DNA of 64,000 nt, taken from NCBI RefSeq assembly GCF_024171405.1, contig NZ_JALJZT010000002.1, forward strand, positions 1 through 64,000. The letters are read 5' to 3'. Every line of letters starts with the position of its first letter. Positions within the stretch are counted from its first letter, which is position 1. Source of the stretch: Qipengyuania citrea (GTDB taxonomy: Bacteria > Pseudomonadota > Alphaproteobacteria > Sphingomonadales > Sphingomonadaceae). The notes beneath the pieces were generated by a model. It saw nothing but the letters and a program-made list of their open reading frames with translations, had not been told where the DNA came from and made no database searches. Both the position numbers and the translations under genes were made by a program. Positions 1-64,000 of the stretch are shown here, piece after piece.

Positions 1-59
1 TGATCGATGCGGGGGAGGGCGCGGATGCGGACGCGGGCGCCGTGACGCTCACACGTTGA
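1..59 (+). CDS. possible 3' end of a truncated plus-strand gene
   Basis: The third forward frame is open from the window edge to a TGA at 57-59 and would encode a short Asp/Ala/Gly-rich C-terminus (reads IDAGEGADADAGAVTLTR). It would overlap the convergent LuxR gene by about 11 bp, which is a common arrangement in this window. Nineteen codons are too few to establish a gene, so this is only a possibility. Confidence 0.2.
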   Translation, partial: IDAGEGADADAGAVTLTR

Positions 60-753
60 TCAGGCCGAACTTGAGCCCCTTGACCGCCGCCGCGGCGCGG
101 TCGGAGACGTTGAGCTTGATGAAGATGCGCTTGATATGCGTGGCGATCGTCGGGCGCTTGCTGCCGAGGATCATCGCGATCTCCTCATTGCTCTTGCCGC
201 GCGCGATCCAGTGCAGGATCGTCACCTCGCGCGGGGCGAGACGCGGGCGCTCCACCACGTCCTCCTCGAACTGGTCGATTCGCAGATGCGCCGCCTGCGC
301 CACGCAGTGCAGCACCGGGACATCGGCATGATCGACGCGGTCGGGATGGTCGGCCATCGTGATGCCGATCGCGGCGAGGTGCTGGCGCGGCCCGAAGGTC
401 GGGAAGATATAGCCGTCGGTCACGCCATGCGCGCGCGCCTGTTCGATGAAATGCAGCAGATCGCCGGCCAGCGGCTTGCCCTGCGTGACCACGCTGTAGC
501 GCAGCGGCCGGCCCGACCGCGCCGCCAGCGCGGGGAAGGGGTCGAGCCGGTCGAGCCCCTCGCGGTAGCTGCTCACCCACGCCTCGGGAAAGCCGCGGAA
601 GAGCATGTCGGTGCGCCCCGGCATGTCGTGCGAGGGCCGCGCATAGCTCAGCGCCTCGAACCCGTGCAGCCGGTAGAACGCGCGGGCGATCGAGAGGACT
701 TCGTCCATGTCCGCGGCCGCCGCGATCCGCCTGACGGCCCTGTTGTCTTCCAT
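49..753 (-). CDS. LuxR family regulator with autoinducer-binding-like N-terminal domain
   Basis: Predicted transcription regulator of about 234 residues. The N-terminal two thirds resemble the autoinducer-binding domain of LuxR proteins (aromatic-rich stretch with FYRLHGFEALSYA, then WVSSYREGLDRLDPFP). The last 65 residues form a GerE/LuxR helix-turn-helix (LAPREVTILHWIARGKSNEEI ending before THIKRIFIKLNVSDR). No luxI-like synthase lies in the window, so it would be a LuxR solo; whether it binds an acyl-homoserine lactone or another ligand cannot be told. It is divergent from the FixJ-like gene at 1072. The frame extends to an ATG at 813, but that extension is Gly/Ala/Arg-rich and unlike the family, so the ATG at 753 is preferred; neither start has a strong ribosome binding site. 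Confidence 0.75.
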   Translation of the reverse strand: MEDNRAVRRIAAAADMDEVLSIARAFYRLHGFEALSYARPSHDMPGRTDMLFRGFPEAWVSSYREGLDRLDPFPALAARSGRPLRYSVVTQGKPLAGDLLHFIEQARAHGVTDGYIFPTFGPRQHLAAIGITMADHPDRVDHADVPVLHCVAQAAHLRIDQFEEDVVERPRLAPREVTILHWIARGKSNEEIAMILGSKRPTIATHIKRIFIKLNVSDRAAAAVKGLKFGLINV

Positions 754-1071
754 GCCTCGTGTAGCCCCCGGTCCCGCTTTGCCTGTGCCCGCCCTGATAC
801 GAGTGAATGTCATCCATCTGGACTAGGGGCAACATTCGGCAAGCGCGAAGATGGGGATTGAATCCGGATTCGGTACTGGCTTACCGCAATGTGACAATCG
901 CGCGCGATTCCTCCGATCTTGGTGTCATCCGGATGAACGACGTCCGGTCAAACGACCTCCAACCGGGTGACTGTGGCAAACCCCATGTTAAGCATACCAA
1001 TTCGGGTGGGGCCGGGGATAAGTGAAGTTTTCCCGGCATGGGGTATTGACGGGGAACGGGATCGAGCCGCG

Positions 1072-1701
1072 ATGCAGGAAAACACGTTTATTGTCGTCGA
1101 CTGTAACTATCGTAACCGCAACGAATTGACCTTGGCCTTGGGCGAAATGGGCTATGTAGTGCCCGCCGACACGCTCGACGACCTGGGCGGGCGCTGGCCC
1201 GAGGGGGCCTGGCTGCTGGTCCATGACGAAGGACCGCAATTGCCGCAGACGCAGCAGGCGCTGCGCAGCGCGGGGCAGTATTACCCGCTGGTTGCCTATT
1301 CGAAACAGGCCAGCATCGCGCATATCATGGATGTGCTGAGCGACGGCGCGGCGGGCTATCTCGAATGGCCCACGCTCGGCGAACGGCTGCGCCGCAGCCT
1401 CGGCAACATCATGACGCGCAAGTGGCAGGGTTCGACCACGCCCGAACAGGCGCGCGCCAAGCAGCGCGTCGGCCAGCTCTCGCCGCGCGAGCGCGAAGTG
1501 CTGTCGGGGGTGAGCGAGGGCTATTCGAGCAAGGAAGTCGCGCGCACGCTGGGGATCAGCCCGCGCACGGTCGAACTCCACCGCGCCAATGTGCTGACCA
1601 AGCTGGGTGTCCGCAACGTTGCCGCCGCGGTGCGGCTGTCGGTCGAAGCTCAGCTCGACGCCGGACCCGCCGTGACCCAGGAACGCGAACTGGCGCTGTA
1701 G
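1072..1701 (+). CDS. LuxR/FixJ-type DNA-binding regulator with degenerate receiver-like domain
   Basis: Protein of 209 residues. Residues 1-115 have the size and alternating hydrophobic pattern of a response-regulator receiver, but the acidic pocket is poor: a single Asp (D10) follows the first strand, the candidate phospho-acceptor is D52 in VHDEGP, and the usual Thr/Ser before the late Lys (YSKQ) is replaced. Residues about 140-200 are a clear GerE helix-turn-helix (LSPREREVLSGVSEGYSS, then LGISPRTVELHRANVLTKLG). It may be an atypical, phosphorylation-independent regulator. The frame continues upstream to 967, but the ATG at 1072 gives a normal receiver N-terminus and is preferred. No partner histidine kinase is adjacent. 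Confidence 0.8.
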   Translation: MQENTFIVVDCNYRNRNELTLALGEMGYVVPADTLDDLGGRWPEGAWLLVHDEGPQLPQTQQALRSAGQYYPLVAYSKQASIAHIMDVLSDGAAGYLEWPTLGERLRRSLGNIMTRKWQGSTTPEQARAKQRVGQLSPREREVLSGVSEGYSSKEVARTLGISPRTVELHRANVLTKLGVRNVAAAVRLSVEAQLDAGPAVTQERELAL

Positions 1702-1703
1702 CT

Positions 1704-2219
1704 CTAGCCTTTGAGCAGCGCGAGCTCGACCGTGCCATGACCGCGCCCGATCAGGCCGAGTTCGGTCGCTGCGGCGCGGCTGACGTCGATCACGCGGTTG
1801 CCGTGGAAGGGGCCGCGATCGTTGATGCGCACGGTGACCCGCTTGCCGGTGCGCGGATTGGTTACCTCGACCAGCGAGCCGAACGGCAGCGTGCGATGCG
1901 CCGCAGTCATCGCGTGCATGTCGAATCTCTCGCCGTTGGCGGTAAGGCGGCCGTGGAAGCGCCGTCCGTAATAGGAGGCCACACCGGTGCCGATCGAGCG
2001 GGTTACCGGCGGCAGCTCGACCGGGGGCTCGATCGTCGAGAGGTCGACCACATGGCCGGCGGGCTGGGGCGCGGGGGGAAGCGTTTCGAACCGCGCAAAG
2101 CTGGCGTCGAACGAACCGGTCACCGCGGCGCGGTGGACATGTTCCTGCGGTAGCGCCGCCGTGGCGGGTAGCGCCAGGGCAGCGAGGAAAAGGACATTAC
2201 GAAACGCGCGATAGACCAT
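1704..2219 (-). CDS. septal ring lytic transglycosylase RlpA family protein
   Basis: Protein of 171 residues with an N-terminal signal peptide (hydrophobic core [12 protein letters not shown], residues about 9-23), a Pro-rich linker, and a C-terminal double-psi beta-barrel domain (about 78-168) containing [19 protein letters not shown] and the conserved NDRGPF segment with the family's catalytic Asp. RlpA proteins are secreted to the periplasm or outer membrane and some cut naked glycan strands at the septum. No lipobox Cys is visible and there is no SPOR domain, so this is a short soluble RlpA-like protein. It ends two bases after the stop of the convergent upstream gene. Confidence 0.85.
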
Positions 2220-3130
2220 GATGGGAACCTCCCGTTCGGTTCCAGCGTCTATAAGGGAGGTAGTGAGCGGAGTCCCCTACGGGGGCGGAGGCTGCCCCAT
2301 TCATGCCACAGTTCGTCGCGCTTCGTGCGTCCTTGGGCAGTTCTACCGCATCTGGTGGGCGTCATCGGGACTGGCCACAAGCATTGCACCGAAGCGCGCT
2401 CCGGCCGCTGAAGGACCATCCTGACAGGCCACAGAAAATGGGGCCGACATCGCTGCCGACCCCACTCTCACCGATGCGTGGCCTTGCCCGAAGGCAGGGG
2501 CTTGGCATCCGATGTCTCCCCGTCCGTGCCGTCCGAAGACAGGCTCTTCCGGTTCTGTCACCGGCGCTCCCACCGGCATCCGGCTCCGCCCTCATGCTGA
2601 CCCGGTTGAGTGCGCCAGGTCGTGAGACCCTCGCTTCTTTCCCAGGCCGGCCCTCGACGGGCGGCTCCGCGATCAGTCCTTCCGTTCATGGCCGGGACCT
2701 TGAGGGGATGAATTGCCGATCCGGTCCGAAGACCTTTTCCTGCAATATCGCCTCGGCATCCGACCGGGTTGGTCCGATCCATGAAAGACGTGCTTTTGCG
2801 TTCCATCATCGACCGTCATGCTTTGGACCGAAGTCCGCGGCGCGCTGGTCTCAAGAATGCATGGACAGCACCTTCCATGTCTTTCCGGTCCGAAATTTCC
2901 CCGTAATCAGAGGCTGTTACGCCTCAAACCCGGTGGAAGTCCCTCGCCGTTCCGATGACTTGAAGCTGCCCCTGACCACGCGATTCGTCCAGCGGACGAG
3001 GCCCGAGTTTTCCACTTTTCCAGCTTTTCGCTGTGGAGGAGGGTGGATAAGTCCACCATCCGTCGCAGAAATATGACTGTAGTCGCGCTCCTTGCGCAAT
3101 ATTACGCCGAGAGCGCGCTTTGTTTCGTAA
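2220..3130. other. 911 bp intergenic region without a credible gene
   Basis: The stretch between the RlpA-like gene and argG is the longest gap in the window. The longest open frame (plus strand 2303-3076) is Ser/Pro/Arg/Gly-rich with no domain, no good ribosome binding site and overlapping opposite-strand frames of the same quality. Imperfect repeats of the word GGTCCGAA are visible near 2722, 2772 (variant), 2824 (as an inverted variant) and 2887. Its last 130 bp are less GC-rich and contain DnaA-box-like words (TTTTCCACT near 3007 and GGTGGATAAG near 3042). The regulatory signals of argG do not lie here, because argG ends at 3131. Confidence 0.7.
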
Positions 3131-4360
3131 TTAACGGTCGCGCTGCGCGAGCAGGCGCAGACGCAGCGCGTTCAGCTTGATGAAGCCCTCGGCGTCTTTC
3201 TGGTCGTAAGCTCCCGCATCGTCCTCGAAGGTTACATGCGCTTCGGAGTAGAGTGAGTTCGGCGATTTGCGGCCAACCACCATGGCGTTGCCCTTGTAGA
3301 GCTTGAGCCGGACGGTGCCCGAGACTTTCTGCTGGCTGAGATCGACCGCAGCCTGCAGCATCTCGCGCTCGGGGCTGTACCACAGGCCATTATAGACCAG
3401 CTCGGCATAGCGCGGCATCAGTTCGTCCTTGAGATGCGCGGCACCGCGATCGAGCGTGATCTGTTCGATCCCGCGATGCGCGCGGGCGTAGATCTCGCCG
3501 CCCGGCGTTTCGTACATGCCGCGGCTCTTCATCCCGACGAAGCGGTTCTCGACCAGGTCGAGGCGGCCGATACCGTGGGTCCGGCCGAGGTCGTTGAGCG
3601 CGGCCAGCAGCGTCGCCGGGCTCATCGCTTCACCATTGAGCGATACGCCGTCGCCCCGTTCGAAACCGATCTCGATATATTCGGGCGTGTCGGGCGCGTC
3701 TTCCGGGTGGTCGGTGCGCGAATAGACGTAGTCGGGCGTTTCTTCCCACGGATCCTCGAGCACCTTGCCCTCGGACGAGGTGTGCAGCAGGTTCGCATCG
3801 GTAGAGAACGGGCTTTCGCCGCGCTTGTCGGTCGGTACTGCGATCTGGTGCGCCTCGGCCCAGGCGATCAGCGCGGTGCGGCTGGTGAGGTCCCATTCGC
3901 GCCATGGGGCGATCACCTTGATGTCGGGATCGAGCGCATAGGCCGACAGCTCGAAGCGGACCTGGTCGTTGCCCTTGCCGGTCGCGCCATGCGCGATGGC
4001 ATCGGCGCCGGTCTCATGCGCGATCTCGACGAGACGCTTGGAGATCAGCGGACGCGCGATACTGGTGCCGAGCAGGTAGTCGCCTTCATAGCGCGCATTG
4101 GCGCGCATCATCGGGAAGACGAAGTCGCGCACGAATTCCTCGCGGACATCCTCGATGAAGATGTGCTGGTCGGGAATGCCCATGGCGCGCGCCTTTGCGC
4201 GCGCAGGTTCGATTTCCTCGCCCTGTCCGAGATCGGCGGTGAAGGTCACCACTGCGACCCCGCGTTCAACCTCGAGCCATTTGGCGATGACGGAGGTATC
4301 GAGACCGCCGGAATAGGCGAGGACAACCCGTTTGATTTCGGGGCGCTTGGTATCGGACAT
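3131..4360 (-). CDS. argG: argininosuccinate synthase
   Basis: Cytoplasmic enzyme that joins citrulline and aspartate with ATP to form argininosuccinate, the penultimate step of arginine synthesis. The 409-residue protein has the N-type ATP-pyrophosphatase loop [10 protein letters not shown] near residue 15, the family blocks [14 protein letters not shown] and [13 protein letters not shown], and the usual family length. The ATG at 4360 is chosen because it follows GAAGGTG at suitable spacing; a GTG three codons upstream is an alternative. It stands alone, with no other arg gene beside it. Confidence 0.97.
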
Positions 4361-4484
4361 TGGAGGCACCTTCGTTGTAACGAGCGCGCCGCTAGCAGGG
4401 GGAGGGGAGTGTAGGCAATCGATTCACGCTTTGCGTGCGTCAAGCGCAGGTGCGGCGCTGAACAAGGGCAGGATCAAAGGCTGG

Positions 4485-4748
4485 TCAGCGCAGCTGGCTG
4501 TCCTTGCTCCCGCGCCGGTTGATGCCCGAATTGCGCGCACTGGCATCGAGACCAGACTGGCACTGCACACAGCGCTTCACACCCGGCAACGCCGCGCGGC
4601 GCTTCTCGGGTATTTCCTCGCCGCAGTCGACGCACCATTGCTCGCTTTCGCCCACGGGCATCCGTGCCCGCGCCGCGCTTACCGCGTCGGAAATCGTGTC
4701 GTCGATCTGATCCTGAACCGCGCCATCGCGCGCCCAACCACCTGCCAT
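4485..4748 (-). CDS. DksA/TraR family C4-type zinc finger protein
   Basis: Small protein of 87 residues with a four-cysteine zinc finger, C-x2-C (WCVDCGEEIPEKRRAAL) followed after 17 residues by C-x2-C (RCVQCQSG), typical of the TraR/YbiI branch of the DksA family. These proteins bind the RNA polymerase secondary channel, but short forms lack the full DksA coiled coil, so the regulatory effect is not predictable. The N-terminal helix has acidic residues (DQIDDTISDA) at the position where DksA tips carry Asp. GGAAGGATAG precedes the ATG. The gene lies between argG and the cyclopropane fatty acid synthase on the same strand. Confidence 0.85.
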   Translation of the reverse strand: MAGGWARDGAVQDQIDDTISDAVSAARARMPVGESEQWCVDCGEEIPEKRRAALPGVKRCVQCQSGLDASARNSGINRRGSKDSQLR

Positions 4749-4818
4749 GCTACTATCCTTCCGACGGCAGAGATGGGGTGGAATCGCGAAAAATCAACCG
4801 AATGGCCCGTGCGGCGAT

Positions 4819-6114
4819 CTACTCCGCCGCCTCATCCAGCACGGGGTCGAGGTGCCATTCGGGCACGTTCCCCGCGTCTGCCGCGCGCAGGCGGGCGCTT
4901 TCGGTCTCGATATATTCGCGCGTCATGGGGATCGCATTGCGGTCCTTCACATACTGCAGCTGCCAATTGACCATATTACCATGGCGGAAGCTCTGCTCCG
5001 CGCCGGCGAGATAGAACAGCCACATGCGATAGAAGCGCTCGTCATACAGCGCCTCGATCTCCTTGCGGTGCAGGACCGTGCGCCGGTACCATTCTTCCAG
5101 CGTGTGGCTGTAATGGAAGCGCATCGCTTCCACATCCATCACCTGCCAGCGGTACTTCTCGCTCTGCGTCACGAGTTCGGACAGCGCGGGGATATAGCCG
5201 CCAGGGAAGATGTATTTGCGCGTCCACTTGTCGGTGAAGCCGGGCGCCCCCGCGCGGCCGCAGCAATGGCTGACCATGACGCCGTCGGGGGCGAGCAGGC
5301 GGTTGGTGTGCTCGAAGAACGCGGGATAATGCGGGGTCCCGACATGTTCGAGCAGGCCGACCGAACTGATCCGGTCGAATTGCCCCTGCACGTCGCGGTA
5401 ATCCATCAGTTCGAAAGTGACCCGATCGGCGAGACCGGCGGCTTCTGCGCGCTCCTTGCAGAACGCGATCTGGTCGGGGGCGAGCGCGACCCCAGTGACC
5501 TCGACGTCGTAATGCCGCGCGAGGTAGAGCGCGAAGCCGCCCCAGCCGCAGCCGATGTCGAGCACGCGCTGGCCCGGCTGGATAAACAACTTGGCGGCGA
5601 GATGCGCCTTCTTGTCGAGCTGCGCCTTCTCCAGCGACGTCGCTTCGGGATCCTCGCGGTAATAGGCCATGGTGTATTGCCGGTCCTCGTCGAGGAACAG
5701 CTCGTAAAGACGGCGGGTGAGGTTGTAGGTATGCTCGGCATTCTTGCGCGCCTTGCCGCGCAAATTGACGCTGTCGGTCTTGGCCAGCAGTTTCTGCGCC
5801 GCCTTGCGCAGCGGCCCCTGCGGCTTGAGCGAGGCCCCTGCCTCGCGCTTGGCGTTCATGGTCACGAACAGTACCAGATCGCGGATATCGTGCGGCGGTT
5901 CGACTTCGAGCCAGCCCCACATGAACGCTTCGCCCGCGCCGACCTGCGGATAGCGTGCGATGTGGTTGGCGGCCTTGCGATGCGTCAGCCGGATATGGAG
6001 CGGGGGTTCGCCTTCCTCCGGCGCGCCATATTCATAGGTCTGCCCGTCATGGTCGGTCACGATCAGGCGGCCGCGCCGGATGGCCGAATTCAAGAATTTG
6101 TCGAGCAGCCACAT
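4819..6114 (-). CDS. cyclopropane-fatty-acyl-phospholipid synthase family protein
   Basis: SAM-dependent methyltransferase of 431 residues. The CFA family transfers a methylene group from SAM to unsaturated acyl chains of membrane phospholipids. The SAM site VLDIGCGWGGFALYLA lies near residue 181 and is followed by the family blocks GVALAPDQIAFCKERA, FDRISSVGLLEHVG and the C-terminal WQLQYVKDR. The length fits CFA synthases, but sphingomonads often carry several paralogues and the exact product (cyclopropane or other methylated lipid) is not certain. A divergent DUF1801 remnant starts 80 bp upstream. Confidence 0.9.
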   Translation of the reverse strand: MWLLDKFLNSAIRRGRLIVTDHDGQTYEYGAPEEGEPPLHIRLTHRKAANHIARYPQVGAGEAFMWGWLEVEPPHDIRDLVLFVTMNAKREAGASLKPQGPLRKAAQKLLAKTDSVNLRGKARKNAEHTYNLTRRLYELFLDEDRQYTMAYYREDPEATSLEKAQLDKKAHLAAKLFIQPGQRVLDIGCGWGGFALYLARHYDVEVTGVALAPDQIAFCKERAEAAGLADRVTFELMDYRDVQGQFDRISSVGLLEHVGTPHYPAFFEHTNRLLAPDGVMVSHCCGRAGAPGFTDKWTRKYIFPGGYIPALSELVTQSEKYRWQVMDVEAMRFHYSHTLEEWYRRTVLHRKEIEALYDERFYRMWLFYLAGAEQSFRHGNMVNWQLQYVKDRNAIPMTREYIETESARLRAADAGNVPEWHLDPVLDEAAE

Positions 6115-6194
6115 GCGTACCGGTCTCCCCGCAGTTTCCCCTGCGCCGGAGCCTGTGGCACATGGGGCAGCGAGTCAAATGATGGAGCGGCGCG

Positions 6195-6633
6195 ATGGCC
6201 GAGGCGAAAACGCAGCCGACCGACACCGATCCGCGGGATTTCCTCGCCGCGGTGGAACCTGCCCGCAAGCGCGAGGAGGCGCAGGTGCTCGATGCGTTGT
6301 TCCGGCGCGTGACCGGCGAGCAGCCCAAAATGTGGGGGCCGAGCATCATCGGCTATGGCAGCTACTCCGCCACTTATGCCAGCGGGCGCGAGGTCGAATG
6401 GATGCGCACCGGTTTCAGCCCGCGCAAGGCGAAGCACTCGCTCTATCTGATGGGCGGCTATTGCGATCCGGAGACCGGGGCCAAGCATGCCGAATGCGCT
6501 GGAACGACTGGGCAAGCATACGCGCGGCAAGAGCTGCCTCTACGTCAACAAATTGGCCGACATCGATCTGGCGGTGCTCGAAGAAATGATCCGCGCGGAC
6601 TGGGCGGAAATGAACCGGCGCTATCCCGCCTGA
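6195..6633 (+). pseudogene. DUF1801 domain protein, frameshifted
   Basis: The first 100 codons read a DUF1801 protein (VTGEQPKMWGPSIIGYGSY, then MRTGFSPRKAKHSLYLMGGY). At about 6495 the frame is lost, and the C-terminal half continues in the next frame as RLGKHTRGKSCLYVNKLADI up to the TGA at 6631. One extra base, most simply the T at 6495, explains the shift: removing it gives 145 residues, the normal family length. DUF1801 proteins are YdhG/YjhX-like domains of unknown function. It is either a fresh pseudogene or a sequencing indel. Its stop abuts the stop of the convergent oxidoreductase gene with no gap. Confidence 0.85.
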
Positions 6634-7374
6634 TCAGATCCCGGCGTACCACTGGTATCCGGCGCGGTCTTCCCAATAGCCGCCTTGGCCCTTGCCGATA
6701 TCGTCCAGGCTGGCGACCGCCTCGATCGCGGTCAAATACTTGGCGTGCTTATAACCCAGTTGCCGCTCGATCCGCATGCGCAGCGGCGCGCCATTGCGGA
6801 TCGGCAGCGGCTCGCCATTGAGGCGGTGCGCGACGATGGTCTGCGGATGATAGGCATCGAGCCGGTCCACGCTTTCGTAATAGTCCTGCCCGTTGAGATT
6901 GTCGGCGCAGCGGAAGACGATGAATCGGGCTTCCTCGCGCAAGCCCGCGGCGTCGAGCAGCAGCGACAATTGCGGCCCGCTCCATTCGCCGATCGCGCTC
7001 CACCCCTCAACGCAATCGTGCCGCGTGACCTGGGTGCGCTGGGGAAGCCTGCGAATATTGTCGAGGCTGAGGCTCAGCGGCGTATCGACCAGCCCGCCGA
7101 CCGCAAGCCGCCAATTGGCGAAGCCTTCCCCGGCATGGCGCGGGTAGTCGCCGGTTTGCGGGTCGGTCGAGCCATTGCCGCGAAAATAGGGCGACACCGC
7201 GCTGCGGGGATATTCGGGGGCGAGGGCCTCGCGGTCGCTCAGCAGCCGGTGCGCGCGCTTGTGCCACCCTTCGGCTGCGCCAAGCATCGACTGGCCGACG
7301 TCGGTTTCGGCGATCCGGTTGCAGCCAGCCACGAAGGCGGCGCCGCCAGCGACGAGGAAGTTCCTGCGCTTCAT
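6634..7374 (-). CDS. molybdopterin-dependent oxidoreductase, YedY/MsrP-like
   Basis: Protein of 246 residues with the sulfite-oxidase fold of the YedY (MsrP) type. The N-terminus MKRRNFLVAGGAAFVAGC combines a Tat-like twin-arginine motif with a lipobox ending at Cys18, so it is probably exported folded and lipid-anchored. Cys121 in TRHDCVEGWSAIGEWSG is the expected molybdenum-ligating Cys. The ATG overlaps the stop of the cytochrome b gene upstream in the operon (ATGA), and that protein probably feeds it electrons. The substrate is unknown: MsrP repairs methionine sulfoxide in periplasmic proteins, but this sequence is shorter and divergent. Confidence 0.85.
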   Translation of the reverse strand: MKRRNFLVAGGAAFVAGCNRIAETDVGQSMLGAAEGWHKRAHRLLSDREALAPEYPRSAVSPYFRGNGSTDPQTGDYPRHAGEGFANWRLAVGGLVDTPLSLSLDNIRRLPQRTQVTRHDCVEGWSAIGEWSGPQLSLLLDAAGLREEARFIVFRCADNLNGQDYYESVDRLDAYHPQTIVAHRLNGEPLPIRNGAPLRMRIERQLGYKHAKYLTAIEAVASLDDIGKGQGGYWEDRAGYQWYAGI

Positions 7375-8036
7375 GGTTCGCGCCCTCCGGTGATCATGTC
7401 GCGCATCTGGCGGATCGGCCCGGCGAGGATGACCAGCACGACGTGAACGATGAAGAAACCGGCGATAGTAAAAGCGAAGATGAAATGCAGGCTGCGCGCC
7501 GATTGCCGCCCGCCAAGCAGTTCGACCAGCCAGCCGAATGTCGGCCCCATGCCGGGGCTGATCGCGATGCCGCTGAAGACCATCATTGGCAGGAAGACGC
7601 CGAGCACGAGGCCGTATGCGAGCTTCTGGAGGAAATTGTACTTGCCCCCGGCATGGCTGAAATCGCGCTTGAGATGCGCGGCTATGTCGCGTCCGATTGC
7701 GGCAGGGCGCCATTCGCGCGGGCGGGTGGCGATATCGCGGCTGAAGTGCCGGTTGGCGAGCATCGCGACCCACATGAACAGCAAACCTAGCGCAAAGGGC
7801 CACGCCATGAGGATATGCCAGTCGCGGGCCACGGCGAGGCTGTAATAGCCGGGGATCGTCATCCAGTCGGGAAAGCGCGGGACGATCAGCCAGGCCTGCT
7901 CCGCGGAAAAGCCCCAATCGCCCCAATACAGGCGGCGATGTGCATTGGAAATCGTCAGCCCCGACATGAACAATACGGTCACGCACAGCAGGTTGAGCCA
8001 GTGCCACAGGCGCGTGCTGAGCGCGTGGCGCTTCAT
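7371..8036 (-). CDS. cytochrome b/b6 domain (b561-type) membrane protein
   Basis: Integral membrane protein of 221 residues with four predicted transmembrane helices and His residues suited to bind two b hemes (HALSTRLWHWLNLLCV, RDWHILMAWPFALG, the HFIFAFTIAGFFIVHVVLVI segment). It belongs to the prokaryotic cytochrome b561 / Ni-Fe hydrogenase b-subunit type. Overlap by 4 bp with both neighbours (SDR upstream, molybdenum oxidoreductase downstream) shows a tight operon, and it is the likely quinol-to-enzyme electron carrier for the molybdenum protein. Confidence 0.88.
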   Translation of the reverse strand: MKRHALSTRLWHWLNLLCVTVLFMSGLTISNAHRRLYWGDWGFSAEQAWLIVPRFPDWMTIPGYYSLAVARDWHILMAWPFALGLLFMWVAMLANRHFSRDIATRPREWRPAAIGRDIAAHLKRDFSHAGGKYNFLQKLAYGLVLGVFLPMMVFSGIAISPGMGPTFGWLVELLGGRQSARSLHFIFAFTIAGFFIVHVVLVILAGPIRQMRDMITGGREP

Positions 8037-8797
8037 GCTGGTTGCTCTTCGCGCGCGAGGTAGATCACGTCGCGCGGCTGGGCGAGCAGGTGCTGGCCGC
8101 TGTCGACATAGAGCGTCTGCCCGCTGGCCAGATGGCCTTGGGTGAGAAACAGCGTGGCCTCGGCGACCTCGTCCGGCCCGGTCTTGCGGCCGAGCAGGTT
8201 CATGCGGTGCGACACCTCGGTCTCGGCCTCGCTCTGGTCGTGGCTGGCGAGGATCGCGCCGGGTGCGAGCGCGTAGACACGATCGTCACGCTTGGCTGCA
8301 CCCATGGCGAGCATCGCCACGGTCGATCCAGCCGCGTGCTTGCTCATCGTATAGCTGAAGAAATCGGGGTTGGGATTGGCCAGCTTCTGGTCGGTGAACT
8401 GGATCACGCGCCGTCCCGCTGCGGCGCGGGCATGCGCGAGATAGGCTTGCGCCATGCGTGCCGGGGTGCGGGCGTTGATCTGCATCGACCGCAGGTTCGT
8501 CGCAGGATCGAGCCCGGTTACATCGTCTGGCTCGAAGATCGCCGCGCAATTCACTAGGCAGCGCCAATCGGGCAGCCGCGCCGCGAGCGCTTCGACCATC
8601 GTCACTGCGGCGTCGCCGTCGGCCAGGTCGCAGTGCACCGTTTCTGCAGAGGGGAGGGTGCTCGCCAGGGCTTCCGCCTCGTCATGCGATTCGCCGTAGT
8701 GGATGACGACGTGCCAGCCATTGTCTGCAAACGCCTGCACGATTGCCGCACCGATCCGCGCCGATCCGCCGGTCACCAAAACTGTCGAACTGGTCAT
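8033..8797 (-). CDS. SDR family oxidoreductase, FolM/pteridine reductase-like
   Basis: Short-chain dehydrogenase of 254 residues. The N-terminal nucleotide motif TGGSARIGAAIV with Arg before Ile-Gly is the form seen in FolM and pteridine reductases, and the active site is YTMSKHAA (Y-x3-K). FolM-type enzymes reduce dihydromonapterin or dihydrofolate with NADPH. It is the first gene of the operon with the cytochrome b and the molybdenum oxidoreductase, and a pterin-linked role would fit that setting, but this is inference. The frame extends 15 codons upstream of the chosen ATG at 8797, into sequence unlike SDR N-termini. Confidence 0.85.
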   Translation of the reverse strand: MTSSTVLVTGGSARIGAAIVQAFADNGWHVVIHYGESHDEAEALASTLPSAETVHCDLADGDAAVTMVEALAARLPDWRCLVNCAAIFEPDDVTGLDPATNLRSMQINARTPARMAQAYLAHARAAAGRRVIQFTDQKLANPNPDFFSYTMSKHAAGSTVAMLAMGAAKRDDRVYALAPGAILASHDQSEAETEVSHRMNLLGRKTGPDEVAEATLFLTQGHLASGQTLYVDSGQHLLAQPRDVIYLAREEQPA

Positions 8798-8868
8798 GAA
8801 TTCTATTGAGCAGTTTTGGCGAGGATTGCCTAGCTTTGCCATCGGGGCGCAGTTGCGAGGAAGATGCC

Positions 8869-9711
8869 GTGAAACTCGATCTTGTCGACGTATTTGGTTC
8901 TGGTCCGCTGAGCGGCAATCCGCTCGCGGTCGTGCATGGGGCGGACAGCCTCACCGCCGAACAGATGCTCAAGCTGACGCAATGGCTGGGCTTTTCCGAA
9001 ACCACTTTCCTGCTCCCGCCGACCGACCCGGATGCCGATTACCGCGTGCGGATTTTCTACCCGGCTGGCGAATTGCAGTTTGCGGGCCATCCGACGCTGG
9101 GCAGCTGCCATGCCTGGCTGCGTGCGGGCGGGGTGCCGAAGAATGACGCCGCGATCGTGCAGGAATGCGGGGTTGGCCCGGTCGAAATCCGCCGCGATGG
9201 CGAGCGGCTGTCGTTCCGCGCGCCCGATCTGGTGCGCAGGGGCCCGCTATCCGACGAGGAACGCGCGCGCGCGATCGAACTGTCGGGCGTCGGCGAGGAA
9301 ATGTTGGTGGAGGCGGTGCATGTCGCCAACGGACCGCAATGGCAGTTGTTGCGACTGCGCTCGGATGAGGATGTGCTTGCAGCGAAGCCGGTGGCGGAGG
9401 CGCCGCAGGGCACCGATATCGGGCTGGCGGGACCGACGAGCGGCGGCGATCCCGCATGGGAATTGCGCGCCTTCTTCGCCGACCAGCAGGGCCGTATGCG
9501 CGAGGATCCGGTGACGGGCAGTTTCAATGCGGGTGTGGCGATGCACCTGTTCGCCAGCGGGCTCGAGAAGAGGCGCTACGTTGCTGCTCAAGGCCGCCAG
9601 ACGGGCGCAGACGGGCGCATCCATTGTACGCAGGAGAGCGATGGTTCGGTGTGGATCGGCGGGATTTGCATGACCGTTGCAGAAGGCGCTGCCGTGCCTG
9701 GGTGGAGCTGA
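8869..9711 (+). CDS. PhzF family isomerase
   Basis: Protein of 280 residues with the two-lobed diaminopimelate-epimerase-like fold of PhzF: N-terminal KLDLVDVFGSGPLSGNPLAV, the catalytic-Glu segment FSETTFLLPP, the block FAGHPTLGS, and the C-terminal-lobe block EDPVTGSFNAGVA. PhzF isomerises a dihydroanthranilate in phenazine synthesis, but most family members have other unknown substrates, and no phenazine genes are near. The GTG at 8869 is chosen because GAGGAAG lies about 6 bp upstream; the frame opens from a TTG at 8806. It is divergent from the SDR gene. Confidence 0.88.
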   Translation: MKLDLVDVFGSGPLSGNPLAVVHGADSLTAEQMLKLTQWLGFSETTFLLPPTDPDADYRVRIFYPAGELQFAGHPTLGSCHAWLRAGGVPKNDAAIVQECGVGPVEIRRDGERLSFRAPDLVRRGPLSDEERARAIELSGVGEEMLVEAVHVANGPQWQLLRLRSDEDVLAAKPVAEAPQGTDIGLAGPTSGGDPAWELRAFFADQQGRMREDPVTGSFNAGVAMHLFASGLEKRRYVAAQGRQTGADGRIHCTQESDGSVWIGGICMTVAEGAAVPGWS

Positions 9712-9736
9712 GTTCCCCCCCGCGTCTGACGGATCA

Positions 9737-10381
9737 CTAGCTGGCGAGCTTTGCGCGGATCTTGTCCCGCATTGCCGGAGAGAGCCGCTCGAGCCCCGCC
9801 ATCTCCTCGATCTCGTCGCGGGATGCCCGGTGCGCGGGATCGTAGAACTTGGCGAACAGCCGGGCGACACTCCACCCGGTATGCCCGGTCTCGACGCATT
9901 CGAGCACATCGCCAGCCTGCGCCTCGCCTTCCTCGATCACGCGATAGTACCAGCCGCAGTGGTGCTGCTTGATGATCCGCGCGACCATGCCCTTGCGGCC
10001 GAACCGGTGCTCGATCTTCCAGCACGGTTTGCGCGGTTGGCTCACCTCGAGCAGCGCGCTGCCGAGCCGGAAGCGGTCGCCGATGTGCACCTGTGTTTCG
10101 GTGAGCCCGGTACTCATCAGATTCTCGCCGAAGGCTGCGGCGTGCGCGAGCAGATCGTGGCCGCCCAGCCATTCGTTCCATCCCGCGTAATGATTGTGCG
10201 GATAGTGGTGCATCGCCATGTCGACGCCGCCATGGTGCACGGTGTCGGCGACCATATCGCCTTCGATCCCGAAGCTGCGGATGGTGACCGCGCCGGTAAC
10301 CGGGCGCTTCTCGATCGCGCTCAGTTCCGCGCCGTTGAAGGGTTGGGGCAGGCCGATGCAGATTGCATTGATCGCTACCAT
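9737..10381 (-). CDS. MOSC domain-containing protein, YiiM-like
   Basis: Protein of 214 residues with a MOSC domain (molybdenum cofactor sulfurase C-terminal type) and the C-terminal helical YiiM extension (VETGHTGWSVARLFAKFYDP). The conserved Cys lies in QPRKPCWKIEHRFG. YiiM proteins reduce N-hydroxylated compounds using a molybdenum cofactor. Last gene of an rlmN - methyltransferase - MOSC operon; its ATG overlaps the methyltransferase stop (TGATG). The frame runs far upstream through the methyltransferase, but homology begins at [10 protein letters not shown]. Confidence 0.88.
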   Translation of the reverse strand: MVAINAICIGLPQPFNGAELSAIEKRPVTGAVTIRSFGIEGDMVADTVHHGGVDMAMHHYPHNHYAGWNEWLGGHDLLAHAAAFGENLMSTGLTETQVHIGDRFRLGSALLEVSQPRKPCWKIEHRFGRKGMVARIIKQHHCGWYYRVIEEGEAQAGDVLECVETGHTGWSVARLFAKFYDPAHRASRDEIEEMAGLERLSPAMRDKIRAKLAS

Positions 10382-10980
10382 CACGAATTCTCCTTGCGCA
10401 GGGTCAGCGCATACCAGTCGCGCTGGATGCCGTCGGCGCCTTCGCCGCGGTAGCGTTCGGCGGCGATGATGGCCAATCCGGCATCTTGATAGACACGTTC
10501 GAGCCAGCCTTCGTCGGGGAGGTTGGTCAGCCGTCCCAGCGGGTCGCGCCCTTCGCCGTCGCCAAGCTTGTAATTGGCAAAGTGCCACCCGCCGGGTCGC
10601 AAAGCGCGCCGGATCGCTGCGAGGACACCGGGGAGGTCGGCACGCGCAACATGCAGCAGGCAGGCATGCGCCCAGACCGCGTCATAGGCCGTCACCGCGT
10701 CAAGCTGGTCGAATTGCAGGATGCGCGCGCCGACGTCGAAGCGTTCGTTCGCCTTGCGCACCATGGCCGGAGTGCCATCGGTCGCGTCGAGGGCGAAGCC
10801 GCGTTTCATGATGTGCGCGGAATCGCGGCCTCCGCCGCAGCCCAGCTCGAGCACACGGGCGCCCGGTTCGAGCCGGTCGAGAAATGCATCGAGGTGGCGG
10901 CTTGGCCCCTGGCCGAAGCTCAGCGTGTAACGCGGCGCGTTCGCTTGGTAAAAAGCGATCGTCGCCGCATCGGCGGTCAT
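10381..10980 (-). CDS. class I SAM-dependent methyltransferase
   Basis: Protein of 199 residues with a Rossmann SAM-binding fold: motif [16 protein letters not shown] near residue 43, an acidic residue after the second strand (LDATDGT), and the post-motif [22 protein letters not shown]. Members of this group methylate small molecules, including tellurite or thiol compounds, but the substrate is not evident here. The ATG overlaps the stop of rlmN (ATGA) and its stop overlaps the MOSC start, so the three genes are translationally coupled. Confidence 0.85.
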
Positions 10981-12224
10981 CCCGCGGCAGCCTCGGCCTC
11001 GGCGGCCTCGCGGTCGCGCTGGGCGCGGCTTTTCTTCTCCGCCGCGGTCTTCAGCTGGCCGCAGGCCGCATCGATGTCGCGTCCGCGCGGGGTGCGCACC
11101 GGGGCGCTGATACCGTGTTCGAACACGATCTCGGAAAAGCGCTTCACCCGCTCGGGCGTCGAACATTCGTACGGCGCGCCGGGCCACGGGTTGAAGGGGA
11201 TCAGATTGACCTTGGCGGGCAGACGGTAATGCTTGATCAGCCGCACCAGTTCATGCGCATGCTCGTCGCTATCATTCTTGTCGCGCAGCATGACGTATTC
11301 GAAGGTGATCCGCCGCGCATTGCTCGCGCCGGGATAGGCGGCGCAGGCTTCGAGCAGTTCCTCGATCCCGTATTTGCGGTTGATCGGGACGATCTCGTCG
11401 CGGATCTCCTTGGTCACCGCGTGCAGGGATACCGCGAGGTTTACGCCGATTTCCTGGCCGCAGCGATCCATCATCGGCACGACGCCGCTGGTCGACAGCG
11501 TGATCCGGCGCTTCGACAGCGCGAGACCGGCGCCATCCATCACCAGTTGCATCGCAGCCTTGACGTTGTCGAAATTATAGAGCGGTTCGCCCATGCCCAT
11601 CAGCACGATATTGGTCAGCAGGCGCCCGTCCGAGCGGTATTCGCTGCTGTCTTCCTCGGTATCGAGGCCGGCCATCGAGCCCTTGGGCCATTCGCCCAGC
11701 GCATCGCGGGCGAGCATGACCTGACCGACGATTTCGCCCGGCGTCAGATTGCGCACGAGCCGCATGGTGCCGGTGTGGCAGAAAGTGCAGTTGAGCGTAC
11801 AGCCGACCTGGCTGGAGATGCAAAGCGTCCCGCGGTCGGCATCGGGGATGAAGACCATCTCGAACTCGTGCCCGTCGGCGGTCCGCAGCAGCCACTTGCG
11901 CGTGCCATCGGTCGAATGCTGCGCCTCGACCACATCGGGGCGTTCGACGACGAAGCGTTCGGTCAGCCAGGGGCGCATGGTCTTGGCGATATCGGTCATC
12001 GCCGCGAAATCGGTGACACCGCGATGATACAGCCAGTGGAACACCTGCTTGGCGCGCAGCTTGGCCTGTTTCTCGTCTAGTCCGGCATCGGCGAACAATT
12101 CGCGAATGCGGTCCTTGGGCAGACCGATCAGGTCCACGCGGCCATCCGCACGCGGCGTGATGTCGCGCGCGACGGGAACCGGGTCCACCTGCCCGGGAAT
12201 GCTCATGAGTGTCGTATCGGCCAT
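10977..12224 (-). CDS. rlmN: dual-specificity 23S rRNA/tRNA adenine-C2 methyltransferase RlmN
   Basis: Radical-SAM enzyme of 415 residues that methylates C2 of A2503 in 23S rRNA and A37 in some tRNAs. The iron-sulfur cluster motif C-x3-C-x2-C is at Cys142, Cys146 and Cys149 ([12 protein letters not shown]), and the blocks [14 protein letters not shown] and TLSTSGVVP are family-typical. The C-terminal Cys that forms the protein-RNA intermediate lies in DIDAACGQL. The C-terminus carries an Ala/Glu/Arg-rich tail. First gene of an operon with the methyltransferase and the MOSC protein. Confidence 0.96.
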
Positions 12225-12512
12225 GGGAGCGGCGCATATAGTGCCAAATGCCCCGAAAGCAAAGCATGCGGGCAGGCGGGGCCAGGCTCGGGGCGCCGCC
12301 GCTTGTAAGGCGCGGCCACGCGCGAAATATGCCCGCCCGATTTGAGCGTTTCCCGCGTCCCGCCGCTTCGGGGCCTCGGTTCGTCGCGCAACATGTGTTC
12401 AAAAGGCAACAACTTACTGTTGTCTCAGGTTAATGAAACTGTTTGCCAATTCGCATCGTTCTCTGGGTCCACGCAGCGCAAAAGCTGCGGGTAAAACCAA
12501 TGGAGTTCGCAT

Positions 12513-13178
12513 ATGAAGAAGATCTCAACCCTGCTCGTCGCCGGATCGCTGGCTGCCTTTTCGGCACCTGCAATGGCCCAGGACAGCGGCAGCAATTTCG
12601 ACGGCTTCCGCCTGCAGGGCGTCGCCGGTTACGATGCGCTCAAGGCTGGCAGCAGCGTCGATGACGATGCCAATGCCGATAACGACCAGTCGATCGACGG
12701 CGTGGTTTACGGCGTTCAGGCCGGTTACGATTTCGATCTCGGCGGCGCAGTCGTCGGTCTCGAAGCGGAACTGACCGATTCCAGCGCCAAGACCGAATTC
12801 AACAACGGTGATTTCGAAGGCTTCGGCTTCGGTGAAGTCGATGCCGGCCGTGACCTCTTCCTCGGCGCGCGCGTCGGTGCGAAGATGGGCCCGGACCTGC
12901 TGGTCTACGCCAAGGGCGGTTACACCAACGCCAAGCTGAACATTCTCGCGAATGACGGCACCACCGAATATGACGAAGACTTCGATCTCGACGGCTGGCG
13001 TGCCGGTGCGGGCATCGAATATGCGATCAACCCGCGCACCTTCATGAATGTCGAATATCGCTATTCGAACTACAGCGAAGGCGAAGTCGATTTTGACGGC
13101 GACCTGGCCGACAGCGAGCGTTTCGATGTCGATCTCGACCGCCACCAGATCATGGCAGGCCTCGGCGTTCGCTTCTAA
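12513..13178 (+). CDS. outer membrane beta-barrel protein (small porin-like)
   Basis: Protein of 221 residues with a clear signal peptide cleaved after AMA (MKKISTLLVAGSLAAFSAPAMA) and a body of alternating polar/hydrophobic strands rich in Asp and Gly, ending in RHQIMAGLGVRF with the terminal Phe typical of BamA-inserted barrels. It resembles the OmpA-like/Omp25 8-strand barrels of alphaproteobacteria. The 288 bp upstream hold no gene and presumably its promoter; an AACAAC...GTTGT inverted repeat lies near 12410. It is followed by a strong terminator. Confidence 0.88.
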   Translation: MKKISTLLVAGSLAAFSAPAMAQDSGSNFDGFRLQGVAGYDALKAGSSVDDDANADNDQSIDGVVYGVQAGYDFDLGGAVVGLEAELTDSSAKTEFNNGDFEGFGFGEVDAGRDLFLGARVGAKMGPDLLVYAKGGYTNAKLNILANDGTTEYDEDFDLDGWRAGAGIEYAINPRTFMNVEYRYSNYSEGEVDFDGDLADSERFDVDLDRHQIMAGLGVRF

Positions 13179-13202
13179 GCGATCGCATCTGACCTGATCG
13201 AG

Positions 13203-13235
13203 GGCCGGGGAGCGTTATGCGCTCTCCGGCCTTTT
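13203..13235 (+). terminator. rho-independent terminator of the beta-barrel gene
   Basis: A 12 bp stem (GGCCGGGGAGCG with CGCTCTCCGGCC, one G-U pair) closes a TTATG loop and is followed by TTTT. It sits 25 bp after the stop of the outer membrane protein gene and just before the 3' end of the convergent IalB-like gene. Confidence 0.85.
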
Positions 13236-13239
13236 CGTG

Positions 13240-13722
13240 TCAGCGCTGCGCGCAGGCGAGCGTGGCGGCATCCATTGCGGTGGCCGCGCCGGCAAGCGAA
13301 TAGGTGTTGGCAAAGCGGCGTCCGCGTGTGTCGGTCGCGCGGATCGTCATGCGGGTGGCGGAGCGCATGGCCGCGACGATGGCGGCATCCATCGTGCGGT
13401 CTTCGGCCCAGGCATCGCCGCCGCCGCCGCTGAGGCGGAAGCTCTTGCCGCCGATCGCCAGCGTGATGGCCGAACCTGCGGCAAGCTGGCGCGAGAGACG
13501 GAAATGCACTTGCCCGCGCAGATTGCGGCGCGGCCAGGTACCGACGGTGGCGAAAGGTTCGAAATCGCGCTGCAACCGGCTCGGCGCCGCCATGGCGATG
13601 GCATAGCACCGCGGGACCGCGGGATCGCGAAATGCACCCCAGTCGGAAAAGACGCCGAGGCTGTCCTTGGCAGACAGCGGCACCGCAAGAGCGAGCAGGA
13701 CGAGGGCGCCAAGCCTAAGCAT
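13240..13722 (-). CDS. IalB-like exported protein
   Basis: Protein of 160 residues with a signal peptide (LGALVLLALAVPLSA) and a mature part beginning KDSLGVFSDWGAFRD, which with the following CYAIA resembles the invasion-associated locus B (IalB) family. Two cysteines (near residue 39 and at the C-terminus, LACAQR) could form a disulfide. IalB was described as an invasion factor in Bartonella, but homologues are common in free-living alphaproteobacteria, where the role is unknown. Its start overlaps the end of the upstream greB-like gene by 8 bp. Confidence 0.7.
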   Translation of the reverse strand: MLRLGALVLLALAVPLSAKDSLGVFSDWGAFRDPAVPRCYAIAMAAPSRLQRDFEPFATVGTWPRRNLRGQVHFRLSRQLAAGSAITLAIGGKSFRLSGGGGDAWAEDRTMDAAIVAAMRSATRMTIRATDTRGRRFANTYSLAGAATAMDAATLACAQR

Positions 13723-14194
13723 AGTCGATCGCCACCACCTCCCATTCCTTGAGCCCACCCGGCAGCCGGACGCTGCGCAGGTCCCCGACTGCCGCGCCCT
13801 TGATGGCACGCGCGACCGGCGAGGACCAGCCGATGCGGCCGGCGCTGGCATCCTGTTCGTCATCGCCGACGAGCGTAACGACGCGCTCGACGTCGTCCTC
13901 GTCGGCAAGCGTAATCGTGGCGCCGAAGAAGGCGCGCGATTTGTCGGGCTGCTCGGCGGGGTCGATCACCCGCGCCGCCTTCATCCGCCGCGCGAGATGC
14001 GCCAATTCACGGTCGATCTCGCGCATGCGCTTGCGCCCGTAGAGGTAGTCGCCGTTCTCGCTGCGGTCGCCATTGCCCGCCGCCCAGTTGACGATCTCGA
14101 CGATCGCGGGCCGCTCGATGCCGAGCAGATGGTCGTAGCGCGCCCGCATCGCGGCATAGCCGGCAGGGGTAACGGGATTGGACTTGCCTTGCAT
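13715..14194 (-). CDS. greB: GreA/GreB family transcription elongation factor
   Basis: Protein of 159 residues. The N-terminal coiled coil (residues about 10-75) carries the acidic-tip segment GDRSENGDYLYGRKRMREID, which in Gre factors enters the RNA polymerase secondary channel to stimulate transcript cleavage. The C-terminal FKBP-like domain follows (IGWSSPVARAIKGAAVGD). YLYGRKRMREID favours GreB over GreA. The chosen ATG at 14194 gives the normal Gre N-terminus (NPVTPAGYAAM); the open frame continues upstream without homology. Confidence 0.9.
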   Translation of the reverse strand: MQGKSNPVTPAGYAAMRARYDHLLGIERPAIVEIVNWAAGNGDRSENGDYLYGRKRMREIDRELAHLARRMKAARVIDPAEQPDKSRAFFGATITLADEDDVERVVTLVGDDEQDASAGRIGWSSPVARAIKGAAVGDLRSVRLPGGLKEWEVVAIDYA

Positions 14195-14217
14195 GAGGCC
14201 GTGGCCCCTAGCGCAAA

Positions 14218-16161
14218 TCAGCGGCGCAGGTAATTCGCAATATCGCGTTCGTAAGGCGCCGAGCGGTCGGGGTGCATGTTTGCATAGCTGACTGCATTCC
14301 CGATCACGCGCATCACATAATAGCGCGTCTCGAAATTCGACGGGATCTGTTCGATCCAGGTCACCCAGTCGACCGCGCCGGTGCGCGGATCGCCATTGAG
14401 CCGCAGCCATTCGTTCACCCGGCCCGGACCGGCATTATACGCCGCGATGGCCAGCGGATAGGCACCGCCATAGCGATCCATCAGCCGCGCGAAATGCGCA
14501 TCGCCAAGGCGGATATTGTAGCTCGGGCTCTGGGTCAGACTGGCGGACATATAGGTCACGCCGATCTTGCCCGCTTCCTCGCGCGCGGTGCCCGGCATCA
14601 GCTGCATCATCCCGCGGGCGCCCGCATGGCTGACTCGGTTGCGGTCGAACTCGCTTTCCTGCCGCGCAATCGCATGGACCATCGTCCAGTTCGCGCCCGG
14701 ATGCGTTTCGACGGTAGGATAGCCGAGCCGTTCGAATCCGGTAAGGCCATGCTCGCCCGCCACCAGCCCGGCGACAACCGCCATTTCCTCGAGCCCCGTT
14801 TCGCGCGCCAACTGGCCGACGAGGGCCATTTCGCCCGGCGTATCGGCCTTGTCGGCGATCGCTTCGAAAAAGGCGCGTTCGGTGCGCCAGTCGCGGCGAT
14901 TGCGCGCGATCGCACGCAGTGCGCCGGTCAGCGGATCGGCTTCGAAGGCCGCGCGCTCGGCGCTGTCGGGTGCGGGAACGGGAGCAAATGTCGGCATCGG
15001 GCGGCCAAGCTCGCTCAGCGCCAACTGGCCGTAGTACCAATCGGGATATTGAGCGGCCATTTCCCAATAGCGCTGTGCCCCGGCCTGATCGCCGGCGCGC
15101 GCGGCGGCGCGTCCGGCCCAGTAAAAGCCCTTCGAACGGGTCAGCGGCGTCTTGGCTGCGGTGCCATAGCGGTAGAACAGCGGCGCAGCCTGCGTCCCGT
15201 CGCCGAGCGACCACAGCGCCTTGGTTCCGCCAAGCCACATGAGGTCGGTATATTTGTCACGCAGCGTATAGGAGCCGTCGGAAATATCGGTGCCCGGCGC
15301 GAAGACATCGTCGATCTTGCCCGCGATGCTGGCGGCCTGCGTCGCCCCGGCGCTCTTGGCCACCGCCAGCGCTTCGCTGACGAACTGCGTGCCGTCGAAA
15401 GCAGGCGACACGAAGGCCGCGCGGGTCGAAAGCAGGTTCACCGCTTCGTACGGCTGGCCCGAATTGCGGTAATGCCGCGTCAGATTGTAGACATAGCCCG
15501 CATCGGTCATCGCACCCGTGGGAACTGGGACGCCAGCCTGCGAAGGCGTGCTGCCCTGCAGCAGCGCCAGCCGCGCCTGCGCCATCGGGCGATAGGCGGG
15601 CGAGACGCGCACGACATGGCGCGAAGCGGCTTCGTAGCTGCCCTGCCACAGCAGCGCGTCCATCCGCGCATCATGGTCTTCGGGGGCGAAGCGGCTGCCG
15701 AACAGGCCCTGCATGTAAAGTTCTGCCGGGCCGCTCATCGTGCCGCCGCGCCACGCTTCGCGTGCGACTTCGAGCGCCTCGGGCCGGCCGAGCGAGGCCA
15801 ACGCAAGCGCGTACCGCGCCCGCCCGCTATTGGTCAGCGGGGGATGCTTGTCGAAAAAGGCCACCAGCGTCTGCGGCGAGGGCGCTTCGCGATCGAGTGC
15901 GGCTTCGGCGCGGCGCTGGAGCAATTCCTGCTTCGGAAAATCCGGATAGCTGGTGAGGAAACCCGCGTAGGAGGAGAACGGGAGGTTCTCCTGTTTGGTC
16001 AGATATTCCCATTGTCCGACTGCCTGGTCCATCCGGCCCGGCTGCTGTGCGACCAGGCTGCTGCGCGAGGCATCCTGTGCCTGCGCAAGCGAAGGGAAGG
16101 CCAGCGCGGTGCCGACCATAAGTGCGAGTGAGAAAACTGTTTTTCGGCCCATGCTGGACAT
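14218..16161 (-). CDS. soluble lytic murein transglycosylase (SLT family)
   Basis: Periplasmic peptidoglycan-cleaving enzyme of 647 residues: signal peptide (FSLALMVGTALAFPSLAQA), a long alpha-helical superhelical region, and a C-terminal SLT domain from about residue 490. The catalytic Glu is E502 in ARQESEFD, followed by GARGMMQLMPGTA and AIAAYNAGPGRVNEW. SLT enzymes cut the MurNAc-GlcNAc bond with 1,6-anhydro product formation. The ATG at 16161 follows an AAGGAGG ribosome binding site; a start at 16233 is possible but would put 24 residues before the signal peptide. Divergent from dapA, 96 bp away. Confidence 0.93.
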   Translation of the reverse strand: MSSMGRKTVFSLALMVGTALAFPSLAQAQDASRSSLVAQQPGRMDQAVGQWEYLTKQENLPFSSYAGFLTSYPDFPKQELLQRRAEAALDREAPSPQTLVAFFDKHPPLTNSGRARYALALASLGRPEALEVAREAWRGGTMSGPAELYMQGLFGSRFAPEDHDARMDALLWQGSYEAASRHVVRVSPAYRPMAQARLALLQGSTPSQAGVPVPTGAMTDAGYVYNLTRHYRNSGQPYEAVNLLSTRAAFVSPAFDGTQFVSEALAVAKSAGATQAASIAGKIDDVFAPGTDISDGSYTLRDKYTDLMWLGGTKALWSLGDGTQAAPLFYRYGTAAKTPLTRSKGFYWAGRAAARAGDQAGAQRYWEMAAQYPDWYYGQLALSELGRPMPTFAPVPAPDSAERAAFEADPLTGALRAIARNRRDWRTERAFFEAIADKADTPGEMALVGQLARETGLEEMAVVAGLVAGEHGLTGFERLGYPTVETHPGANWTMVHAIARQESEFDRNRVSHAGARGMMQLMPGTAREEAGKIGVTYMSASLTQSPSYNIRLGDAHFARLMDRYGGAYPLAIAAYNAGPGRVNEWLRLNGDPRTGAVDWVTWIEQIPSNFETRYYVMRVIGNAVSYANMHPDRSAPYERDIANYLRR

Positions 16162-16257
16162 ATTGCCCGGCCCCTCCTTATCAGGCGCTGAATGGATCGT
16201 GGCGCCGTGTCGCGAAAACTGATTTTGTTTCATTCCTCTAACGCAGGACTCAGGTAA

Positions 16258-17139
16258 ATGTTCTCAGGCTCGATTCCAGCTCTGGCGACTCCTTTTCGCG
16301 ACGGATCGTTCGATGAAGCCGCGTTCCGCAAGCTCGTCGACTGGCAGATCGACAACGGCAGCAAGGGGCTGGTCCCCTGCGGCACCACGGGCGAGGCCTC
16401 GACGCTGTCGAATGCCGAACATCACCGGGTGATCGAGGTCTGTATCGAACAGGCGGCGGGCCGCGTGCCGGTGATCGCGGGCTGCGGCTCGAACGATACG
16501 CGCAATGCGCTGCTCCACATGCAGTTTTCGAAGAAGGCGGGGGCGGCTGCGGGGCTGTGCGTCGCGCCCTATTACAACCGGCCGAGCCAGACCGGGCTGA
16601 TCGCGCATTTCAGCTTCCTGGCGGAAAACAGCGATCTGCCGATCGTTCTCTATAATGTCCCCGGCCGCACGGTGACCGATATCGAGGACGAGACGGTGGT
16701 CGAACTGGTACGCAAATATCCGGATCGCATCGTCGCCATCAAGGATGCCAGCGGCGATTTGTCGCGCGTTGCCGATCACCGCATGGGTCTCGATCATGAG
16801 TTTTGCCAGCTGTCGGGCAATGACGAATTGTGGCTGCCGCATTCGGCCGCGGGCGGGTCGGGGTGCATCTCGGTGACCGCCAATGTCGCGCCCGCGCTGT
16901 GCGCCGAATTCCACGAGGCCATCGCGGCGAACGATCTGGTCAAGGCGCGCGCGCTCAACGACCGCCTGTTCCCGCTCCATTACGCAATGTTTTCGGATGC
17001 CAGCCCGGCACCGGTCAAATATGCGCTGAGCCGGGTACACGACTGGTTCGAGCCCGATGTCCGCCTGCCGCTGTGCACCGCCAGCGAAGCCAGCCGCAAG
17101 GCGGTCGACGAAGCGCTGGAAATCGCCGGCCTGGCCTAG
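16258..17139 (+). CDS. dapA: 4-hydroxy-tetrahydrodipicolinate synthase
   Basis: Cytoplasmic TIM-barrel aldolase of 293 residues that condenses pyruvate and aspartate semialdehyde in the lysine/diaminopimelate pathway. Family motifs are CGTTGEASTLS, the catalytic Tyr in LYNVPGRTV and the Schiff-base Lys in VAIKDASGDLSR. Length is normal. Its TAG stop shares the palindrome CTAG with the stop of the convergent deacylase gene, so the two coding regions overlap by 4 bp. Confidence 0.97.
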   Translation: MFSGSIPALATPFRDGSFDEAAFRKLVDWQIDNGSKGLVPCGTTGEASTLSNAEHHRVIEVCIEQAAGRVPVIAGCGSNDTRNALLHMQFSKKAGAAAGLCVAPYYNRPSQTGLIAHFSFLAENSDLPIVLYNVPGRTVTDIEDETVVELVRKYPDRIVAIKDASGDLSRVADHRMGLDHEFCQLSGNDELWLPHSAAGGSGCISVTANVAPALCAEFHEAIAANDLVKARALNDRLFPLHYAMFSDASPAPVKYALSRVHDWFEPDVRLPLCTASEASRKAVDEALEIAGLA

Positions 17140-18209
17140 ATCACTTCGTCTTCGTCGAGCAGGGGCGCGGCGGGGAAGGGGGGATCGCTGACGGCAAGCG
17201 CTTCGACGATGCTGTCGGCATGCTCCCCCGCATGGTCGAGCGCCTCGACCTCGGCGATGTGGAACAGCGCGTCCCCCTGGTTGACGATCGGCAGCGTCGC
17301 ATGGCCGATGACTACCCCGTCGGTCGGGCTGACAAGGTCTTCGGGATCTTCGCCGAACAGGCCCCCGACCCGCGCGAGCAGCGCGCCCTTGCGCACGACA
17401 TCGCCCGAACGGCACACCCGCCGGCTCACACCGCCACGCGGCGCGCGCACCCAGATCGAGCGGTTCGAGCGGAGCGGAACCTCGACCTCGTCCAGTCCGT
17501 CATCGGCATCGATCATCCCGATGTGGGCGAGCACGCGCAGGACGCCCGCAACCCCGATCTCGATCGAAAAGCGGTCGAAGCGTAGCGCCTCACCCGCTTC
17601 GAGCAGCAGCATGGGCGTCTCGCGATCGGCGGCCAGCGCGCGCATCGAGCCGGGGCGCAGCGGGCTTTCGATGATGATCGGCGCGCCGAAGGCCATGGCC
17701 AGTTCGGACAGATAGGGGCTGCCCGCGGCGATGCGGATCTGGGGGAGGTTGTAGCGGTGGACCGCGGCCGAATGGATATCGATGCCTAGCGCGCAGCGGT
17801 CGATCACATGCGTGAGGAAACAATGCGCCAGCTGCGCGGCGAGACTGCCGCGTTCGGCCCCCGGAAAGCTGCGATTGAGATCGCGCCGGTCGGGGAGGTA
17901 ACGGCTGTGTGCCACGAAGCCGTAGATATTGACCGCGGGGGCGAAGATGATCGTGCCGGCGAGCATGCCGGGCGACAGGCGCTCGAGCAGCCGCTGGATC
18001 ACCGCGGTGCCGATAATCTCATCACCATGGATCGCGCCGCTGACGAAGATACAGGGACCATGCTTCGCGCCGTGAAATACCTCCAGCGCGAGCGCGGAGT
18101 TCAGTCCGGTGACCTGCTGCGCAACGGGGATGGCCACGGTTGCGCGCGTCCCCGGCGCGATGACACTGTCGTGGATTGTAAAGGGTTCGATTGCGGGGCC
18201 GGCATTCAT
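17136..18209 (-). CDS. succinylglutamate desuccinylase/aspartoacylase family (M14-type) protein
   Basis: Zinc-dependent deacylase-like protein of 357 residues. The zinc motif H-x2-E is in [14 protein letters not shown], a third ligand candidate in [14 protein letters not shown], and the catalytic Glu in [12 protein letters not shown]. The C-terminal 120 residues form a beta-domain ([18 protein letters not shown]) reminiscent of biotinyl-like domains. Members remove acyl groups from amino acids or related small molecules; substrate unknown. The ATG at 18209 is chosen because it begins the conserved part; an ATG 12 codons upstream is possible. Divergent from smpB. Confidence 0.85.
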
Positions 18210-18303
18210 GCGCGGCTTTCGCCATGCGCGCGGCGTGCTTGGCAAGAGAAATCGCTGCGCGCCCTTTCCAAGCGCCGCCTGCTATCCTACATGCGCCCGC
18301 CTT

Positions 18304-18786
18304 ATGGCCCGACCCAAGCCCGCCACTTTCGACAAGCAGAAGACCGTCGCCGACAACCGGCGCGTGCGGTACGATTACCATGTCGAAGAGACTTTCGAGG
18401 CGGGGCTCGCGCTGCAGGGGACCGAGGTCAAGGCGCTGCGCGCGGGCGAGGCGAGCATCAAGGAAAGCTATGCCGAGATCCGCGACGGGCAGGTCTGGCT
18501 GGTCAATGCCAACATCCCCGAATATTCGCATGGCAACCGGCTCAACCACGAGCCGCGCCGGCCGCGCAAACTGTTGCTCAATTCGCGCGAGATCGAGAAG
18601 CTGTTCGGCGCGGTCGAGCGCAAGGGCATGACGCTGGTCCCGCTGTCGATCTATTTCAACAGCACCGGACGAGCGAAGGTCGAACTCGCGCTGGCCAAGG
18701 GCAAGCAAGCGCATGACAAGCGCCAGACGATCAAGGATCGCGACTGGAAGCGCGACAAGGCGCGGCTGCTGCGCGACCGCGGATAA
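18304..18786 (+). CDS. smpB: SsrA-binding protein
   Basis: RNA-binding protein of 160 residues that works with tmRNA to rescue stalled ribosomes. The OB-fold core shows [40 protein letters not shown] and the Lys/Arg-rich C-terminal tail [19 protein letters not shown], which occupies the empty mRNA channel. Length is typical. The frame opens well upstream, but [20 protein letters not shown] is the normal N-terminus. The tmRNA gene itself is not in the window. Confidence 0.97.
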
Positions 18787-18915
18787 ACCAGGTGCGCGAC
18801 CCTTACATCGGGGCCCCGTGCTAACCACATCGCCAGCCATGCCGTATTCGTCGCAAGCCGCTTTCCACCTCCCCTTGCACTCGCCAAGGAGGCAGCGCAT
18901 GGCAGGGTCGTGGCA

Positions 18916-19524
18916 ATGAGCGAGCGCAAATCTAAGACATTCCTGTCGGACTGGATCCGTCTGCGCATGCCCACGCGCGAGCAGATGGCGCGAAACAAGT
19001 ATTTGCGCCCCATCGCGCACCGGTTCCTGACGCCTGAATTGTGGCGCTTTACCCGGCGCAGCGTCCCGCGCGGCGTGGCGCTGGGAATCTTCGCGGGCTT
19101 TATCGTACCGGTCGGCCAGATCTTCTTGGCCGCCTTCATGGCACTGCCTGCACGCGCCAATGTGCCGCTGTCGACGCTGGTGACCTTCATCACCAACCCG
19201 TTCACTTTCCCGTTCTGGGCACTGGTGGCGAACAAGATCGGCGTCTTCATCCTCAAGGTCGACCTGGCGGCCACGGGCGGCGCAGCGCAGGAAGAAATTT
19301 CCAGCGGGCGCTGGTCCTGGTTCATCGAAATGTTCGAAGGGGTCGGGGTGACCGTGCTGGTGACCGTGTTCGGCTTCATCGTGCTGGCGATTGTCGGGGC
19401 GGCGTTCGGCTATGTTTTTGCAGGTGTTGTCTGGCGCTTCGTCGTTGCGCGTAAGCGCCAGCGCCGTCTTCGCATAATGGAGCGGCGCTTCGACCACCGC
19501 GTGGATGAGGATCCCGAGACGTGA
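18916..19524 (+). CDS. DUF2062 domain-containing membrane protein
   Basis: Protein of 202 residues with a basic N-terminal segment (RPIAHRFLTPELWRFTRRSV) and three or four hydrophobic helices containing the family block GVALGIFAGFIVPVGQI and FITNPFTFPFWALVAN. DUF2062 proteins are inner membrane proteins of unknown function. In alphaproteobacteria this gene often precedes cckA (recollection, not checked), and here the cckA start overlaps its stop (GTGATG), which implies co-translation. A GTG at 18910 is an alternative start. Confidence 0.85.
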   Translation: MSERKSKTFLSDWIRLRMPTREQMARNKYLRPIAHRFLTPELWRFTRRSVPRGVALGIFAGFIVPVGQIFLAAFMALPARANVPLSTLVTFITNPFTFPFWALVANKIGVFILKVDLAATGGAAQEEISSGRWSWFIEMFEGVGVTVLVTVFGFIVLAIVGAAFGYVFAGVVWRFVVARKRQRRLRIMERRFDHRVDEDPET

Positions 19525-21995
19525 TGGTACAGGAGGACAACCCGGTCACCCGGCTGCCTCCGCTGCCGCTCATGCTCGGCGTCGCGGCTGCCGGGATCGT
19601 TTCGGTATCGCTGGTATGGCTGGTCGGCCAGCAGACCGTCGTCGCCCTGGCCTATGGCGGAGCGCTGGTGGCGGTGCTGTTGATGCTGCTGCTCGCGGCC
19701 CGCCTCAAGACTGCTCCGGTCGAGGGGGATACGCTCCAGCCAGATTGGTCGGTAACCAGCGTCGCGATCGAGAACCGCCGCCGGGCCGTGGTGATCATCG
19801 ACCGGGCAAACCGGATGGTTTGCGCCAATTCGACTTATGAAAGCTGGTTCGACAGCATCTCCTCGCCTTACGACCTGGCCTTCGATACCGGCTCGCGCGA
19901 AGCGGTAATTGCGGGCGCGCGCGACGCCTGGCGCGACGGGTCGGCCAAGGTTGCCGAAGTGCGGCTCGAGGGTCTGGAGGCCCACTACCAATTGCAGATC
20001 GATCGCAGCGGGCGGGGCGAGGCCTATCTGGTCTGGCGCTTCACTGAATTGCGCGAAGAACGCAGCTATGAAGGCCTGTCCGAGCGCCTTTCGGGCCGCT
20101 TTGGCGAGGTGATCTCACGGTCGGGTCTCGAACTCGCACTGGTGGGGCCCGATGGCGTTGTCCTTACCACCACGCCTGGACTGGCGGAACGCGCCACCGG
20201 TAGCCGCGAAAATTCGCTCGGCGGGCTGGAATTCGTGCAATTGCTGCGCTCGGACGATCGCGATCGCATCTTCTTCGCGCGCGAAGGGCAGCAGGGGTCG
20301 CCGCAGACGCTGGTGCATGTGCCGCTCGACGCGCCTTCCGCCGACAAACTCAGCGATGCCGACCAGTCGCCTTCGCTGATGCTGCTGGTCGACAGTTCGG
20401 TCGGCCTCGGCGGGGGCTGGGAGGGGAGCGGCAAGGCCGCCATCCCGCAACTTGAAGCGCTGCTCTCGGCGCTGCCGCTGGGGCTGGCGCTGACCGATCG
20501 CGACGGGCGCTTCCTGTTCGCCAACAAGGCGTTCCTGCGCGCGGTGGAGCGGGTCGATCGCGGACTGCCGCAATTCCCGTCTGACCTTGTCGTGCGCGAA
20601 GACAAGGCCGCGCTGGCCGATACCGTCCGGCGCTTCGCCAAGGGCGCGACCGCGAGCGGCGACATGGCGGTGCGGCTGGCGAACGACAAGGAAGAGCCGG
20701 TTTCGATCGGTCTTGCCGGTGTGCGCGGGCTGGGCGATGCGGCGGTGCTGCTGTCGATCTCCGATTCCTCGGAAGAGAAACGGCTTCGCCGCCAGGTCGC
20801 GCAGGCGACCAAGATGCAGGCGGTCGGCCAGCTCGCGGGCGGCGTCGCGCATGATTTCAACAACGTGCTGACCGCGATCATCGGCTATTGCGACCTCATG
20901 CTCTTGCGGCATACGCCGGGTGACAGCGATTACGATGACATCCAGCAGATCAAGGCCAATTCGAACCGGGCAGCCAGCCTGACGCGGCAATTGCTCGCCT
21001 TCAGCCGCCAGCAGACCCTGCGCCCGGTCGTGCTGCAACTGCCCGACGTGGTCAGCGAGGTCAGCCAGCTGCTCAAGCGGTTGATGGGCGAGAAGGTCGA
21101 GTTTTCGGTGCGCCACGACCGCGAGCTGGGCTCGGTCCGCGCCGATCCGCAGCAGCTCGAACAGGTCATCATCAACCTCGCGGTCAATGCGCGCGATGCG
21201 ATGCAGATGAACGCGATCAAGCGCGGCAAGCAGGACTGGAAGGGCAGTCTGACGCTGGCCACGCGCCGGGTATCGGCACGCGATGTGCGCAAGATGGGCA
21301 TCGATATCATGCCCGCGGACGATTACACCGTGCTGATCGTGCAGGACACCGGCGGCGGCATTCCCGACGAGCATCTCAACAAGATCTTCGAACCCTTCTT
21401 CACCACCAAGGAGCAGGGCAAGGGCACCGGGCTCGGCCTGTCGACCGTCTATGGTATCGTCAAGCAGTCGAACGGCTTCATCTTCGCCGACAATGTCCAG
21501 GGGCCCGACGGAACGCTGATCGGCGCGCGCTTCACCATGTACCTGCCGGTGCACAAGGGCGAGCTGCCCGCCATCATGCGCCGCGAAGAGCCTGAGGAAA
21601 CGAATGCGACCGAATGGTCGGCGGGCGGGAAGCTGCTGCTGGTCGAGGACGAGGACATGGTCCGCGCCGTTGCCGAGCGCGCGCTTGCCCGCGCAGGCTA
21701 TACCGTGACCACCGCCGCCGATGGCGAAGAGGGGCTGGGCGCGATCGCCAACGGCACGACCGAGTTCGACCTGATCGTGTCGGACGTCGTCATGCCGACG
21801 ATGGACGGACCCGCGATGGCCCGCGCGATTCGCAAGGTGAAGCCGAAGATCCCGATCCTGTTCATGTCTGGCTATGCCGAAGAGCAGCTCCGCAACGAGA
21901 TAGACATCGAGGACATGCACTTCATCCCCAAGCCGTTCAGCGTCCAGCAGATCAATGCCAAGGTCGCCGAAGTGCTGAGCGAACACCGCAAATAG
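19524..21995 (+). CDS. cckA: cell-cycle hybrid sensor histidine kinase CckA
   Basis: Membrane hybrid kinase of about 823 residues. Two N-terminal transmembrane helices (residues about 14-58), PAS-like sensory regions (about 85-420, including [20 protein letters not shown]), a HisKA domain with the phospho-accepting His443 in [14 protein letters not shown], an HATPase domain (N box [11 protein letters not shown] boxes [10 protein letters not shown] and [12 protein letters not shown]) and a C-terminal receiver with Asp754 ([15 protein letters not shown]). In alphaproteobacteria CckA passes phosphate through ChpT to CtrA and CpdR. GTG at 19521 or ATG at 19524 may start it. cpdR is also in this window (53556); chpT and ctrA are not. 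Confidence 0.95.
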
Positions 21996-22051
21996 GCGGG
22001 GTGCGCCGCTGGTTTTTTGCCGAGCGGAACATAGCAGGAGAACTTTTTCCC

Positions 22052-22066
22052 GTTCCCCACTTGTTC
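22052..22066 (+). promoter_or_regulatory. LexA (SOS) operator in front of recA
   Basis: GTTC-N7-GTTC, the known alphaproteobacterial LexA target, occurs 79 bp before the recA start. The second GTTC also begins a TTGTTC-N5-GAACAA inverted repeat (22061-22077). TTGTTC (22061-22066) and TACATA (22084-22089) are 17 bp apart and could be the -35 and -10 elements, so LexA bound here would block the promoter. Promoter assignment is inference. Confidence 0.8.
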
Positions 22067-22144
22067 TTGCGGAACAAATCCGATACATACTGCGCCAGTT
22101 GTAGAGTCGGTAGCCGGCTCTGGCCAAGTGCAGGAGGTAGTGTC

Positions 22145-23209
<1,065 letters not shown>

Positions 23210-23291
23210 ATTCTCTTCAAGCGGGAGCGCGTCGGCCCATATCCCCGGGCCCGCGTTACAGCCGGACTGTCCCCCGGCGCTCCCGAAAAAC

Positions 23292-23336
23292 CGGAAAGCC
23301 GGTGCGCGCCGCTTCATGGCCGCACCGGCTTTTCCG
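23292..23336 (+). terminator. rho-independent terminator after recA
   Basis: CGGAAAGCCGGTGCG pairs with CGCACCGGCTTTTCCG (one bulged base) around a 14-base loop, with the T-run inside the 3' arm. The arrangement is strong and lies 80 bp after recA and 70 bp before the glutathione transferase gene. Confidence 0.75.
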
Positions 23337-23404
23337 TTTGTGGCATGGCCGCAGGCCAGTGGCAGCCCTAGGGTGCGCGCGAATCGCCGATCGGGAGCGC
23401 CGCC

Positions 23405-24031
23405 ATGACCATCACCGTCCACCATCTCAACAACAGCCGTTCGCAGCGCATCCTCTGGCTGCTCGAGGAATTGGGCGCGGACTACGAAGTGGCCGCCTAC
23501 CAGCGCGATGCCGAAACCAATCTCGCGCCGCCCGAGCTCAGCGAGGCGCATCCCCTCGGCAAGTCGCCGCTGATCGAAGATGATGGCATGTCCATCGCCG
23601 AAAGCGGCGCGATCATCCAATATCTGTGCGAACGCCATGGCGGCGAAAGCTGGCTTCCCGCGCGCGATAGCGAAGTCCATATCCGCCACCTTGAATGGAT
23701 GCAGTTCGGCGAGAGCAGTTTTTTCGTCCCAGTTATGCTGAAGATTTACGCCGGCCGCCTTGGCGATGCCGCCGCGCCGCTGATGCCGCGCGTCGACGAG
23801 CAACTCGCCGCTCATATCCGCTTCGCCGAGGACAACATCTCACCCGATCTCCATTTCGTCGGCGACGACTGGACCGCGGCCGATGTGATGATGAGTTTCC
23901 CCGCCGAGATCGCGGTGATGCAGGGCTATGGCGAGCAGGCGCCAAAGCTCGCGCGCTTCGTCGAGGCAATCCATGCGCGGCCAGCGTGGCAGCGGGCGCG
24001 CGAGCGGGGCGGGCCCTATTTCATGTGGTGA
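23405..24031 (+). CDS. glutathione S-transferase family protein
   Basis: Protein of 208 residues with an N-terminal thioredoxin-like domain (ITVHHLNNSRSQRILWLLEE, with the Ser of NNSRSQR in the position that activates glutathione in many bacterial GSTs; SIAESGAIIQYL is the glutathione gamma-glutamyl contact) and a helical C-terminal domain (WTAADVMMSFPAEIA). Probably cytoplasmic and single-gene. The electrophile substrate cannot be predicted. Confidence 0.9.
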   Translation: MTITVHHLNNSRSQRILWLLEELGADYEVAAYQRDAETNLAPPELSEAHPLGKSPLIEDDGMSIAESGAIIQYLCERHGGESWLPARDSEVHIRHLEWMQFGESSFFVPVMLKIYAGRLGDAAAPLMPRVDEQLAAHIRFAEDNISPDLHFVGDDWTAADVMMSFPAEIAVMQGYGEQAPKLARFVEAIHARPAWQRARERGGPYFMW

Positions 24032-24127
24032 GCAGGTGCGGGGCGGGGCTTGCAATCGCTTGCGCCTCCCCACAGAAGGCACGCGTTGTCGACCCTTGCG
24101 GCAGCGGATTGATATGCGGGTAACTCG

Positions 24128-25294
24128 ATGAAGATCGCCGTTTTCGGGCTCGGCTATGTCGGCCTTTCCAATGCCATCATGCTGTCACAGCACAATTGTG
24201 TGATCGGCTGCGATATCTCGCCCGAGCGCATCGCCATGCTCGAGGATCGCCAGTCGCCGATCCAGGACGAACTGCTCGAGCAATATCTGCGCCGCGACGA
24301 TCTCGACCTCGCCTTCACCACCGATCCTGCCACAGCGATCGAAGGCGCCGAGTTCGCGGTGGTCGCCGTGCCGACCAATTACGATGTCGAGACCAACTTC
24401 TTCGATACTTCGGCGGTCGATGCGGTGATCGAACAGGTTCTCGCCGCCAACGACCAGGCGGTCGTGGTCGTCAAATCCACGGTCCCGGTGGGCTACGTCG
24501 GCCATGCGCGCGAACGCTTCGCGACCGACCGCATCATCTTCAGCCCCGAATTCCTGCGCGAGGGGAAGGCGCTTTACGACAACCTCCACCCCTCGCGGAT
24601 CATCGTCGGCGAACGGTCCGAGCGGGCGCAGAAATTTGCCGACCTGCTGCTTCAGCCCGTTCTCGAGGACAATGTCACCGTCCTGCTGACCGATGCCGAC
24701 GAAGCCGAGGCGATCAAGCTGTTCGCCAACACCTATCTCGCCATGCGTGTCGCCTTCTTCAACGAACTCGACAGTTACGCCTTGTCGCGCGGGCTCGACA
24801 CGCGCCAGATCATCGAAGGCGTCGGCCTCGATCCGCGCATCGGCGCGCATTACAACAATCCATCCTTCGGCTATGGCGGCTACTGCCTGCCCAAGGACAC
24901 CAAGCAGCTGCTGGCGAATTATTCCGAAGTCCCGCAGAACCTCATCCGCGCGATCGTCGACGCCAACCGCACCCGCAAGGACTACCTTGCCGACCGCATC
25001 ATCGACCGCGAGCCGCGCATAGTGGGCATTTACCGCCTGGTGATGAAGGCCGGTTCGGACAATTTCCGCCAGTCCTCGATCCAGGGGATCATGAAGCGCG
25101 TGAAGGCCAAGGGAATCGACGTGATCGTTTACGAGCCGGTGATGGAGGAAGACAGCTTCTTCGGCAGCCGCGTCGTGAACGATCTCGACGCGTTCAAGGC
25201 GGAGGCCGATGTAATCGTGGCCAATCGCCTCGATCCCGACATCGCCGATGTCCGCGACAAGGTCTTCACCCGCGACCTGTTCGGCGCCGACTGA
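24128..25294 (+). CDS. ugd: UDP-glucose 6-dehydrogenase family (nucleotide sugar dehydrogenase)
   Basis: Protein of 388 residues that should oxidise UDP-glucose to UDP-glucuronate with two NAD. The N-terminal Rossmann motif [16 protein letters not shown] begins at residue 6, the catalytic Cys is in [15 protein letters not shown], and the block [19 protein letters not shown] is family-typical. It is the short form of the family. The start of the epimerase gene overlaps its stop (TGATG), and together they would make and epimerise UDP-uronates for the exopolysaccharide locus further on. UDP-GlcNAc or ManNAc derivatives are less likely substrates for this branch. Confidence 0.88.
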
Positions 25295-26315
25295 TGGGCG
25301 AAACCCGCACCGCGCTGGTCACCGGCTCGGCGGGGTTTATCGGCTATTTCACCTGCCGCCGACTGCTGGCCGACGGGTTCCGGGTCATCGGCGTCGATTC
25401 GCTGTCGGACTATTACGATCCCGAACTCAAACGGCGGCGACAGGAGGGGTTGCTGCAAAACGCGGGTTTCGCGGCGATCAATGAGCCGATCGAGACGCCG
25501 GGCCTGCTGGCGCGTATCTTTGCAGACGAACAGCCCGATATCGTCATCCATCTCGCAGCGCAGGCGGGGGTGCGGCATTCGATCGATCACCCGCGCAGCT
25601 ATCTCGAAAGCAATCTGGTCGGCACCTTCGAACTGCTCGAAGCCGCGCGCGCGCATCCGCCGCAGCACATGCTGCTGGCCTCGACTTCATCCGCCTATGG
25701 CGCGAATACCGAGATGCCGTATCGCGAAACGATGAAGGCGGATCACCCGCTCTCCTTCTATGCTGCGACCAAGAAGGCGACCGAAGCGATGGCGCATTCC
25801 TACGCGCATCTGTTCGATCTGCCAGTGACCATGTTCCGCTTTTTCACCGTCTACGGGCCGTGGGGACGCCCCGACATGGCGTTGTTCAAATTCACCAGGG
25901 CGATCTCGAGGGTGAGCCGATCGACGTTTACAATCACGGCGAGATGATGCGCGATTTCACCTATGTGGAAGACCTCGCCGAGGCGGTCCGCCGCCTGGTC
26001 GATGCGCCCCCGGTGAGGCCCCAAGGCCCCGGGGATATCGCCGAGGGGGACAGCCTGTCGCCAGTCGCCCCCTGGAGAGTGGTCAACATCGGCAATTCGC
26101 AGCCTGTCCAGCTCGGCGACATGATCGGCGCAATCGAGGATGCACTGGGTATCAAGGCCAAGCGCAATCTCATGCCGATGCAGCCGGGGGACGTTCCGGC
26201 GACCTGGGCCGATGCTGAACTGCTGCGCACCCTTACCGGCTACGTCCCGCAAACGGATATCCGCGAGGGCGTGCAGCGGTTCGTTGCGTGGTATCGCGAC
26301 TATTACGGAGTATGA
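25294..26315 (+). pseudogene. UDP-glucuronate 4-epimerase-like protein, frameshifted
   Basis: Extended-SDR epimerase. The first 203 codons read TGSAGFIGYFTCRRLL (Rossmann), HLAAQAGVRHSI, and the Y-x3-K site in SFYAATKKATEAM. The frame is lost at 25902-25906 in the segment WGRPDMALFKFTRAI, and the remainder (LEGEPIDVYNHGEMMRDFTY to the stop at 26313) continues in another frame. One missing base restores a 340-residue protein, the normal length, with ILEGEPIDVYN at the junction. The substrate guess (UDP-GlcA to UDP-GalA) follows from the upstream dehydrogenase. Either a recent pseudogene or a one-base assembly error. Confidence 0.88.
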
Positions 26316-26319
26316 CGCG

Positions 26320-27150
26320 ATGACCGATCAATCCGAATGGACCGGCAAGGTCGGCAATGCCTGGGCGGACGAATGGAAGCGGACCGACCGCAGCTTCGGC
26401 CCGGTGACCGACCGGCTGCTCGAAGTCGCACAGGCGAAGGGTTTCGCACAGGCTCTGGATGTCGGCTGCGGCGCAGGCGAAGTGTCGCTCGCGCTCGCGG
26501 CGGGCGATCCTACGGCGAGGGTGATCGGAGTCGATATCAGCGCGGACCTGCTCGAGGTGGCCCGCCAACGCGGGGCGGGACAGCAGAACCTGCGCTTCGA
26601 GCTTGGCGATGCGGCCCGGTGGACGCCAGGCGCTGGCGAGCAGGCCGACCTCGTAATCTCGCGTCACGGGGTGATGTTTTTTGGCGACCCCATTGCCGCC
26701 TTCGCGCATATCGCGGATCAGGCGGCGCCGAGTGCGCGGCTCGTCTTTTCCTGCTTCCGCGAGCGTACCGAAAACCCCTGGGTGCGCGAAATCGCCGCGG
26801 TCCTCCCGCCAAGCGATGAGCCTGCGCCCGATCCCGATGCCCCCGGGCCCTTTGCTTTCGGGCGTCGGGCCCGCGTCGAGGATATTCTTAGGAAAGCCGG
26901 TTGGCAGGGCATCGCCTTTGAACCGATCGATTACCGAATGATTGGCGGCGAAGGCGAGCAGGCGATCGAGGATGCGCTGTCCTATTTCCTGCGGATCGGC
27001 CCAGCGGCGCGTGCCATCGGGGCGCTGGGGGAGGCCGAACGCGACGCCGCCATGGCCCGCCTTCGCGCCATGCTCGAACGGCACTGTGTCGATGCCCAGG
27101 TTGCACTCCCGGCCGCTGGCTGGATCGTGACGGCCCGCGTACCCGATTGA
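26320..27150 (+). CDS. class I SAM-dependent methyltransferase (UbiE/COQ5-like)
   Basis: Protein of 276 residues with motif I ALDVGCGAGEVSLALA near residue 46, motif II VIGVDISADLLEVARQR, and ADLVISRHGVMFFGDPIAAF. The N-terminus EWTGKVGNAWADEWKRTDRSF is typical of a sphingomonad methyltransferase group of unknown substrate. It starts a few bases after the epimerase remnant and may be cotranscribed with it; alaS follows 72 bp later. Confidence 0.85.
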   Translation: MTDQSEWTGKVGNAWADEWKRTDRSFGPVTDRLLEVAQAKGFAQALDVGCGAGEVSLALAAGDPTARVIGVDISADLLEVARQRGAGQQNLRFELGDAARWTPGAGEQADLVISRHGVMFFGDPIAAFAHIADQAAPSARLVFSCFRERTENPWVREIAAVLPPSDEPAPDPDAPGPFAFGRRARVEDILRKAGWQGIAFEPIDYRMIGGEGEQAIEDALSYFLRIGPAARAIGALGEAERDAAMARLRAMLERHCVDAQVALPAAGWIVTARVPD

Positions 27151-27222
27151 TCGCTGGTCCTGCACAGTCTGGCCGGGCATTCGCGCTTGTCGCCCGCGCG
27201 CCGATTGCCTAACTGCCCGGTC

Positions 27223-29880
27223 ATGACTTCGACCAACGACATCCGCCGCAGTTTCCTCGACTATTTCGCACGCCACGAGCATGCCGAAGTCGCCAGTGCG
27301 CCGCTCGTCCCCTTCAGCGATCCCACGCTGATGTTCGTCAACGCCGGCATGGTGCCGTTCAAGAACTCGTTCACCGGGCTCGAAACCCCTCCCGCGCCGC
27401 GCGCCACCAGCGCGCAGAAATGCGTGCGCGCCGGGGGCAAGCATAACGATCTCGACAATGTCGGCTACACCGCGCGGCACCACACTTTCTTCGAGATGCT
27501 CGGCAATTTCAGCTTCGGCGACTATTTCAAGGAGCAGGCGATCCTGCATGCCTGGACGCTGCTGACCGAGGAATGGGGTCTCGACAAGGACCGGCTGCTG
27601 GTTACCGTCTACCATACCGATGACGAGGCCTTCGACCTGTGGAAGAAGCTGACCGGCTTCGCCGACGAGCGCATCATCCGTATCCCGACCAAGGACAATT
27701 TCTGGGCGATGGGCTCGGATGGTCCCTGCGGGCCGTGTTCGGAGATCTTCTACGATCACGGCGACCATATCTGGGGTGGCCCTCCGGGATCACCCGAGGA
27801 GGACGGCGACCGCTTCGTCGAGATCTGGAACCTCGTGTTCATGCAGTTCACGCAGGAAAACGACCAGATCGTCGGCGACCTGCCTAAGCCGAGCATCGAT
27901 ACGGGCATGGGGATCGAACGCGTCGCCGCGGTGATGCAGGGGGTGCACGACAATTACGACACCGACACTTTCAGGAACCTGATCGCGGCGAGCGAGGGGC
28001 TGACCGGAGTGAAGGCCGAAGGCGACAGCACCGCCAGCCACCGGGTCATCGCCGACCATTTGCGCTCGACCAGCTTCCTGATGGCCGATGGCGTCCTGCC
28101 TTCGAACGAGGGCCGCGGCTATGTCCTGCGGCGGATCATGCGCCGTGCCATGCGCCATGCACACCTGCTCGGCGCGAGCGAACCGCTGATGCACCGTCTC
28201 GTGCCCGCTCTGGTCACCGAGATGGGCCAGGCCTATCCCGAACTGCAACGCGGGCAGGCGCTGATCGAAGAGGTGCTCGAACGCGAGGAAACGCAGTTCC
28301 GCCGCACGCTCGACAAGGGTCTCAAGCTGCTCGACGAGGCAACCGGCACGATGGGCGAGGGCGGGACGCTGGACGGGCAGACCGCGTTCAAGCTCTACGA
28401 CACCTATGGCTTCCCCTACGATCTGACCGAGGATGCGCTGCGCAGCCGCGGCATCACCGTCGACAAGGGCGGATTCGATGCGGCGATGGAGCAGCAGAAG
28501 GCGGCGGCCCGTGCGGCATGGAAGGGTTCGGGCCAGTCGGCCAGCGAAGAGGTCTGGTTCGATATCGCCGATGCGCAGGGATCGACCGAGTTCACCGGCT
28601 ACAATTCGACCACCGGCGAGGCTGAGGTGGTTGCGGTCGTCAAGGACGGCGCGCAGGTCCAGTCGGCCAAGGCCGGTGACGAAGTGGTGGTTCTGACCAA
28701 CCAGACGCCGTTCTATGGCGAAAGCGGCGGCCAGACCGGGGATGCGGGGCGGATATGGACGCCCGAAGGCTTCGAATTCGCAGTCGAGACCACCAACAAG
28801 CCGCTGGGCCGGCTGCACACGCATGTCGGCAGGATTGCCGGCGGTTCGGTCAAGGTCGGCGACGCGGTTCACCTGGAAGTCGATGCCGAACGGCGCGACC
28901 GGATCCGGGCGAACCATTCCGCGACGCACCTCGTCCATGCCGCACTGCGCAATCGCCTCGGCGATCATGTCACGCAGAAGGGTTCGCTGGTTTCCGAAGA
29001 CCGCTTCCGCTTCGACTTCTCGCATCCCAAGCCGCTCAGCGATGACGATATCGCGGCGATCGAGGCCGAGGTGAACGAGGAAATCCGCGCCAACGAACAG
29101 GTTGGCACACGGCTCATGACACCCGACGATGCGGTGGCTGCGGGCGCGCTGGCGCTGTTCGGCGAGAAGTACGGCGACGAAGTGCGTGTCCTCTCGATGG
29201 GCCGCACGGTCGGCGAAGGGCGCAATTATTCGGTCGAACTTTGCGGAGGCACGCATGTGAAGGCGACCGGCGATATCGGCCTGTTCAAGATCGTTTCCGA
29301 AAGCGCGGTCAGTTCGGGTGTCCGGCGGATCGAGGCGTTGACCGGCGAAGCGGCGCGCAAATGGCTTGTCGCGCGCGATGAGGCGGTGCGGCTTATCGCG
29401 GGCGCGCTCAAGACTTCGCCCGACGAGGCGCCGGCGCGGGTCACGGCACTGGTCGAGGAACGCAAACGGCTCGAGAAGGAACTTGCCGAAGCCAAGCGCG
29501 CGCTTGCGCTCGGTGGTGGCGGCGCGAGCGAATCCGGACCCGCCGACGAAGATGTCGGGGGTGTCACATTCTCGGGCCAGGTGGTTGAGGGACTCAATCC
29601 GAAGGACCTGCGTCCGCTGCTCGATGAAGCCAAGGGCCGGATCGGTTCGGGCATTGCCGCGATCTGTGCGGTCAATGACGGCAAGGGCGCCTTCGCGGTG
29701 GCCGTCACCGACGATCTGACCGAACGCTTCAGTGCAGTCGATCTGGTGCGTGCCGGGGTCGAGGCGCTGGGCGGGAAGGGTGGCGGCGGCCGCCCGGACA
29801 TGGCCCAGGGGGGCGGTCCGGACGGTGCCAAGGCCGACGAAGCGATTGCCGCGGTGCGCGGCAAACTTTCCGCCGGATAG
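27223..29880 (+). CDS. alaS: alanine--tRNA ligase
   Basis: Class II aminoacyl-tRNA synthetase of 885 residues that charges tRNA-Ala. The N-terminal catalytic core has [15 protein letters not shown] and [19 protein letters not shown]; the editing domain carries [12 protein letters not shown] and CGGTHVK with the zinc-binding HxxxH...CxxxH residues that clear mischarged Ser and Gly; the C-terminal domain ends with [11 protein letters not shown]. Full length for the family. The ATG at 27223 gives the conserved N-terminus ([16 protein letters not shown]). Confidence 0.97.
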
Positions 29881-29885
29881 GTTGG

Positions 29886-30074
29886 TTAGCTACGGTTGCG
29901 CGATTTGCGGCCGACTTCGGACTGGCTGCCGCGCGGCAGGTCCTGACCGCCGGTATCGGATGGCTTGTTGGCATTCGCGCTAGGCGGTTCGACAGTGCTG
30001 ACCGGGTCCTGCACGTTCTGCGGCTTGAACTTTTCGCTGTTCGGCGTCGGTTTGGTCGGGTCGGGGTTGCTCAT
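29886..30074 (-). CDS. small Pro/Ser/Asn-rich hypothetical protein
   Basis: Sixty-two residues, strongly hydrophilic and probably disordered (MSNPDPTKPTPNSEKFKPQN at the start, GRKSRNRS at the end), with no membrane segment or cysteine. AAGGAGAAAGAC directly before the ATG is one of the best ribosome binding sites in the window, which supports translation. It converges on alaS and lies 43 bp after the cysteine-cluster gene on the same strand. No function is recognised. Confidence 0.6.
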   Translation of the reverse strand: MSNPDPTKPTPNSEKFKPQNVQDPVSTVEPPSANANKPSDTGGQDLPRGSQSEVGRKSRNRS

Positions 30075-30117
30075 GTCTTTCTCCTTCCCCCGACCAACGG
30101 TCGGAGAGCGTAGAAGT

Positions 30118-30639
30118 TCACCTTTCCCGTAGTTTGTCCGGATCGATCGAGCCGTAGACGCGCCTAGTGGCGGCTTGCGCCTTCGCGATACGGGCCGAAT
30201 CGCGCAGCGTTTCGCGCGAGGAAGCCACTGCCCTCAACTCGCTATCCAGCGCTTCCAGCCGGGCGGTGGTTTCCGCCCCGGGCTCAGTGGCAAGAGCGCG
30301 TGCAACGAGGAAGGCAAGGTCGCTGACCGGTCGCATGGCCAGAAAGCTCTCGACCATCGGACCCAGCAATTCGGGCTGTTCGCGCCAGTCGCGGCCTTCG
30401 AACAGCGTCTGGACGACATGCTGGCCCGCGCCGAAACATTCGAAGCGGATGCAGCCGGCAAAGCCTTGTTCGGCGCGGTCCGTATAGATCGTGCAACGCG
30501 CGTCGCCGCCGAGCTTGGGGCAGGGCTGGCCGGCCTCCTTTGCCGCGGCGAAACCCGGCATGTCCTGCGAAGGATAGGCGATGCAGCACAGCGCCGCGCA
30601 GCGCGCGCAATCCGAACGCGTTTCCAGCGGGGCCGCCAT
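30118..30639 (-). CDS. cysteine-cluster protein of unknown function
   Basis: Protein of 173 residues whose N-terminal 65 residues hold six or seven cysteines (CARCAALCC, then GQPCPKLGGDARCTIY and AGCIRFECFG), a spacing suggestive of a metal or iron-sulfur site similar in type to YkgJ-like proteins. The C-terminal part is helical with no recognised domain. It starts at the base adjoining the stop of the antiporter gene, so it is probably cotranscribed with that gene. Function unknown. Confidence 0.75.
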   Translation of the reverse strand: MAAPLETRSDCARCAALCCIAYPSQDMPGFAAAKEAGQPCPKLGGDARCTIYTDRAEQGFAGCIRFECFGAGQHVVQTLFEGRDWREQPELLGPMVESFLAMRPVSDLAFLVARALATEPGAETTARLEALDSELRAVASSRETLRDSARIAKAQAATRRVYGSIDPDKLRER

Positions 30640-32400
30640 CTAGACTTCCGCGGTGCTGGTCCGCAGTTTCGGCTTGTAGGTCAGCGCGCCTTCCTGCTCG
30701 ATCTGGCCGCGGAATTCGTCGCGTTTCTCGTGAATGGAGGCGATCACCGGCCCCATTGCCACGCCGATATCCACCAGCACCGCCTCGGACAATTGCAGCG
30801 AGCTTTCGAGCGTTTCGGGGACCGCGTGGCTTGCGCCCGCGCGGTAAAGCTCGGCGGCGTGCCGGACGTCGCGCGCGCGGCATACGATCAGCAGGTCGGG
30901 GTGCTCCTTGCGCAGCTTGGATACCAAGCGCTGCACCAATACCGGCTCATCCATGGTCAGCACCACGGCGAGCGCGTTCTCGATTCCCAGCCGGTCCATC
31001 GAATCGCCGCGCGCGGCATCGCCGAATGTGGCGCGGAAGCCATCGCGCTTTGCACTTTCGATCAGGTCGGGATCCGCATCGAGCGCAATATAGGGCTTGT
31101 CATGCGCGGTGAGCATCTGCGCCACTAGTCGCCCGACGCGGCCGGCGCCGACAATGATCACGCGTGGTTCGTCGGCGGTATCCTCGGGCAGTTCGGGGAC
31201 CGGTTCGACCCGCCGCGCGATGACGCGGCCGAGACGCGCGAGCAGCGGGGTGACCGTCAAGCCGATCGCAGTGACGATCTGCCAGAATTGCGCGGTGCCC
31301 GGCTGAATCAGCAGCGCGGCACTGGCCGCCGCAAGGATGATCAGTGTCGTTTCGGACGGGCTGGCCATCAGGATGCCGGTTTCCGCAGCCGTGCTGCGCC
31401 GTGCCCCCATCAGTCGCAGCAGGACGCCGGTAACCAGCGCCTTGAACGGCAGGATCAGCAGGACCGCGGTAAAGATCAGCGCGAAGTTTTCCCAGATCGT
31501 CTGCAGGTCGATGCTCATGCCCACGGTGATCAGGAAGATCCCCAGTGCGAGACCCTTGAACGGCTCCATGATGGCTTCGACTTCGCCGTGATATTCGGTC
31601 TCCGCGATCAGCAACCCGGCGATCAGCGCGCCGACGATTGGCGAGAGGCCGACCGCGGCGGTGGCGAGGCTGGCGCCGATGACCACCAGCAGCGAGGCCG
31701 CAAGAAACAGTTCGGGGCTCTTGGTGCGCGCGGCCTGGCCGAACAGCCGGGGCAGGGCGAAGCGGCCGAGAATCATCATCGCCGCGATCACCAGCCCGCC
31801 CTGCCACAGCGTGGTCAGCATGCCTTCCCAGCCTTCGCCGGCGGCATTGGGGGCCATCGCGCCGAGGACGAAGATGATTGGCACGATCATGATGTCTTCG
31901 AACAACAGCATCGACAGCGCCGCGCGCCCGACCGGCGAATGCGTGCCGGCAATCGGCAGGACGATGGCGGTGGACGAGAAGGCGAGCGCGAAGCCGAGCG
32001 CGAGCGCGCCGGTCCAGTATTGCCCCATCATCGACAGCGCCATAGCCAGCGAGCTGCCGATAACCAGCAGCTCCATTGCGCCCAGCCCGAAGACCAGTTT
32101 ACGCATTTGCCACAAGCGGTTGAAGCTGAGTTCCAGACCGATCGTGAAGAGTAGCAGGATAATCCCGAATTCGGCGAAGGGCTCGAGCGCCTCGGGATCG
32201 GAGATGGTAATGTGGTTGAGCCAAGGGTGCTCGAACACGAGCCGCCCGAGCCCGAAGGGGCCGACCGCAACCCCGATCAGGATGAACCCAATGATCGGGG
32301 TCACGCGAAACCGCGTGAACACGGGGATGACCAGCCCGGCCGCGCCGAGGATCACCAGCGCGTCGGATACTGCCGGACTTGCGAATTCAGCCGATGCCAT
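30640..32400 (-). CDS. CPA2-type cation:proton antiporter with RCK domain (KefB/KefC-like)
   Basis: Inner membrane protein of 586 residues: about 12-13 transmembrane helices (residues 1-400) of the Na+/H+ exchanger fold (GRAALSMLLFEDIMIVPIIF, then IVGALIAGLLIAETEY), followed by a cytoplasmic RCK N nucleotide-binding domain (VIIVGAGRVGRLVAQML near 430) and a short tail. The family exports K+ coupled to H+ and in E. coli is gated by glutathione adducts. No separate ancillary subunit (KefF/KefG) is adjacent. GGAAGG precedes the ATG. Confidence 0.92.
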   Translation of the reverse strand: MASAEFASPAVSDALVILGAAGLVIPVFTRFRVTPIIGFILIGVAVGPFGLGRLVFEHPWLNHITISDPEALEPFAEFGIILLLFTIGLELSFNRLWQMRKLVFGLGAMELLVIGSSLAMALSMMGQYWTGALALGFALAFSSTAIVLPIAGTHSPVGRAALSMLLFEDIMIVPIIFVLGAMAPNAAGEGWEGMLTTLWQGGLVIAAMMILGRFALPRLFGQAARTKSPELFLAASLLVVIGASLATAAVGLSPIVGALIAGLLIAETEYHGEVEAIMEPFKGLALGIFLITVGMSIDLQTIWENFALIFTAVLLILPFKALVTGVLLRLMGARRSTAAETGILMASPSETTLIILAAASAALLIQPGTAQFWQIVTAIGLTVTPLLARLGRVIARRVEPVPELPEDTADEPRVIIVGAGRVGRLVAQMLTAHDKPYIALDADPDLIESAKRDGFRATFGDAARGDSMDRLGIENALAVVLTMDEPVLVQRLVSKLRKEHPDLLIVCRARDVRHAAELYRAGASHAVPETLESSLQLSEAVLVDIGVAMGPVIASIHEKRDEFRGQIEQEGALTYKPKLRTSTAEV

Positions 32401-32449
32401 GCGACCTTCCGTAACCGCGCCGGGTCAGGCTGTCACGACGCGATCCGCG

Positions 32450-34105
32450 CTAACCCCCACCCGGATGCGCAGGGCCGAGGGGTTCACGGCGCGGGCGCGG
32501 CTTGCCCGGATGCTTTCCGTCTTCGTCCCACTCGATGCGGTAGAGGTCGAAACGCCGGTCGGCGAGGTTGCGCACTGTCCCTTCGGCGCGCGCCCAGCTG
32601 AGGTCGGCAAGATTGATGTCGCTGATCGTCAGTGTCTCGACATTTTCGCTCGCTTCGGCGGCAATCCCGTCGCGGGCGAAGGGGAAATCGCAAGGCGTCA
32701 GGATACAGCTCTGCGCATACTGGATATCCATGTTCGCGACATTGGGCAGATTGCCGACATTGCCGCTGAGCACGACGAAGCACTGGTTCTCGATCGCGCG
32801 CGCCTGACCGCAATAGCGTACGCGCAGATAGCCCTGGCGGCTGTCGGTGCAGAACGGCACGAAGATGATCCGCGCGCCTTCGTCGGCGAGGCGCCGCGAC
32901 AGCTCGGGGAACTCGCTGTCGTAGCAGATCTGCACCCCGATCGGACCGCAGTCGGTCTGGATCACCTCGACCTTGTCGCCGCCCTTGATGTTCCACCAAT
33001 AGCGCTCGTTCGGCGTGGGGTGGATCTTCTCCTGCGCATGCACTGCGCCGTCGCGCAGGCAGACATAGGCGACATTGTGGATGTCGCCATCCTCCATCCG
33101 CGTCGGATGCGAACCGGCGATGATGTTGATGTTGTAGCGCATCGCCATCTCGGAAATGTCGCGGCGCAGACGCGGGGTGTATTCGGACAGGCGCTCGATC
33201 GCCTCGACGGGGGAGAGTTCCTTCTCCTCGAAGCTCAACAGCATAAGCGTGAACAGTTCGGGAAAGACGATGAAGTCCGCCTCGTAATCGCTTGCGACAT
33301 CGACGAAATATTTAATGGCGCGCATGAATTCGTCGTAATCCGCGACCGCGCGCGCCTGGAGCTGGCAGGTCGCGACGCGCACCGCCTCGACCCCGCGTGG
33401 CAGCCGCTTCTTCACCGGCTGGTCGCGCTCGACATAAGGGTTGCGCCAGACCATCATCACCGCATTGGCCATCGAGGCTTTGTCTTCGGGCAGATAGCCT
33501 TGCATGATCCGTTCGGGTTCGAAGCCGTTGGCCAGCTGGAAGCGCAGCACCGGATCGTGCAGTTTCCCCTCGACCACCTTGGCGAGATAGTCCTGCGGAT
33601 TTTCGACCTTGCGGCGGAAGCGGCGGTAATTGGGCATCCGCCCGGCAAAGACGATACCCGTCAGGTCCATTTCCTCGGCCAGCGCGCGTCGTTCTTCATA
33701 CAGGCGCCGCCCGATGCGCACGCCGCGCACCTTGGGATCGACGCACATCTCGTAGCCATAGAGCCAGTCGCCGGTCGGATCGTGACGGCTACCATATCCA
33801 TTGCCGGTGATCTCGTCCCAGTCGTGCGGCTGGAAGGCGAGCGCTTCGGCAAGCTGCATGGTCGCGCAATAGCCGACGACCTCGTCATCGAGCAGCGCGA
33901 CGAAGCAGCCTTCGCGGAAATTGTTGATCTGCCCGCGGATTTCGCCGTGCGTGTAGGCGGGCATATCCTCGTAAACCCGCCGCACCAGGTGCGCGATGCC
34001 CGGAATGTCCTTGATCATCGCATTGCGCACTTCGAGCCGGCGCTGGCCGAACTTCTCGGGGCCTTTGCGTTTCACGGTGCGCTTCTTGTTTGCCGGTGCG
34101 GCCAT
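32450..34105 (-). CDS. GNAT acetyltransferase / carbon-nitrogen hydrolase fusion protein
   Basis: Two-domain protein of 551 residues. Residues about 24-210 are a GNAT N-acetyltransferase (VRNAMIKDIPGIAHLVRRVY; acetyl-CoA loop VDPKVRGVRIGRRLYEER). Residues about 240-525 are a nitrilase-superfamily amidase with the triad visible as Glu in FIVFPELFTL, Lys in AQEKIHPTPNE and Cys in VQICYDSEFPELSRR. This fusion is known as a conserved family but its substrate is unsettled. One role for each domain, an amide acceptor acetylated then cleaved, is speculation. It is followed by icd on the same strand, 109 bp upstream. Confidence 0.9.
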   Translation of the reverse strand: MAAPANKKRTVKRKGPEKFGQRRLEVRNAMIKDIPGIAHLVRRVYEDMPAYTHGEIRGQINNFREGCFVALLDDEVVGYCATMQLAEALAFQPHDWDEITGNGYGSRHDPTGDWLYGYEMCVDPKVRGVRIGRRLYEERRALAEEMDLTGIVFAGRMPNYRRFRRKVENPQDYLAKVVEGKLHDPVLRFQLANGFEPERIMQGYLPEDKASMANAVMMVWRNPYVERDQPVKKRLPRGVEAVRVATCQLQARAVADYDEFMRAIKYFVDVASDYEADFIVFPELFTLMLLSFEEKELSPVEAIERLSEYTPRLRRDISEMAMRYNINIIAGSHPTRMEDGDIHNVAYVCLRDGAVHAQEKIHPTPNERYWWNIKGGDKVEVIQTDCGPIGVQICYDSEFPELSRRLADEGARIIFVPFCTDSRQGYLRVRYCGQARAIENQCFVVLSGNVGNLPNVANMDIQYAQSCILTPCDFPFARDGIAAEASENVETLTISDINLADLSWARAEGTVRNLADRRFDLYRIEWDEDGKHPGKPRPRREPLGPAHPGGG

Positions 34106-34214
34106 GTAATCCCTGTCTGTTCTGGTGACCCCTTACGACAAGACCGGAACCGGCGCGTGCCGGTCCCGGTCTCGTGCGTCACTGCCTAGGCAATGACGAA
34201 GTCGGCGGTTGGTT

Positions 34215-35435
34215 TCAGGCCCAGGCCTGCATTTCCGTTTCGAGGTTGTCGACGATCGCCTCGAAGAACTGCTCGGTGGTCATCCAGCTCTGGTCGGGGC
34301 CGATGAGCAGCGCGAGGTCCTTGGTCATCTTGCCACTTTCGACGGTCTGGATGCAAACCCGCTCGAGCGTTTCGCCGAACTTGACCACGTCGGGCGTGTT
34401 GTCGAAGCGCCCGCGATAGATCAGGCCGCGCGTCCAGGCGAAGATGCTGGCGATCGGGTTGGTCGAGGTCGCCTTGCCTTCCTGGTGCTGGCGATAGTGG
34501 CGGGTGACCGTCCCATGCGCAGCTTCGGCTTCGACGGTCTTGCCGTCGGGCGTCATCAGCACGCTGGTCATCAGGCCGAGCGAGCCGAAGCCCTGCGCCA
34601 CCACGTCCGACTGAACGTCGCCGTCGTAGTTCTTGCAGGCCCAGACGAACTTGCCGCTCCACTTGAGCGCGGATGCGACCATGTCGTCGATCAAGCGGTG
34701 TTCGTAGATGATGTTCGCTTCAGCGAATTTGTCCTTGAATTCGCTCTCAAACACTTCCTCGAACAGGTCCTTGAAACGACCGTCATACTTCTTGAGGATG
34801 GTGTTCTTGGTCGACAGATACACCGGCCAGCCACGGTCGAGGCCGTAGTTCATGCAGGCACGCGCGAAGTCGCGGATGCTGTCGTCGAGATTGTACATCG
34901 CCATGGCGACGCCCGAGCTCTGGAATTCGTAGACATCGAGATCGATGTTCTCGCCATTCTCGCCTTCGAAGACGAGGCGCAGCTTGCCGGGGCCGGGGAT
35001 CAACGTGTCCTTGGCGCGGTACTGGTCACCGAAAGCGTGACGGCCGACGACGATGGGATCGGTCCAGCCCGGGACGAGGCGCGGAACGTTGTCGATCACG
35101 ATCGGCTCGCGGAAGACGACGCCGCCAAGGATGTTGCGGATCGTGCCATTGGGGCTGACCCACATCTTCTTGAGGCCGAATTCCTCGACGCGGGCTTCAT
35201 CGGGGGTGATGGTGGCGCATTTCACGCCCACGCCATATTGCTTGATCGCATTGGCCGCGTCGATCGTGATCTGGTCTTCCGTCTCGTCGCGCTTTTCGAT
35301 CGAAAGATCGTAATATTTCAGATCGACGTCGAGATAGGGCAGGATCAGCCGCTCGCGGATCCATTCCCAGATGATCTTCGTCATTTCGTCGCCGTCGAGC
35401 TCGACGATCGGGTTCGCAACCTTGATCTTCGCCAT
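34215..35435 (-). CDS. icd: NADP-dependent isocitrate dehydrogenase
   Basis: TCA-cycle enzyme of 406 residues converting isocitrate to 2-oxoglutarate and NADPH. It belongs to the eukaryote-like/type II branch common in alphaproteobacteria: [18 protein letters not shown] at the N-terminus, substrate-site block [19 protein letters not shown], and [17 protein letters not shown] near the C-terminus. Length normal. The ATG at 35435 starts the conserved MAKIKVANP; the open frame extends upstream without similarity. Divergent from the exopolysaccharide locus. Confidence 0.97.
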
Positions 35436-35669
35436 GGGGTTCCTGTTCGTTCGAATGAGAGTTGCGCGCGCCATAGCAGAGCGCGGGCCGAGGGCAAGGG
35501 AGCGGTCACGTTGGAAGCGGAGGGCCACGTGGCGCATGGGCTGTCAGCCCGATTGCCGTAGCGGTCCCACAATGGCGCAAATAGACAATACGGATTGCCA
35601 CGGAGAGTTAACGGAGACTATGATCCGGTTAACCCGCGCATCTTGCATGAAGCACAAGAACAACGTCGC

Positions 35670-37082
35670 ATGGTCATCCATACCCCCCGGGAAGAGAAGG
35701 GCGGAGCGAAGAACGTGTATCTTGAGAATGTCTCCCACGCGGTTCGCCGCCCGGCGATGGAAGGTCGCCGTATTCAGCTGTATCTGCTGATGCTGCTGGT
35801 CGATGCCCTGATCCTGCTTGGCAGTTTCGTGGCCGCCGGAGGCTTTTATCGCAATCAGTGGCCGCATGAACTCGCCATTGCGATGGGCTGGGCTTTCCTG
35901 CCGATCTTCCTGGTCATTGCAGTGCATCAACGGTGTTATTCGATCCGCGCGCTCGACGAAGCGCGCTACGCGATCGGACAGGTTGGCCTCGCACTGGTGG
36001 TGTCAGCCATGTTGTGTACGGTGATGATCTTCTACGCCAAGGCTGCGACCGAATTCTCGCGCGTCATGCTCTCGCTCGCGCTGGTTCTCGCCTTTGCCGG
36101 CATGGCCTTGTTCCGGATCGGCATGCATTTCAGCCTGCGCCAGGCCTACGGTCCGAGCGTGAGTTCGGTACTGGTGGTCATGGATGGCGGGCCAAAGGTG
36201 ACCATTCGTGGTGCGCAGGTCGTTCATGCCGAGGATTTCGACATCTCCGGCGCGCATGCTTCACCCGACAGTCTCGATCGCATTGGCCGGATGATGCGCG
36301 GCATGGATCGTGTCGTCGTCAGTTGCGCGGCCGACCAGCGCCCGAAATGGGCGAGCGTCATGCGCGGGGCGGGCGTGCGCGGTGAGGTTATCTCCACCGC
36401 CTTGCAGGAACTTGGCGCAATCGCGCTGGAGCGCGAGGGCGGCCAGTCCTTCCTGGTTGTCTCGACCGGTCCCCTGGCGCTTCATGCCCGCATCTTCAAG
36501 CGGGTCATGGATCTGGCGATCACCGTGCCGGCGTTGATCCTGCTCAGTCCGCTGATGGCGCTGGTAGCTGTGCTGATCAAGCTTGAGGACGGGGGGCCGA
36601 TCTTCTTCGTCCAGCAGCGCATGGGCGCGCATAATTGCCTGTTCGACATGCTCAAGTTTCGCTCGATGCGCGTAGAAAAGGGCGACTGCAAGGGCGCGCG
36701 CTCGACCTCGCGCGAAGACGATCGTGTGACGCGGATCGGGGCCATCATTCGCAAGACGTCGATCGACGAACTGCCGCAGCTCATCAATGTCCTGCGTTCG
36801 GAAATGAGCGTGGTCGGGCCGCGTCCGCATGCATTGGGGTCGCAGGCGGGCAAAAAGCTCTTCTGGGAAGTCGATACCGATTATTGGCAGCGGCACGCGC
36901 TCAAGCCGGGTCTTACCGGCCTGGCCCAGGTTCGCGGGCACCGCGGCGCGACCGAAACCGAAGGTCATCTAAAGGACCGGCTCCAGGCGGATCTGGAGTA
37001 CATTCGCAACTGGTCGGTCTTGCGTGACATCAAAATCATATTCGCGACGGCCCGGGTCCTGGTGCACCCGAATGCATATTGA
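35670..37082 (+). CDS. polyprenyl-phosphate sugar phosphotransferase (initiating glycosyltransferase)
   Basis: First gene of the exopolysaccharide region, about 470 residues. Four or five N-terminal transmembrane helices (from YLLMLLVDALILLGSFVAA), a middle domain, then a C-terminal bacterial sugar transferase domain (about 280-470) with RVMDLAITVPALILLSPLMA, GPIFFVQQRMG, LKFRSMRVEK and VGPRPHAL. Such WbaP/GumD-like enzymes move sugar-1-phosphate from a UDP-sugar to undecaprenyl phosphate and thereby start repeat-unit assembly. The start is uncertain: ATG at 35670 or a GTG at 35715. Two GTTAAC words flank the upstream region. Confidence 0.9.
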   Translation: MVIHTPREEKGGAKNVYLENVSHAVRRPAMEGRRIQLYLLMLLVDALILLGSFVAAGGFYRNQWPHELAIAMGWAFLPIFLVIAVHQRCYSIRALDEARYAIGQVGLALVVSAMLCTVMIFYAKAATEFSRVMLSLALVLAFAGMALFRIGMHFSLRQAYGPSVSSVLVVMDGGPKVTIRGAQVVHAEDFDISGAHASPDSLDRIGRMMRGMDRVVVSCAADQRPKWASVMRGAGVRGEVISTALQELGAIALEREGGQSFLVVSTGPLALHARIFKRVMDLAITVPALILLSPLMALVAVLIKLEDGGPIFFVQQRMGAHNCLFDMLKFRSMRVEKGDCKGARSTSREDDRVTRIGAIIRKTSIDELPQLINVLRSEMSVVGPRPHALGSQAGKKLFWEVDTDYWQRHALKPGLTGLAQVRGHRGATETEGHLKDRLQADLEYIRNWSVLRDIKIIFATARVLVHPNAY

Positions 37083-37247
37083 CCTGTCCTTGAGCCGACG
37101 TAAGGTGCTTTGAGAATAGAATGGGTCGGAGCTGACTGCGTTGTAAAAATGCGACGTAACAATGAATTATCCGGTTGCGCGGTATTCGAATCGCTGCTAG
37201 CGAAAAATCGAATTCTCGCGTAAGAATAAAACTTAAGGAGACTAAAT

Positions 37248-37487
37248 ATGAAGACCAGCCGCCTTCTCGCCGGCCTCGCAGCCGCAACCATGGCCGTCGG
37301 TTCGGTATCCGCTGCTGCAGCTGACGCTGCCGTTGCAACCGACCTTTCGCGCTCGACCGCCGAAGCTGGTGAAACCAGTGAACTCGGTGGCGCAGGCCTG
37401 ATCATCGCGATCCTTGCTGGTATCGCTGTGGTTGCCGGCGTGATCGTCGCTGCCAGCGACGACGATGACGAAGCTGTTAGCCCGTAA
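37248..37487 (+). CDS. small exported or membrane protein with acidic C-terminus
   Basis: Seventy-nine residues: an Ala-rich signal-like N-terminus (SRLLAGLAAATMAVGSVSAAAADA), a Thr/Ser/Glu-rich middle, one very hydrophobic helix (AGLIIAILAGIAVVAGVIVAA) and an acidic tail SDDDDEAVSP. TAAGGAGACTAAAT precedes the ATG and a terminator follows, so it has its own transcription unit inside the exopolysaccharide locus. No function is recognised; short proteins of this build sit at the start of similar loci in sphingomonads as far as I recall, but that was not checked. Confidence 0.75.
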   Translation: MKTSRLLAGLAAATMAVGSVSAAAADAAVATDLSRSTAEAGETSELGGAGLIIAILAGIAVVAGVIVAASDDDDEAVSP

Positions 37488-37511
37488 GCTTCTAGCGAAT
37501 TTCAAAGATGA

Positions 37512-37542
37512 GGCCGCTACCGTTTTCCGGTGGCGGCCTTTT
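37512..37542 (+). terminator. rho-independent terminator after the small membrane protein
   Basis: GGCCGCTACCG pairs with CGGTGGCGGCC (one G-U pair) around TTTTC and is followed by TTTT, 24 bp after the stop codon. It separates the small gene from the glycosyltransferase-sulfotransferase operon. Confidence 0.88.
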
Positions 37543-38052
37543 CTGCATCTGGGGCTGAGAGCTTGGCTAAAAGATCAGTTTGGTCGGGCACAATCCGTGC
37601 GGAATTGACTGTCAACTGAAGTCGAACCAGTCTGCGGGGGTTCCTCTGGTTTCTCTAGCTGGAGCCGGTTTGTGATACCGCTCCGCTGCCGGACATGGCG
37701 CAATTCGCAAGCGATCAATGCAGGATTGGTCGGCCTTGGGCGGCAACCGTTGAGCTTGGCGGTTAACCCAGCAGAGTGTCCGCAGCGGGCGCATACTTTT
37801 CATGCGAAGCTTTGACGTCTTGTCAAAAAGTGGTTGGGTGCGGCCTTTCCTAAAAGGGCGGGCCACAGTTCGCTGTTGCCGCTTGTCCCGCGTCCTTACC
37901 TTAGACTGGGTCTAACGGTCAGATATGGTCTTGGAACATTCATTCCAACGCGCTAGCAGCCTTGGTTAACCGCACACTCGGGCGGGCCAAGGCGGTGGGC
38001 TCAACCTGGCCCAAGATCACTCTTCGAGACCAAGGTAGGCTTGAACTTGCCC
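37543..38052. promoter_or_regulatory. 510 bp gene-free leader of the glycosyltransferase operon
   Basis: No credible gene on either strand; a minus-strand frame at 37612-37866 is Arg/Pro-rich with no ribosome binding site. The stretch presumably carries the promoter for the operon beginning at 38053. Visible words are CGGTTAACCC (37760-37769), GGTTAACC (37964-37971) and the inverted repeat TTGGAA-N6-TTCCAA (37931-37948). No promoter hexamers could be assigned with confidence. Confidence 0.5.
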
Positions 38053-38868
38053 ATGCGAGAATCTCCACAAGTGCAAGACGGGCAGTTCCCCAGTGAACCC
38101 TTGGTTTCCGTGGTGGTGCCGATGCATAACTCGGCGGCGCATATCGTCGAAACCATCCGGTCGGTGCTGGATCAAACCCATGCCAATCTGGAGGTCATCG
38201 CTGTCGACGATGCTTCGTCCGACGCCACTGTCGCGATCGTCGAGGGGATGGCGGATCGCCGCATCAAGATAGTGCGGATGGAAACGAATGGCGGAGCGGG
38301 ACGTGCGCGGAATGCGGGGATCGATGCCGCGTCCGGCGATTATCTCGCGCTACTCGATTCAGATGACCGCTGGTATCCGGACAAGCTTGAGCAACAGCTG
38401 CGCTTCATGGACCGGACCGGCTCGGCTGTGTGCTATACGCGTTACGATCTGATCGATGCAGAAAGCGAACAGATCGGTCGGAGTGGGCGGCTTGCCGCAA
38501 GCGTTACCTACGAACAGCTATTGCGGCACTGCATAATTCGCACTTCGAGCCTGCTGGTCGATCGGCGGGCGCTAGCTCAACCGGTTCACTTTCCCGAAAT
38601 CCGCAAGCGGCAGGATTTCGTTTTCTTCCTGCGTTTGCTCAAACAGGTGCCCAAAGCCGATTTGCTCGACGAAGTCACATGCAGCTATCGCCTCCATAGC
38701 GGCACGGTCTCTTCGAATAAAATTCGCGTTATACCGTTCCAGTGGAACGTCTATCGTACGCAAGAGCAGCTTCCGCTGGGCAAGTCGATCAGCCTGATGA
38801 TCGGTTGGTTTTTCAACGCTGGATTCGTCAACGCGCGGCGTTTTGCGCAATGGGTGGAAAGCAAGTAG
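38053..38868 (+). CDS. glycosyltransferase family 2 protein
   Basis: Cytoplasmic GT-A fold enzyme of 271 residues. N-terminal PLVSVVVPMHNSAAHIVETI, nucleotide-binding DDASSDATV, the DSDDRW metal-binding motif near residue 103 (LLDSDDRWYPDKL) and the EIRKRQDFVFFL segment are family features. It probably adds a sugar to the lipid-linked repeat unit; the sugar is not predictable. First gene of a run 38053-43086 with 7 bp or less between genes (sulfotransferase, Wzx, sulfotransferase, sulfotransferase). A TTG at 38041 is an alternative start. Confidence 0.9.
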   Translation: MRESPQVQDGQFPSEPLVSVVVPMHNSAAHIVETIRSVLDQTHANLEVIAVDDASSDATVAIVEGMADRRIKIVRMETNGGAGRARNAGIDAASGDYLALLDSDDRWYPDKLEQQLRFMDRTGSAVCYTRYDLIDAESEQIGRSGRLAASVTYEQLLRHCIIRTSSLLVDRRALAQPVHFPEIRKRQDFVFFLRLLKQVPKADLLDEVTCSYRLHSGTVSSNKIRVIPFQWNVYRTQEQLPLGKSISLMIGWFFNAGFVNARRFAQWVESK

Positions 38869-38875
38869 CCCTCCA

Positions 38876-39790
38876 ATGAGCGAGACGCCTCGACATATTG
38901 CGGTCGTTGCATTGCGCCGTTCCGGTACTACCGCATTGTGGAACCTGTTCCGGCAAGATGCGCGCTACACGTGCTATGACGAACCGTTCAGCCATTTGCT
39001 GCATGACCTTCCGGCCGACAACGTCAAACGCACCCGAGCGGAATTCATTGCATTGTACAATCGGGATCCCGATCGCTTTCGGTCTCTTTACGCGCCGATA
39101 CCGAGAGGCGAGGAGACCGTTCGCGGCCTATCGGAAAAGCAGGTCGAGTATCTCGAGTACTTTCTCGAAGACGGACCCACGGCGTTCGATGTGACGCGCT
39201 GCATGGGCAAAATCCCTGCGATTCACGCGATCATTCCCGACGCCGTACTGGTTCATCTCTACCGCCATCCTGTCGCATTTGCGAGTTCCCATCTGCTCCC
39301 CTCCGACCGGTTCGATCCCCTGGGTCTGCGCAAGCGCCGCAACCGCTCTACAGCTTTGACGCGGCCCGGCCGGTTCAACGGCTGGGGGATGGAAGAGCTC
39401 CTTCGCACCAAATGGATCGATACGACGAACACGCTCTTTGCTGAGGTGGGGGTGCAACTTCCTCCCAAGAGCGCAAGGGTTCCTGCGGCGCAGCGCCTTC
39501 TCGGGGGTTGGCTGGGGGCATATCGACTGGCGGAGCGCGAGGGGCGCGCCCTTTATGGAAGCCGCTTTGTCTCGCTGTCTTTCGAGGATGTCTGCCGTGA
39601 TGCCGCTCGCAACGTCGCGACGATACGAAGCTTGGCGGGCGCCCCGGGCGAGGCGCTTGATGTCAGTAAGATCCGTCCCGCTTCCGTTGGAATATCGCCG
39701 ACCGACCCTCGGTGGATCGCGATGGCCCGCGCTGCAGGATTCACCGCCGAAGAGCGCGAGCAGTTTTTCGGCGCCGGCGTCGACAATTGA
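38876..39790 (+). CDS. sulfotransferase family protein 1
   Basis: Protein of 304 residues with the two PAPS-binding elements of sulfotransferases: the 5'-phosphosulfate loop VVALRRSGTTALWN (residues 10-22) and the 3'-phosphate segment AVLVHLYRHPVAFASSH (about 122-138). These cytoplasmic enzymes move sulfate from PAPS to a hydroxyl, here probably on the exopolysaccharide repeat unit. Its TGA overlaps the ATG of the flippase (TGATG) and it starts 7 bp after the glycosyltransferase. The acceptor sugar is unknown. Confidence 0.8.
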   Translation: MSETPRHIAVVALRRSGTTALWNLFRQDARYTCYDEPFSHLLHDLPADNVKRTRAEFIALYNRDPDRFRSLYAPIPRGEETVRGLSEKQVEYLEYFLEDGPTAFDVTRCMGKIPAIHAIIPDAVLVHLYRHPVAFASSHLLPSDRFDPLGLRKRRNRSTALTRPGRFNGWGMEELLRTKWIDTTNTLFAEVGVQLPPKSARVPAAQRLLGGWLGAYRLAEREGRALYGSRFVSLSFEDVCRDAARNVATIRSLAGAPGEALDVSKIRPASVGISPTDPRWIAMARAAGFTAEEREQFFGAGVDN

Positions 39791-41133
39791 TGGCGGCTAA
39801 CAGCAACCGACGATTGGCGGGGCGCGGAGCCATTTCAATCGCTATCCGGTTTCTCTCCGCAGGGCTCGGCTTTGCGCTGGTCTTCGCCATGGCCCGCTGG
39901 ATGCCGACCGATGAGTTCGGCCATTTCGGCTATGCCTTCTCGCTTGCCACGGCATTGTCGGTCATGCTCGATTTCGGACAATGCAGGCTCATCCTGAGGT
40001 CCTTGTCGACATATAGCGAACGCGGCCGGACGGACTTGATGAGCGCAGTGCTGCGTTTCTCGCTGATGGTTTCGGTTGTCGGGATCCTGGCGAGCGTTCT
40101 CGTTATTCTTCTGTGGTCCTCACTTTCCCATGCCCACCCGTCGATCATACCCGCTGCGGCGCTAACCGCCGGCATGATACTGGCTGACTTCCAGGCAAAT
40201 CTGCTGCGGGGTCTCGGCAATCTGGTTAGGTCGCTGGTACCGAAAGAGATTGTCTGGAGACCGCTCGCGATGAGCCTGATGGCGTTGGCGGGCGGCGGCT
40301 TGACCATCGCTACCGATGCGACCACCGCGTTATGGTTTCTCGCGATAACCCTTTTGGTGCTTAACGCATTGCAGTTGCTGTTCATCGTCCGACCTCGCTG
40401 GCGACGCGCTCTTGCGCAGATCGCCGCAGCGGAGCGGGCCGACACCACACCCGACGAAACGCTGGATGCTGCAAAGTCCATGTGGCGCAAAAGCTCGGTC
40501 CGCCTTTGGCTCGCCACGGCCATGAACGCGTCCATCACACCTCTCAGCGTGGTAGTGGTTGGGCAGTTCATTCCTCCGGCGGAAACAGGTGCGTTCTTCG
40601 CAGCGGTCCGCGTTGCAACCATCATTGCTTTCCCATTGCAGGGGCTCAACCTGCTGACCGCACCGATGCTTGCGCGTAACTACGCGGCGAACAATCTTGC
40701 GCAACTCCAGCGCGTTGCCAGTTTTACTGCAATCGCTTCGACAGCGATGGCATTGCTGGGTGCCGTCATCCTGGGCTTTTTCGGAGCGCAACTGCTTGAT
40801 TTGCTCAACCCCAGCTTCTCGACCTCGGCAACTGCGCTATTGGTGATTATGGCCGGGTTCGTCATTGCAGCGATTTGTGGATCGAGTGGGCAATTGATGA
40901 ATATGACCGGCCATGACCGCGAGTTTCTCAAAATATTGGCAACCTTCAATATCGTCGGCTTCGCGGTCTTGTTGCTCCTCACCAGGGAATTTGGTGCCAT
41001 CGGCGCGGCATGGGGACTGCTCGTCGTCAAGGCCGGATGGAATATTGCCGTCGTCATCTGGGCTCGCCGCAACCTTGGTATCGACCCCTCGATCCTGGGC
41101 CCGATTTTCGTTCCAAAGGCAGTCGTGAAATGA
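39790..41133 (+). CDS. Wzx-type oligosaccharide flippase
   Basis: Polytopic membrane protein of 447 residues with about 12 hydrophobic helices, of the MATE/MVF-like polysaccharide transporter superfamily (ISIAIRFLSAGLGFALVFAM at the N-terminus; the family's ARWMPTDEFGHFGYAFSLAT block; GQLMNMTGHDREFLKI near the C-terminus). It would flip the undecaprenyl-linked repeat unit across the inner membrane. Both ends overlap sulfotransferase genes (TGATG upstream, ATGA downstream), so the three are translationally coupled. Confidence 0.88.
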   Translation: MAANSNRRLAGRGAISIAIRFLSAGLGFALVFAMARWMPTDEFGHFGYAFSLATALSVMLDFGQCRLILRSLSTYSERGRTDLMSAVLRFSLMVSVVGILASVLVILLWSSLSHAHPSIIPAAALTAGMILADFQANLLRGLGNLVRSLVPKEIVWRPLAMSLMALAGGGLTIATDATTALWFLAITLLVLNALQLLFIVRPRWRRALAQIAAAERADTTPDETLDAAKSMWRKSSVRLWLATAMNASITPLSVVVVGQFIPPAETGAFFAAVRVATIIAFPLQGLNLLTAPMLARNYAANNLAQLQRVASFTAIASTAMALLGAVILGFFGAQLLDLLNPSFSTSATALLVIMAGFVIAAICGSSGQLMNMTGHDREFLKILATFNIVGFAVLLLLTREFGAIGAAWGLLVVKAGWNIAVVIWARRNLGIDPSILGPIFVPKAVVK

Positions 41134-42116
41134 TGTCTCCGACGTTCTTTATTGTTGGTGCCCAGAAGGCCGGGACCACGAGCTTGCACGCGATGCTTGC
41201 GCGGCACGAGCAGGTCTTCATGTCGGATCCGAAGGAACCCGGATATTTCATTCGGGGCTTCGACGATCCAGAGCGATGGCAAACGCTTTATCGGCCCGAC
41301 AAGCACGGTCGCATTCAGCCGCTGTCCGAAGTCGATCTGGGCGTGTTCAACGCGGATGACTATGCTGCGCTGTTTTCCAGTGCGGAAGCGCAACGGGCGC
41401 AGCAACGCGGAGAAGCCTCGACACCCTATCTGCCGTCGCCGCACGCAGCAGATCGCATCAAGGCTACGGTACCCGGCGCGAAGATCATCATTGCTTTGCG
41501 TGATCCCGTCCCGCGTGCTTACTCGGCCTGGGGTTACAATTCATCGCGCGGGCGGGAATCGGCGGCCAGTTTCGAGCAGGCCATCGCTGAGGAACTGGCA
41601 GGTAAGCGCGACCATTTCATTTATGGATGGCGTTATCTCTATTCGGGTCTTTTCTCTCGGCATGTCGAGCGATACCTCGACCGCTTCGGGCGGGAGAACG
41701 TCCTACTCCTGAGCTTCGACAAGCTGAAGGAAGATGGGCAGGGCGTTTTCGATACGATGTGCGATTTTCTCGAGGTTTCCCGGCAGACCGTGAATGCCGG
41801 ACGGCAGGAGAACGTAACGGTGCGCCATGCCAATCCCGTGATCGAGGGAATTCGCAATTCCTTCAATCGTCCGGGAGCCATCAAATCGCTGATCAAGCCT
41901 TTCCTGCCACGCGGACTTCGCACCAAAGTGCGGAGAGGGGTGACGACTTCCCTTGACCGTTATGGTGAACGTCCGAAGCCGATGACACAGTCCGTCCGAC
42001 AGGAGCTGTCCCAATATTATGCCGGGGATCTCGCGAAGCTTGCCGAGATGGTGGACTTCGATATCTCGCACTGGGGCAAGGCGCAAAGTGGGCCAGGGGG
42101 TGCAACGCATGGCTGA
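41130..42116 (+). CDS. sulfotransferase domain protein 2 (heparan sulfotransferase-like)
   Basis: Protein of 328 residues. The PAPS loop FFIVGAQKAGTTSLHAML (residues 6-23, Lys13) and the HEQVFMSDPKEPGYF block are typical of the Sulfotransfer_1 branch that includes heparan and glycan sulfotransferases; the 3'-phosphate segment is IIIALRDPVPRAYSAW (about 120-135). It is predicted to sulfate a sugar of the polysaccharide. The start codon overlaps the flippase stop, a second ATG follows directly, and its end overlaps the next sulfotransferase by 8 bp. Confidence 0.88.
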   Translation: MMSPTFFIVGAQKAGTTSLHAMLARHEQVFMSDPKEPGYFIRGFDDPERWQTLYRPDKHGRIQPLSEVDLGVFNADDYAALFSSAEAQRAQQRGEASTPYLPSPHAADRIKATVPGAKIIIALRDPVPRAYSAWGYNSSRGRESAASFEQAIAEELAGKRDHFIYGWRYLYSGLFSRHVERYLDRFGRENVLLLSFDKLKEDGQGVFDTMCDFLEVSRQTVNAGRQENVTVRHANPVIEGIRNSFNRPGAIKSLIKPFLPRGLRTKVRRGVTTSLDRYGERPKPMTQSVRQELSQYYAGDLAKLAEMVDFDISHWGKAQSGPGGATHG

Positions 42117-43086
42117 TGGTGTCACGCCGATCTACATTGCCGGACGCGCCCATTCCGGTTCGACGATCCTGACCGTAATTCTCAATGGCCACCCCCAGAT
42201 ACAGGGGTGCGGCGAGGTCCTTGATGCGCTTGCGCGTGGCCCCCATGAGGAATGCTCGTGTGGCGCGAAAATTCGCGAGTGCCCGCAATGGTCGCAGGTG
42301 TTCGGCGCATACCGCGTTCGCACCGGTCGCGACCTGGAAGAAGACATTCCCAAGCTTTATGAATTGACGGATATCCGCCAGTTCGGCTCTGCATTGCGTA
42401 GCAAGCCGGAGGTGCCGGACGACAAATGGTCATTCTATGCGCAGGCAACGCGCGACCTGAACGACACGATTGCCGACGTTTTCGATGTGCCGGCCTTCGT
42501 CGACAGCCACAAGGAATATACCCGCGGCCTGATGATGTTGCGCTCGGATCCCTCGGCGAAAGTCATTCATATCTACCGCGAGCCGGACATCACCATCACG
42601 TCGCATTACTATCGTCTGGGTGCTGGCAGCCCGGTTAAATTCATGAAGCGGCTCTATCGACCCGGTCTGATGACGTTTCCGTTTCTGATGGTCATCGCAT
42701 TGGGCTGGTCGGTAGGAATGATCGCCGCGATCTTGACTGCCCGGGCCTATCCGGACCGGGTGCTCCATCTGTCGCATGACGATTTCTCTGCAAATCCCGT
42801 GCGCGAGCTCGAGCGCATCGGCGCCTTTCTGGACATCGACCTTTCCGTCCTCGTCGACACGATCAGGAACGGCCGGTACTTTGCGATCGAGCACGTGATA
42901 GGCGGCAACGAATTCAAACACGAAGGCCGTATCACCTTCGATCCGCGTACCAAGGGGCGTCGCAAGGCCCCGTGGTATTACCGCGCGGCAGCCTGGCTGT
43001 TCGCCTGGCCCGGCGCATTGGCGCGGCGGTTCTTCATTCCCGCACCTGACTATGCCCTCTCCGATAAACGGGCTGATCCCTCCTAA
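42109..43086 (+). CDS. sulfotransferase family protein 3
   Basis: Protein of 325 residues of the Sulfotransfer_3 type: YIAGRAHSGSTILTVILNG (residues 9-27), a Cys-rich block ECSCGAKIRECPQW around residues 45-60 seen in that branch, and the 3'-phosphate segment VIHIYREPDITITSHYY (about 152-168). A hydrophobic stretch near residues 187-210 (MTFPFLMVIALGWSVGMIAA) may attach it to the membrane. Last gene of the 38053-43086 run. Acceptor unknown; its sequence differs enough from the other sulfotransferases to suggest a different acceptor position. Confidence 0.82.
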   Translation: MADGVTPIYIAGRAHSGSTILTVILNGHPQIQGCGEVLDALARGPHEECSCGAKIRECPQWSQVFGAYRVRTGRDLEEDIPKLYELTDIRQFGSALRSKPEVPDDKWSFYAQATRDLNDTIADVFDVPAFVDSHKEYTRGLMMLRSDPSAKVIHIYREPDITITSHYYRLGAGSPVKFMKRLYRPGLMTFPFLMVIALGWSVGMIAAILTARAYPDRVLHLSHDDFSANPVRELERIGAFLDIDLSVLVDTIRNGRYFAIEHVIGGNEFKHEGRITFDPRTKGRRKAPWYYRAAAWLFAWPGALARRFFIPAPDYALSDKRADPS

Positions 43087-43164
43087 GCCGACCGGGTAAC
43101 GCTCCTCCGCTGTAGGCTGGAGCCATGATCTGTCTCGGCGGGTCTGTCTGTTGGAGCAGCAGGA

Positions 43165-44883
43165 TCACAAACCCGGAGCATCGACCATCCGCCCGATGGT
43201 GTGGCTCGCCTTGATCGCCGCTGTATCGATTTTACGGGCTCTTCTCTCGACATAGCTAAGGGTTTCGAGACTGGCGCCGTTAAGTGTGATGTTGTTGAAA
43301 TCGGCACCAACCAGACCGCCGAAACGCATCAGATACGGCGCTTTCCGGGTCTCCTCGTTCCACGTCCAATCGATATTGTGCATCACGATGTCGCTGACGT
43401 TGAAGGGCGTGTTCCACAAGGTCGCGCCGGCAGGCATGTCTCGTGCCATCAGTCCATCGAGCTGGATTGCGCTAGCGCTCTTTTGTGTCCCGAACACGGT
43501 AAATGAGGCGGCGGGAGACCCGGTATGCGTTATCTTGAGCCCTCGTATAGTGGCGGCTCGCTTGCCGGCCAGTTTGAATACCTTTGCTTGGACATCCTCA
43601 TTACCCAGCTTTTCCAATGCGCCGGAAATGACAAGGTTGGTAACCTCCGTAGGTTCGGGCAAGTCGGCGCGTAGCCAGACGATGCTGTCCGTGACGCGAC
43701 CGGGGATCGGATTTGCCGACAGGTCTCGAACAACACAATTGCGCAACGAACCACCGCTGATCACGACCATTGCCCCGTGGGCATAGCCCGAAAGAGTAAC
43801 GTTTTCGACGAGTAGGTCGGGGTTGCGATCTGCGTAGATGAGATGGTCGACATCGCTATTGGCCAAACGACAGTCCCGAATGGTGACCCCGGGCGCGCGG
43901 TTGGCGACGATCGCGCTTCGAACCGTGTCGTGAATGTACACGCGCTCGATCATGGTCGCACGCGGTGCCTGGTAGGCGCCGTCATTGTCTCCTTGTCCGA
44001 TGTTTATGCCGCCCTGACGCATCAGCTGGCGGCGAAAAGACTTTGGGCCTTCCGCAACCGAGGATTCGTCTGCAAAATAGTTGCGGTACCGGGTCTTGTG
44101 ATCGAAATGCTCCTGAGCGGATCCGTCATACTCGAAATCAGCGAAAGCAGCGGTTTCGATCCCCGATTTGGTCGAAAGACCGCGGAAAGAGTCTTCGGCC
44201 GGTGAGCTGGGATTCGGCCTGTTGAGCAGCTCGATGAAACTCTGGTCGTAGGGAACGGTCTTCAGCCCCGACCGTGTGCCTTCACCAAAGGGGGCAAGGC
44301 CGCGGAGACGCTGATTGTCTCCGACCCAATTGGCCGTGTGCAGATAGAATCCGTCGAGCACAGCATCGCGCGCACCGCTATCCAGCATCGACTGCAAAGC
44401 CAGCGTGTTGTCATGTTCGGGGCCGGTCTGAGCACCGAACCAGCTGGCATAGGCTATGCCAGGCAGGCGGAAATTACCTCCGGTTTCCCAGAGAGTTTGT
44501 TGCCGTTTTGCGCTATCCATCTGTTGGACGCCGCGAACCCATCGGACATTCGTCAAATCGAAGATATGCTGCCCCGGCGGCGCATCGATATCCTGATCGA
44601 AGTCGATTATCACCCCGTCATCGGGGCGCAGGATCCCGCCCGCGAACCGCACCTTGGCCGCTACGCGGATCGATCGCGATACGGCCCACAGACCGCTGGT
44701 GATGGTCACGATCGTATCGGCTGGAGCCGTCGCAAGCTCATCGGTCAGATCACCGGCAGTCTGCCCGCCGATGCCCAGCTTACCCAGGAAGAGTGTTCCG
44801 GAGGTCACCGCCAGTGCGGCCAGCGAACCGGTTAGAACTTCGCGACGACCAAATCCGGTTCTGATGGCTGCTTCACCAAGCAT
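43165..44883 (-). CDS. Tat-exported protein, probable right-handed parallel beta-helix
   Basis: Protein of 572 residues, the only minus-strand gene of the exopolysaccharide locus. The N-terminus has a twin-arginine signal (FGRREVLTGSLAALAVTSGT, Arg13-Arg14), so it is probably exported folded. The middle and C-terminal parts contain repeated short strands with Asn/Asp turns (VTIRDCRLANSDVDHLIYAD, DLLVENVTLSGYAHGAMVVI, ATIRGLKITHTG), as in pectate-lyase-like beta-helices. Such proteins are lyases, hydrolases or epimerases acting on polysaccharides, or phage-like spikes. No catalytic motif could be assigned. It may trim or modify the product of the locus. Confidence 0.6.
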   Translation of the reverse strand: MLGEAAIRTGFGRREVLTGSLAALAVTSGTLFLGKLGIGGQTAGDLTDELATAPADTIVTITSGLWAVSRSIRVAAKVRFAGGILRPDDGVIIDFDQDIDAPPGQHIFDLTNVRWVRGVQQMDSAKRQQTLWETGGNFRLPGIAYASWFGAQTGPEHDNTLALQSMLDSGARDAVLDGFYLHTANWVGDNQRLRGLAPFGEGTRSGLKTVPYDQSFIELLNRPNPSSPAEDSFRGLSTKSGIETAAFADFEYDGSAQEHFDHKTRYRNYFADESSVAEGPKSFRRQLMRQGGINIGQGDNDGAYQAPRATMIERVYIHDTVRSAIVANRAPGVTIRDCRLANSDVDHLIYADRNPDLLVENVTLSGYAHGAMVVISGGSLRNCVVRDLSANPIPGRVTDSIVWLRADLPEPTEVTNLVISGALEKLGNEDVQAKVFKLAGKRAATIRGLKITHTGSPAASFTVFGTQKSASAIQLDGLMARDMPAGATLWNTPFNVSDIVMHNIDWTWNEETRKAPYLMRFGGLVGADFNNITLNGASLETLSYVERRARKIDTAAIKASHTIGRMVDAPGL

Positions 44884-44999
44884 GCAGTTGGGTTCCTTAG
44901 TTGCGGGATGGGTCGTGGGTCTCCTGAATTAGGCACTCGGCCGCCTGTACGGAAGCTTTACCGGCACGGTAGCTGAATTATCCGCCTTGCTTCGCTGTC

Positions 45000-45926
45000 A
45001 TGACGTCCATATTCACCGCCTTCACGCAGGCTGGCCCTGTAACTCGCACCGAATTTCCGGAGTGTTCCCTGACCGTGTCGAAGCATTTTGTACAAAGCTC
45101 TAGCCTGCGCAAAACCCTGATTGCTGCCTATCGCGCATATGCTCGTGCCCAAGTCTGGCGTCGGGGGCCGCGGATTTTGGTGAACAGTATCCCCAAGGCG
45201 GGGACCCACCTGCTCACTGCCGAGCTCGAGCGACTGGCCGATCTCCAGAATTCCCGCCTTCATCTCGATATCGATCGGCTCGGTATGCCGGGGACGAGCA
45301 ACGATCTCGGATTTCCGATGGTGAACCTTCCGAAGACCGAGCGCGCTATTTCCACGGTCAGGCCCGGACAGATGTTTTCCGCGCACCTCTATTGGTCGAA
45401 GGAACTGGAGGACATTCTGTCGGGGGCAGAGATATGCAGTATCTTCATCGCCCGAGACCCGCGTGACATCGTTCTGTCGCGCCTGCACTACGCGATGGGG
45501 CTGCGCAGGCATCGGTTGCATCCCTACCTTGCCGAGGTGCTTGAAAACGACAAGGACCGGCTTCGCTCCCTGATCGTCGGCCGTAACGCCGATCCGTTTA
45601 TTCGTCCCCTGCGGGCGACCCTGCAAGGCTATCTTCCGTGGCTCGACCGTCCGGGTACGCTCGCGGTCCGTTTCGAGGATCTGGTGGGGCAACGAGGCGG
45701 AGGCACCGCCGAAAGGAAGCGTGACGCCTTGCGCAGCATCGTCGATCTCTGCGGCATCGATGGCAGCAAGGTGGACGAAATGGCGGGGATGGGAACCGGC
45801 CCCACACCTACAATGCGAAAAGGCAAGGCGGGTGGCTGGCGCGACGAGATGCCGGCGGAACTCGTCGAGCTATGCGATGCCGAAATGGGCGATCTCATCG
45901 AGGCCTATGGCTACGCTCGAACTTGA
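45000..45926 (+). CDS. sulfotransferase domain protein 4
   Basis: Protein of 308 residues. The PAPS loop is RILVNSIPKAGTHLLTAEL (residues 58-76, with the Pro-Lys-Ala-Gly-Thr core at 65-69) and the 3'-phosphate segment is CSIFIARDPRDIVLSRLHYA (about 146-165), both typical of the cytosolic sulfotransferase branch. It stands alone between the divergent beta-helix gene (start 116 bp away) and the polymerase gene. The first 30 residues are unlike the family, so an internal start is possible. Acceptor unknown. Confidence 0.82.
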   Translation: MTSIFTAFTQAGPVTRTEFPECSLTVSKHFVQSSSLRKTLIAAYRAYARAQVWRRGPRILVNSIPKAGTHLLTAELERLADLQNSRLHLDIDRLGMPGTSNDLGFPMVNLPKTERAISTVRPGQMFSAHLYWSKELEDILSGAEICSIFIARDPRDIVLSRLHYAMGLRRHRLHPYLAEVLENDKDRLRSLIVGRNADPFIRPLRATLQGYLPWLDRPGTLAVRFEDLVGQRGGGTAERKRDALRSIVDLCGIDGSKVDEMAGMGTGPTPTMRKGKAGGWRDEMPAELVELCDAEMGDLIEAYGYART

Positions 45927-46313
45927 GACCCTGAAGTCGTGAACGGGGCCCACAAACGGGCTGTTGCATGGGCGGAATATTCGCTGCGTTGCCGCCTCGG
46001 GACGACACGACAGGTGCAGATCTGAGCTGAATGATAAAAACGATTTGCGTCGGCCTCGGAGATTATCATGCCCAAAACCCCACAGGCATGAACGCTAAGG
46101 GAAACGGCGCAAGGCGCCGGGCCGTCGTGGCGGGATACTTAAGTTAACGTCGACTGATTGGCGTTTCGCCGCAGCGGGTGAGCGGTTCTGATAGTGTAAA
46201 AGCAAACGTTTGGTGGTGTAATCGAGTTGCGATTTCAGCCCGATGTGTCCTACAGGCGCATCATCGTCGCGCACGGGATGGGCTGACGTAGAACGGAACG
46301 GGAAGCAAAGATC
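45927..46313. promoter_or_regulatory. 387 bp gene-free stretch before the polymerase operon
   Basis: No credible gene. A 38-codon frame from an ATG at 46031 to a TAA at 46145 has no known similarity and no clear ribosome binding site. An AAGTTAACG word sits at 46141-46149. The stretch probably holds the promoter of the wzy-gumB-gumC operon, but no hexamers stand out. Confidence 0.4.
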
Positions 46314-47795
46314 ATGTCATCGACCGTCAGCGTGGATCGATCCGGATCACGTCCGGCAGGGAGGCGATCAAGAAAGACCTCCAAGAAAAAAGCGGCGTCA
46401 TCAAAGGGACTCCGCGGGTTTTTCCAGGACCGACGCTTGCACCTCGCGATCTACTTCGCCTTCATCCTGCTCGTTGGTCTGACCGGCGGTGGTTCGCGGC
46501 CCGACATATTGTCGCTTCTGCTGCTGCGACCGCTGGCTGCCCTGTTCTTGATCTATATCGTCTGGCGGATTTCGGCCGACGAATTGAAAGCGGTCCGTTT
46601 CCCGTTGCTGTTCATCGGCTCGCTGATGGTCATTGCCTTGTTGCAACTCGTCCCCCTACCGCCGGTGATCTGGAGTTCGCTGCCCGGCCGGGAAGGTGTC
46701 GCGCAACTCGACGAGCTTTTTGGAATGCAAGACGTGTGGCGTCCGCTCAGTCTCGAGCCGAGCCGAACGTGGAATGCGTTCTTTTCGATGTTCGTGCCGC
46801 TGGTAGCGGTGGGTTTCGTCGGCTTGCTATGGAACAGAGAGCGTCGCTGGATACTGCCTCCGATTTTGGCGATGGGCGTGCTCAGCATGGTGGTCGGCTA
46901 TTTGCAGGCGCTCGGAGCCGACAGTTTGTACTTCTACCGCGTAACACACGGCCATCACCCGGTCGGCTTGTTCGCGAACAAGAATCATCAGGCGGTGCTG
47001 CTGAACTGGCTCTTGCTGACAGTTTGCTACATGATCACGCGGATCGACCTGCGCGACCGGCGAGCCAGCCTCCGTCTCGCATCGGGTCTCGCGCTCGTGT
47101 TCCTCATCTATCCGCTGCTGTTCGTCACCGGGTCACGGGCAGGCCTCTTGCTGTGCGCGCCAGTAAGCGTGGTCTGTGCGGTAATGCTTTGGCAGGCGCC
47201 GGCGCTCAATCGTGCATGGCAGGGATCAAGTCGGCGCGTGAGGCTGGCCATTACCGGATTGGGTGGCAGCGTACTGGCGGCCTTGGCCATGGTCTTCGGC
47301 TATCTGGCCATCACCGAACGGCAGACCGCGCTTACCCGCCTGTTCGAATCCGATCCGGCGGATGAGCTGCGCTGGATCTACCTGCCCAAGATTTTCGAGA
47401 TGATGCGGGACTATTGGCTCGAGGGTATCGGGTTTGGCGCGTTCGAAAGCGTTTTCTACGGATACGAGAACGTCGAAAATCTGAGCACAAGTTATCTAAA
47501 CCAGGCGCATTTCGAGCCGCTGCAATATGTTATTGAAACCGGGCTGGCGGGATTGCTTCTGCTCGTTGCGGCTCTGGTGTGGGTTGTCCGGCGGCTACTG
47601 CGCCTTTGGCACGCTGGCGACGGCAAGGCGCGCATCCTTGCCGTCTACCTTTGCGGGGCGCTCGGGGTGTGGCTAATCGCCGGGCTGGTTGACTATCCCA
47701 CGAGAACCCCCTTGGGGCAGTTGGTATTCGCAATCTTGACCGGCTTTTTGGCGGTCTCTAGCATTGATCTCGAAAGGCATCGGAAAATTGGGTAG
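46314..47795 (+). CDS. O-antigen ligase/Wzy-type polymerase family membrane protein
   Basis: Polytopic protein of 493 residues with about 11 transmembrane helices after a basic cytoplasmic N-terminus of about 40 residues. The Wzy_C signature appears as GLFANKNHQAVLLNWLLL near residue 220, followed by the large periplasmic loop with GIGFGAFESVFYGYENVENL. In a Wzx/Wzy system it would polymerise repeat units in the periplasm. The next gene (GumB-like) starts 56 bp downstream. Confidence 0.88.
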   Translation: MSSTVSVDRSGSRPAGRRSRKTSKKKAASSKGLRGFFQDRRLHLAIYFAFILLVGLTGGGSRPDILSLLLLRPLAALFLIYIVWRISADELKAVRFPLLFIGSLMVIALLQLVPLPPVIWSSLPGREGVAQLDELFGMQDVWRPLSLEPSRTWNAFFSMFVPLVAVGFVGLLWNRERRWILPPILAMGVLSMVVGYLQALGADSLYFYRVTHGHHPVGLFANKNHQAVLLNWLLLTVCYMITRIDLRDRRASLRLASGLALVFLIYPLLFVTGSRAGLLLCAPVSVVCAVMLWQAPALNRAWQGSSRRVRLAITGLGGSVLAALAMVFGYLAITERQTALTRLFESDPADELRWIYLPKIFEMMRDYWLEGIGFGAFESVFYGYENVENLSTSYLNQAHFEPLQYVIETGLAGLLLLVAALVWVVRRLLRLWHAGDGKARILAVYLCGALGVWLIAGLVDYPTRTPLGQLVFAILTGFLAVSSIDLERHRKIG

Positions 47796-47850
47796 GGCGC
47801 GATCGACCTCTTTTGCCTGGGGCAATTTCTCGATGAACTTGAGGACCTTT

Positions 47851-48564
47851 ATGAATCCGAAATTTGTTTTGGCTGCGGCGGTTTTCGCCGTGACAGGGTG
47901 CTCGAGCGGCCCTCCGGAGTTGGGGCTCGCCCCTACGGTGGAGTACGTCCAGGCGGGCGCGATGCCTCAGCCCGAGAAGGTCGGCGCCGACGGCAGCTTT
48001 CTCTATGCTTTGGGACCGCTCGACAAGGTCGAAGTAGAGGTCGTCGGGATGCCCGATTTGACTCGCCAGTTGTCCGTGGATGCACAGGGTTTCCTCTCGG
48101 TTCCGCTGGCAGGCGCCGTGAAGGCAACCGGCCTTACTCCCGTCGAACTGGCGGACATCCTCGAGGAGAGGATGCGACAGAACTATCTCAGGGATCCCGA
48201 CGTGGTGGTGAACCTGGTTGAATCGACGAGCAACGCGATAACGCTCGATGGGCAGGTCAGGCGCCCCGGAATATATCCGGTTTATCGCGACCAGACACTG
48301 ACCCAGGCGATTGCTGTTGCTGGCGGTGAGAACGACTTTGCGAGGGTCACGACCGTGATCGTTTTTCGCGAGGTAAGTGGTCAGAAGTATGTCGGGCTAT
48401 ATGATGTGAGGGCGATCAGGCGCGGAAACTACGCCGATCCAAGCGTCTATCCCGGCGATAGGGTGGTGGTTGACGAATCCCAGACCCGGCGATTCCTGGA
48501 CACGATCCAAGGCGTTACCAACTTGCTGACCACTCCGCTCGTCTTGCTTTCCCGCACCGCTTGA
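47851..48564 (+). CDS. polysaccharide export lipoprotein (Wza/GumB-like)
   Basis: Outer membrane export protein of about 237 residues. A lipobox ends in VTGCSS (Cys17), so the mature protein is a lipoprotein. The polysaccharide export domain (YALGPLDKVEVEVVGMPDL, then PLAGAVKATGLTP) is followed by a SLBB domain (QVRRPGIYPVYRDQTLTQAI). Wza/GumB form the outer membrane channel with the co-polymerase. The ATG at 47851 is chosen because GAGGA lies 6 bp before it; an ATG at 47833 is possible. Confidence 0.88.
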   Translation: MNPKFVLAAAVFAVTGCSSGPPELGLAPTVEYVQAGAMPQPEKVGADGSFLYALGPLDKVEVEVVGMPDLTRQLSVDAQGFLSVPLAGAVKATGLTPVELADILEERMRQNYLRDPDVVVNLVESTSNAITLDGQVRRPGIYPVYRDQTLTQAIAVAGGENDFARVTTVIVFREVSGQKYVGLYDVRAIRRGNYADPSVYPGDRVVVDESQTRRFLDTIQGVTNLLTTPLVLLSRTA

Positions 48565-48598
48565 TCGCGGCAAGCCAACATTTCGAAAGTAGGTTCAG

Positions 48599-50770
48599 GT
48601 GACAACCCAGGATAATATGGCGACTGCAGCATCATCGGGACCGTATGAGGCGGCCGAGTTTGAAGGCCCCGGCAATGGGCCGGAGAAACCCTCGATCTTC
48701 CACTACATCTGGCGGGTTTTCTGGACGAACCGACTGATAGTCGGTGCGATCATAATCGCCGCGGTCGCCATAGCGCTGGTGCTGACTCTGCTCGCAACGC
48801 CGCAATATACCTCGACCGCGCGTATCCAGATCAACAGGATCGAAGCGAACGTATCGGACGTCGAGGGAGTCGAGCCTGCGGGGGACGGACTCAATTACGA
48901 CGAGTTCTATCGCACACAGTACGCGCTTCTCGAAAGCGAGGCTCTGGCCGAACGCGTCGCGCGTAAGCTGAACCTACCGGCCGACGAGGCCTTCATCGAC
49001 GCGTTCAATATCCCGGACGATGGGGAAATCCGGTCCGGCAACCAGCGGCTTGCCATGGAGCGGACATCGCTGCTCCTCCTTGAACTTATTTCCATCGAAC
49101 CGGTTGTCGGATCGAGCCTCGCCGATGTGTCCTTCACGAGCCCGTCTCCGGAGCTGTCGCGGAGAATCGCTTCGACCTGGATCAGCGAATTCGTTGCGGC
49201 TTCGATGGAGCGGAGGTTTGCCGCTACCGACGATGCACGCAGATTTCTCGAGCAGCAGCTCGCAGAATTGCGCTCGCGCCTGGAAGATTCCGAGCGATCC
49301 TTCGTTACCTATTCTTCGCAGAGCGGAATCGTATCGCTCTCGAACAGTGAAGCGACCACCGGGAATGATCGTACGCTCAAGGCGTCCGACCTGGCGAGCA
49401 TGAACGACGCGTTGAACAGCGCGCGTGCCGATCGCATTGCTGCGGAAAGTGCCTTGCAGGCCGGTGTTCAGCAGCAAGGTAACACAGTGGCGAATACGCT
49501 GCGTGCCAAGCGTGCGGAGCTTGCAGCGCAGAAGGCCAACCTTCTGACGCAATTCGAGCCTGGTTACCCCCGGGTCGAGGCCCTGACCAACGAGATTGCT
49601 GAGCTCGATCGTTCGATCGCCGATGCGCTCGGTACCGGGCAGGCCGACTTGCGGCGCAACTTGATGCAGGCGCAACAGCGCGAGCAAGCTTTGCAGGCAC
49701 AAGTCGAAGGGCTGCGCTCCATCTATAACGATGAACAGCGCGCCACTGTTCAGTACAACATATTGAAGCGCGACGTCGACACCAACCGCGAACTCTACAA
49801 CAGCCTGCTTCAGCGCTATAAGGAGATCGGTGTTGCAGGGGCTGCAGCGAGCAATGTGCAACTTGTCGATCCGCCGCGTATCCCTCGCGAGCCTTCCAGT
49901 CCGAATCTGCCGCTCAACCTTGCGCTAGGCTTTCTGCTGGGTATCGGCGTTTCGGGTGCAGTCCTGTTCGCTCGCGAAGAGATGGATCGAAGCGTCCGGG
50001 ATCCCCAGGATGTGAGGCAGAAGCTGAACATCGCCCTGCTGGGTGTCATTCCGAAAACCGATGCGGAAGACCCCCTGGACGAGCTTGCCGACGCCAAGAG
50101 TGCCATTTCGGAAGCCTATCTGTCGGCCGGCGTGCTGCTTGATATGTCGACTTCCGAAGGTTTCCCGAAAACCCTGATGCTTACGAGCACGGTGCCCAGT
50201 GAAGGTAAGACCAGTTCGTCTTATGCGCTGGCCCACCGGCTTGCGCGCAGTGGCCGCAAGACCATTTTGGTCGACTTGGACCTTCGCAATCCGTCGGTGG
50301 CCAAGAGGCTGGGCGTGCCGAACGAGCGTGGGGTGGTCGAATTCCTGACCGGCCAGGATGCTCTTGGTACTTTGATCCAGCGGGACGTTGGCCCCAATTT
50401 CGACATCCTGAGCGTTGGCGCGATCCCGCCCAATCCCGGTCAGCTCATCGCGGGTCCCAGGATCGGCGAGTTGCTGACGCAACTGCGTAGTGCCTACGAT
50501 TTCGTGGTGATCGATGCCCCGCCGGTGCTCGGGATCGCGGACGCTCCGGTCCTGGGAAGCCAGGTCGAAGGCATCGTATATATCATCGAGGCAAACCGTG
50601 CCGGTGTTCGCCAGCTGTCGAGCGCGATCGAGCGCATGCGGTCCATGGGTGGTCGGATCCTGGGCGGCATCCTTACCAAGGTCGATGAACGCAATTCCGA
50701 ATACGGCTACGGTTCGGAATATGGCTACGGCTATGGCTATGGCCAGAGCTCGGACAACGAAAAGCTATGA
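48599..50770 (+). CDS. GumC/Wzc-type co-polymerase with tyrosine-kinase domain
   Basis: Inner membrane protein of 723 residues: N-terminal Wzz domain with a transmembrane helix near residue 40 and a second one near residue 445, a long coiled-coil periplasmic region (about 180-400), then a cytoplasmic BY-kinase domain. The Walker A loop is STVPSEGKTSSS (Lys537), Walker A' LVDLDLRNP and Walker B FVVIDAPP. The tail has six Tyr in NSEYGYGSEYGYGYGYGQ (Tyr702-Tyr714), the usual autophosphorylation cluster. It would control chain length and link inner and outer membrane steps. GTG start. Confidence 0.93.
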   Translation: MTTQDNMATAASSGPYEAAEFEGPGNGPEKPSIFHYIWRVFWTNRLIVGAIIIAAVAIALVLTLLATPQYTSTARIQINRIEANVSDVEGVEPAGDGLNYDEFYRTQYALLESEALAERVARKLNLPADEAFIDAFNIPDDGEIRSGNQRLAMERTSLLLLELISIEPVVGSSLADVSFTSPSPELSRRIASTWISEFVAASMERRFAATDDARRFLEQQLAELRSRLEDSERSFVTYSSQSGIVSLSNSEATTGNDRTLKASDLASMNDALNSARADRIAAESALQAGVQQQGNTVANTLRAKRAELAAQKANLLTQFEPGYPRVEALTNEIAELDRSIADALGTGQADLRRNLMQAQQREQALQAQVEGLRSIYNDEQRATVQYNILKRDVDTNRELYNSLLQRYKEIGVAGAAASNVQLVDPPRIPREPSSPNLPLNLALGFLLGIGVSGAVLFAREEMDRSVRDPQDVRQKLNIALLGVIPKTDAEDPLDELADAKSAISEAYLSAGVLLDMSTSEGFPKTLMLTSTVPSEGKTSSSYALAHRLARSGRKTILVDLDLRNPSVAKRLGVPNERGVVEFLTGQDALGTLIQRDVGPNFDILSVGAIPPNPGQLIAGPRIGELLTQLRSAYDFVVIDAPPVLGIADAPVLGSQVEGIVYIIEANRAGVRQLSSAIERMRSMGGRILGGILTKVDERNSEYGYGSEYGYGYGYGQSSDNEKL

Positions 50771-51987
50771 GCCAGCGGGGATTTGCGGCCCCGGCCATGA
50801 TCGGGAAGATCGTCGTAAGCATAGCCACATTGGTGTGTGCGGGGGCTGGGTTCGTCAACGCGGCCTCCGAAACCGGCAATCTGTCGCTGTCGATGTCCCG
50901 TACTCTGGACGCGACGATAAATTCCGAGGTCCGAAGTCGGGCGCTCGACCAGAATTTTCGTCTGGCTGCATCGGCGGAAGCAGAGAACGGTAACACGGGT
51001 TTCCCCGAAAGCTCCGATATGGTCCTCGCAGAAGCGCAATCGCTTCGCGCGCTTCGCCCCCTCGATCCTGTCCCTGTGAGGGTTTGGGCGGTCGGCGGGA
51101 TCGCCCAAACCGATCCCGAGCGGGCATCGAATATTCTCGTGTCCGCCAGTACCATGAATAAGCGCGACGCGGTCGCGAACATGTGGTTGGTTCACAACTT
51201 CGCACGCGGCGAAAGAGTGGACGCAATGATCACCTTCTTCGACCAGGGGCTTCGCACGAGCAGGCAATTGCGTTCGACGGCAATTGCGCCATTTGTCGGC
51301 TTGCTCGCTTTGCGCGAGGGACGCGATCGCATTGGGCAGCTAATCCGCGCCCATCCCGATTGGGAAGAGGATTTCTGGACCGAGTTCGCACGCAATCAGA
51401 TTGCGCTGCAGAATTCGGGCTCGTTCTTCGAGGAAACGGGAATCGATTTCTCAGAGCAACCAAGCGAGCGCAAGGCCGAGATCTATCGCAATCTCAGACG
51501 GTTGGGTTATTTCGAAAGCATGTTCGCCTTAGCCGCCAAGGATCGGCCCCTGGGGGAACAAAGCGAACGGATTCCGCCCGAATCGCTCGCATCGGTAACC
51601 AGTCCGGTTGGATGGAGATTGCAATCATCGGGCCTGGTTTCGAGCTTCTACGATGATACCCGCGAAGCATTGATCGTCGATGCTCAACCGGGCGCGCTTG
51701 GCGCGTTTGCGGAGCTCGTAACGCCAAAGAAATCCGGCGGCCAACTGGAGGTCGCCTTGGAGCGTCCGGCCCCCGAAGGTGGGCGTTTGCGGGTATCGGC
51801 TACATGCGCAGGTGATCAGAGCAATATGCTGGCTCAGCTTGAGCTTCGGCCGGGGGAAACCCTTGCCAGCACACCGCTCGCCGAGGATAGCGATTGTGCC
51901 TTTCTGCTCCTGAGCGCTTCAATCGCTGTCGAGCGGGGAAGCCAGGGAGGGGTAGAGCTCGCAATCTCCCGCATCGGCCTGCGGTGA
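50767..51987 (+). CDS. exported protein of unknown function coupled to the co-polymerase
   Basis: Protein of 406 residues. The N-terminus has a signal peptide (GKIVVSIATLVCAGAGFVNA). Residues about 90-220 look helical, repeat-like and TPR-like (SASTMNKRDAVANMWLVHNF), and the C-terminal 150 residues are mostly beta (DTREALIVDAQPGALGAFAE, GGQLEVALERPAPEGGRLRV). No domain or catalytic motif was recognised. Its ATG overlaps the co-polymerase stop (ATGA), so it is probably cotranslated with it and may be a periplasmic accessory of polysaccharide export. Confidence 0.75.
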   Translation: MSQRGFAAPAMIGKIVVSIATLVCAGAGFVNAASETGNLSLSMSRTLDATINSEVRSRALDQNFRLAASAEAENGNTGFPESSDMVLAEAQSLRALRPLDPVPVRVWAVGGIAQTDPERASNILVSASTMNKRDAVANMWLVHNFARGERVDAMITFFDQGLRTSRQLRSTAIAPFVGLLALREGRDRIGQLIRAHPDWEEDFWTEFARNQIALQNSGSFFEETGIDFSEQPSERKAEIYRNLRRLGYFESMFALAAKDRPLGEQSERIPPESLASVTSPVGWRLQSSGLVSSFYDDTREALIVDAQPGALGAFAELVTPKKSGGQLEVALERPAPEGGRLRVSATCAGDQSNMLAQLELRPGETLASTPLAEDSDCAFLLLSASIAVERGSQGGVELAISRIGLR

Positions 51988-52124
51988 TCGAGCGTCCGAC
52001 CGTCTACCCATTGCGTATAACGGGCTTCGCGATGTGTCGGAGCCCTGCGTGAGGGCAGGGTGCTGATTGCGCTTCGTAATCGAAAATTTGCAGGCTGCCG
52101 TATCATGCATATCGATTAGGTCAG

Positions 52125-53267
52125 ATGATGAGCTCAACCACCAAAAAATCCGTTCTGATCTGTGCCAAGGCATTCCCCCCGGTCGTGGGCGGGGTGGAAA
52201 GTTACAGCGAACACACAGCCCAAGCTTACCTTCGATGCGGTGTAACCCCCACGGTGCTGACCAGCTTTCCCGGCGAAAGCGGTTGGACCACTCGCGAATA
52301 CCCGGAAGGTAAAATCGACGTTCTCAACGTCGGTACGGGAAGCCAGCCGAAGGTCCTTGCCAGACTTGCGCGCGCTGCACGGTCGCAAACCCGTGCGAAC
52401 CGATTCACGTTCTGTCATGCGACAACGTGGAGGGCAGGCGTGGCATTGCTGCCATGGGCTCGGACTCCGCGGACCGCAGTGACTGTCCACGGCAGGGAAA
52501 TCCTGATCAATCCGTTTTACCTCCGGCCGGTGCTGCGCAGGGCTTTGCCCCGGTTCGACCTGCTCGCATCGGTTTCGGATTATACTGGCGCCAGGCTGCA
52601 GCAGGAATTTCCCGAACTACAAAATTCCAAGGGCAGGATCGTCTCGTTCAACGGACTTTCGTACAGGCGCGAGGCATGCCTCCACACCCCGTCTTTCGAT
52701 CGCTCGAAGGTCCGAATATATAGCTTCTGCCGCCTGGTAGAGCGTAAGAACCTGCTCAATGCGGTTCGCGCGATTGCATTGCTCAAGGACAAGCGCCTCC
52801 CGGTTCCTTTCGAATACGTGATATCCGGGACGGGCCCTCTTGCCGACGAGATCCGGGCGGCGATCGATCGTCTGGAGCTGCATGACCATGTGCGCATGAC
52901 CGGCTATTTGCCGGATTCCCAGGTTATAGAAAACTTCAAGAACACCGACATCTTCCTTCATCCGCAGGTCGCTGCGGTGTCGGATTTGGACATCGAAGGA
53001 TTCGGCTTGGTGATCGCCGACGCGATGTCATTCGGCGCTGCTGCGGTTGTCGGGAAAGATGGCGGTCCCTCGGACTTCATCGAAGACGATCAAACGGGCC
53101 TGATCGTGGATGGCGGTAGTGTCGAGCAAATTGCTGACGCACTCGAGGGACTTGTCAGCGATGAAAAGTACCGGCAGCGCATCGCGACGCAGGGGCGAGC
53201 ATGGTGTCTCGATAATCTATCCTGGGACAACCATGTGCTCGATATCATGAAGGCACTGGAAGTTTGA
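52125..53267 (+). CDS. glycosyltransferase family 4 protein
   Basis: GT-B fold enzyme of 380 residues. The N-terminal Gly-rich loop (AKAFPPVVGGVESYSEHTAQ) and the C-terminal donor-site E-x7-E region (DLDIEGFGLVIADAMSFGAA) are typical of GT4 retaining transferases. It probably adds a sugar to the lipid-linked unit. The start is an ATG at 52125 with a second ATG directly after. It is separated from the 406-residue gene by 137 bp and ends before a strong terminator. Confidence 0.9.
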   Translation: MMSSTTKKSVLICAKAFPPVVGGVESYSEHTAQAYLRCGVTPTVLTSFPGESGWTTREYPEGKIDVLNVGTGSQPKVLARLARAARSQTRANRFTFCHATTWRAGVALLPWARTPRTAVTVHGREILINPFYLRPVLRRALPRFDLLASVSDYTGARLQQEFPELQNSKGRIVSFNGLSYRREACLHTPSFDRSKVRIYSFCRLVERKNLLNAVRAIALLKDKRLPVPFEYVISGTGPLADEIRAAIDRLELHDHVRMTGYLPDSQVIENFKNTDIFLHPQVAAVSDLDIEGFGLVIADAMSFGAAAVVGKDGGPSDFIEDDQTGLIVDGGSVEQIADALEGLVSDEKYRQRIATQGRAWCLDNLSWDNHVLDIMKALEV

Positions 53268-53350
53268 GCGAGGCGGGACTGCGTTCCCGATACCCGTAGC
53301 GCCCCGGTTCTGCTGCAGGAGCTGAAAGCCGCCAAGACTACTTTGGCAAC

Positions 53351-53381
53351 AAAAAAGCCCGCCGTTTCCGGCGGGCTTTTT
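53351..53381. terminator. bidirectional rho-independent terminator
   Basis: GCCCGCCG pairs with CGGCGGGC around TTTC, with six A before and five T after, so it can end transcription from either side. It separates the glycosyltransferase gene (plus) from the tRNA-Val gene (minus) and marks the right end of the exopolysaccharide locus. Confidence 0.9.
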
Positions 53382-53400
53382 CATGCCTCGAAGGCTTCGA

Positions 53401-53475
53401 TGGTGGGCGTAGCAAGGATTGAACTTGCGACCCCTACGATGTCAACATAGTGCTCTACCACTGAGCTATACGCCC
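53401..53475 (-). tRNA. tRNA-Val (anticodon GAC)
   Basis: The minus strand folds into a complete cloverleaf: acceptor GGGCGTA with TACGCCC, D arm GCTCAGTGGTAGAGC, anticodon stem CTATG/CGTAG with loop TTGACAT giving anticodon GAC (Val), T arm TTGCTA-type stem with GTTCAATCC, discriminator A and encoded CCA. Length 75 nt with CCA. It lies between the exopolysaccharide locus terminator and cpdR, and tRNA genes are common integration points, but no repeat of its 3' end was noticed. Confidence 0.95.
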
Positions 53476-53555
53476 GCACCATCGGGTGCCCCTTTCGTGG
53501 GGCAGGCGCGCCCTTTAGCGGGGCGCTGAAAGCCATGCAAGACCCTATTTGGGAG

Positions 53556-53948
53556 CTATTGCAAACGCGCGCTGATACGGTCTTCGAGTACCCGTTCGAC
53601 TTCCAGCACGAGGTCGCGCAGATGGAAAGGTTTCGACAGGACCTTGGCGTGCGGCTGCTCGCGGCTGGCTTTCAGAGTAACCGCGGCAAAGCCGGTGATA
53701 AACATGACCTTCGTATGCGGGCTCACTTCGTTGCAGCGCTGAGCCAGTTCGATCCCGTCCATCTCGGGCATTACGATATCCGAGAGCAACAGATCGTATT
53801 CGCATTCCTCGAGCAGCGGGATGGCCGCAGTGCCCCGATCGACCGAGTCGACTGTATAGCCTGCATTGACGAGCGCGCGTTCGAGATAGACGCGCATGGC
53901 ATCGTCGTCCTCGGCGAGCAGGATTCGCTGGGTCGTTGTTTCGGTCAT
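53556..53948 (-). CDS. cpdR: single-domain response regulator CpdR
   Basis: Receiver-only protein of 130 residues: acidic pair in ILLAEDDDAMRV, phospho-acceptor Asp57 in LLLSDIVMPEMDG, Thr in MFITGFAAV and Lys in VLSKPFHLRDL. The sequence and length match CpdR, which unphosphorylated directs CtrA and other proteins to ClpXP, and is phosphorylated by CckA through ChpT. The kinase gene cckA is in this window at 19524. Confidence 0.9.
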   Translation of the reverse strand: MTETTTQRILLAEDDDAMRVYLERALVNAGYTVDSVDRGTAAIPLLEECEYDLLLSDIVMPEMDGIELAQRCNEVSPHTKVMFITGFAAVTLKASREQPHAKVLSKPFHLRDLVLEVERVLEDRISARLQ

Positions 53949-54146
53949 GCCAACTGCTTAGCGCGCGTGCTTTAAAAAAGCATGTATCCAAAACAAGCAT
54001 TGTTAATGGACGGGTAGGGCTGATGGGCCGGGATGAGCGAGAATGACGTCCCACATGCTGGCTACCGGGGCGGGACGATCAAAAACTCCCCGCAGCGGAA
54101 GGAAATCTGCGCTTGCTTAATCGAGGCGCGCGCCCGACGATGCAGC

Positions 54147-55097
54147 ATGAACGAACGGCAGGCAGCAGCAACGACGGGTGCCGAGCACCTGTCGGGCGGC
54201 AAGATCCCGGGGCGGCAGGGGCCGTCCTACAACCTGTTCCGGTTTGGCGAGCCTAGCATTCCGATTCTGATTGCCGCACCGCATTGCGGGCGTGCCTACC
54301 CCGACGATGTGCTGGCTGCGCTACGCGATCCCGACCAGGCGCGGCTGCGACTCGAGGATCGCCATATCGATGCCGTCGCGCAGCCGGTCGCCTCGGCCAC
54401 CGGAGCGAGCCTGCTGCTTGCCGAGGCACCGCGGGCGATGATCGATCTCAACCGTTCGGTCGAGGATGTCGATTGGGGCATGGTGCGCGGCGCGAAGCCC
54501 CGGCCGATGCGGCATTCGCTGGCCAATCGCCGGTCGCGCAACGGTCTCGGCCTCGTGCCGCGGCGCATTCCCGGCATGGGTGAAATCTGGCGCCGACCGC
54601 TCGCCAAGGCCGAACTCGATGCGTGGATCGAGGGCATCTATACTCCCTATCACACCGCTCTTGGTCACGAGCTTGAGCGGTTGCGCGATCGCTGGGGCGT
54701 GGCGCTGCTGGTCGATCTGCATTCGATGCCCCCGCTCAAGCGCAGCCATCCGCAGGACCACCCGGCAGAATTCGTTATCGGTGACCGTTTCGGCGCTTCC
54801 TGCGATCCCGGGCTGGTCGATCTGGCGATCCGCTATCTGGCGACCCATGGCCGCCGGGTGGCACATAATCGCCCCTATTCGGGCGGCTATGTGCTCGATC
54901 GCTACGGCCAGACGGCACGGGGTATCCATGCGGTGCAGATCGAGGTCTGCCGCAGCACCTATCTCGATGCCCGGCTCGACCAGCCCAGCGCAAGGGTCGG
55001 GGCAATTGCGAAGCTGATTGCCAGCCTCGTGCGCACCCTGGGGGCAGAGGTCGCGACCATGGGGCGGCCGGGCCATATGGCGCAGGCCGCGGAATAG
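54147..55097 (+). CDS. N-formylglutamate amidohydrolase family protein
   Basis: Protein of 316 residues with the FGase fold: NLFRFGEPSIPILIAAPHCG, DLHSMPPLK (metal-binding Asp-x-His), and GYVLDRYGQTARGIHAVQIE. FGase hydrolyses N-formylglutamate in the five-step histidine degradation pathway, but no hut genes are near, and many family members act on other formyl or peptide substrates. The ATG at 54147 is chosen by the conserved start of the domain; the open frame extends to 54033. Confidence 0.8.
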   Translation: MNERQAAATTGAEHLSGGKIPGRQGPSYNLFRFGEPSIPILIAAPHCGRAYPDDVLAALRDPDQARLRLEDRHIDAVAQPVASATGASLLLAEAPRAMIDLNRSVEDVDWGMVRGAKPRPMRHSLANRRSRNGLGLVPRRIPGMGEIWRRPLAKAELDAWIEGIYTPYHTALGHELERLRDRWGVALLVDLHSMPPLKRSHPQDHPAEFVIGDRFGASCDPGLVDLAIRYLATHGRRVAHNRPYSGGYVLDRYGQTARGIHAVQIEVCRSTYLDARLDQPSARVGAIAKLIASLVRTLGAEVATMGRPGHMAQAAE

Positions 55098-55106
55098 CCC
55101 GTCCAC

Positions 55107-55139
55107 AAAAAACCACCCCACGCAATATGCGCGGGGTGG
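55107..55139 (-). terminator. rho-independent terminator of the manC-manA operon
   Basis: Read on the minus strand, a stem of CCACCCCGCGC with GCGTGGGGTGG (one mismatch) is followed by six T. It lies 170 bp after the manA stop and just after the convergent amidohydrolase gene. Confidence 0.7.
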
Positions 55140-55306
55140 CCAAGGTTCAGGGAGGAGATGCACTTTCGTGCATCTACCGGGGGGCCATGAGGGGCGGCCC
55201 AGCCGGCACAATAAAAATGGAGCGGGGTCGTGCGAATTTCAAGGGTCGGTTGGGGCTATGGTGCACACCGTTCGGCGCGCAGCGGGAGCATCCTGTCAGT
55301 TTCCGG

Positions 55307-56119
55307 TCAGGAGGACGCGGTCGGCTGGGCGATCAGGACCAGGCTATCCCCCGCTCGGGATGTCGAGCCGAAGTCTTCGACCAGCGCGCATTCTCCTGCG
55401 CCAAGCCGCTGCCCATCGAGCATGATTTCGCCCGACAACGGTATCACGATCGACGGTGCCTGCGCGATTGCGGGCAGGGGGGCCGATGTGTTGCTCTGCC
55501 AATAGAAGAGCCGGAAATGGGGGCCATCGACCAACAGCCCCGCGTCGTCGTCCATCCGCGTGCTGAGATCGAGCGGGTAGGGTCCGGTGGTCGCGACCTC
55601 GACACCCTGATCCAGGTGGAGTTCGCGCGGCCGCCCATAATCGAACAGGCGGAAGGTGATGTCGCTGTTTTGCTGCACTTCGACAAGGCTGATCCCGCCG
55701 CCAATGGCGTGGACCGTGCCTGCGGGGATGTAGAAAGCGTCGCCCCGCTGAACCTCGTGCCAGACGAGCTTGTCGACGATCGTCCCGTCAAGGGCGGACT
55801 TGCGCATGTCTTCGGGAGTGATGTCCTCGCGGAACCCCACCGCAATGGAGGCGCCCGGTTCGGCATCGAGAATGACCCAGCACTCGCTCTTCCCGCCGTC
55901 TGCGAGGCCCATCGCTTCGGCTTGTTCGTCGCTGGGATGGGCCTGAACGGACAACCGTTCGCTGGTGAAGATATATTTGACCAGCAGCTGGTCTAGCTCG
56001 GGCGGAGGTTCGAACCAGACTTCGCCAATGGGCTGGTCAGAAGGGTGCGGGAAGGGGGCGGGCAGCCGCTTTACCCCCCAGACCTTGTCCACGAAGCGCG
56101 TTGGAAGCTTGCGGATCAT
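55307..56119 (-). CDS. manA: class I mannose-6-phosphate isomerase
   Basis: Zinc enzyme of about 270 residues converting fructose-6-phosphate and mannose-6-phosphate. Motifs: VQAHPSDEQAEAMG and KSECWVILDAE (metal and substrate site), YIPAGTVHAIGGGISLVE. It is the short ManA form. The ATG at 56119 overlaps the stop of manC (ATGA), so manC and manA are translationally coupled; a GTG at 56131 is an alternative start. It supplies mannose-6-phosphate for GDP-mannose. Confidence 0.9.
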   Translation of the reverse strand: MIRKLPTRFVDKVWGVKRLPAPFPHPSDQPIGEVWFEPPPELDQLLVKYIFTSERLSVQAHPSDEQAEAMGLADGGKSECWVILDAEPGASIAVGFREDITPEDMRKSALDGTIVDKLVWHEVQRGDAFYIPAGTVHAIGGGISLVEVQQNSDITFRLFDYGRPRELHLDQGVEVATTGPYPLDLSTRMDDDAGLLVDGPHFRLFYWQSNTSAPLPAIAQAPSIVIPLSGEIMLDGQRLGAGECALVEDFGSTSRAGDSLVLIAQPTASS

Positions 56120-57165
56120 TGGTTCTTGCACCGGCTCGCCTCTCCTACACGCTGGACCGCATTGCGGTTGGTCACGAGGATGTCCTCGCCGTCGACGACC
56201 ACGACGATATTGTCAGCACCGATCAGCGTTACATGCGGTCCGTCGCTGTCGATCATTGCGCCCTGCGCACCGATGATCTCTCCCGGCCCGACGATGACGT
56301 TGTCATCATCAGCGGTTTTGCGTTGGTGCAGCAGTGCGTCCCAATTGCCGATGTCCGACCATCCCATCGAGACATCGACCATGGCTGCACGATCGGTGTT
56401 TTCCATGATCGCGTAATCGACCGATTCCGGCGTGATTGCGGCGAAAAGCTCCGCGTCGGGACGAAAGTCTTCGCTTCCGGCGGCGCGGCTGTCGAAGGCC
56501 GCGGTTGCGGCTTGGGCCATAGCCGGACGATGCTTGGCGAGTTCGGACAGGAAATGGCCCGCACGAAAGGCGAAGATCCCGCCGTTCCAGGCGTAACCAC
56601 CCTCGGCGAGGAAGCCGAGCGCGGTCTCCAAGTCGGGCTTTTCGACAAAACTGTGCACATGGTGGCCTCCACCAAGCGCTTCGCCGCGGCGGATATAGCC
56701 GTAGCCGGTCTCGGGAGCGGTTGCCTCGATGCCGAAGGCCACCAGCCAATCCCGGCTCGCCAACTCGGCGGCAGCCTCGGCGGCGGCTTCGAACGCCTGG
56801 CGATCGATAATATGGTGGTCGCTGGGGCAGACGAGCATGATGTCGTCCTTGTCGAGCGCTAGTGCAGCCAGCGCAATCGCAGGCGCCGTGTTCCGTCCCA
56901 TGGGTTCGACGACGAACTGCGCATCGGGCGCGATATCTGCTGCTTGCGGCTTGGCAAACTCCAGATGTTTCTCGCCGATCACCACCAGCGGACGCGCAAA
57001 CCGGCGTCGATCCGAACAGCGCTGGAGCGTCGCCTGGTAAAGTGTCTGCTCGCCGAGGAGCGGAATAAAAGGCTTCGGCTTCGCCGAGCGGCTACGCGGC
57101 CAGAGCCGGGTGCCGCTCCCCCCGCACAGTACGACTGGTACGATAGTGGGCAAGGAGTTCTCCAT
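56116..57165 (-). CDS. manC: mannose-1-phosphate guanylyltransferase
   Basis: Nucleotidyltransferase of about 349 residues making GDP-mannose from mannose-1-phosphate and GTP. The N-terminal signature is VPVVLCGGSGTRLWPRSRS with the following PKPF lysine motif, then LVCPSDHHIIDR and GYIRRGEALGG. The C-terminal isomerase domain of bifunctional ManC proteins is absent, in line with manA being a separate downstream gene. The ATG at 57165 is preferred to a TTG at 57201. GDP-mannose can feed the exopolysaccharide or other glycans. No manB is adjacent. Confidence 0.92.
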   Translation of the reverse strand: MENSLPTIVPVVLCGGSGTRLWPRSRSAKPKPFIPLLGEQTLYQATLQRCSDRRRFARPLVVIGEKHLEFAKPQAADIAPDAQFVVEPMGRNTAPAIALAALALDKDDIMLVCPSDHHIIDRQAFEAAAEAAAELASRDWLVAFGIEATAPETGYGYIRRGEALGGGHHVHSFVEKPDLETALGFLAEGGYAWNGGIFAFRAGHFLSELAKHRPAMAQAATAAFDSRAAGSEDFRPDAELFAAITPESVDYAIMENTDRAAMVDVSMGWSDIGNWDALLHQRKTADDDNVIVGPGEIIGAQGAMIDSDGPHVTLIGADNIVVVVDGEDILVTNRNAVQRVGEASRCKNQ

Positions 57166-57252
57166 TAGTCCGTTCGGCGCGGTTCTGGCAGAAGTCGACA
57201 AGGCTTGGAAGGGGAAGCGCCCGGCGGTGTTACTTCGTAATCACCAAATGTG

Positions 57253-58320
57253 TCACTTTTCCGGAAGTTCTCTTGGTAGCTCTTGCTTGAAGAACATCGA
57301 CCAATCGGCGCGCCCGTCCGTTCTCGACTGCTTGGCCGCCTCGATCGTCGCCAGTTCCGCTTCGATGAATTCAACGCGTTCATCCCACCCGTCGTGCGAG
57401 CGCTTGCGGAAGATCCATCCCCCATGCTTGGGTCCCCAGCGTCGCATGAAAGCGATCGCCGCTTGCGGATCGTAGCCTGCGTTTTGCAGCAACCAGGGCA
57501 TCAGGCGGTCGGCATCGCGTTCGGACAGGCGGACAAGCTTCCGCTTCCAGCCGATCTCGCGGAAGGTCTGCGGATGACGAAGAATATTGTGCGCCATTTC
57601 ATGCGCAATCGCTGCGGCGAAGGCGGCTTCCTCATAGGCAAGGCCAGGGAACCGTTCGCCGACAAGCACGCGCTCGCCATCCGCGGCAGCGTTGCTTTTC
57701 GAATCTATGAGTTCGAAGCGCGTTGGGCACGCGTCCACGCCTTCGATCGTCGCGGTACGGATCGTCCCTCCGGGTATCTGCCAGGTGATGTCTAGCGCCC
57801 CCAGGGCGAGTGCGCTGTCGATTGAATCACGAAGGCCGAATACGCGCTGCCAGCGAGGATCGGTTTTCGGCCAGTCCTGCGCGATTGTCTGGCCATTGAT
57901 GGCCAGGATCGTGTTGTTGCGTTCTATTCCAGCTGCGGCCGCCGGGGACGCGGGAGCGACCGCCTGTACACCGATGTCGCCATGCAAGCCGAACAGTCGG
58001 TGCACGGCGACCGGGTCGCCATAGCTTTCCGCGTCGTGGATCAGCATGCCCGAGACCCGCACGGTTTGCGGGCAGAAATCGGCGTTGGCCGTCGCCAGGC
58101 GATAGCCGACGCGAAACAGCAGGTCTTCGCTACGTTGGAAAACTTCGAGCGGCTGCAGTTCGCGTGTCTCGGCGGAGTCCTGCTGCGCGAACGCCTGTAT
58201 CGCCGGAAGCGCCAGTGCCAGCGCCACGCCGGTAGCGGCCGCGCGCAAGCGGCTGGGCGAGGGCGCGCGTCTCACTGCAAGACGCGCGCCCTTGCTCGGA
58301 TTCTTAGGCAGTCGGGACAC
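57253..58320 (-). CDS. exported M48 metallopeptidase with PDZ domain
   Basis: Protein of 355 residues: signal peptide near residues 27-46 (AAATGVALALALPAIQAFAQ), a PDZ-like domain (about 110-190, ASPAAAAGIERNNTILAING), and an M48 domain with the zinc site H-E-x2-H in AIAHEMAHNILRHPQ and the downstream ligand Glu in ERDADRLMPWLL. Probably a periplasmic or outer-membrane quality-control protease related to BepA/LoiP. It starts with GTG and overlaps the end of the sapC gene by 17 bp. Confidence 0.85.
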   Translation of the reverse strand: MSRLPKNPSKGARLAVRRAPSPSRLRAAATGVALALALPAIQAFAQQDSAETRELQPLEVFQRSEDLLFRVGYRLATANADFCPQTVRVSGMLIHDAESYGDPVAVHRLFGLHGDIGVQAVAPASPAAAAGIERNNTILAINGQTIAQDWPKTDPRWQRVFGLRDSIDSALALGALDITWQIPGGTIRTATIEGVDACPTRFELIDSKSNAAADGERVLVGERFPGLAYEEAAFAAAIAHEMAHNILRHPQTFREIGWKRKLVRLSERDADRLMPWLLQNAGYDPQAAIAFMRRWGPKHGGWIFRKRSHDGWDERVEFIEAELATIEAAKQSRTDGRADWSMFFKQELPRELPEK

Positions 58321-59092
58321 CGGCAGTCGCGGCGTCGGGCAGCGGCACCTTGCCCTGCTGGAGCTGGCGGCCGAAGATCGTGCGCATCATGTCCATCGAG
58401 AAAATCTGTGCCCAGATCAGCGGCAGCAGGCCGTTTTCGGTCCATTTGCGCAGCTGGTCGCCGCGCAGTTCGCGCAGCTTTTCCTGATTGATCATCTGGA
58501 ACCCGCGATAGACGAACGGCTTGTCACTGCCCTGCTGGGTGATCGAGATTTCGCCTTCCATGAGAAGGTCGTGATCCTTCAGTTCCTTCATGAAGTTCTG
58601 CGTGCGCTGGCCGGCATGTTCGAACTGCTCGCAGAACTCGAGGATCTGCTTGGTGCCTTCGCTGGCTTCGCCATTTTCGAACAAGGCCTGGCCTTCTTCG
58701 AACTCGCCGATGTTCTCCGCGGTCGGATCGAAGCACAGCGACAGGTCCTCGCTGTCGGGCTTGAGCCGTGCGAGCATGAAGGGATAGCGGCGGACATAGG
58801 CGGGGATGTAGACCTGCTCGGTCACAGTGCCTTCTTCGTCCACGAAGGTGTTGACGCCGTCATTGAGGCCCATCAGCGCCAGCGGCACAGCTTCGGGGCC
58901 GGTCGAGAAGACGATCGGCATATCGCGCTGCGCCTGGACGAACTCGTCCACCGTCAGCGGCACGGCATGCTGCTTGGCGAGCCACGGTGCCTTGGTCATC
59001 GGACGCGAGCGGTAATTCGCATGGTCCTTGCTGTTGAGCGGCATCAGGTCTTTGAAGAACAGGGGCAGATTGGGCTGCGGCGCGCTGGCCAT
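58304..59092 (-). CDS. SapC family protein
   Basis: Protein of 262 residues with the SapC fold (PLFFKDLMPLNSKDHANYRS, VPLTVDEFVQAQRDMPIVFS, then RGFQMINQEKLRELRGDQLR). The name comes from a Campylobacter S-layer secretion gene, but alphaproteobacterial members have no proven function; they often sit with sugar or TonB uptake genes, which is not the case here. GGAGAG precedes the ATG at 59092. Its 3' end overlaps the start of the M48 gene. Confidence 0.88.
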   Translation of the reverse strand: MASAPQPNLPLFFKDLMPLNSKDHANYRSRPMTKAPWLAKQHAVPLTVDEFVQAQRDMPIVFSTGPEAVPLALMGLNDGVNTFVDEEGTVTEQVYIPAYVRRYPFMLARLKPDSEDLSLCFDPTAENIGEFEEGQALFENGEASEGTKQILEFCEQFEHAGQRTQNFMKELKDHDLLMEGEISITQQGSDKPFVYRGFQMINQEKLRELRGDQLRKWTENGLLPLIWAQIFSMDMMRTIFGRQLQQGKVPLPDAATAGVPTA

Positions 59093-59158
59093 GGAACTCT
59101 CCGAAATTCGATTGAATTGAGCGGCAAACCCGATGGGCAAGCACACGAAGCGGGCGCT

Positions 59159-60607
59159 TTACGGCGTTGCGGCGTGCGGTGCAAGCGGCACCAGTTTGCC
59201 CGGGTTGAGTATCCCCTGCGGATCGAGCGCCTGCTTGACCTTGCGCATCAGCGAGAGCGCCACCGGATCGCCCAATCGCCCGAGTTCATCGCGTTTCATC
59301 TGGCCAATGCCGTGTTCCGCGCTGAGCGATCCGCCGAAGTCGGTCACGCGGTCATGGACGAACGCGCTGATCGCTTTCCCGTCGCCCATTTCCCATTCGC
59401 CGCGCACGGCACCGGCGGGGGCGAGAACATGGAAGTGGATATTGCCATCGCCCAGATGGCCGAACCCGACCGCGCGGGTGCCGGGAAACCGCTTTTCCAC
59501 CTGCGGCGCCGCCGTTTCTACGAATTCGGCCATCCGTGCCACCGGAACCGAGATATCGTGCTGCATCGCCGGACCGATCGCGCGCTCCGCCGCGGAGATG
59601 CTGTCGCGTATCTGCCAGAAGGCTTCGGCCTGTGCCTCGCTGGTCGAGATCACGGCATCCTCGAGCAGGCCGTGCTCCATCGCACTCTCGAACACCTCGG
59701 CGACCAGGCTGTCGAGCTTTCCTGCGTCACCCGGGTCCGCGACCAGTTCCACCAGCGCATGCCAGGCATGCGTGCCCGCCAGGGGACTTCGCGCGGTAGG
59801 AACGTGGGCCAGGACCGATTCGAGGCAATGGCGGGGCAGCACCTCGAACCCCTCTAGCGCGTCGCTCGCGACCTTCTCGCAGTGGAGCAGCAATTCGCGC
59901 GCTGCCGAGATGCTGGGCAGGCCAACCCAGGCAACGCGGCGTTCGCCGATCTGCGGCACCAGCCGCAGGGTCGCGGCGGTTATGATCCCCAAGGTCCCTT
60001 CGGACCCGATCAGCATCTGCTTGAGATCGAAGCCGCGATTGTCCTTCTTGAGCGGGACCAGACCGGAGAAAATTTCGCCATCGGCCAGCACCGCTTCGAT
60101 TCCGAGTACCTGCGCGCGCATCGTGCCGTGGCGCAGGACCTGCGTTCCCCCGGCATTGGTCGAGATGAGGCCGCCCACGGTGGCCGAACCCTTGCCCCCA
60201 AGCGTGAGGGGAAAGCGCAAGCCTTGCTTTTCGGCGGTCTCGTGCAGCGTCTGGAGCACCACGCCTGCGTCACAGGTAATTTGCTGTGCAGCGACATCGA
60301 AATCCCGGATCGCATCCATTCGGCGCAGCGAAAGCAATACGCTCGTGCCGCTCTCGTCGGGCGTGGCGCCGCCCGACATGCCGCTGTTCCCGCCCTGCGG
60401 GACGATCGGAATTCGGTGCGCTGCGCATAATTTGACGAACTGGGCGAGTTCGTCGGTCGACGCAGGCGAGGCCAGCCCGACCGCCTTGCCGGTGTACCGT
60501 CCCCGCCAGTCGGTTAGCCAAGGTTCGACTAGTTCGGGATCGCAGGTGAACCCGCGTGGTCCCAGGATGTCGGCGGCGGCGGCGCGAAAGGTGTCGGTCA
60601 CGGTCAT
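59159..60607 (-). CDS. FAD-binding oxidoreductase, GlcD/D-lactate dehydrogenase type
   Basis: Flavoprotein of 482 residues. The FAD-binding type 4 domain (about 40-220) shows IPIVPQGGNSGMSGGATPD and GTQVLRHGTMRAQVLGIEAV; the C-terminal FAD-linked oxidase domain includes GFGHLGDGNIHFHVLAP and SLSAEHGIGQMKRDEL. The family oxidises 2-hydroxy acids such as D-lactate, glycolate or D-2-hydroxyglutarate; the last two motifs are compatible with the D-2-hydroxyglutarate group, but the substrate is not assigned. The chosen ATG (60607) begins the conserved part. Confidence 0.87.
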   Translation of the reverse strand: MTVTDTFRAAAADILGPRGFTCDPELVEPWLTDWRGRYTGKAVGLASPASTDELAQFVKLCAAHRIPIVPQGGNSGMSGGATPDESGTSVLLSLRRMDAIRDFDVAAQQITCDAGVVLQTLHETAEKQGLRFPLTLGGKGSATVGGLISTNAGGTQVLRHGTMRAQVLGIEAVLADGEIFSGLVPLKKDNRGFDLKQMLIGSEGTLGIITAATLRLVPQIGERRVAWVGLPSISAARELLLHCEKVASDALEGFEVLPRHCLESVLAHVPTARSPLAGTHAWHALVELVADPGDAGKLDSLVAEVFESAMEHGLLEDAVISTSEAQAEAFWQIRDSISAAERAIGPAMQHDISVPVARMAEFVETAAPQVEKRFPGTRAVGFGHLGDGNIHFHVLAPAGAVRGEWEMGDGKAISAFVHDRVTDFGGSLSAEHGIGQMKRDELGRLGDPVALSLMRKVKQALDPQGILNPGKLVPLAPHAATP

Positions 60608-60763
60608 CTGCCGCATCCTTGCCATAGATGGACGGGCAAATGCCACCACTTGCCAATCGGGTCAGAACAATTAAGCCCGCATTCAAGCGTGGGGGCGCAT
60701 CAGGCAACGCCATAACTTCCCGCACGTTAATCGACCTGCGGCCGAGGAGCGTTCGAACGAAGC

Positions 60764-61333
60764 ATGCCCCTGCTGTCTCCCCTTTTTGCCATGCTCGTCG
60801 CATTGGGCACGCCGTCAGGCGCGGGGGAGGGTGCGGTCGCGCACCAGGCGCAAGTGTCAGAGGGCACCCGCCTGGATAGCGAGGCGCTATCGGCACGCGG
60901 TACCATCTGGACCGGATTTACCGACAGCCGCGGCATACCGGTCGCCAACCAGGTGCGGATCGAGCGCCGCGTCATCCTGCGAATCAGCCCGCAGCCCAGC
61001 AGCATGCGGCGCAGCTTTCTGACGGAACTGCCGCGCCAGGCCCCGTCGCCGCGGCTCGTCGAACGCCCTTACGGCAGCTGCGTCGATGCGAGCGATATCA
61101 TCGGCGTATCCGACCGTGACAGCCGGCTGGTGATGTATATGCGCAACCGCCAGATCATTACCGCCGAGCTCGAGAAAAGCTGCAGCCCGCGCGATTTCTA
61201 CCTCGGTTTCTATGTCGAGCAGAATGACGATGGCAAGCTGTGCGTCGATCGCGATCGCTTGCTGTCGCGCGCCGGGGCCAAGTGTCGCATTTCCAACCTC
61301 AATCGCCTCGTGGCGGTTACCGACGACCGCTGA
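60764..61333 (+). CDS. exported protein of unknown function
   Basis: Protein of 189 residues. The N-terminus has a weak signal-peptide-like segment (LLSPLFAMLVALGTPSGAGE). The body has four Cys, in the pairs YGSCVDAS / EKSCSPRD and KLCVDRDR / GAKCRISN, which could form disulfides. No domain recognised. Convergent with nothing; 61455 (RNA helicase) follows on the same strand after 121 bp. Function unknown. Confidence 0.7.
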   Translation: MPLLSPLFAMLVALGTPSGAGEGAVAHQAQVSEGTRLDSEALSARGTIWTGFTDSRGIPVANQVRIERRVILRISPQPSSMRRSFLTELPRQAPSPRLVERPYGSCVDASDIIGVSDRDSRLVMYMRNRQIITAELEKSCSPRDFYLGFYVEQNDDGKLCVDRDRLLSRAGAKCRISNLNRLVAVTDDR

Positions 61334-61454
61334 GCAGCACTTCGCACCGTGATTTCTTGACTTTCGGCGTATTTCCAGCAAAGGGCGCGGCCAGCCGATG
61401 TTGCGGACGCGCAGCTTGTTGTCGGCCTATGTTCCAGGGACAATTTCGAACCGC

Positions 61455-62858
<1,404 letters not shown>

Positions 62859-62908
62859 CCAGCGGTTTCACCGCAGTCGAACCCTGCGACCCTGCCTGTC
62901 AGGCAGTC

Positions 62909-64000
62909 CTAGTCGTCAGCCAGTGTGACGAAGCTGTCGAGCACGCGCTTCTCGCCCGCCTTTTCGAATTCGATCGTCAGCTTGTTGCCTTCCTGGTCGG
63001 TCACGCAGCCATAGCCGAACTTGTCGTGGAACACGCGCGCTCCGATCGAAATGTCGCTGCGCGGTTGCGCGGCAAAGCTCGCCGCGCTGCGGCCGGGTTC
63101 GGCCAGGCGCTTGGGCGTCGCGTCATAGCCCGAGGATAGCGCTCGCTGCCACCCGGGGCCGCGGGCACCCGAACGATCGGGCCGGTTGGTCGAAACATGC
63201 GCGAAGGGATCGTCGGTCTCGCTCCAGTTCGCCCGCCATAGCGATGCGCCGCCGGTCATGGTGGTCTCGCTGGTGAGATATTCCTCGGGCAGATCCTCGA
63301 TGAAGCGGCTGGGGATCGAGCTGGTCCATTGGCCGTAAATGCGCCGGTTGGCGGCATGCAGGATGGTGCAGCGGCGCTTGGCCCGGGTGATCGCGACGTA
63401 TGCGAGGCGGCGCTCTTCCTCGAGACTGGCGAGGCCGCCCTCGTCGATCGCGCGCTGGCTGGGAAAGACGCCTTCTTCCCAGCCGGGCAGGAAGACATGG
63501 TCGAATTCGAGCCCCTTGGCCGCGTGCATGGTCATGATAGTGACCTTCTCGCCATCCCCGGCGCGGTCGTTGTCCATCACCAGCCCGACATGCTCGAGGA
63601 AATCGCCGAGCGTGTCGTAGTCCTCCATCGCGCGGGCGAGTTCGGTGAGGTTTTCCAGCCGCCCGGCGCTTTCGGCGCTGCGATCTTTCTGCAGCATGTC
63701 TTCATAGCCGCTTTCGGCGAGCACGCGGCGGAGCAGTTCGGACGGCGTGACCTTGTCCACCTGCTCGCGCCAATGGACGAACTGGCCGAGCAGGGCGACG
63801 AGGTTGTTCTTCGCACGCGCGGGCAATTCGTCGGTGTCGCACAGGTCGAGGCTGGCGGCGGTCAGCGGCATTTGTGTACGCCGTGCGTGGCGGCGCATGG
63901 CTTCCAGCGTCTTCGCGCCAAGCCCGCGCTTGGGCTGGTTGTAGATCCGCTCGAAAGCGAGGTCATCGGCGGGCTGGGCGATGGTGCGCAGATAGGCCAG
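62909..64000 (-). CDS. UvrD/PcrA-type DNA helicase, C-terminal part
   Basis: Partial: the gene continues past the right edge of the window, where the frame is still open (FERIYNQPKRGLGAKTLEAM is read near the edge). The visible 363 residues carry motif V KVTIMTMHAAKGLEFDHVFL and motif VI ERRLAYVAITRAKRR of the UvrD superfamily, followed by the C-terminal tail with a Tudor-like end (ISIGARVFHDKFGYGCVTDQ). UvrD/PcrA unwind DNA 3' to 5' in nucleotide excision and mismatch repair. Confidence 0.93.
   Translation of the reverse strand: MAYLRTIAQPADDLAFERIYNQPKRGLGAKTLEAMRRHARRTQMPLTAASLDLCDTDELPARAKNNLVALLGQFVHWREQVDKVTPSELLRRVLAESGYEDMLQKDRSAESAGRLENLTELARAMEDYDTLGDFLEHVGLVMDNDRAGDGEKVTIMTMHAAKGLEFDHVFLPGWEEGVFPSQRAIDEGGLASLEEERRLAYVAITRAKRRCTILHAANRRIYGQWTSSIPSRFIEDLPEEYLTSETTMTGGASLWRANWSETDDPFAHVSTNRPDRSGARGPGWQRALSSGYDATPKRLAEPGRSAASFAAQPRSDISIGARVFHDKFGYGCVTDQEGNKLTIEFEKAGEKRVLDSFVTLADD

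Follow-up and report, generated by a model that had tools for sequence, protein, structure and literature searches.

A Wzx/Wzy-type polysaccharide locus with four unlike sulfotransferases in Qipengyuania citrea, predicted to make a sulfated exopolysaccharide

The 64,000-nucleotide stretch of Qipengyuania citrea DNA analyzed in this study (the window) carries a polysaccharide locus in which four genes, ST1 to ST4, are confirmed by family membership as real, distinct PAPS-dependent sulfotransferases, and in which a full Wzx/Wzy set is present: a priming transferase, glycosyltransferases, Wzx, Wzy, a co-polymerase, and an export protein. The identity and order of the genes, their conservation, the purifying selection on the sulfotransferases, and the presence of PAPS-forming enzymes come directly from the analysis. 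Our preferred reading, to which we give a probability of about 0.8, is Wzx/Wzy-dependent assembly of a sulfated exopolysaccharide, in which sulfate would be added to the lipid-linked repeat unit in the cytoplasm, ahead of flipping; the bacterium probably makes a multiply sulfated slime. The genes are as follows, with E values after the profile names.

35595..37082, + strand: priming polyprenyl glycosylphosphotransferase, PGT (PF02397, 5.3e-62; TIGR03025, 4.4e-90, over cut-off)
38041..38868, + strand: glycosyltransferase family 2, GT2 (PF00535, 4.3e-38)
38876..39790, + strand: sulfotransferase ST1 (PF13469, 1.9e-10)
39790..41133, + strand: Wzx-like flippase (PF01943, 2e-6, just under cut-off; NF041503 WZX_like, 8e-10, far under cut-off)
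41130..42116, + strand: sulfotransferase ST2 (PF13469, 1.9e-16; PF00685, 4.3e-14), distantly resembling heparan-sulfate 3-O-sulfotransferase and NDST
42109..43086, + strand: sulfotransferase ST3 (PF13469, 4.7e-13; PF00685, 5.9e-6), whose residues 186-213 form a hydrophobic segment (hydropathy, L111 ortholog)
43165..44883, - strand: beta-helix-like protein, possibly exported (PF13229, 0.001, below cut-off)
45000..45926, + strand: sulfotransferase ST4, SULT-like (PF00685, 1.1e-7)
46314..47795, + strand: Wzy-type polymerase, Wzy_C (PF04932, 3.7e-15)
47764..48564, + strand: outer-membrane polysaccharide export protein, Wza/GumB-like (PF02563, 6.2e-19), whose true start is probably downstream of 47764
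48599..50770, + strand: Wzc/GumC-like polysaccharide co-polymerase with a BY-kinase domain (PF02706, PF13807, PF13614; TIGR01007 over cut-off)
50767..51987, + strand: protein without a Pfam or NCBIfam match; some congeners have a relative behind Wzc, in many cases a weak one
52125..53267, + strand: glycosyltransferase family 4, GT4 (PF00534, 5.3e-32)

The sequence-only reading of this DNA had proposed that four genes each show both PAPS-binding elements, and this stands: the elements are visible in ST1 to ST4, and every PF13469 and PF00685 score listed for them exceeds the gathering cut-off in the Pfam hmmscan, for which open frames were taken from the listed ORF starts (upstream of the starts of the earlier reading for ST1-ST3). 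The same matches to Sulfotransfer families rule out non-sulfotransferase P-loop families, to which none of the four was assigned; NCBIfam gave a name to none of them. What we take to be the 5′-phosphosulfate loops read ALRRSGTTAL in ST1, GAQKAGTTSL in ST2, GRAHSGSTIL in ST3, and SIPKAGTHLL in ST4, and the presumed 3′-phosphate segments read, in the same order, YRHPVAFASS, LRDPVPRAYSAW, YREPDITITS, and ARDPRDIVLS, in keeping with the R-x-P type named earlier (RHP, RDP, REP, and RDP). Both elements are well conserved among aligned relatives. The four sequences do differ, as had been claimed, with pairwise identities of 23.2-27.5% in global alignments.

That some of these enzymes no longer transfer sulfate, or that their genes are decaying, seems very improbable. 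The P-loop lysine of ST2 and ST4 is missing from ST1 and ST3, which might hint at such a loss, but the congener orthologs have identical loop letters, and the RSG of ST1 fits the RXG motif that the available text of PMC11625862 gives for NodH, a PF13469 member. Moreover, all four genes are retained in the second genome of the species (conspecific locus L110), and dN/dS between the window and L110 is well below 1 for each of them (ST1, 0.089; ST2, 0.112; ST3, 0.051; ST4, 0.065), showing that they are under purifying selection. The HSG of ST3 is not an exact fit to the NodH motif as worded in that text (PMC11625862).

In sequence searches of the PDB, ST2 proved much closer to 3rnl (1e-41), named only Sulfotransferase, than to the animal heparan sulfate 3-O-sulfotransferases and NDST, which align with part of it (1t8t, 9.4e-11; 1nst, 1.2e-8), and its 328 aa leave no space for an NDST-type N-deacetylase domain. 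The PDB matches of ST4 were weak, to aryl and steroid sulfotransferases, and the search gave no convincing match for ST1 or ST3; the single-sequence AlphaFold model of ST1 (pLDDT 35.3) was too poor for a fold search. No hydrophobic segment above the threshold used was seen in ST1, ST2, or ST4, as expected for cytoplasmic enzymes.

GT2, ST1, wzx, ST2, and ST3 lie head to tail, with a 7-base gap between GT2 and ST1, a TGATG junction between ST1 and wzx, an ATGA junction between wzx and ST2, and an 8-base overlap of ST2 and ST3, and this tight packing implies co-expression of the sulfotransferases with the flippase. The initiating transferase, Wzx, Wzy, GumB-like, and GumC-like neighbors described previously were all recovered, except that the Wzx profile matches are only below cut-off; the Wzx-like protein has many hydrophobic segments, and its position is conserved in the congener locus L111. 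The BY-kinase domain of the GumC-like protein had gone unmentioned. In the proposed pathway, the priming transferase would load the first sugar onto undecaprenyl phosphate, and GT2 and GT4 would extend the repeat unit, to which the four cytoplasmic PAPS-dependent sulfotransferases would add sulfate at distinct positions while it is still lipid-linked. Wzx would then flip the sulfated lipid-linked unit, Wzy would polymerize the units with Wzc in control, and export would fall to the GumB-like protein. From the sequence we infer that the polymer would be sulfated, at up to four positions and before flipping. The PAPS source would be CysD and CysNC: no PAPS-synthesis gene lies inside the locus, and the suggested genome check for cysD/cysN/cysC found CysNC (NF004035) and CysD (NF009214), both over cut-off, in the same genome (C2, about 2.651-2.654 Mb), so that PAPS can be made. 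Only three sugar transferases, including the priming one, were detected in the locus for its four sulfotransferases, and one or more of the latter may therefore act elsewhere.

L111, from another species of the genus, again combines ST1, ST2, ST3, wzx, GT2, and the beta-helix gene; its ST1 ortholog is 63.7% identical, and the gene-order comparison that the earlier reading had advised shows ST1-ST3 in unchanged order around wzx. ST4 was not found in L111, so the core module does not depend on it. L112, the next-closest Wzc relative, has the same assembly genes, and the 20 kb read there gave no sulfotransferase. One possibility, which we regard as doubtful but worth weighing, is that only the operon-coupled ST1-ST3 sulfate the exopolysaccharide, whereas ST4 serves another target, such as a glycolipid, a carotenoid, or a small molecule, or an accessory modification. 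The retention of ST1-ST3 without a detectable ST4 in L111 agrees with this, as do the SULT-like nature of ST4 (PF00685 only, with the weak aryl and steroid sulfotransferase matches) and its solitary place beside the divergent beta-helix gene, uncoupled from the GT2-wzx operon. However, the ST4-like genes of G054 (49% identical), G275 (50% identical), and G093 adjoin Wzc/GumB/Wzy loci in which an ST2-like gene is also present, and that of G130 adjoins an ST2-like gene a few kb from priming-transferase-like and Wzy-like genes. These neighborhoods tie ST4 to polysaccharide loci. ST2-like and ST4-like genes are ≤5 kb apart in the four other family genomes in which an ST4 relative was found, which favors our reading that all four enzymes would modify the repeat unit.

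The Wzx/Wzy/Wza/Wzc machinery makes capsules as well as exopolysaccharides, and the sulfated product might be a capsule or a surface glycan of O-antigen type, not a released exopolysaccharide, with the sulfotransferases acting as proposed; we consider this unlikely. According to the available portions of the reports on the marine bacteria Vibrio sp. KMM 8419 and Cobetia marina KMM 1449, for which sulfated polymer structures are given, these polymers are capsular, and both have, like the window, proteobacterial polysaccharide loci with sulfotransferases (three such genes are named in Vibrio sp. KMM 8419, one of which is placed in an O-antigen operon). Their clusters, however, use ABC-transporter export, unlike the window locus, and contain PAPS genes, and the priming enzyme of the window passes the exopolysaccharide model TIGR03025. 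Among the closest known systems is the xss (synechan) locus of Synechocystis sp. PCC 6803, which, in the accessible part of PMC8205485, likewise serves exopolysaccharide synthesis of the Wzx/Wzy kind; its sulfotransferases belong to distinct subfamilies, and the genes around them encode glycosyltransferases, Wzx, Wzy, and a co-polymerase. It has two sulfotransferases and eight glycosyltransferases, XssQ/R/S regulators, and an OPX gene elsewhere (PMC8205485), whereas the alphaproteobacterial window has four sulfotransferases and three sugar transferases, with OPX in the locus. The wps-1 locus of Actinoplanes missouriensis, from the extract of PMC13390465 at hand, is also of Wzx/Wzy type (Wzx/Wzy/Wzz) and encodes a glycoside hydrolase along with a pair of sulfotransferases from different families, but it belongs to an actinomycete, holds only those two, and has a role in sporangium formation (PMC13390465).

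The suggestion that four sulfotransferases in one bacterial locus are unusual held in part. Our survey took all 85 Wzc matches at E 1e-60, found in 55 of 60 genus genomes (the window and G228 are one species counted as two, and some loci are cut by contig ends), and counted sulfotransferases, flagged by sequence and profile search, that lay ≤9 kb from Wzc. Sulfotransferase-like genes accompanied 22 of the 85 loci, the window and its conspecific included (one gene, n = 15; two, n = 4; three, n = 2; four, n = 1), and about 62-63 had none in range; the window itself was scored as three, ST1 being beyond the 9-kb range. One flagged protein, L139:10604-11710, had no Pfam match and was dropped from this count. 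Pfam was run on a subset of 28 flagged proteins, not all of them from the 85 loci: 23 scored above a sulfotransferase cut-off, four matched below it, and one had no match. A few of the flagged proteins, such as L213:1457-2764, may be unrelated neighbors. Four is the top of the range within the genus, but one congener locus has three over the Pfam cut-off plus one below it beside its Wzc, and locus L167 of G216 (same order, other family) has four over cut-off within 6.3 kb. The L167 stretch shares priming-transferase-like, GumB-like, and GT4-like genes with the window, but its sulfotransferases differ, one being a Sulfotransfer_2 member, and no match to the Wzc, Wzx, or Wzy of the window was found in the 20 kb read.

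The earlier view that sulfated polymers are mostly algal or animal was overstated: as far as the available texts go, the literature already has reports of sulfated polysaccharides in cyanobacteria and in several proteobacteria, and Pontiella sulfatireligans is described with three putative glycosaminoglycan sulfotransferases, one of which falls in a putative biosynthesis cluster. Searches of open-licence literature gave no match for sulfotransferase genes of alphaproteobacterial sulfated-polysaccharide biosynthesis or for a polysaccharide gene cluster with "four sulfotransferase." The locus is a rich but not unique example of a kind known from a few bacteria, and is noteworthy for the number of its unlike sulfotransferases and for its alphaproteobacterial host. 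Some recent papers, in the parts available, still treat bacterial sulfated polysaccharides as a cyanobacterial specialty, and further marine proteobacterial cases keep appearing. A compact four-sulfotransferase locus, together with the roughly one-quarter of genus Wzc loci with one to four such genes, would supply carbohydrate sulfotransferases and offer a tractable way to ask how the pattern of sulfation is encoded.

The minus-strand beta-helix gene between ST3 and ST4 had not been listed in the sequence-only reading. A PDB sequence search found nothing for its product, and its single-sequence AlphaFold model (pLDDT 41.5) was too poor for a fold search; the L111 ortholog is 49.1% identical and also just below the PF13229 cut-off (1.1e-5). 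Of the loci read for the comparison, L110 and L111 alone have the gene, and it was seen in none of 384 other class genomes sampled. The protein perhaps acts on the polysaccharide. A more speculative and rather improbable picture is that of a bacterial glycosaminoglycan-like polymer whose locus has more sulfotransferases than glycosyltransferases. Four unlike enzymes, one distantly related to heparan-sulfate 3-O/N-sulfotransferases, would sulfate up to four positions of a short repeat, and the beta-helix enzyme would trim or remodel the product; the genus would vary the sulfation pattern by exchanging cassettes of sulfotransferase genes while the assembly genes around them stay conserved. The G+C content of the listed locus stretches is 56-61%, against 62.8% in the window, which is no more than suggestive of horizontal transfer of the locus.

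The polysaccharide locus, as delimited by Pfam and NCBIfam scans, spans 35.6 to 53.3 kb of the window, which is the first 64 kb of its contig in a 3.2 Mb genome. Its genes run in the order priming glycosylphosphotransferase, GT2, ST1, Wzx-like flippase, ST2, ST3, beta-helix-like protein (reversed), ST4, Wzy, Poly_export, Wzc/GumC-type co-polymerase with a BY-kinase domain (Wzc), an unknown-family protein, and GT4, where ST1 to ST4 denote the sulfotransferases.

24128-25294, UDP-glucose/GDP-mannose dehydrogenase family gene
38876-39790 (+), ST1
41130-42116 (+), ST2
42109-43086 (+), ST3
43165-44883 (-), beta-helix-like protein, N-terminal RR and hydrophobic stretch
45000-45926 (+), ST4
48599-50770 (+), Wzc
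50767-51987 (+), unknown-family protein, 406 aa

The scanned flanking genes include an isocitrate/isopropylmalate-type dehydrogenase, a Na/H exchanger, alanyl-tRNA synthetase, and RecA. The closest named relative of Wzc (56% identity) is from Qipengyuania sp. XHP0207, Qipengyuania being a genus of the alphaproteobacterial Erythrobacteraceae.

The four distinct sulfotransferases proposed by the sequence-only reading were borne out: ST1 to ST4 all score above the curated Pfam cut-offs, by which they are assigned as sulfotransferases, and they are not recent duplicates because their pairwise identity is just 23 to 28%. ST2 matches PDB 3rnl, named Sulfotransferase (1e-41), and part of it matches PDB entries of heparan sulfate 3-O-sulfotransferase 3A1 and NDST (9.4e-11 to 2e-7); its matches to 3-O-sulfotransferase 1 are weaker. 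The arrangement of ST4 is SULT-like in PDB alignments of weak score, with a PKAGTH loop, SAHLYW pairing its histidine with that of KSHLPL in an aryl sulfotransferase, and RKGKAGGW aligned with RKGMAGDW; in SULT enzymes this histidine has a catalytic role. The PDB sequence search gave no convincing solved relative of ST1 or ST3. As for PAPS supply, the search for cysD/cysN/cysC found CysD and a bifunctional CysNC, whose genes lie outside the locus, at ~2.65 Mb on the same contig. The biochemical reading, a sulfated exopolysaccharide, is very likely right in outline.

Because GT2, ST1, wzx, ST2, and ST3 are tightly packed and ST1, ST2, and ST4 are without hydrophobic segments, we favor a scheme in which the lipid-linked repeat unit would be sulfated in the cytoplasm before flipping. 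Inside the sulfotransferase domain of ST3 is a hydrophobic stretch (residues 186-213), weaker in the congener ortholog, which might keep the enzyme at the membrane close to its lipid-linked acceptor.

The second genome of the species (G228) contains the entire locus in unchanged order. Synonymous/non-synonymous changes relative to the window are 25/7 in ST1, 19/7 in ST2, 18/3 in ST3, 10/2 in ST4, and 41/0 in Wzc, and dN/dS of the sulfotransferases is 0.05-0.11. In another species (G164), GT2, ST1, wzx, ST2, ST3, and the beta-helix gene are retained in conserved order with 49-72% identity, a GT4 sits between ST3 and the beta-helix gene, and Wzy, GumB, and Wzc are also present, while ST4 was not found within the stretch read. 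At its place, between Wzy and the beta-helix gene, lies a hydrophobic 540-aa protein (L111:7524-9146 (+)) with no Pfam match. A further genome of the genus (G191) has the assembly genes, but the 20 kb read there showed no sulfotransferase. From these comparisons, the sulfotransferase genes look like a variable module within a conserved assembly frame.

Among 85 Wzc matches in the genus, sulfotransferase-like genes within 9 kb numbered none in 63, one in 15, two in four, three in two, and four in one; the loci with three are those of the window and of the second genome of the species, in both of which ST1 falls outside the 9 kb. Looser limits gave 23/85 loci with such genes. The four-gene locus (L140, G166) has three genes above the Pfam cut-off and one below. 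Outside the genus, in another family of the same order, L167 (G216) carries four unlike sulfotransferases above the cut-off within 6.3 kb (L167:9828-16065), members of Sulfotransfer_1, _2, and _3. Priming-transferase-like, GumB-like, and GT4-like genes are also present there, but nothing in its 20 kb matches the Wzc, Wzx, or Wzy of the window. Given the survey counts and these two loci, four sulfotransferases in one locus are at the upper end of the range but still within it, and the rarity previously ascribed to such bacterial loci was overstated.

ST4 relatives occur in 5/397 family genomes, own genome included, and each of the other four has an ST2-like gene no more than 5 kb from its ST4 relative; ST2 relatives (E 1e-5) occur in 27/149 family genomes, again counting the own genome. 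PF13469 matches anywhere in the genome were found in 78/80 relatives, many in frames of length similar to those of six further matches in the own genome outside the locus (G000:C2:388491, 1159688, 1170091, 1276915, 1501291, and C3:66308), which lie in open frames of 449-658 aa and so exceed the locus enzymes in length.

Two sulfotransferases accompany eight glycosyltransferases in the synechan cluster, whose authors stated in 2021 that they knew of no such genes in extracellular polysaccharide clusters of other bacteria, and found many sulfotransferases in partial cyanobacterial polysaccharide clusters (PMC8205485). In later work an Actinoplanes Wzx/Wzy cluster is described with two sulfotransferases (PMC13390465) and sulfated capsules are described from Vibrio (PMC11641403) and Cobetia (PMC11766843). 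A 2014 review covers sulfated polymers of Alteromonas infernus and Paracoccus zeaxanthinifaciens (PMC4189415), the latter an alphaproteobacterium. No report of a four-sulfotransferase bacterial locus was found in the open-licence literature searched. Sulfated bacterial polysaccharides are already known; the moderate interest of the present locus lies in the number of unlike sulfotransferases.

The beta-helix-like protein between ST3 and ST4, retained in the congener locus and found in 0/384 other class genomes sampled, may be a lyase or hydrolase that acts on the polymer. The product of 50767-51987, without a Pfam or NCBIfam family match, has a hydrophobic stretch at its N-terminus, and its relatives, often weak, lie behind Wzc in several congener loci.
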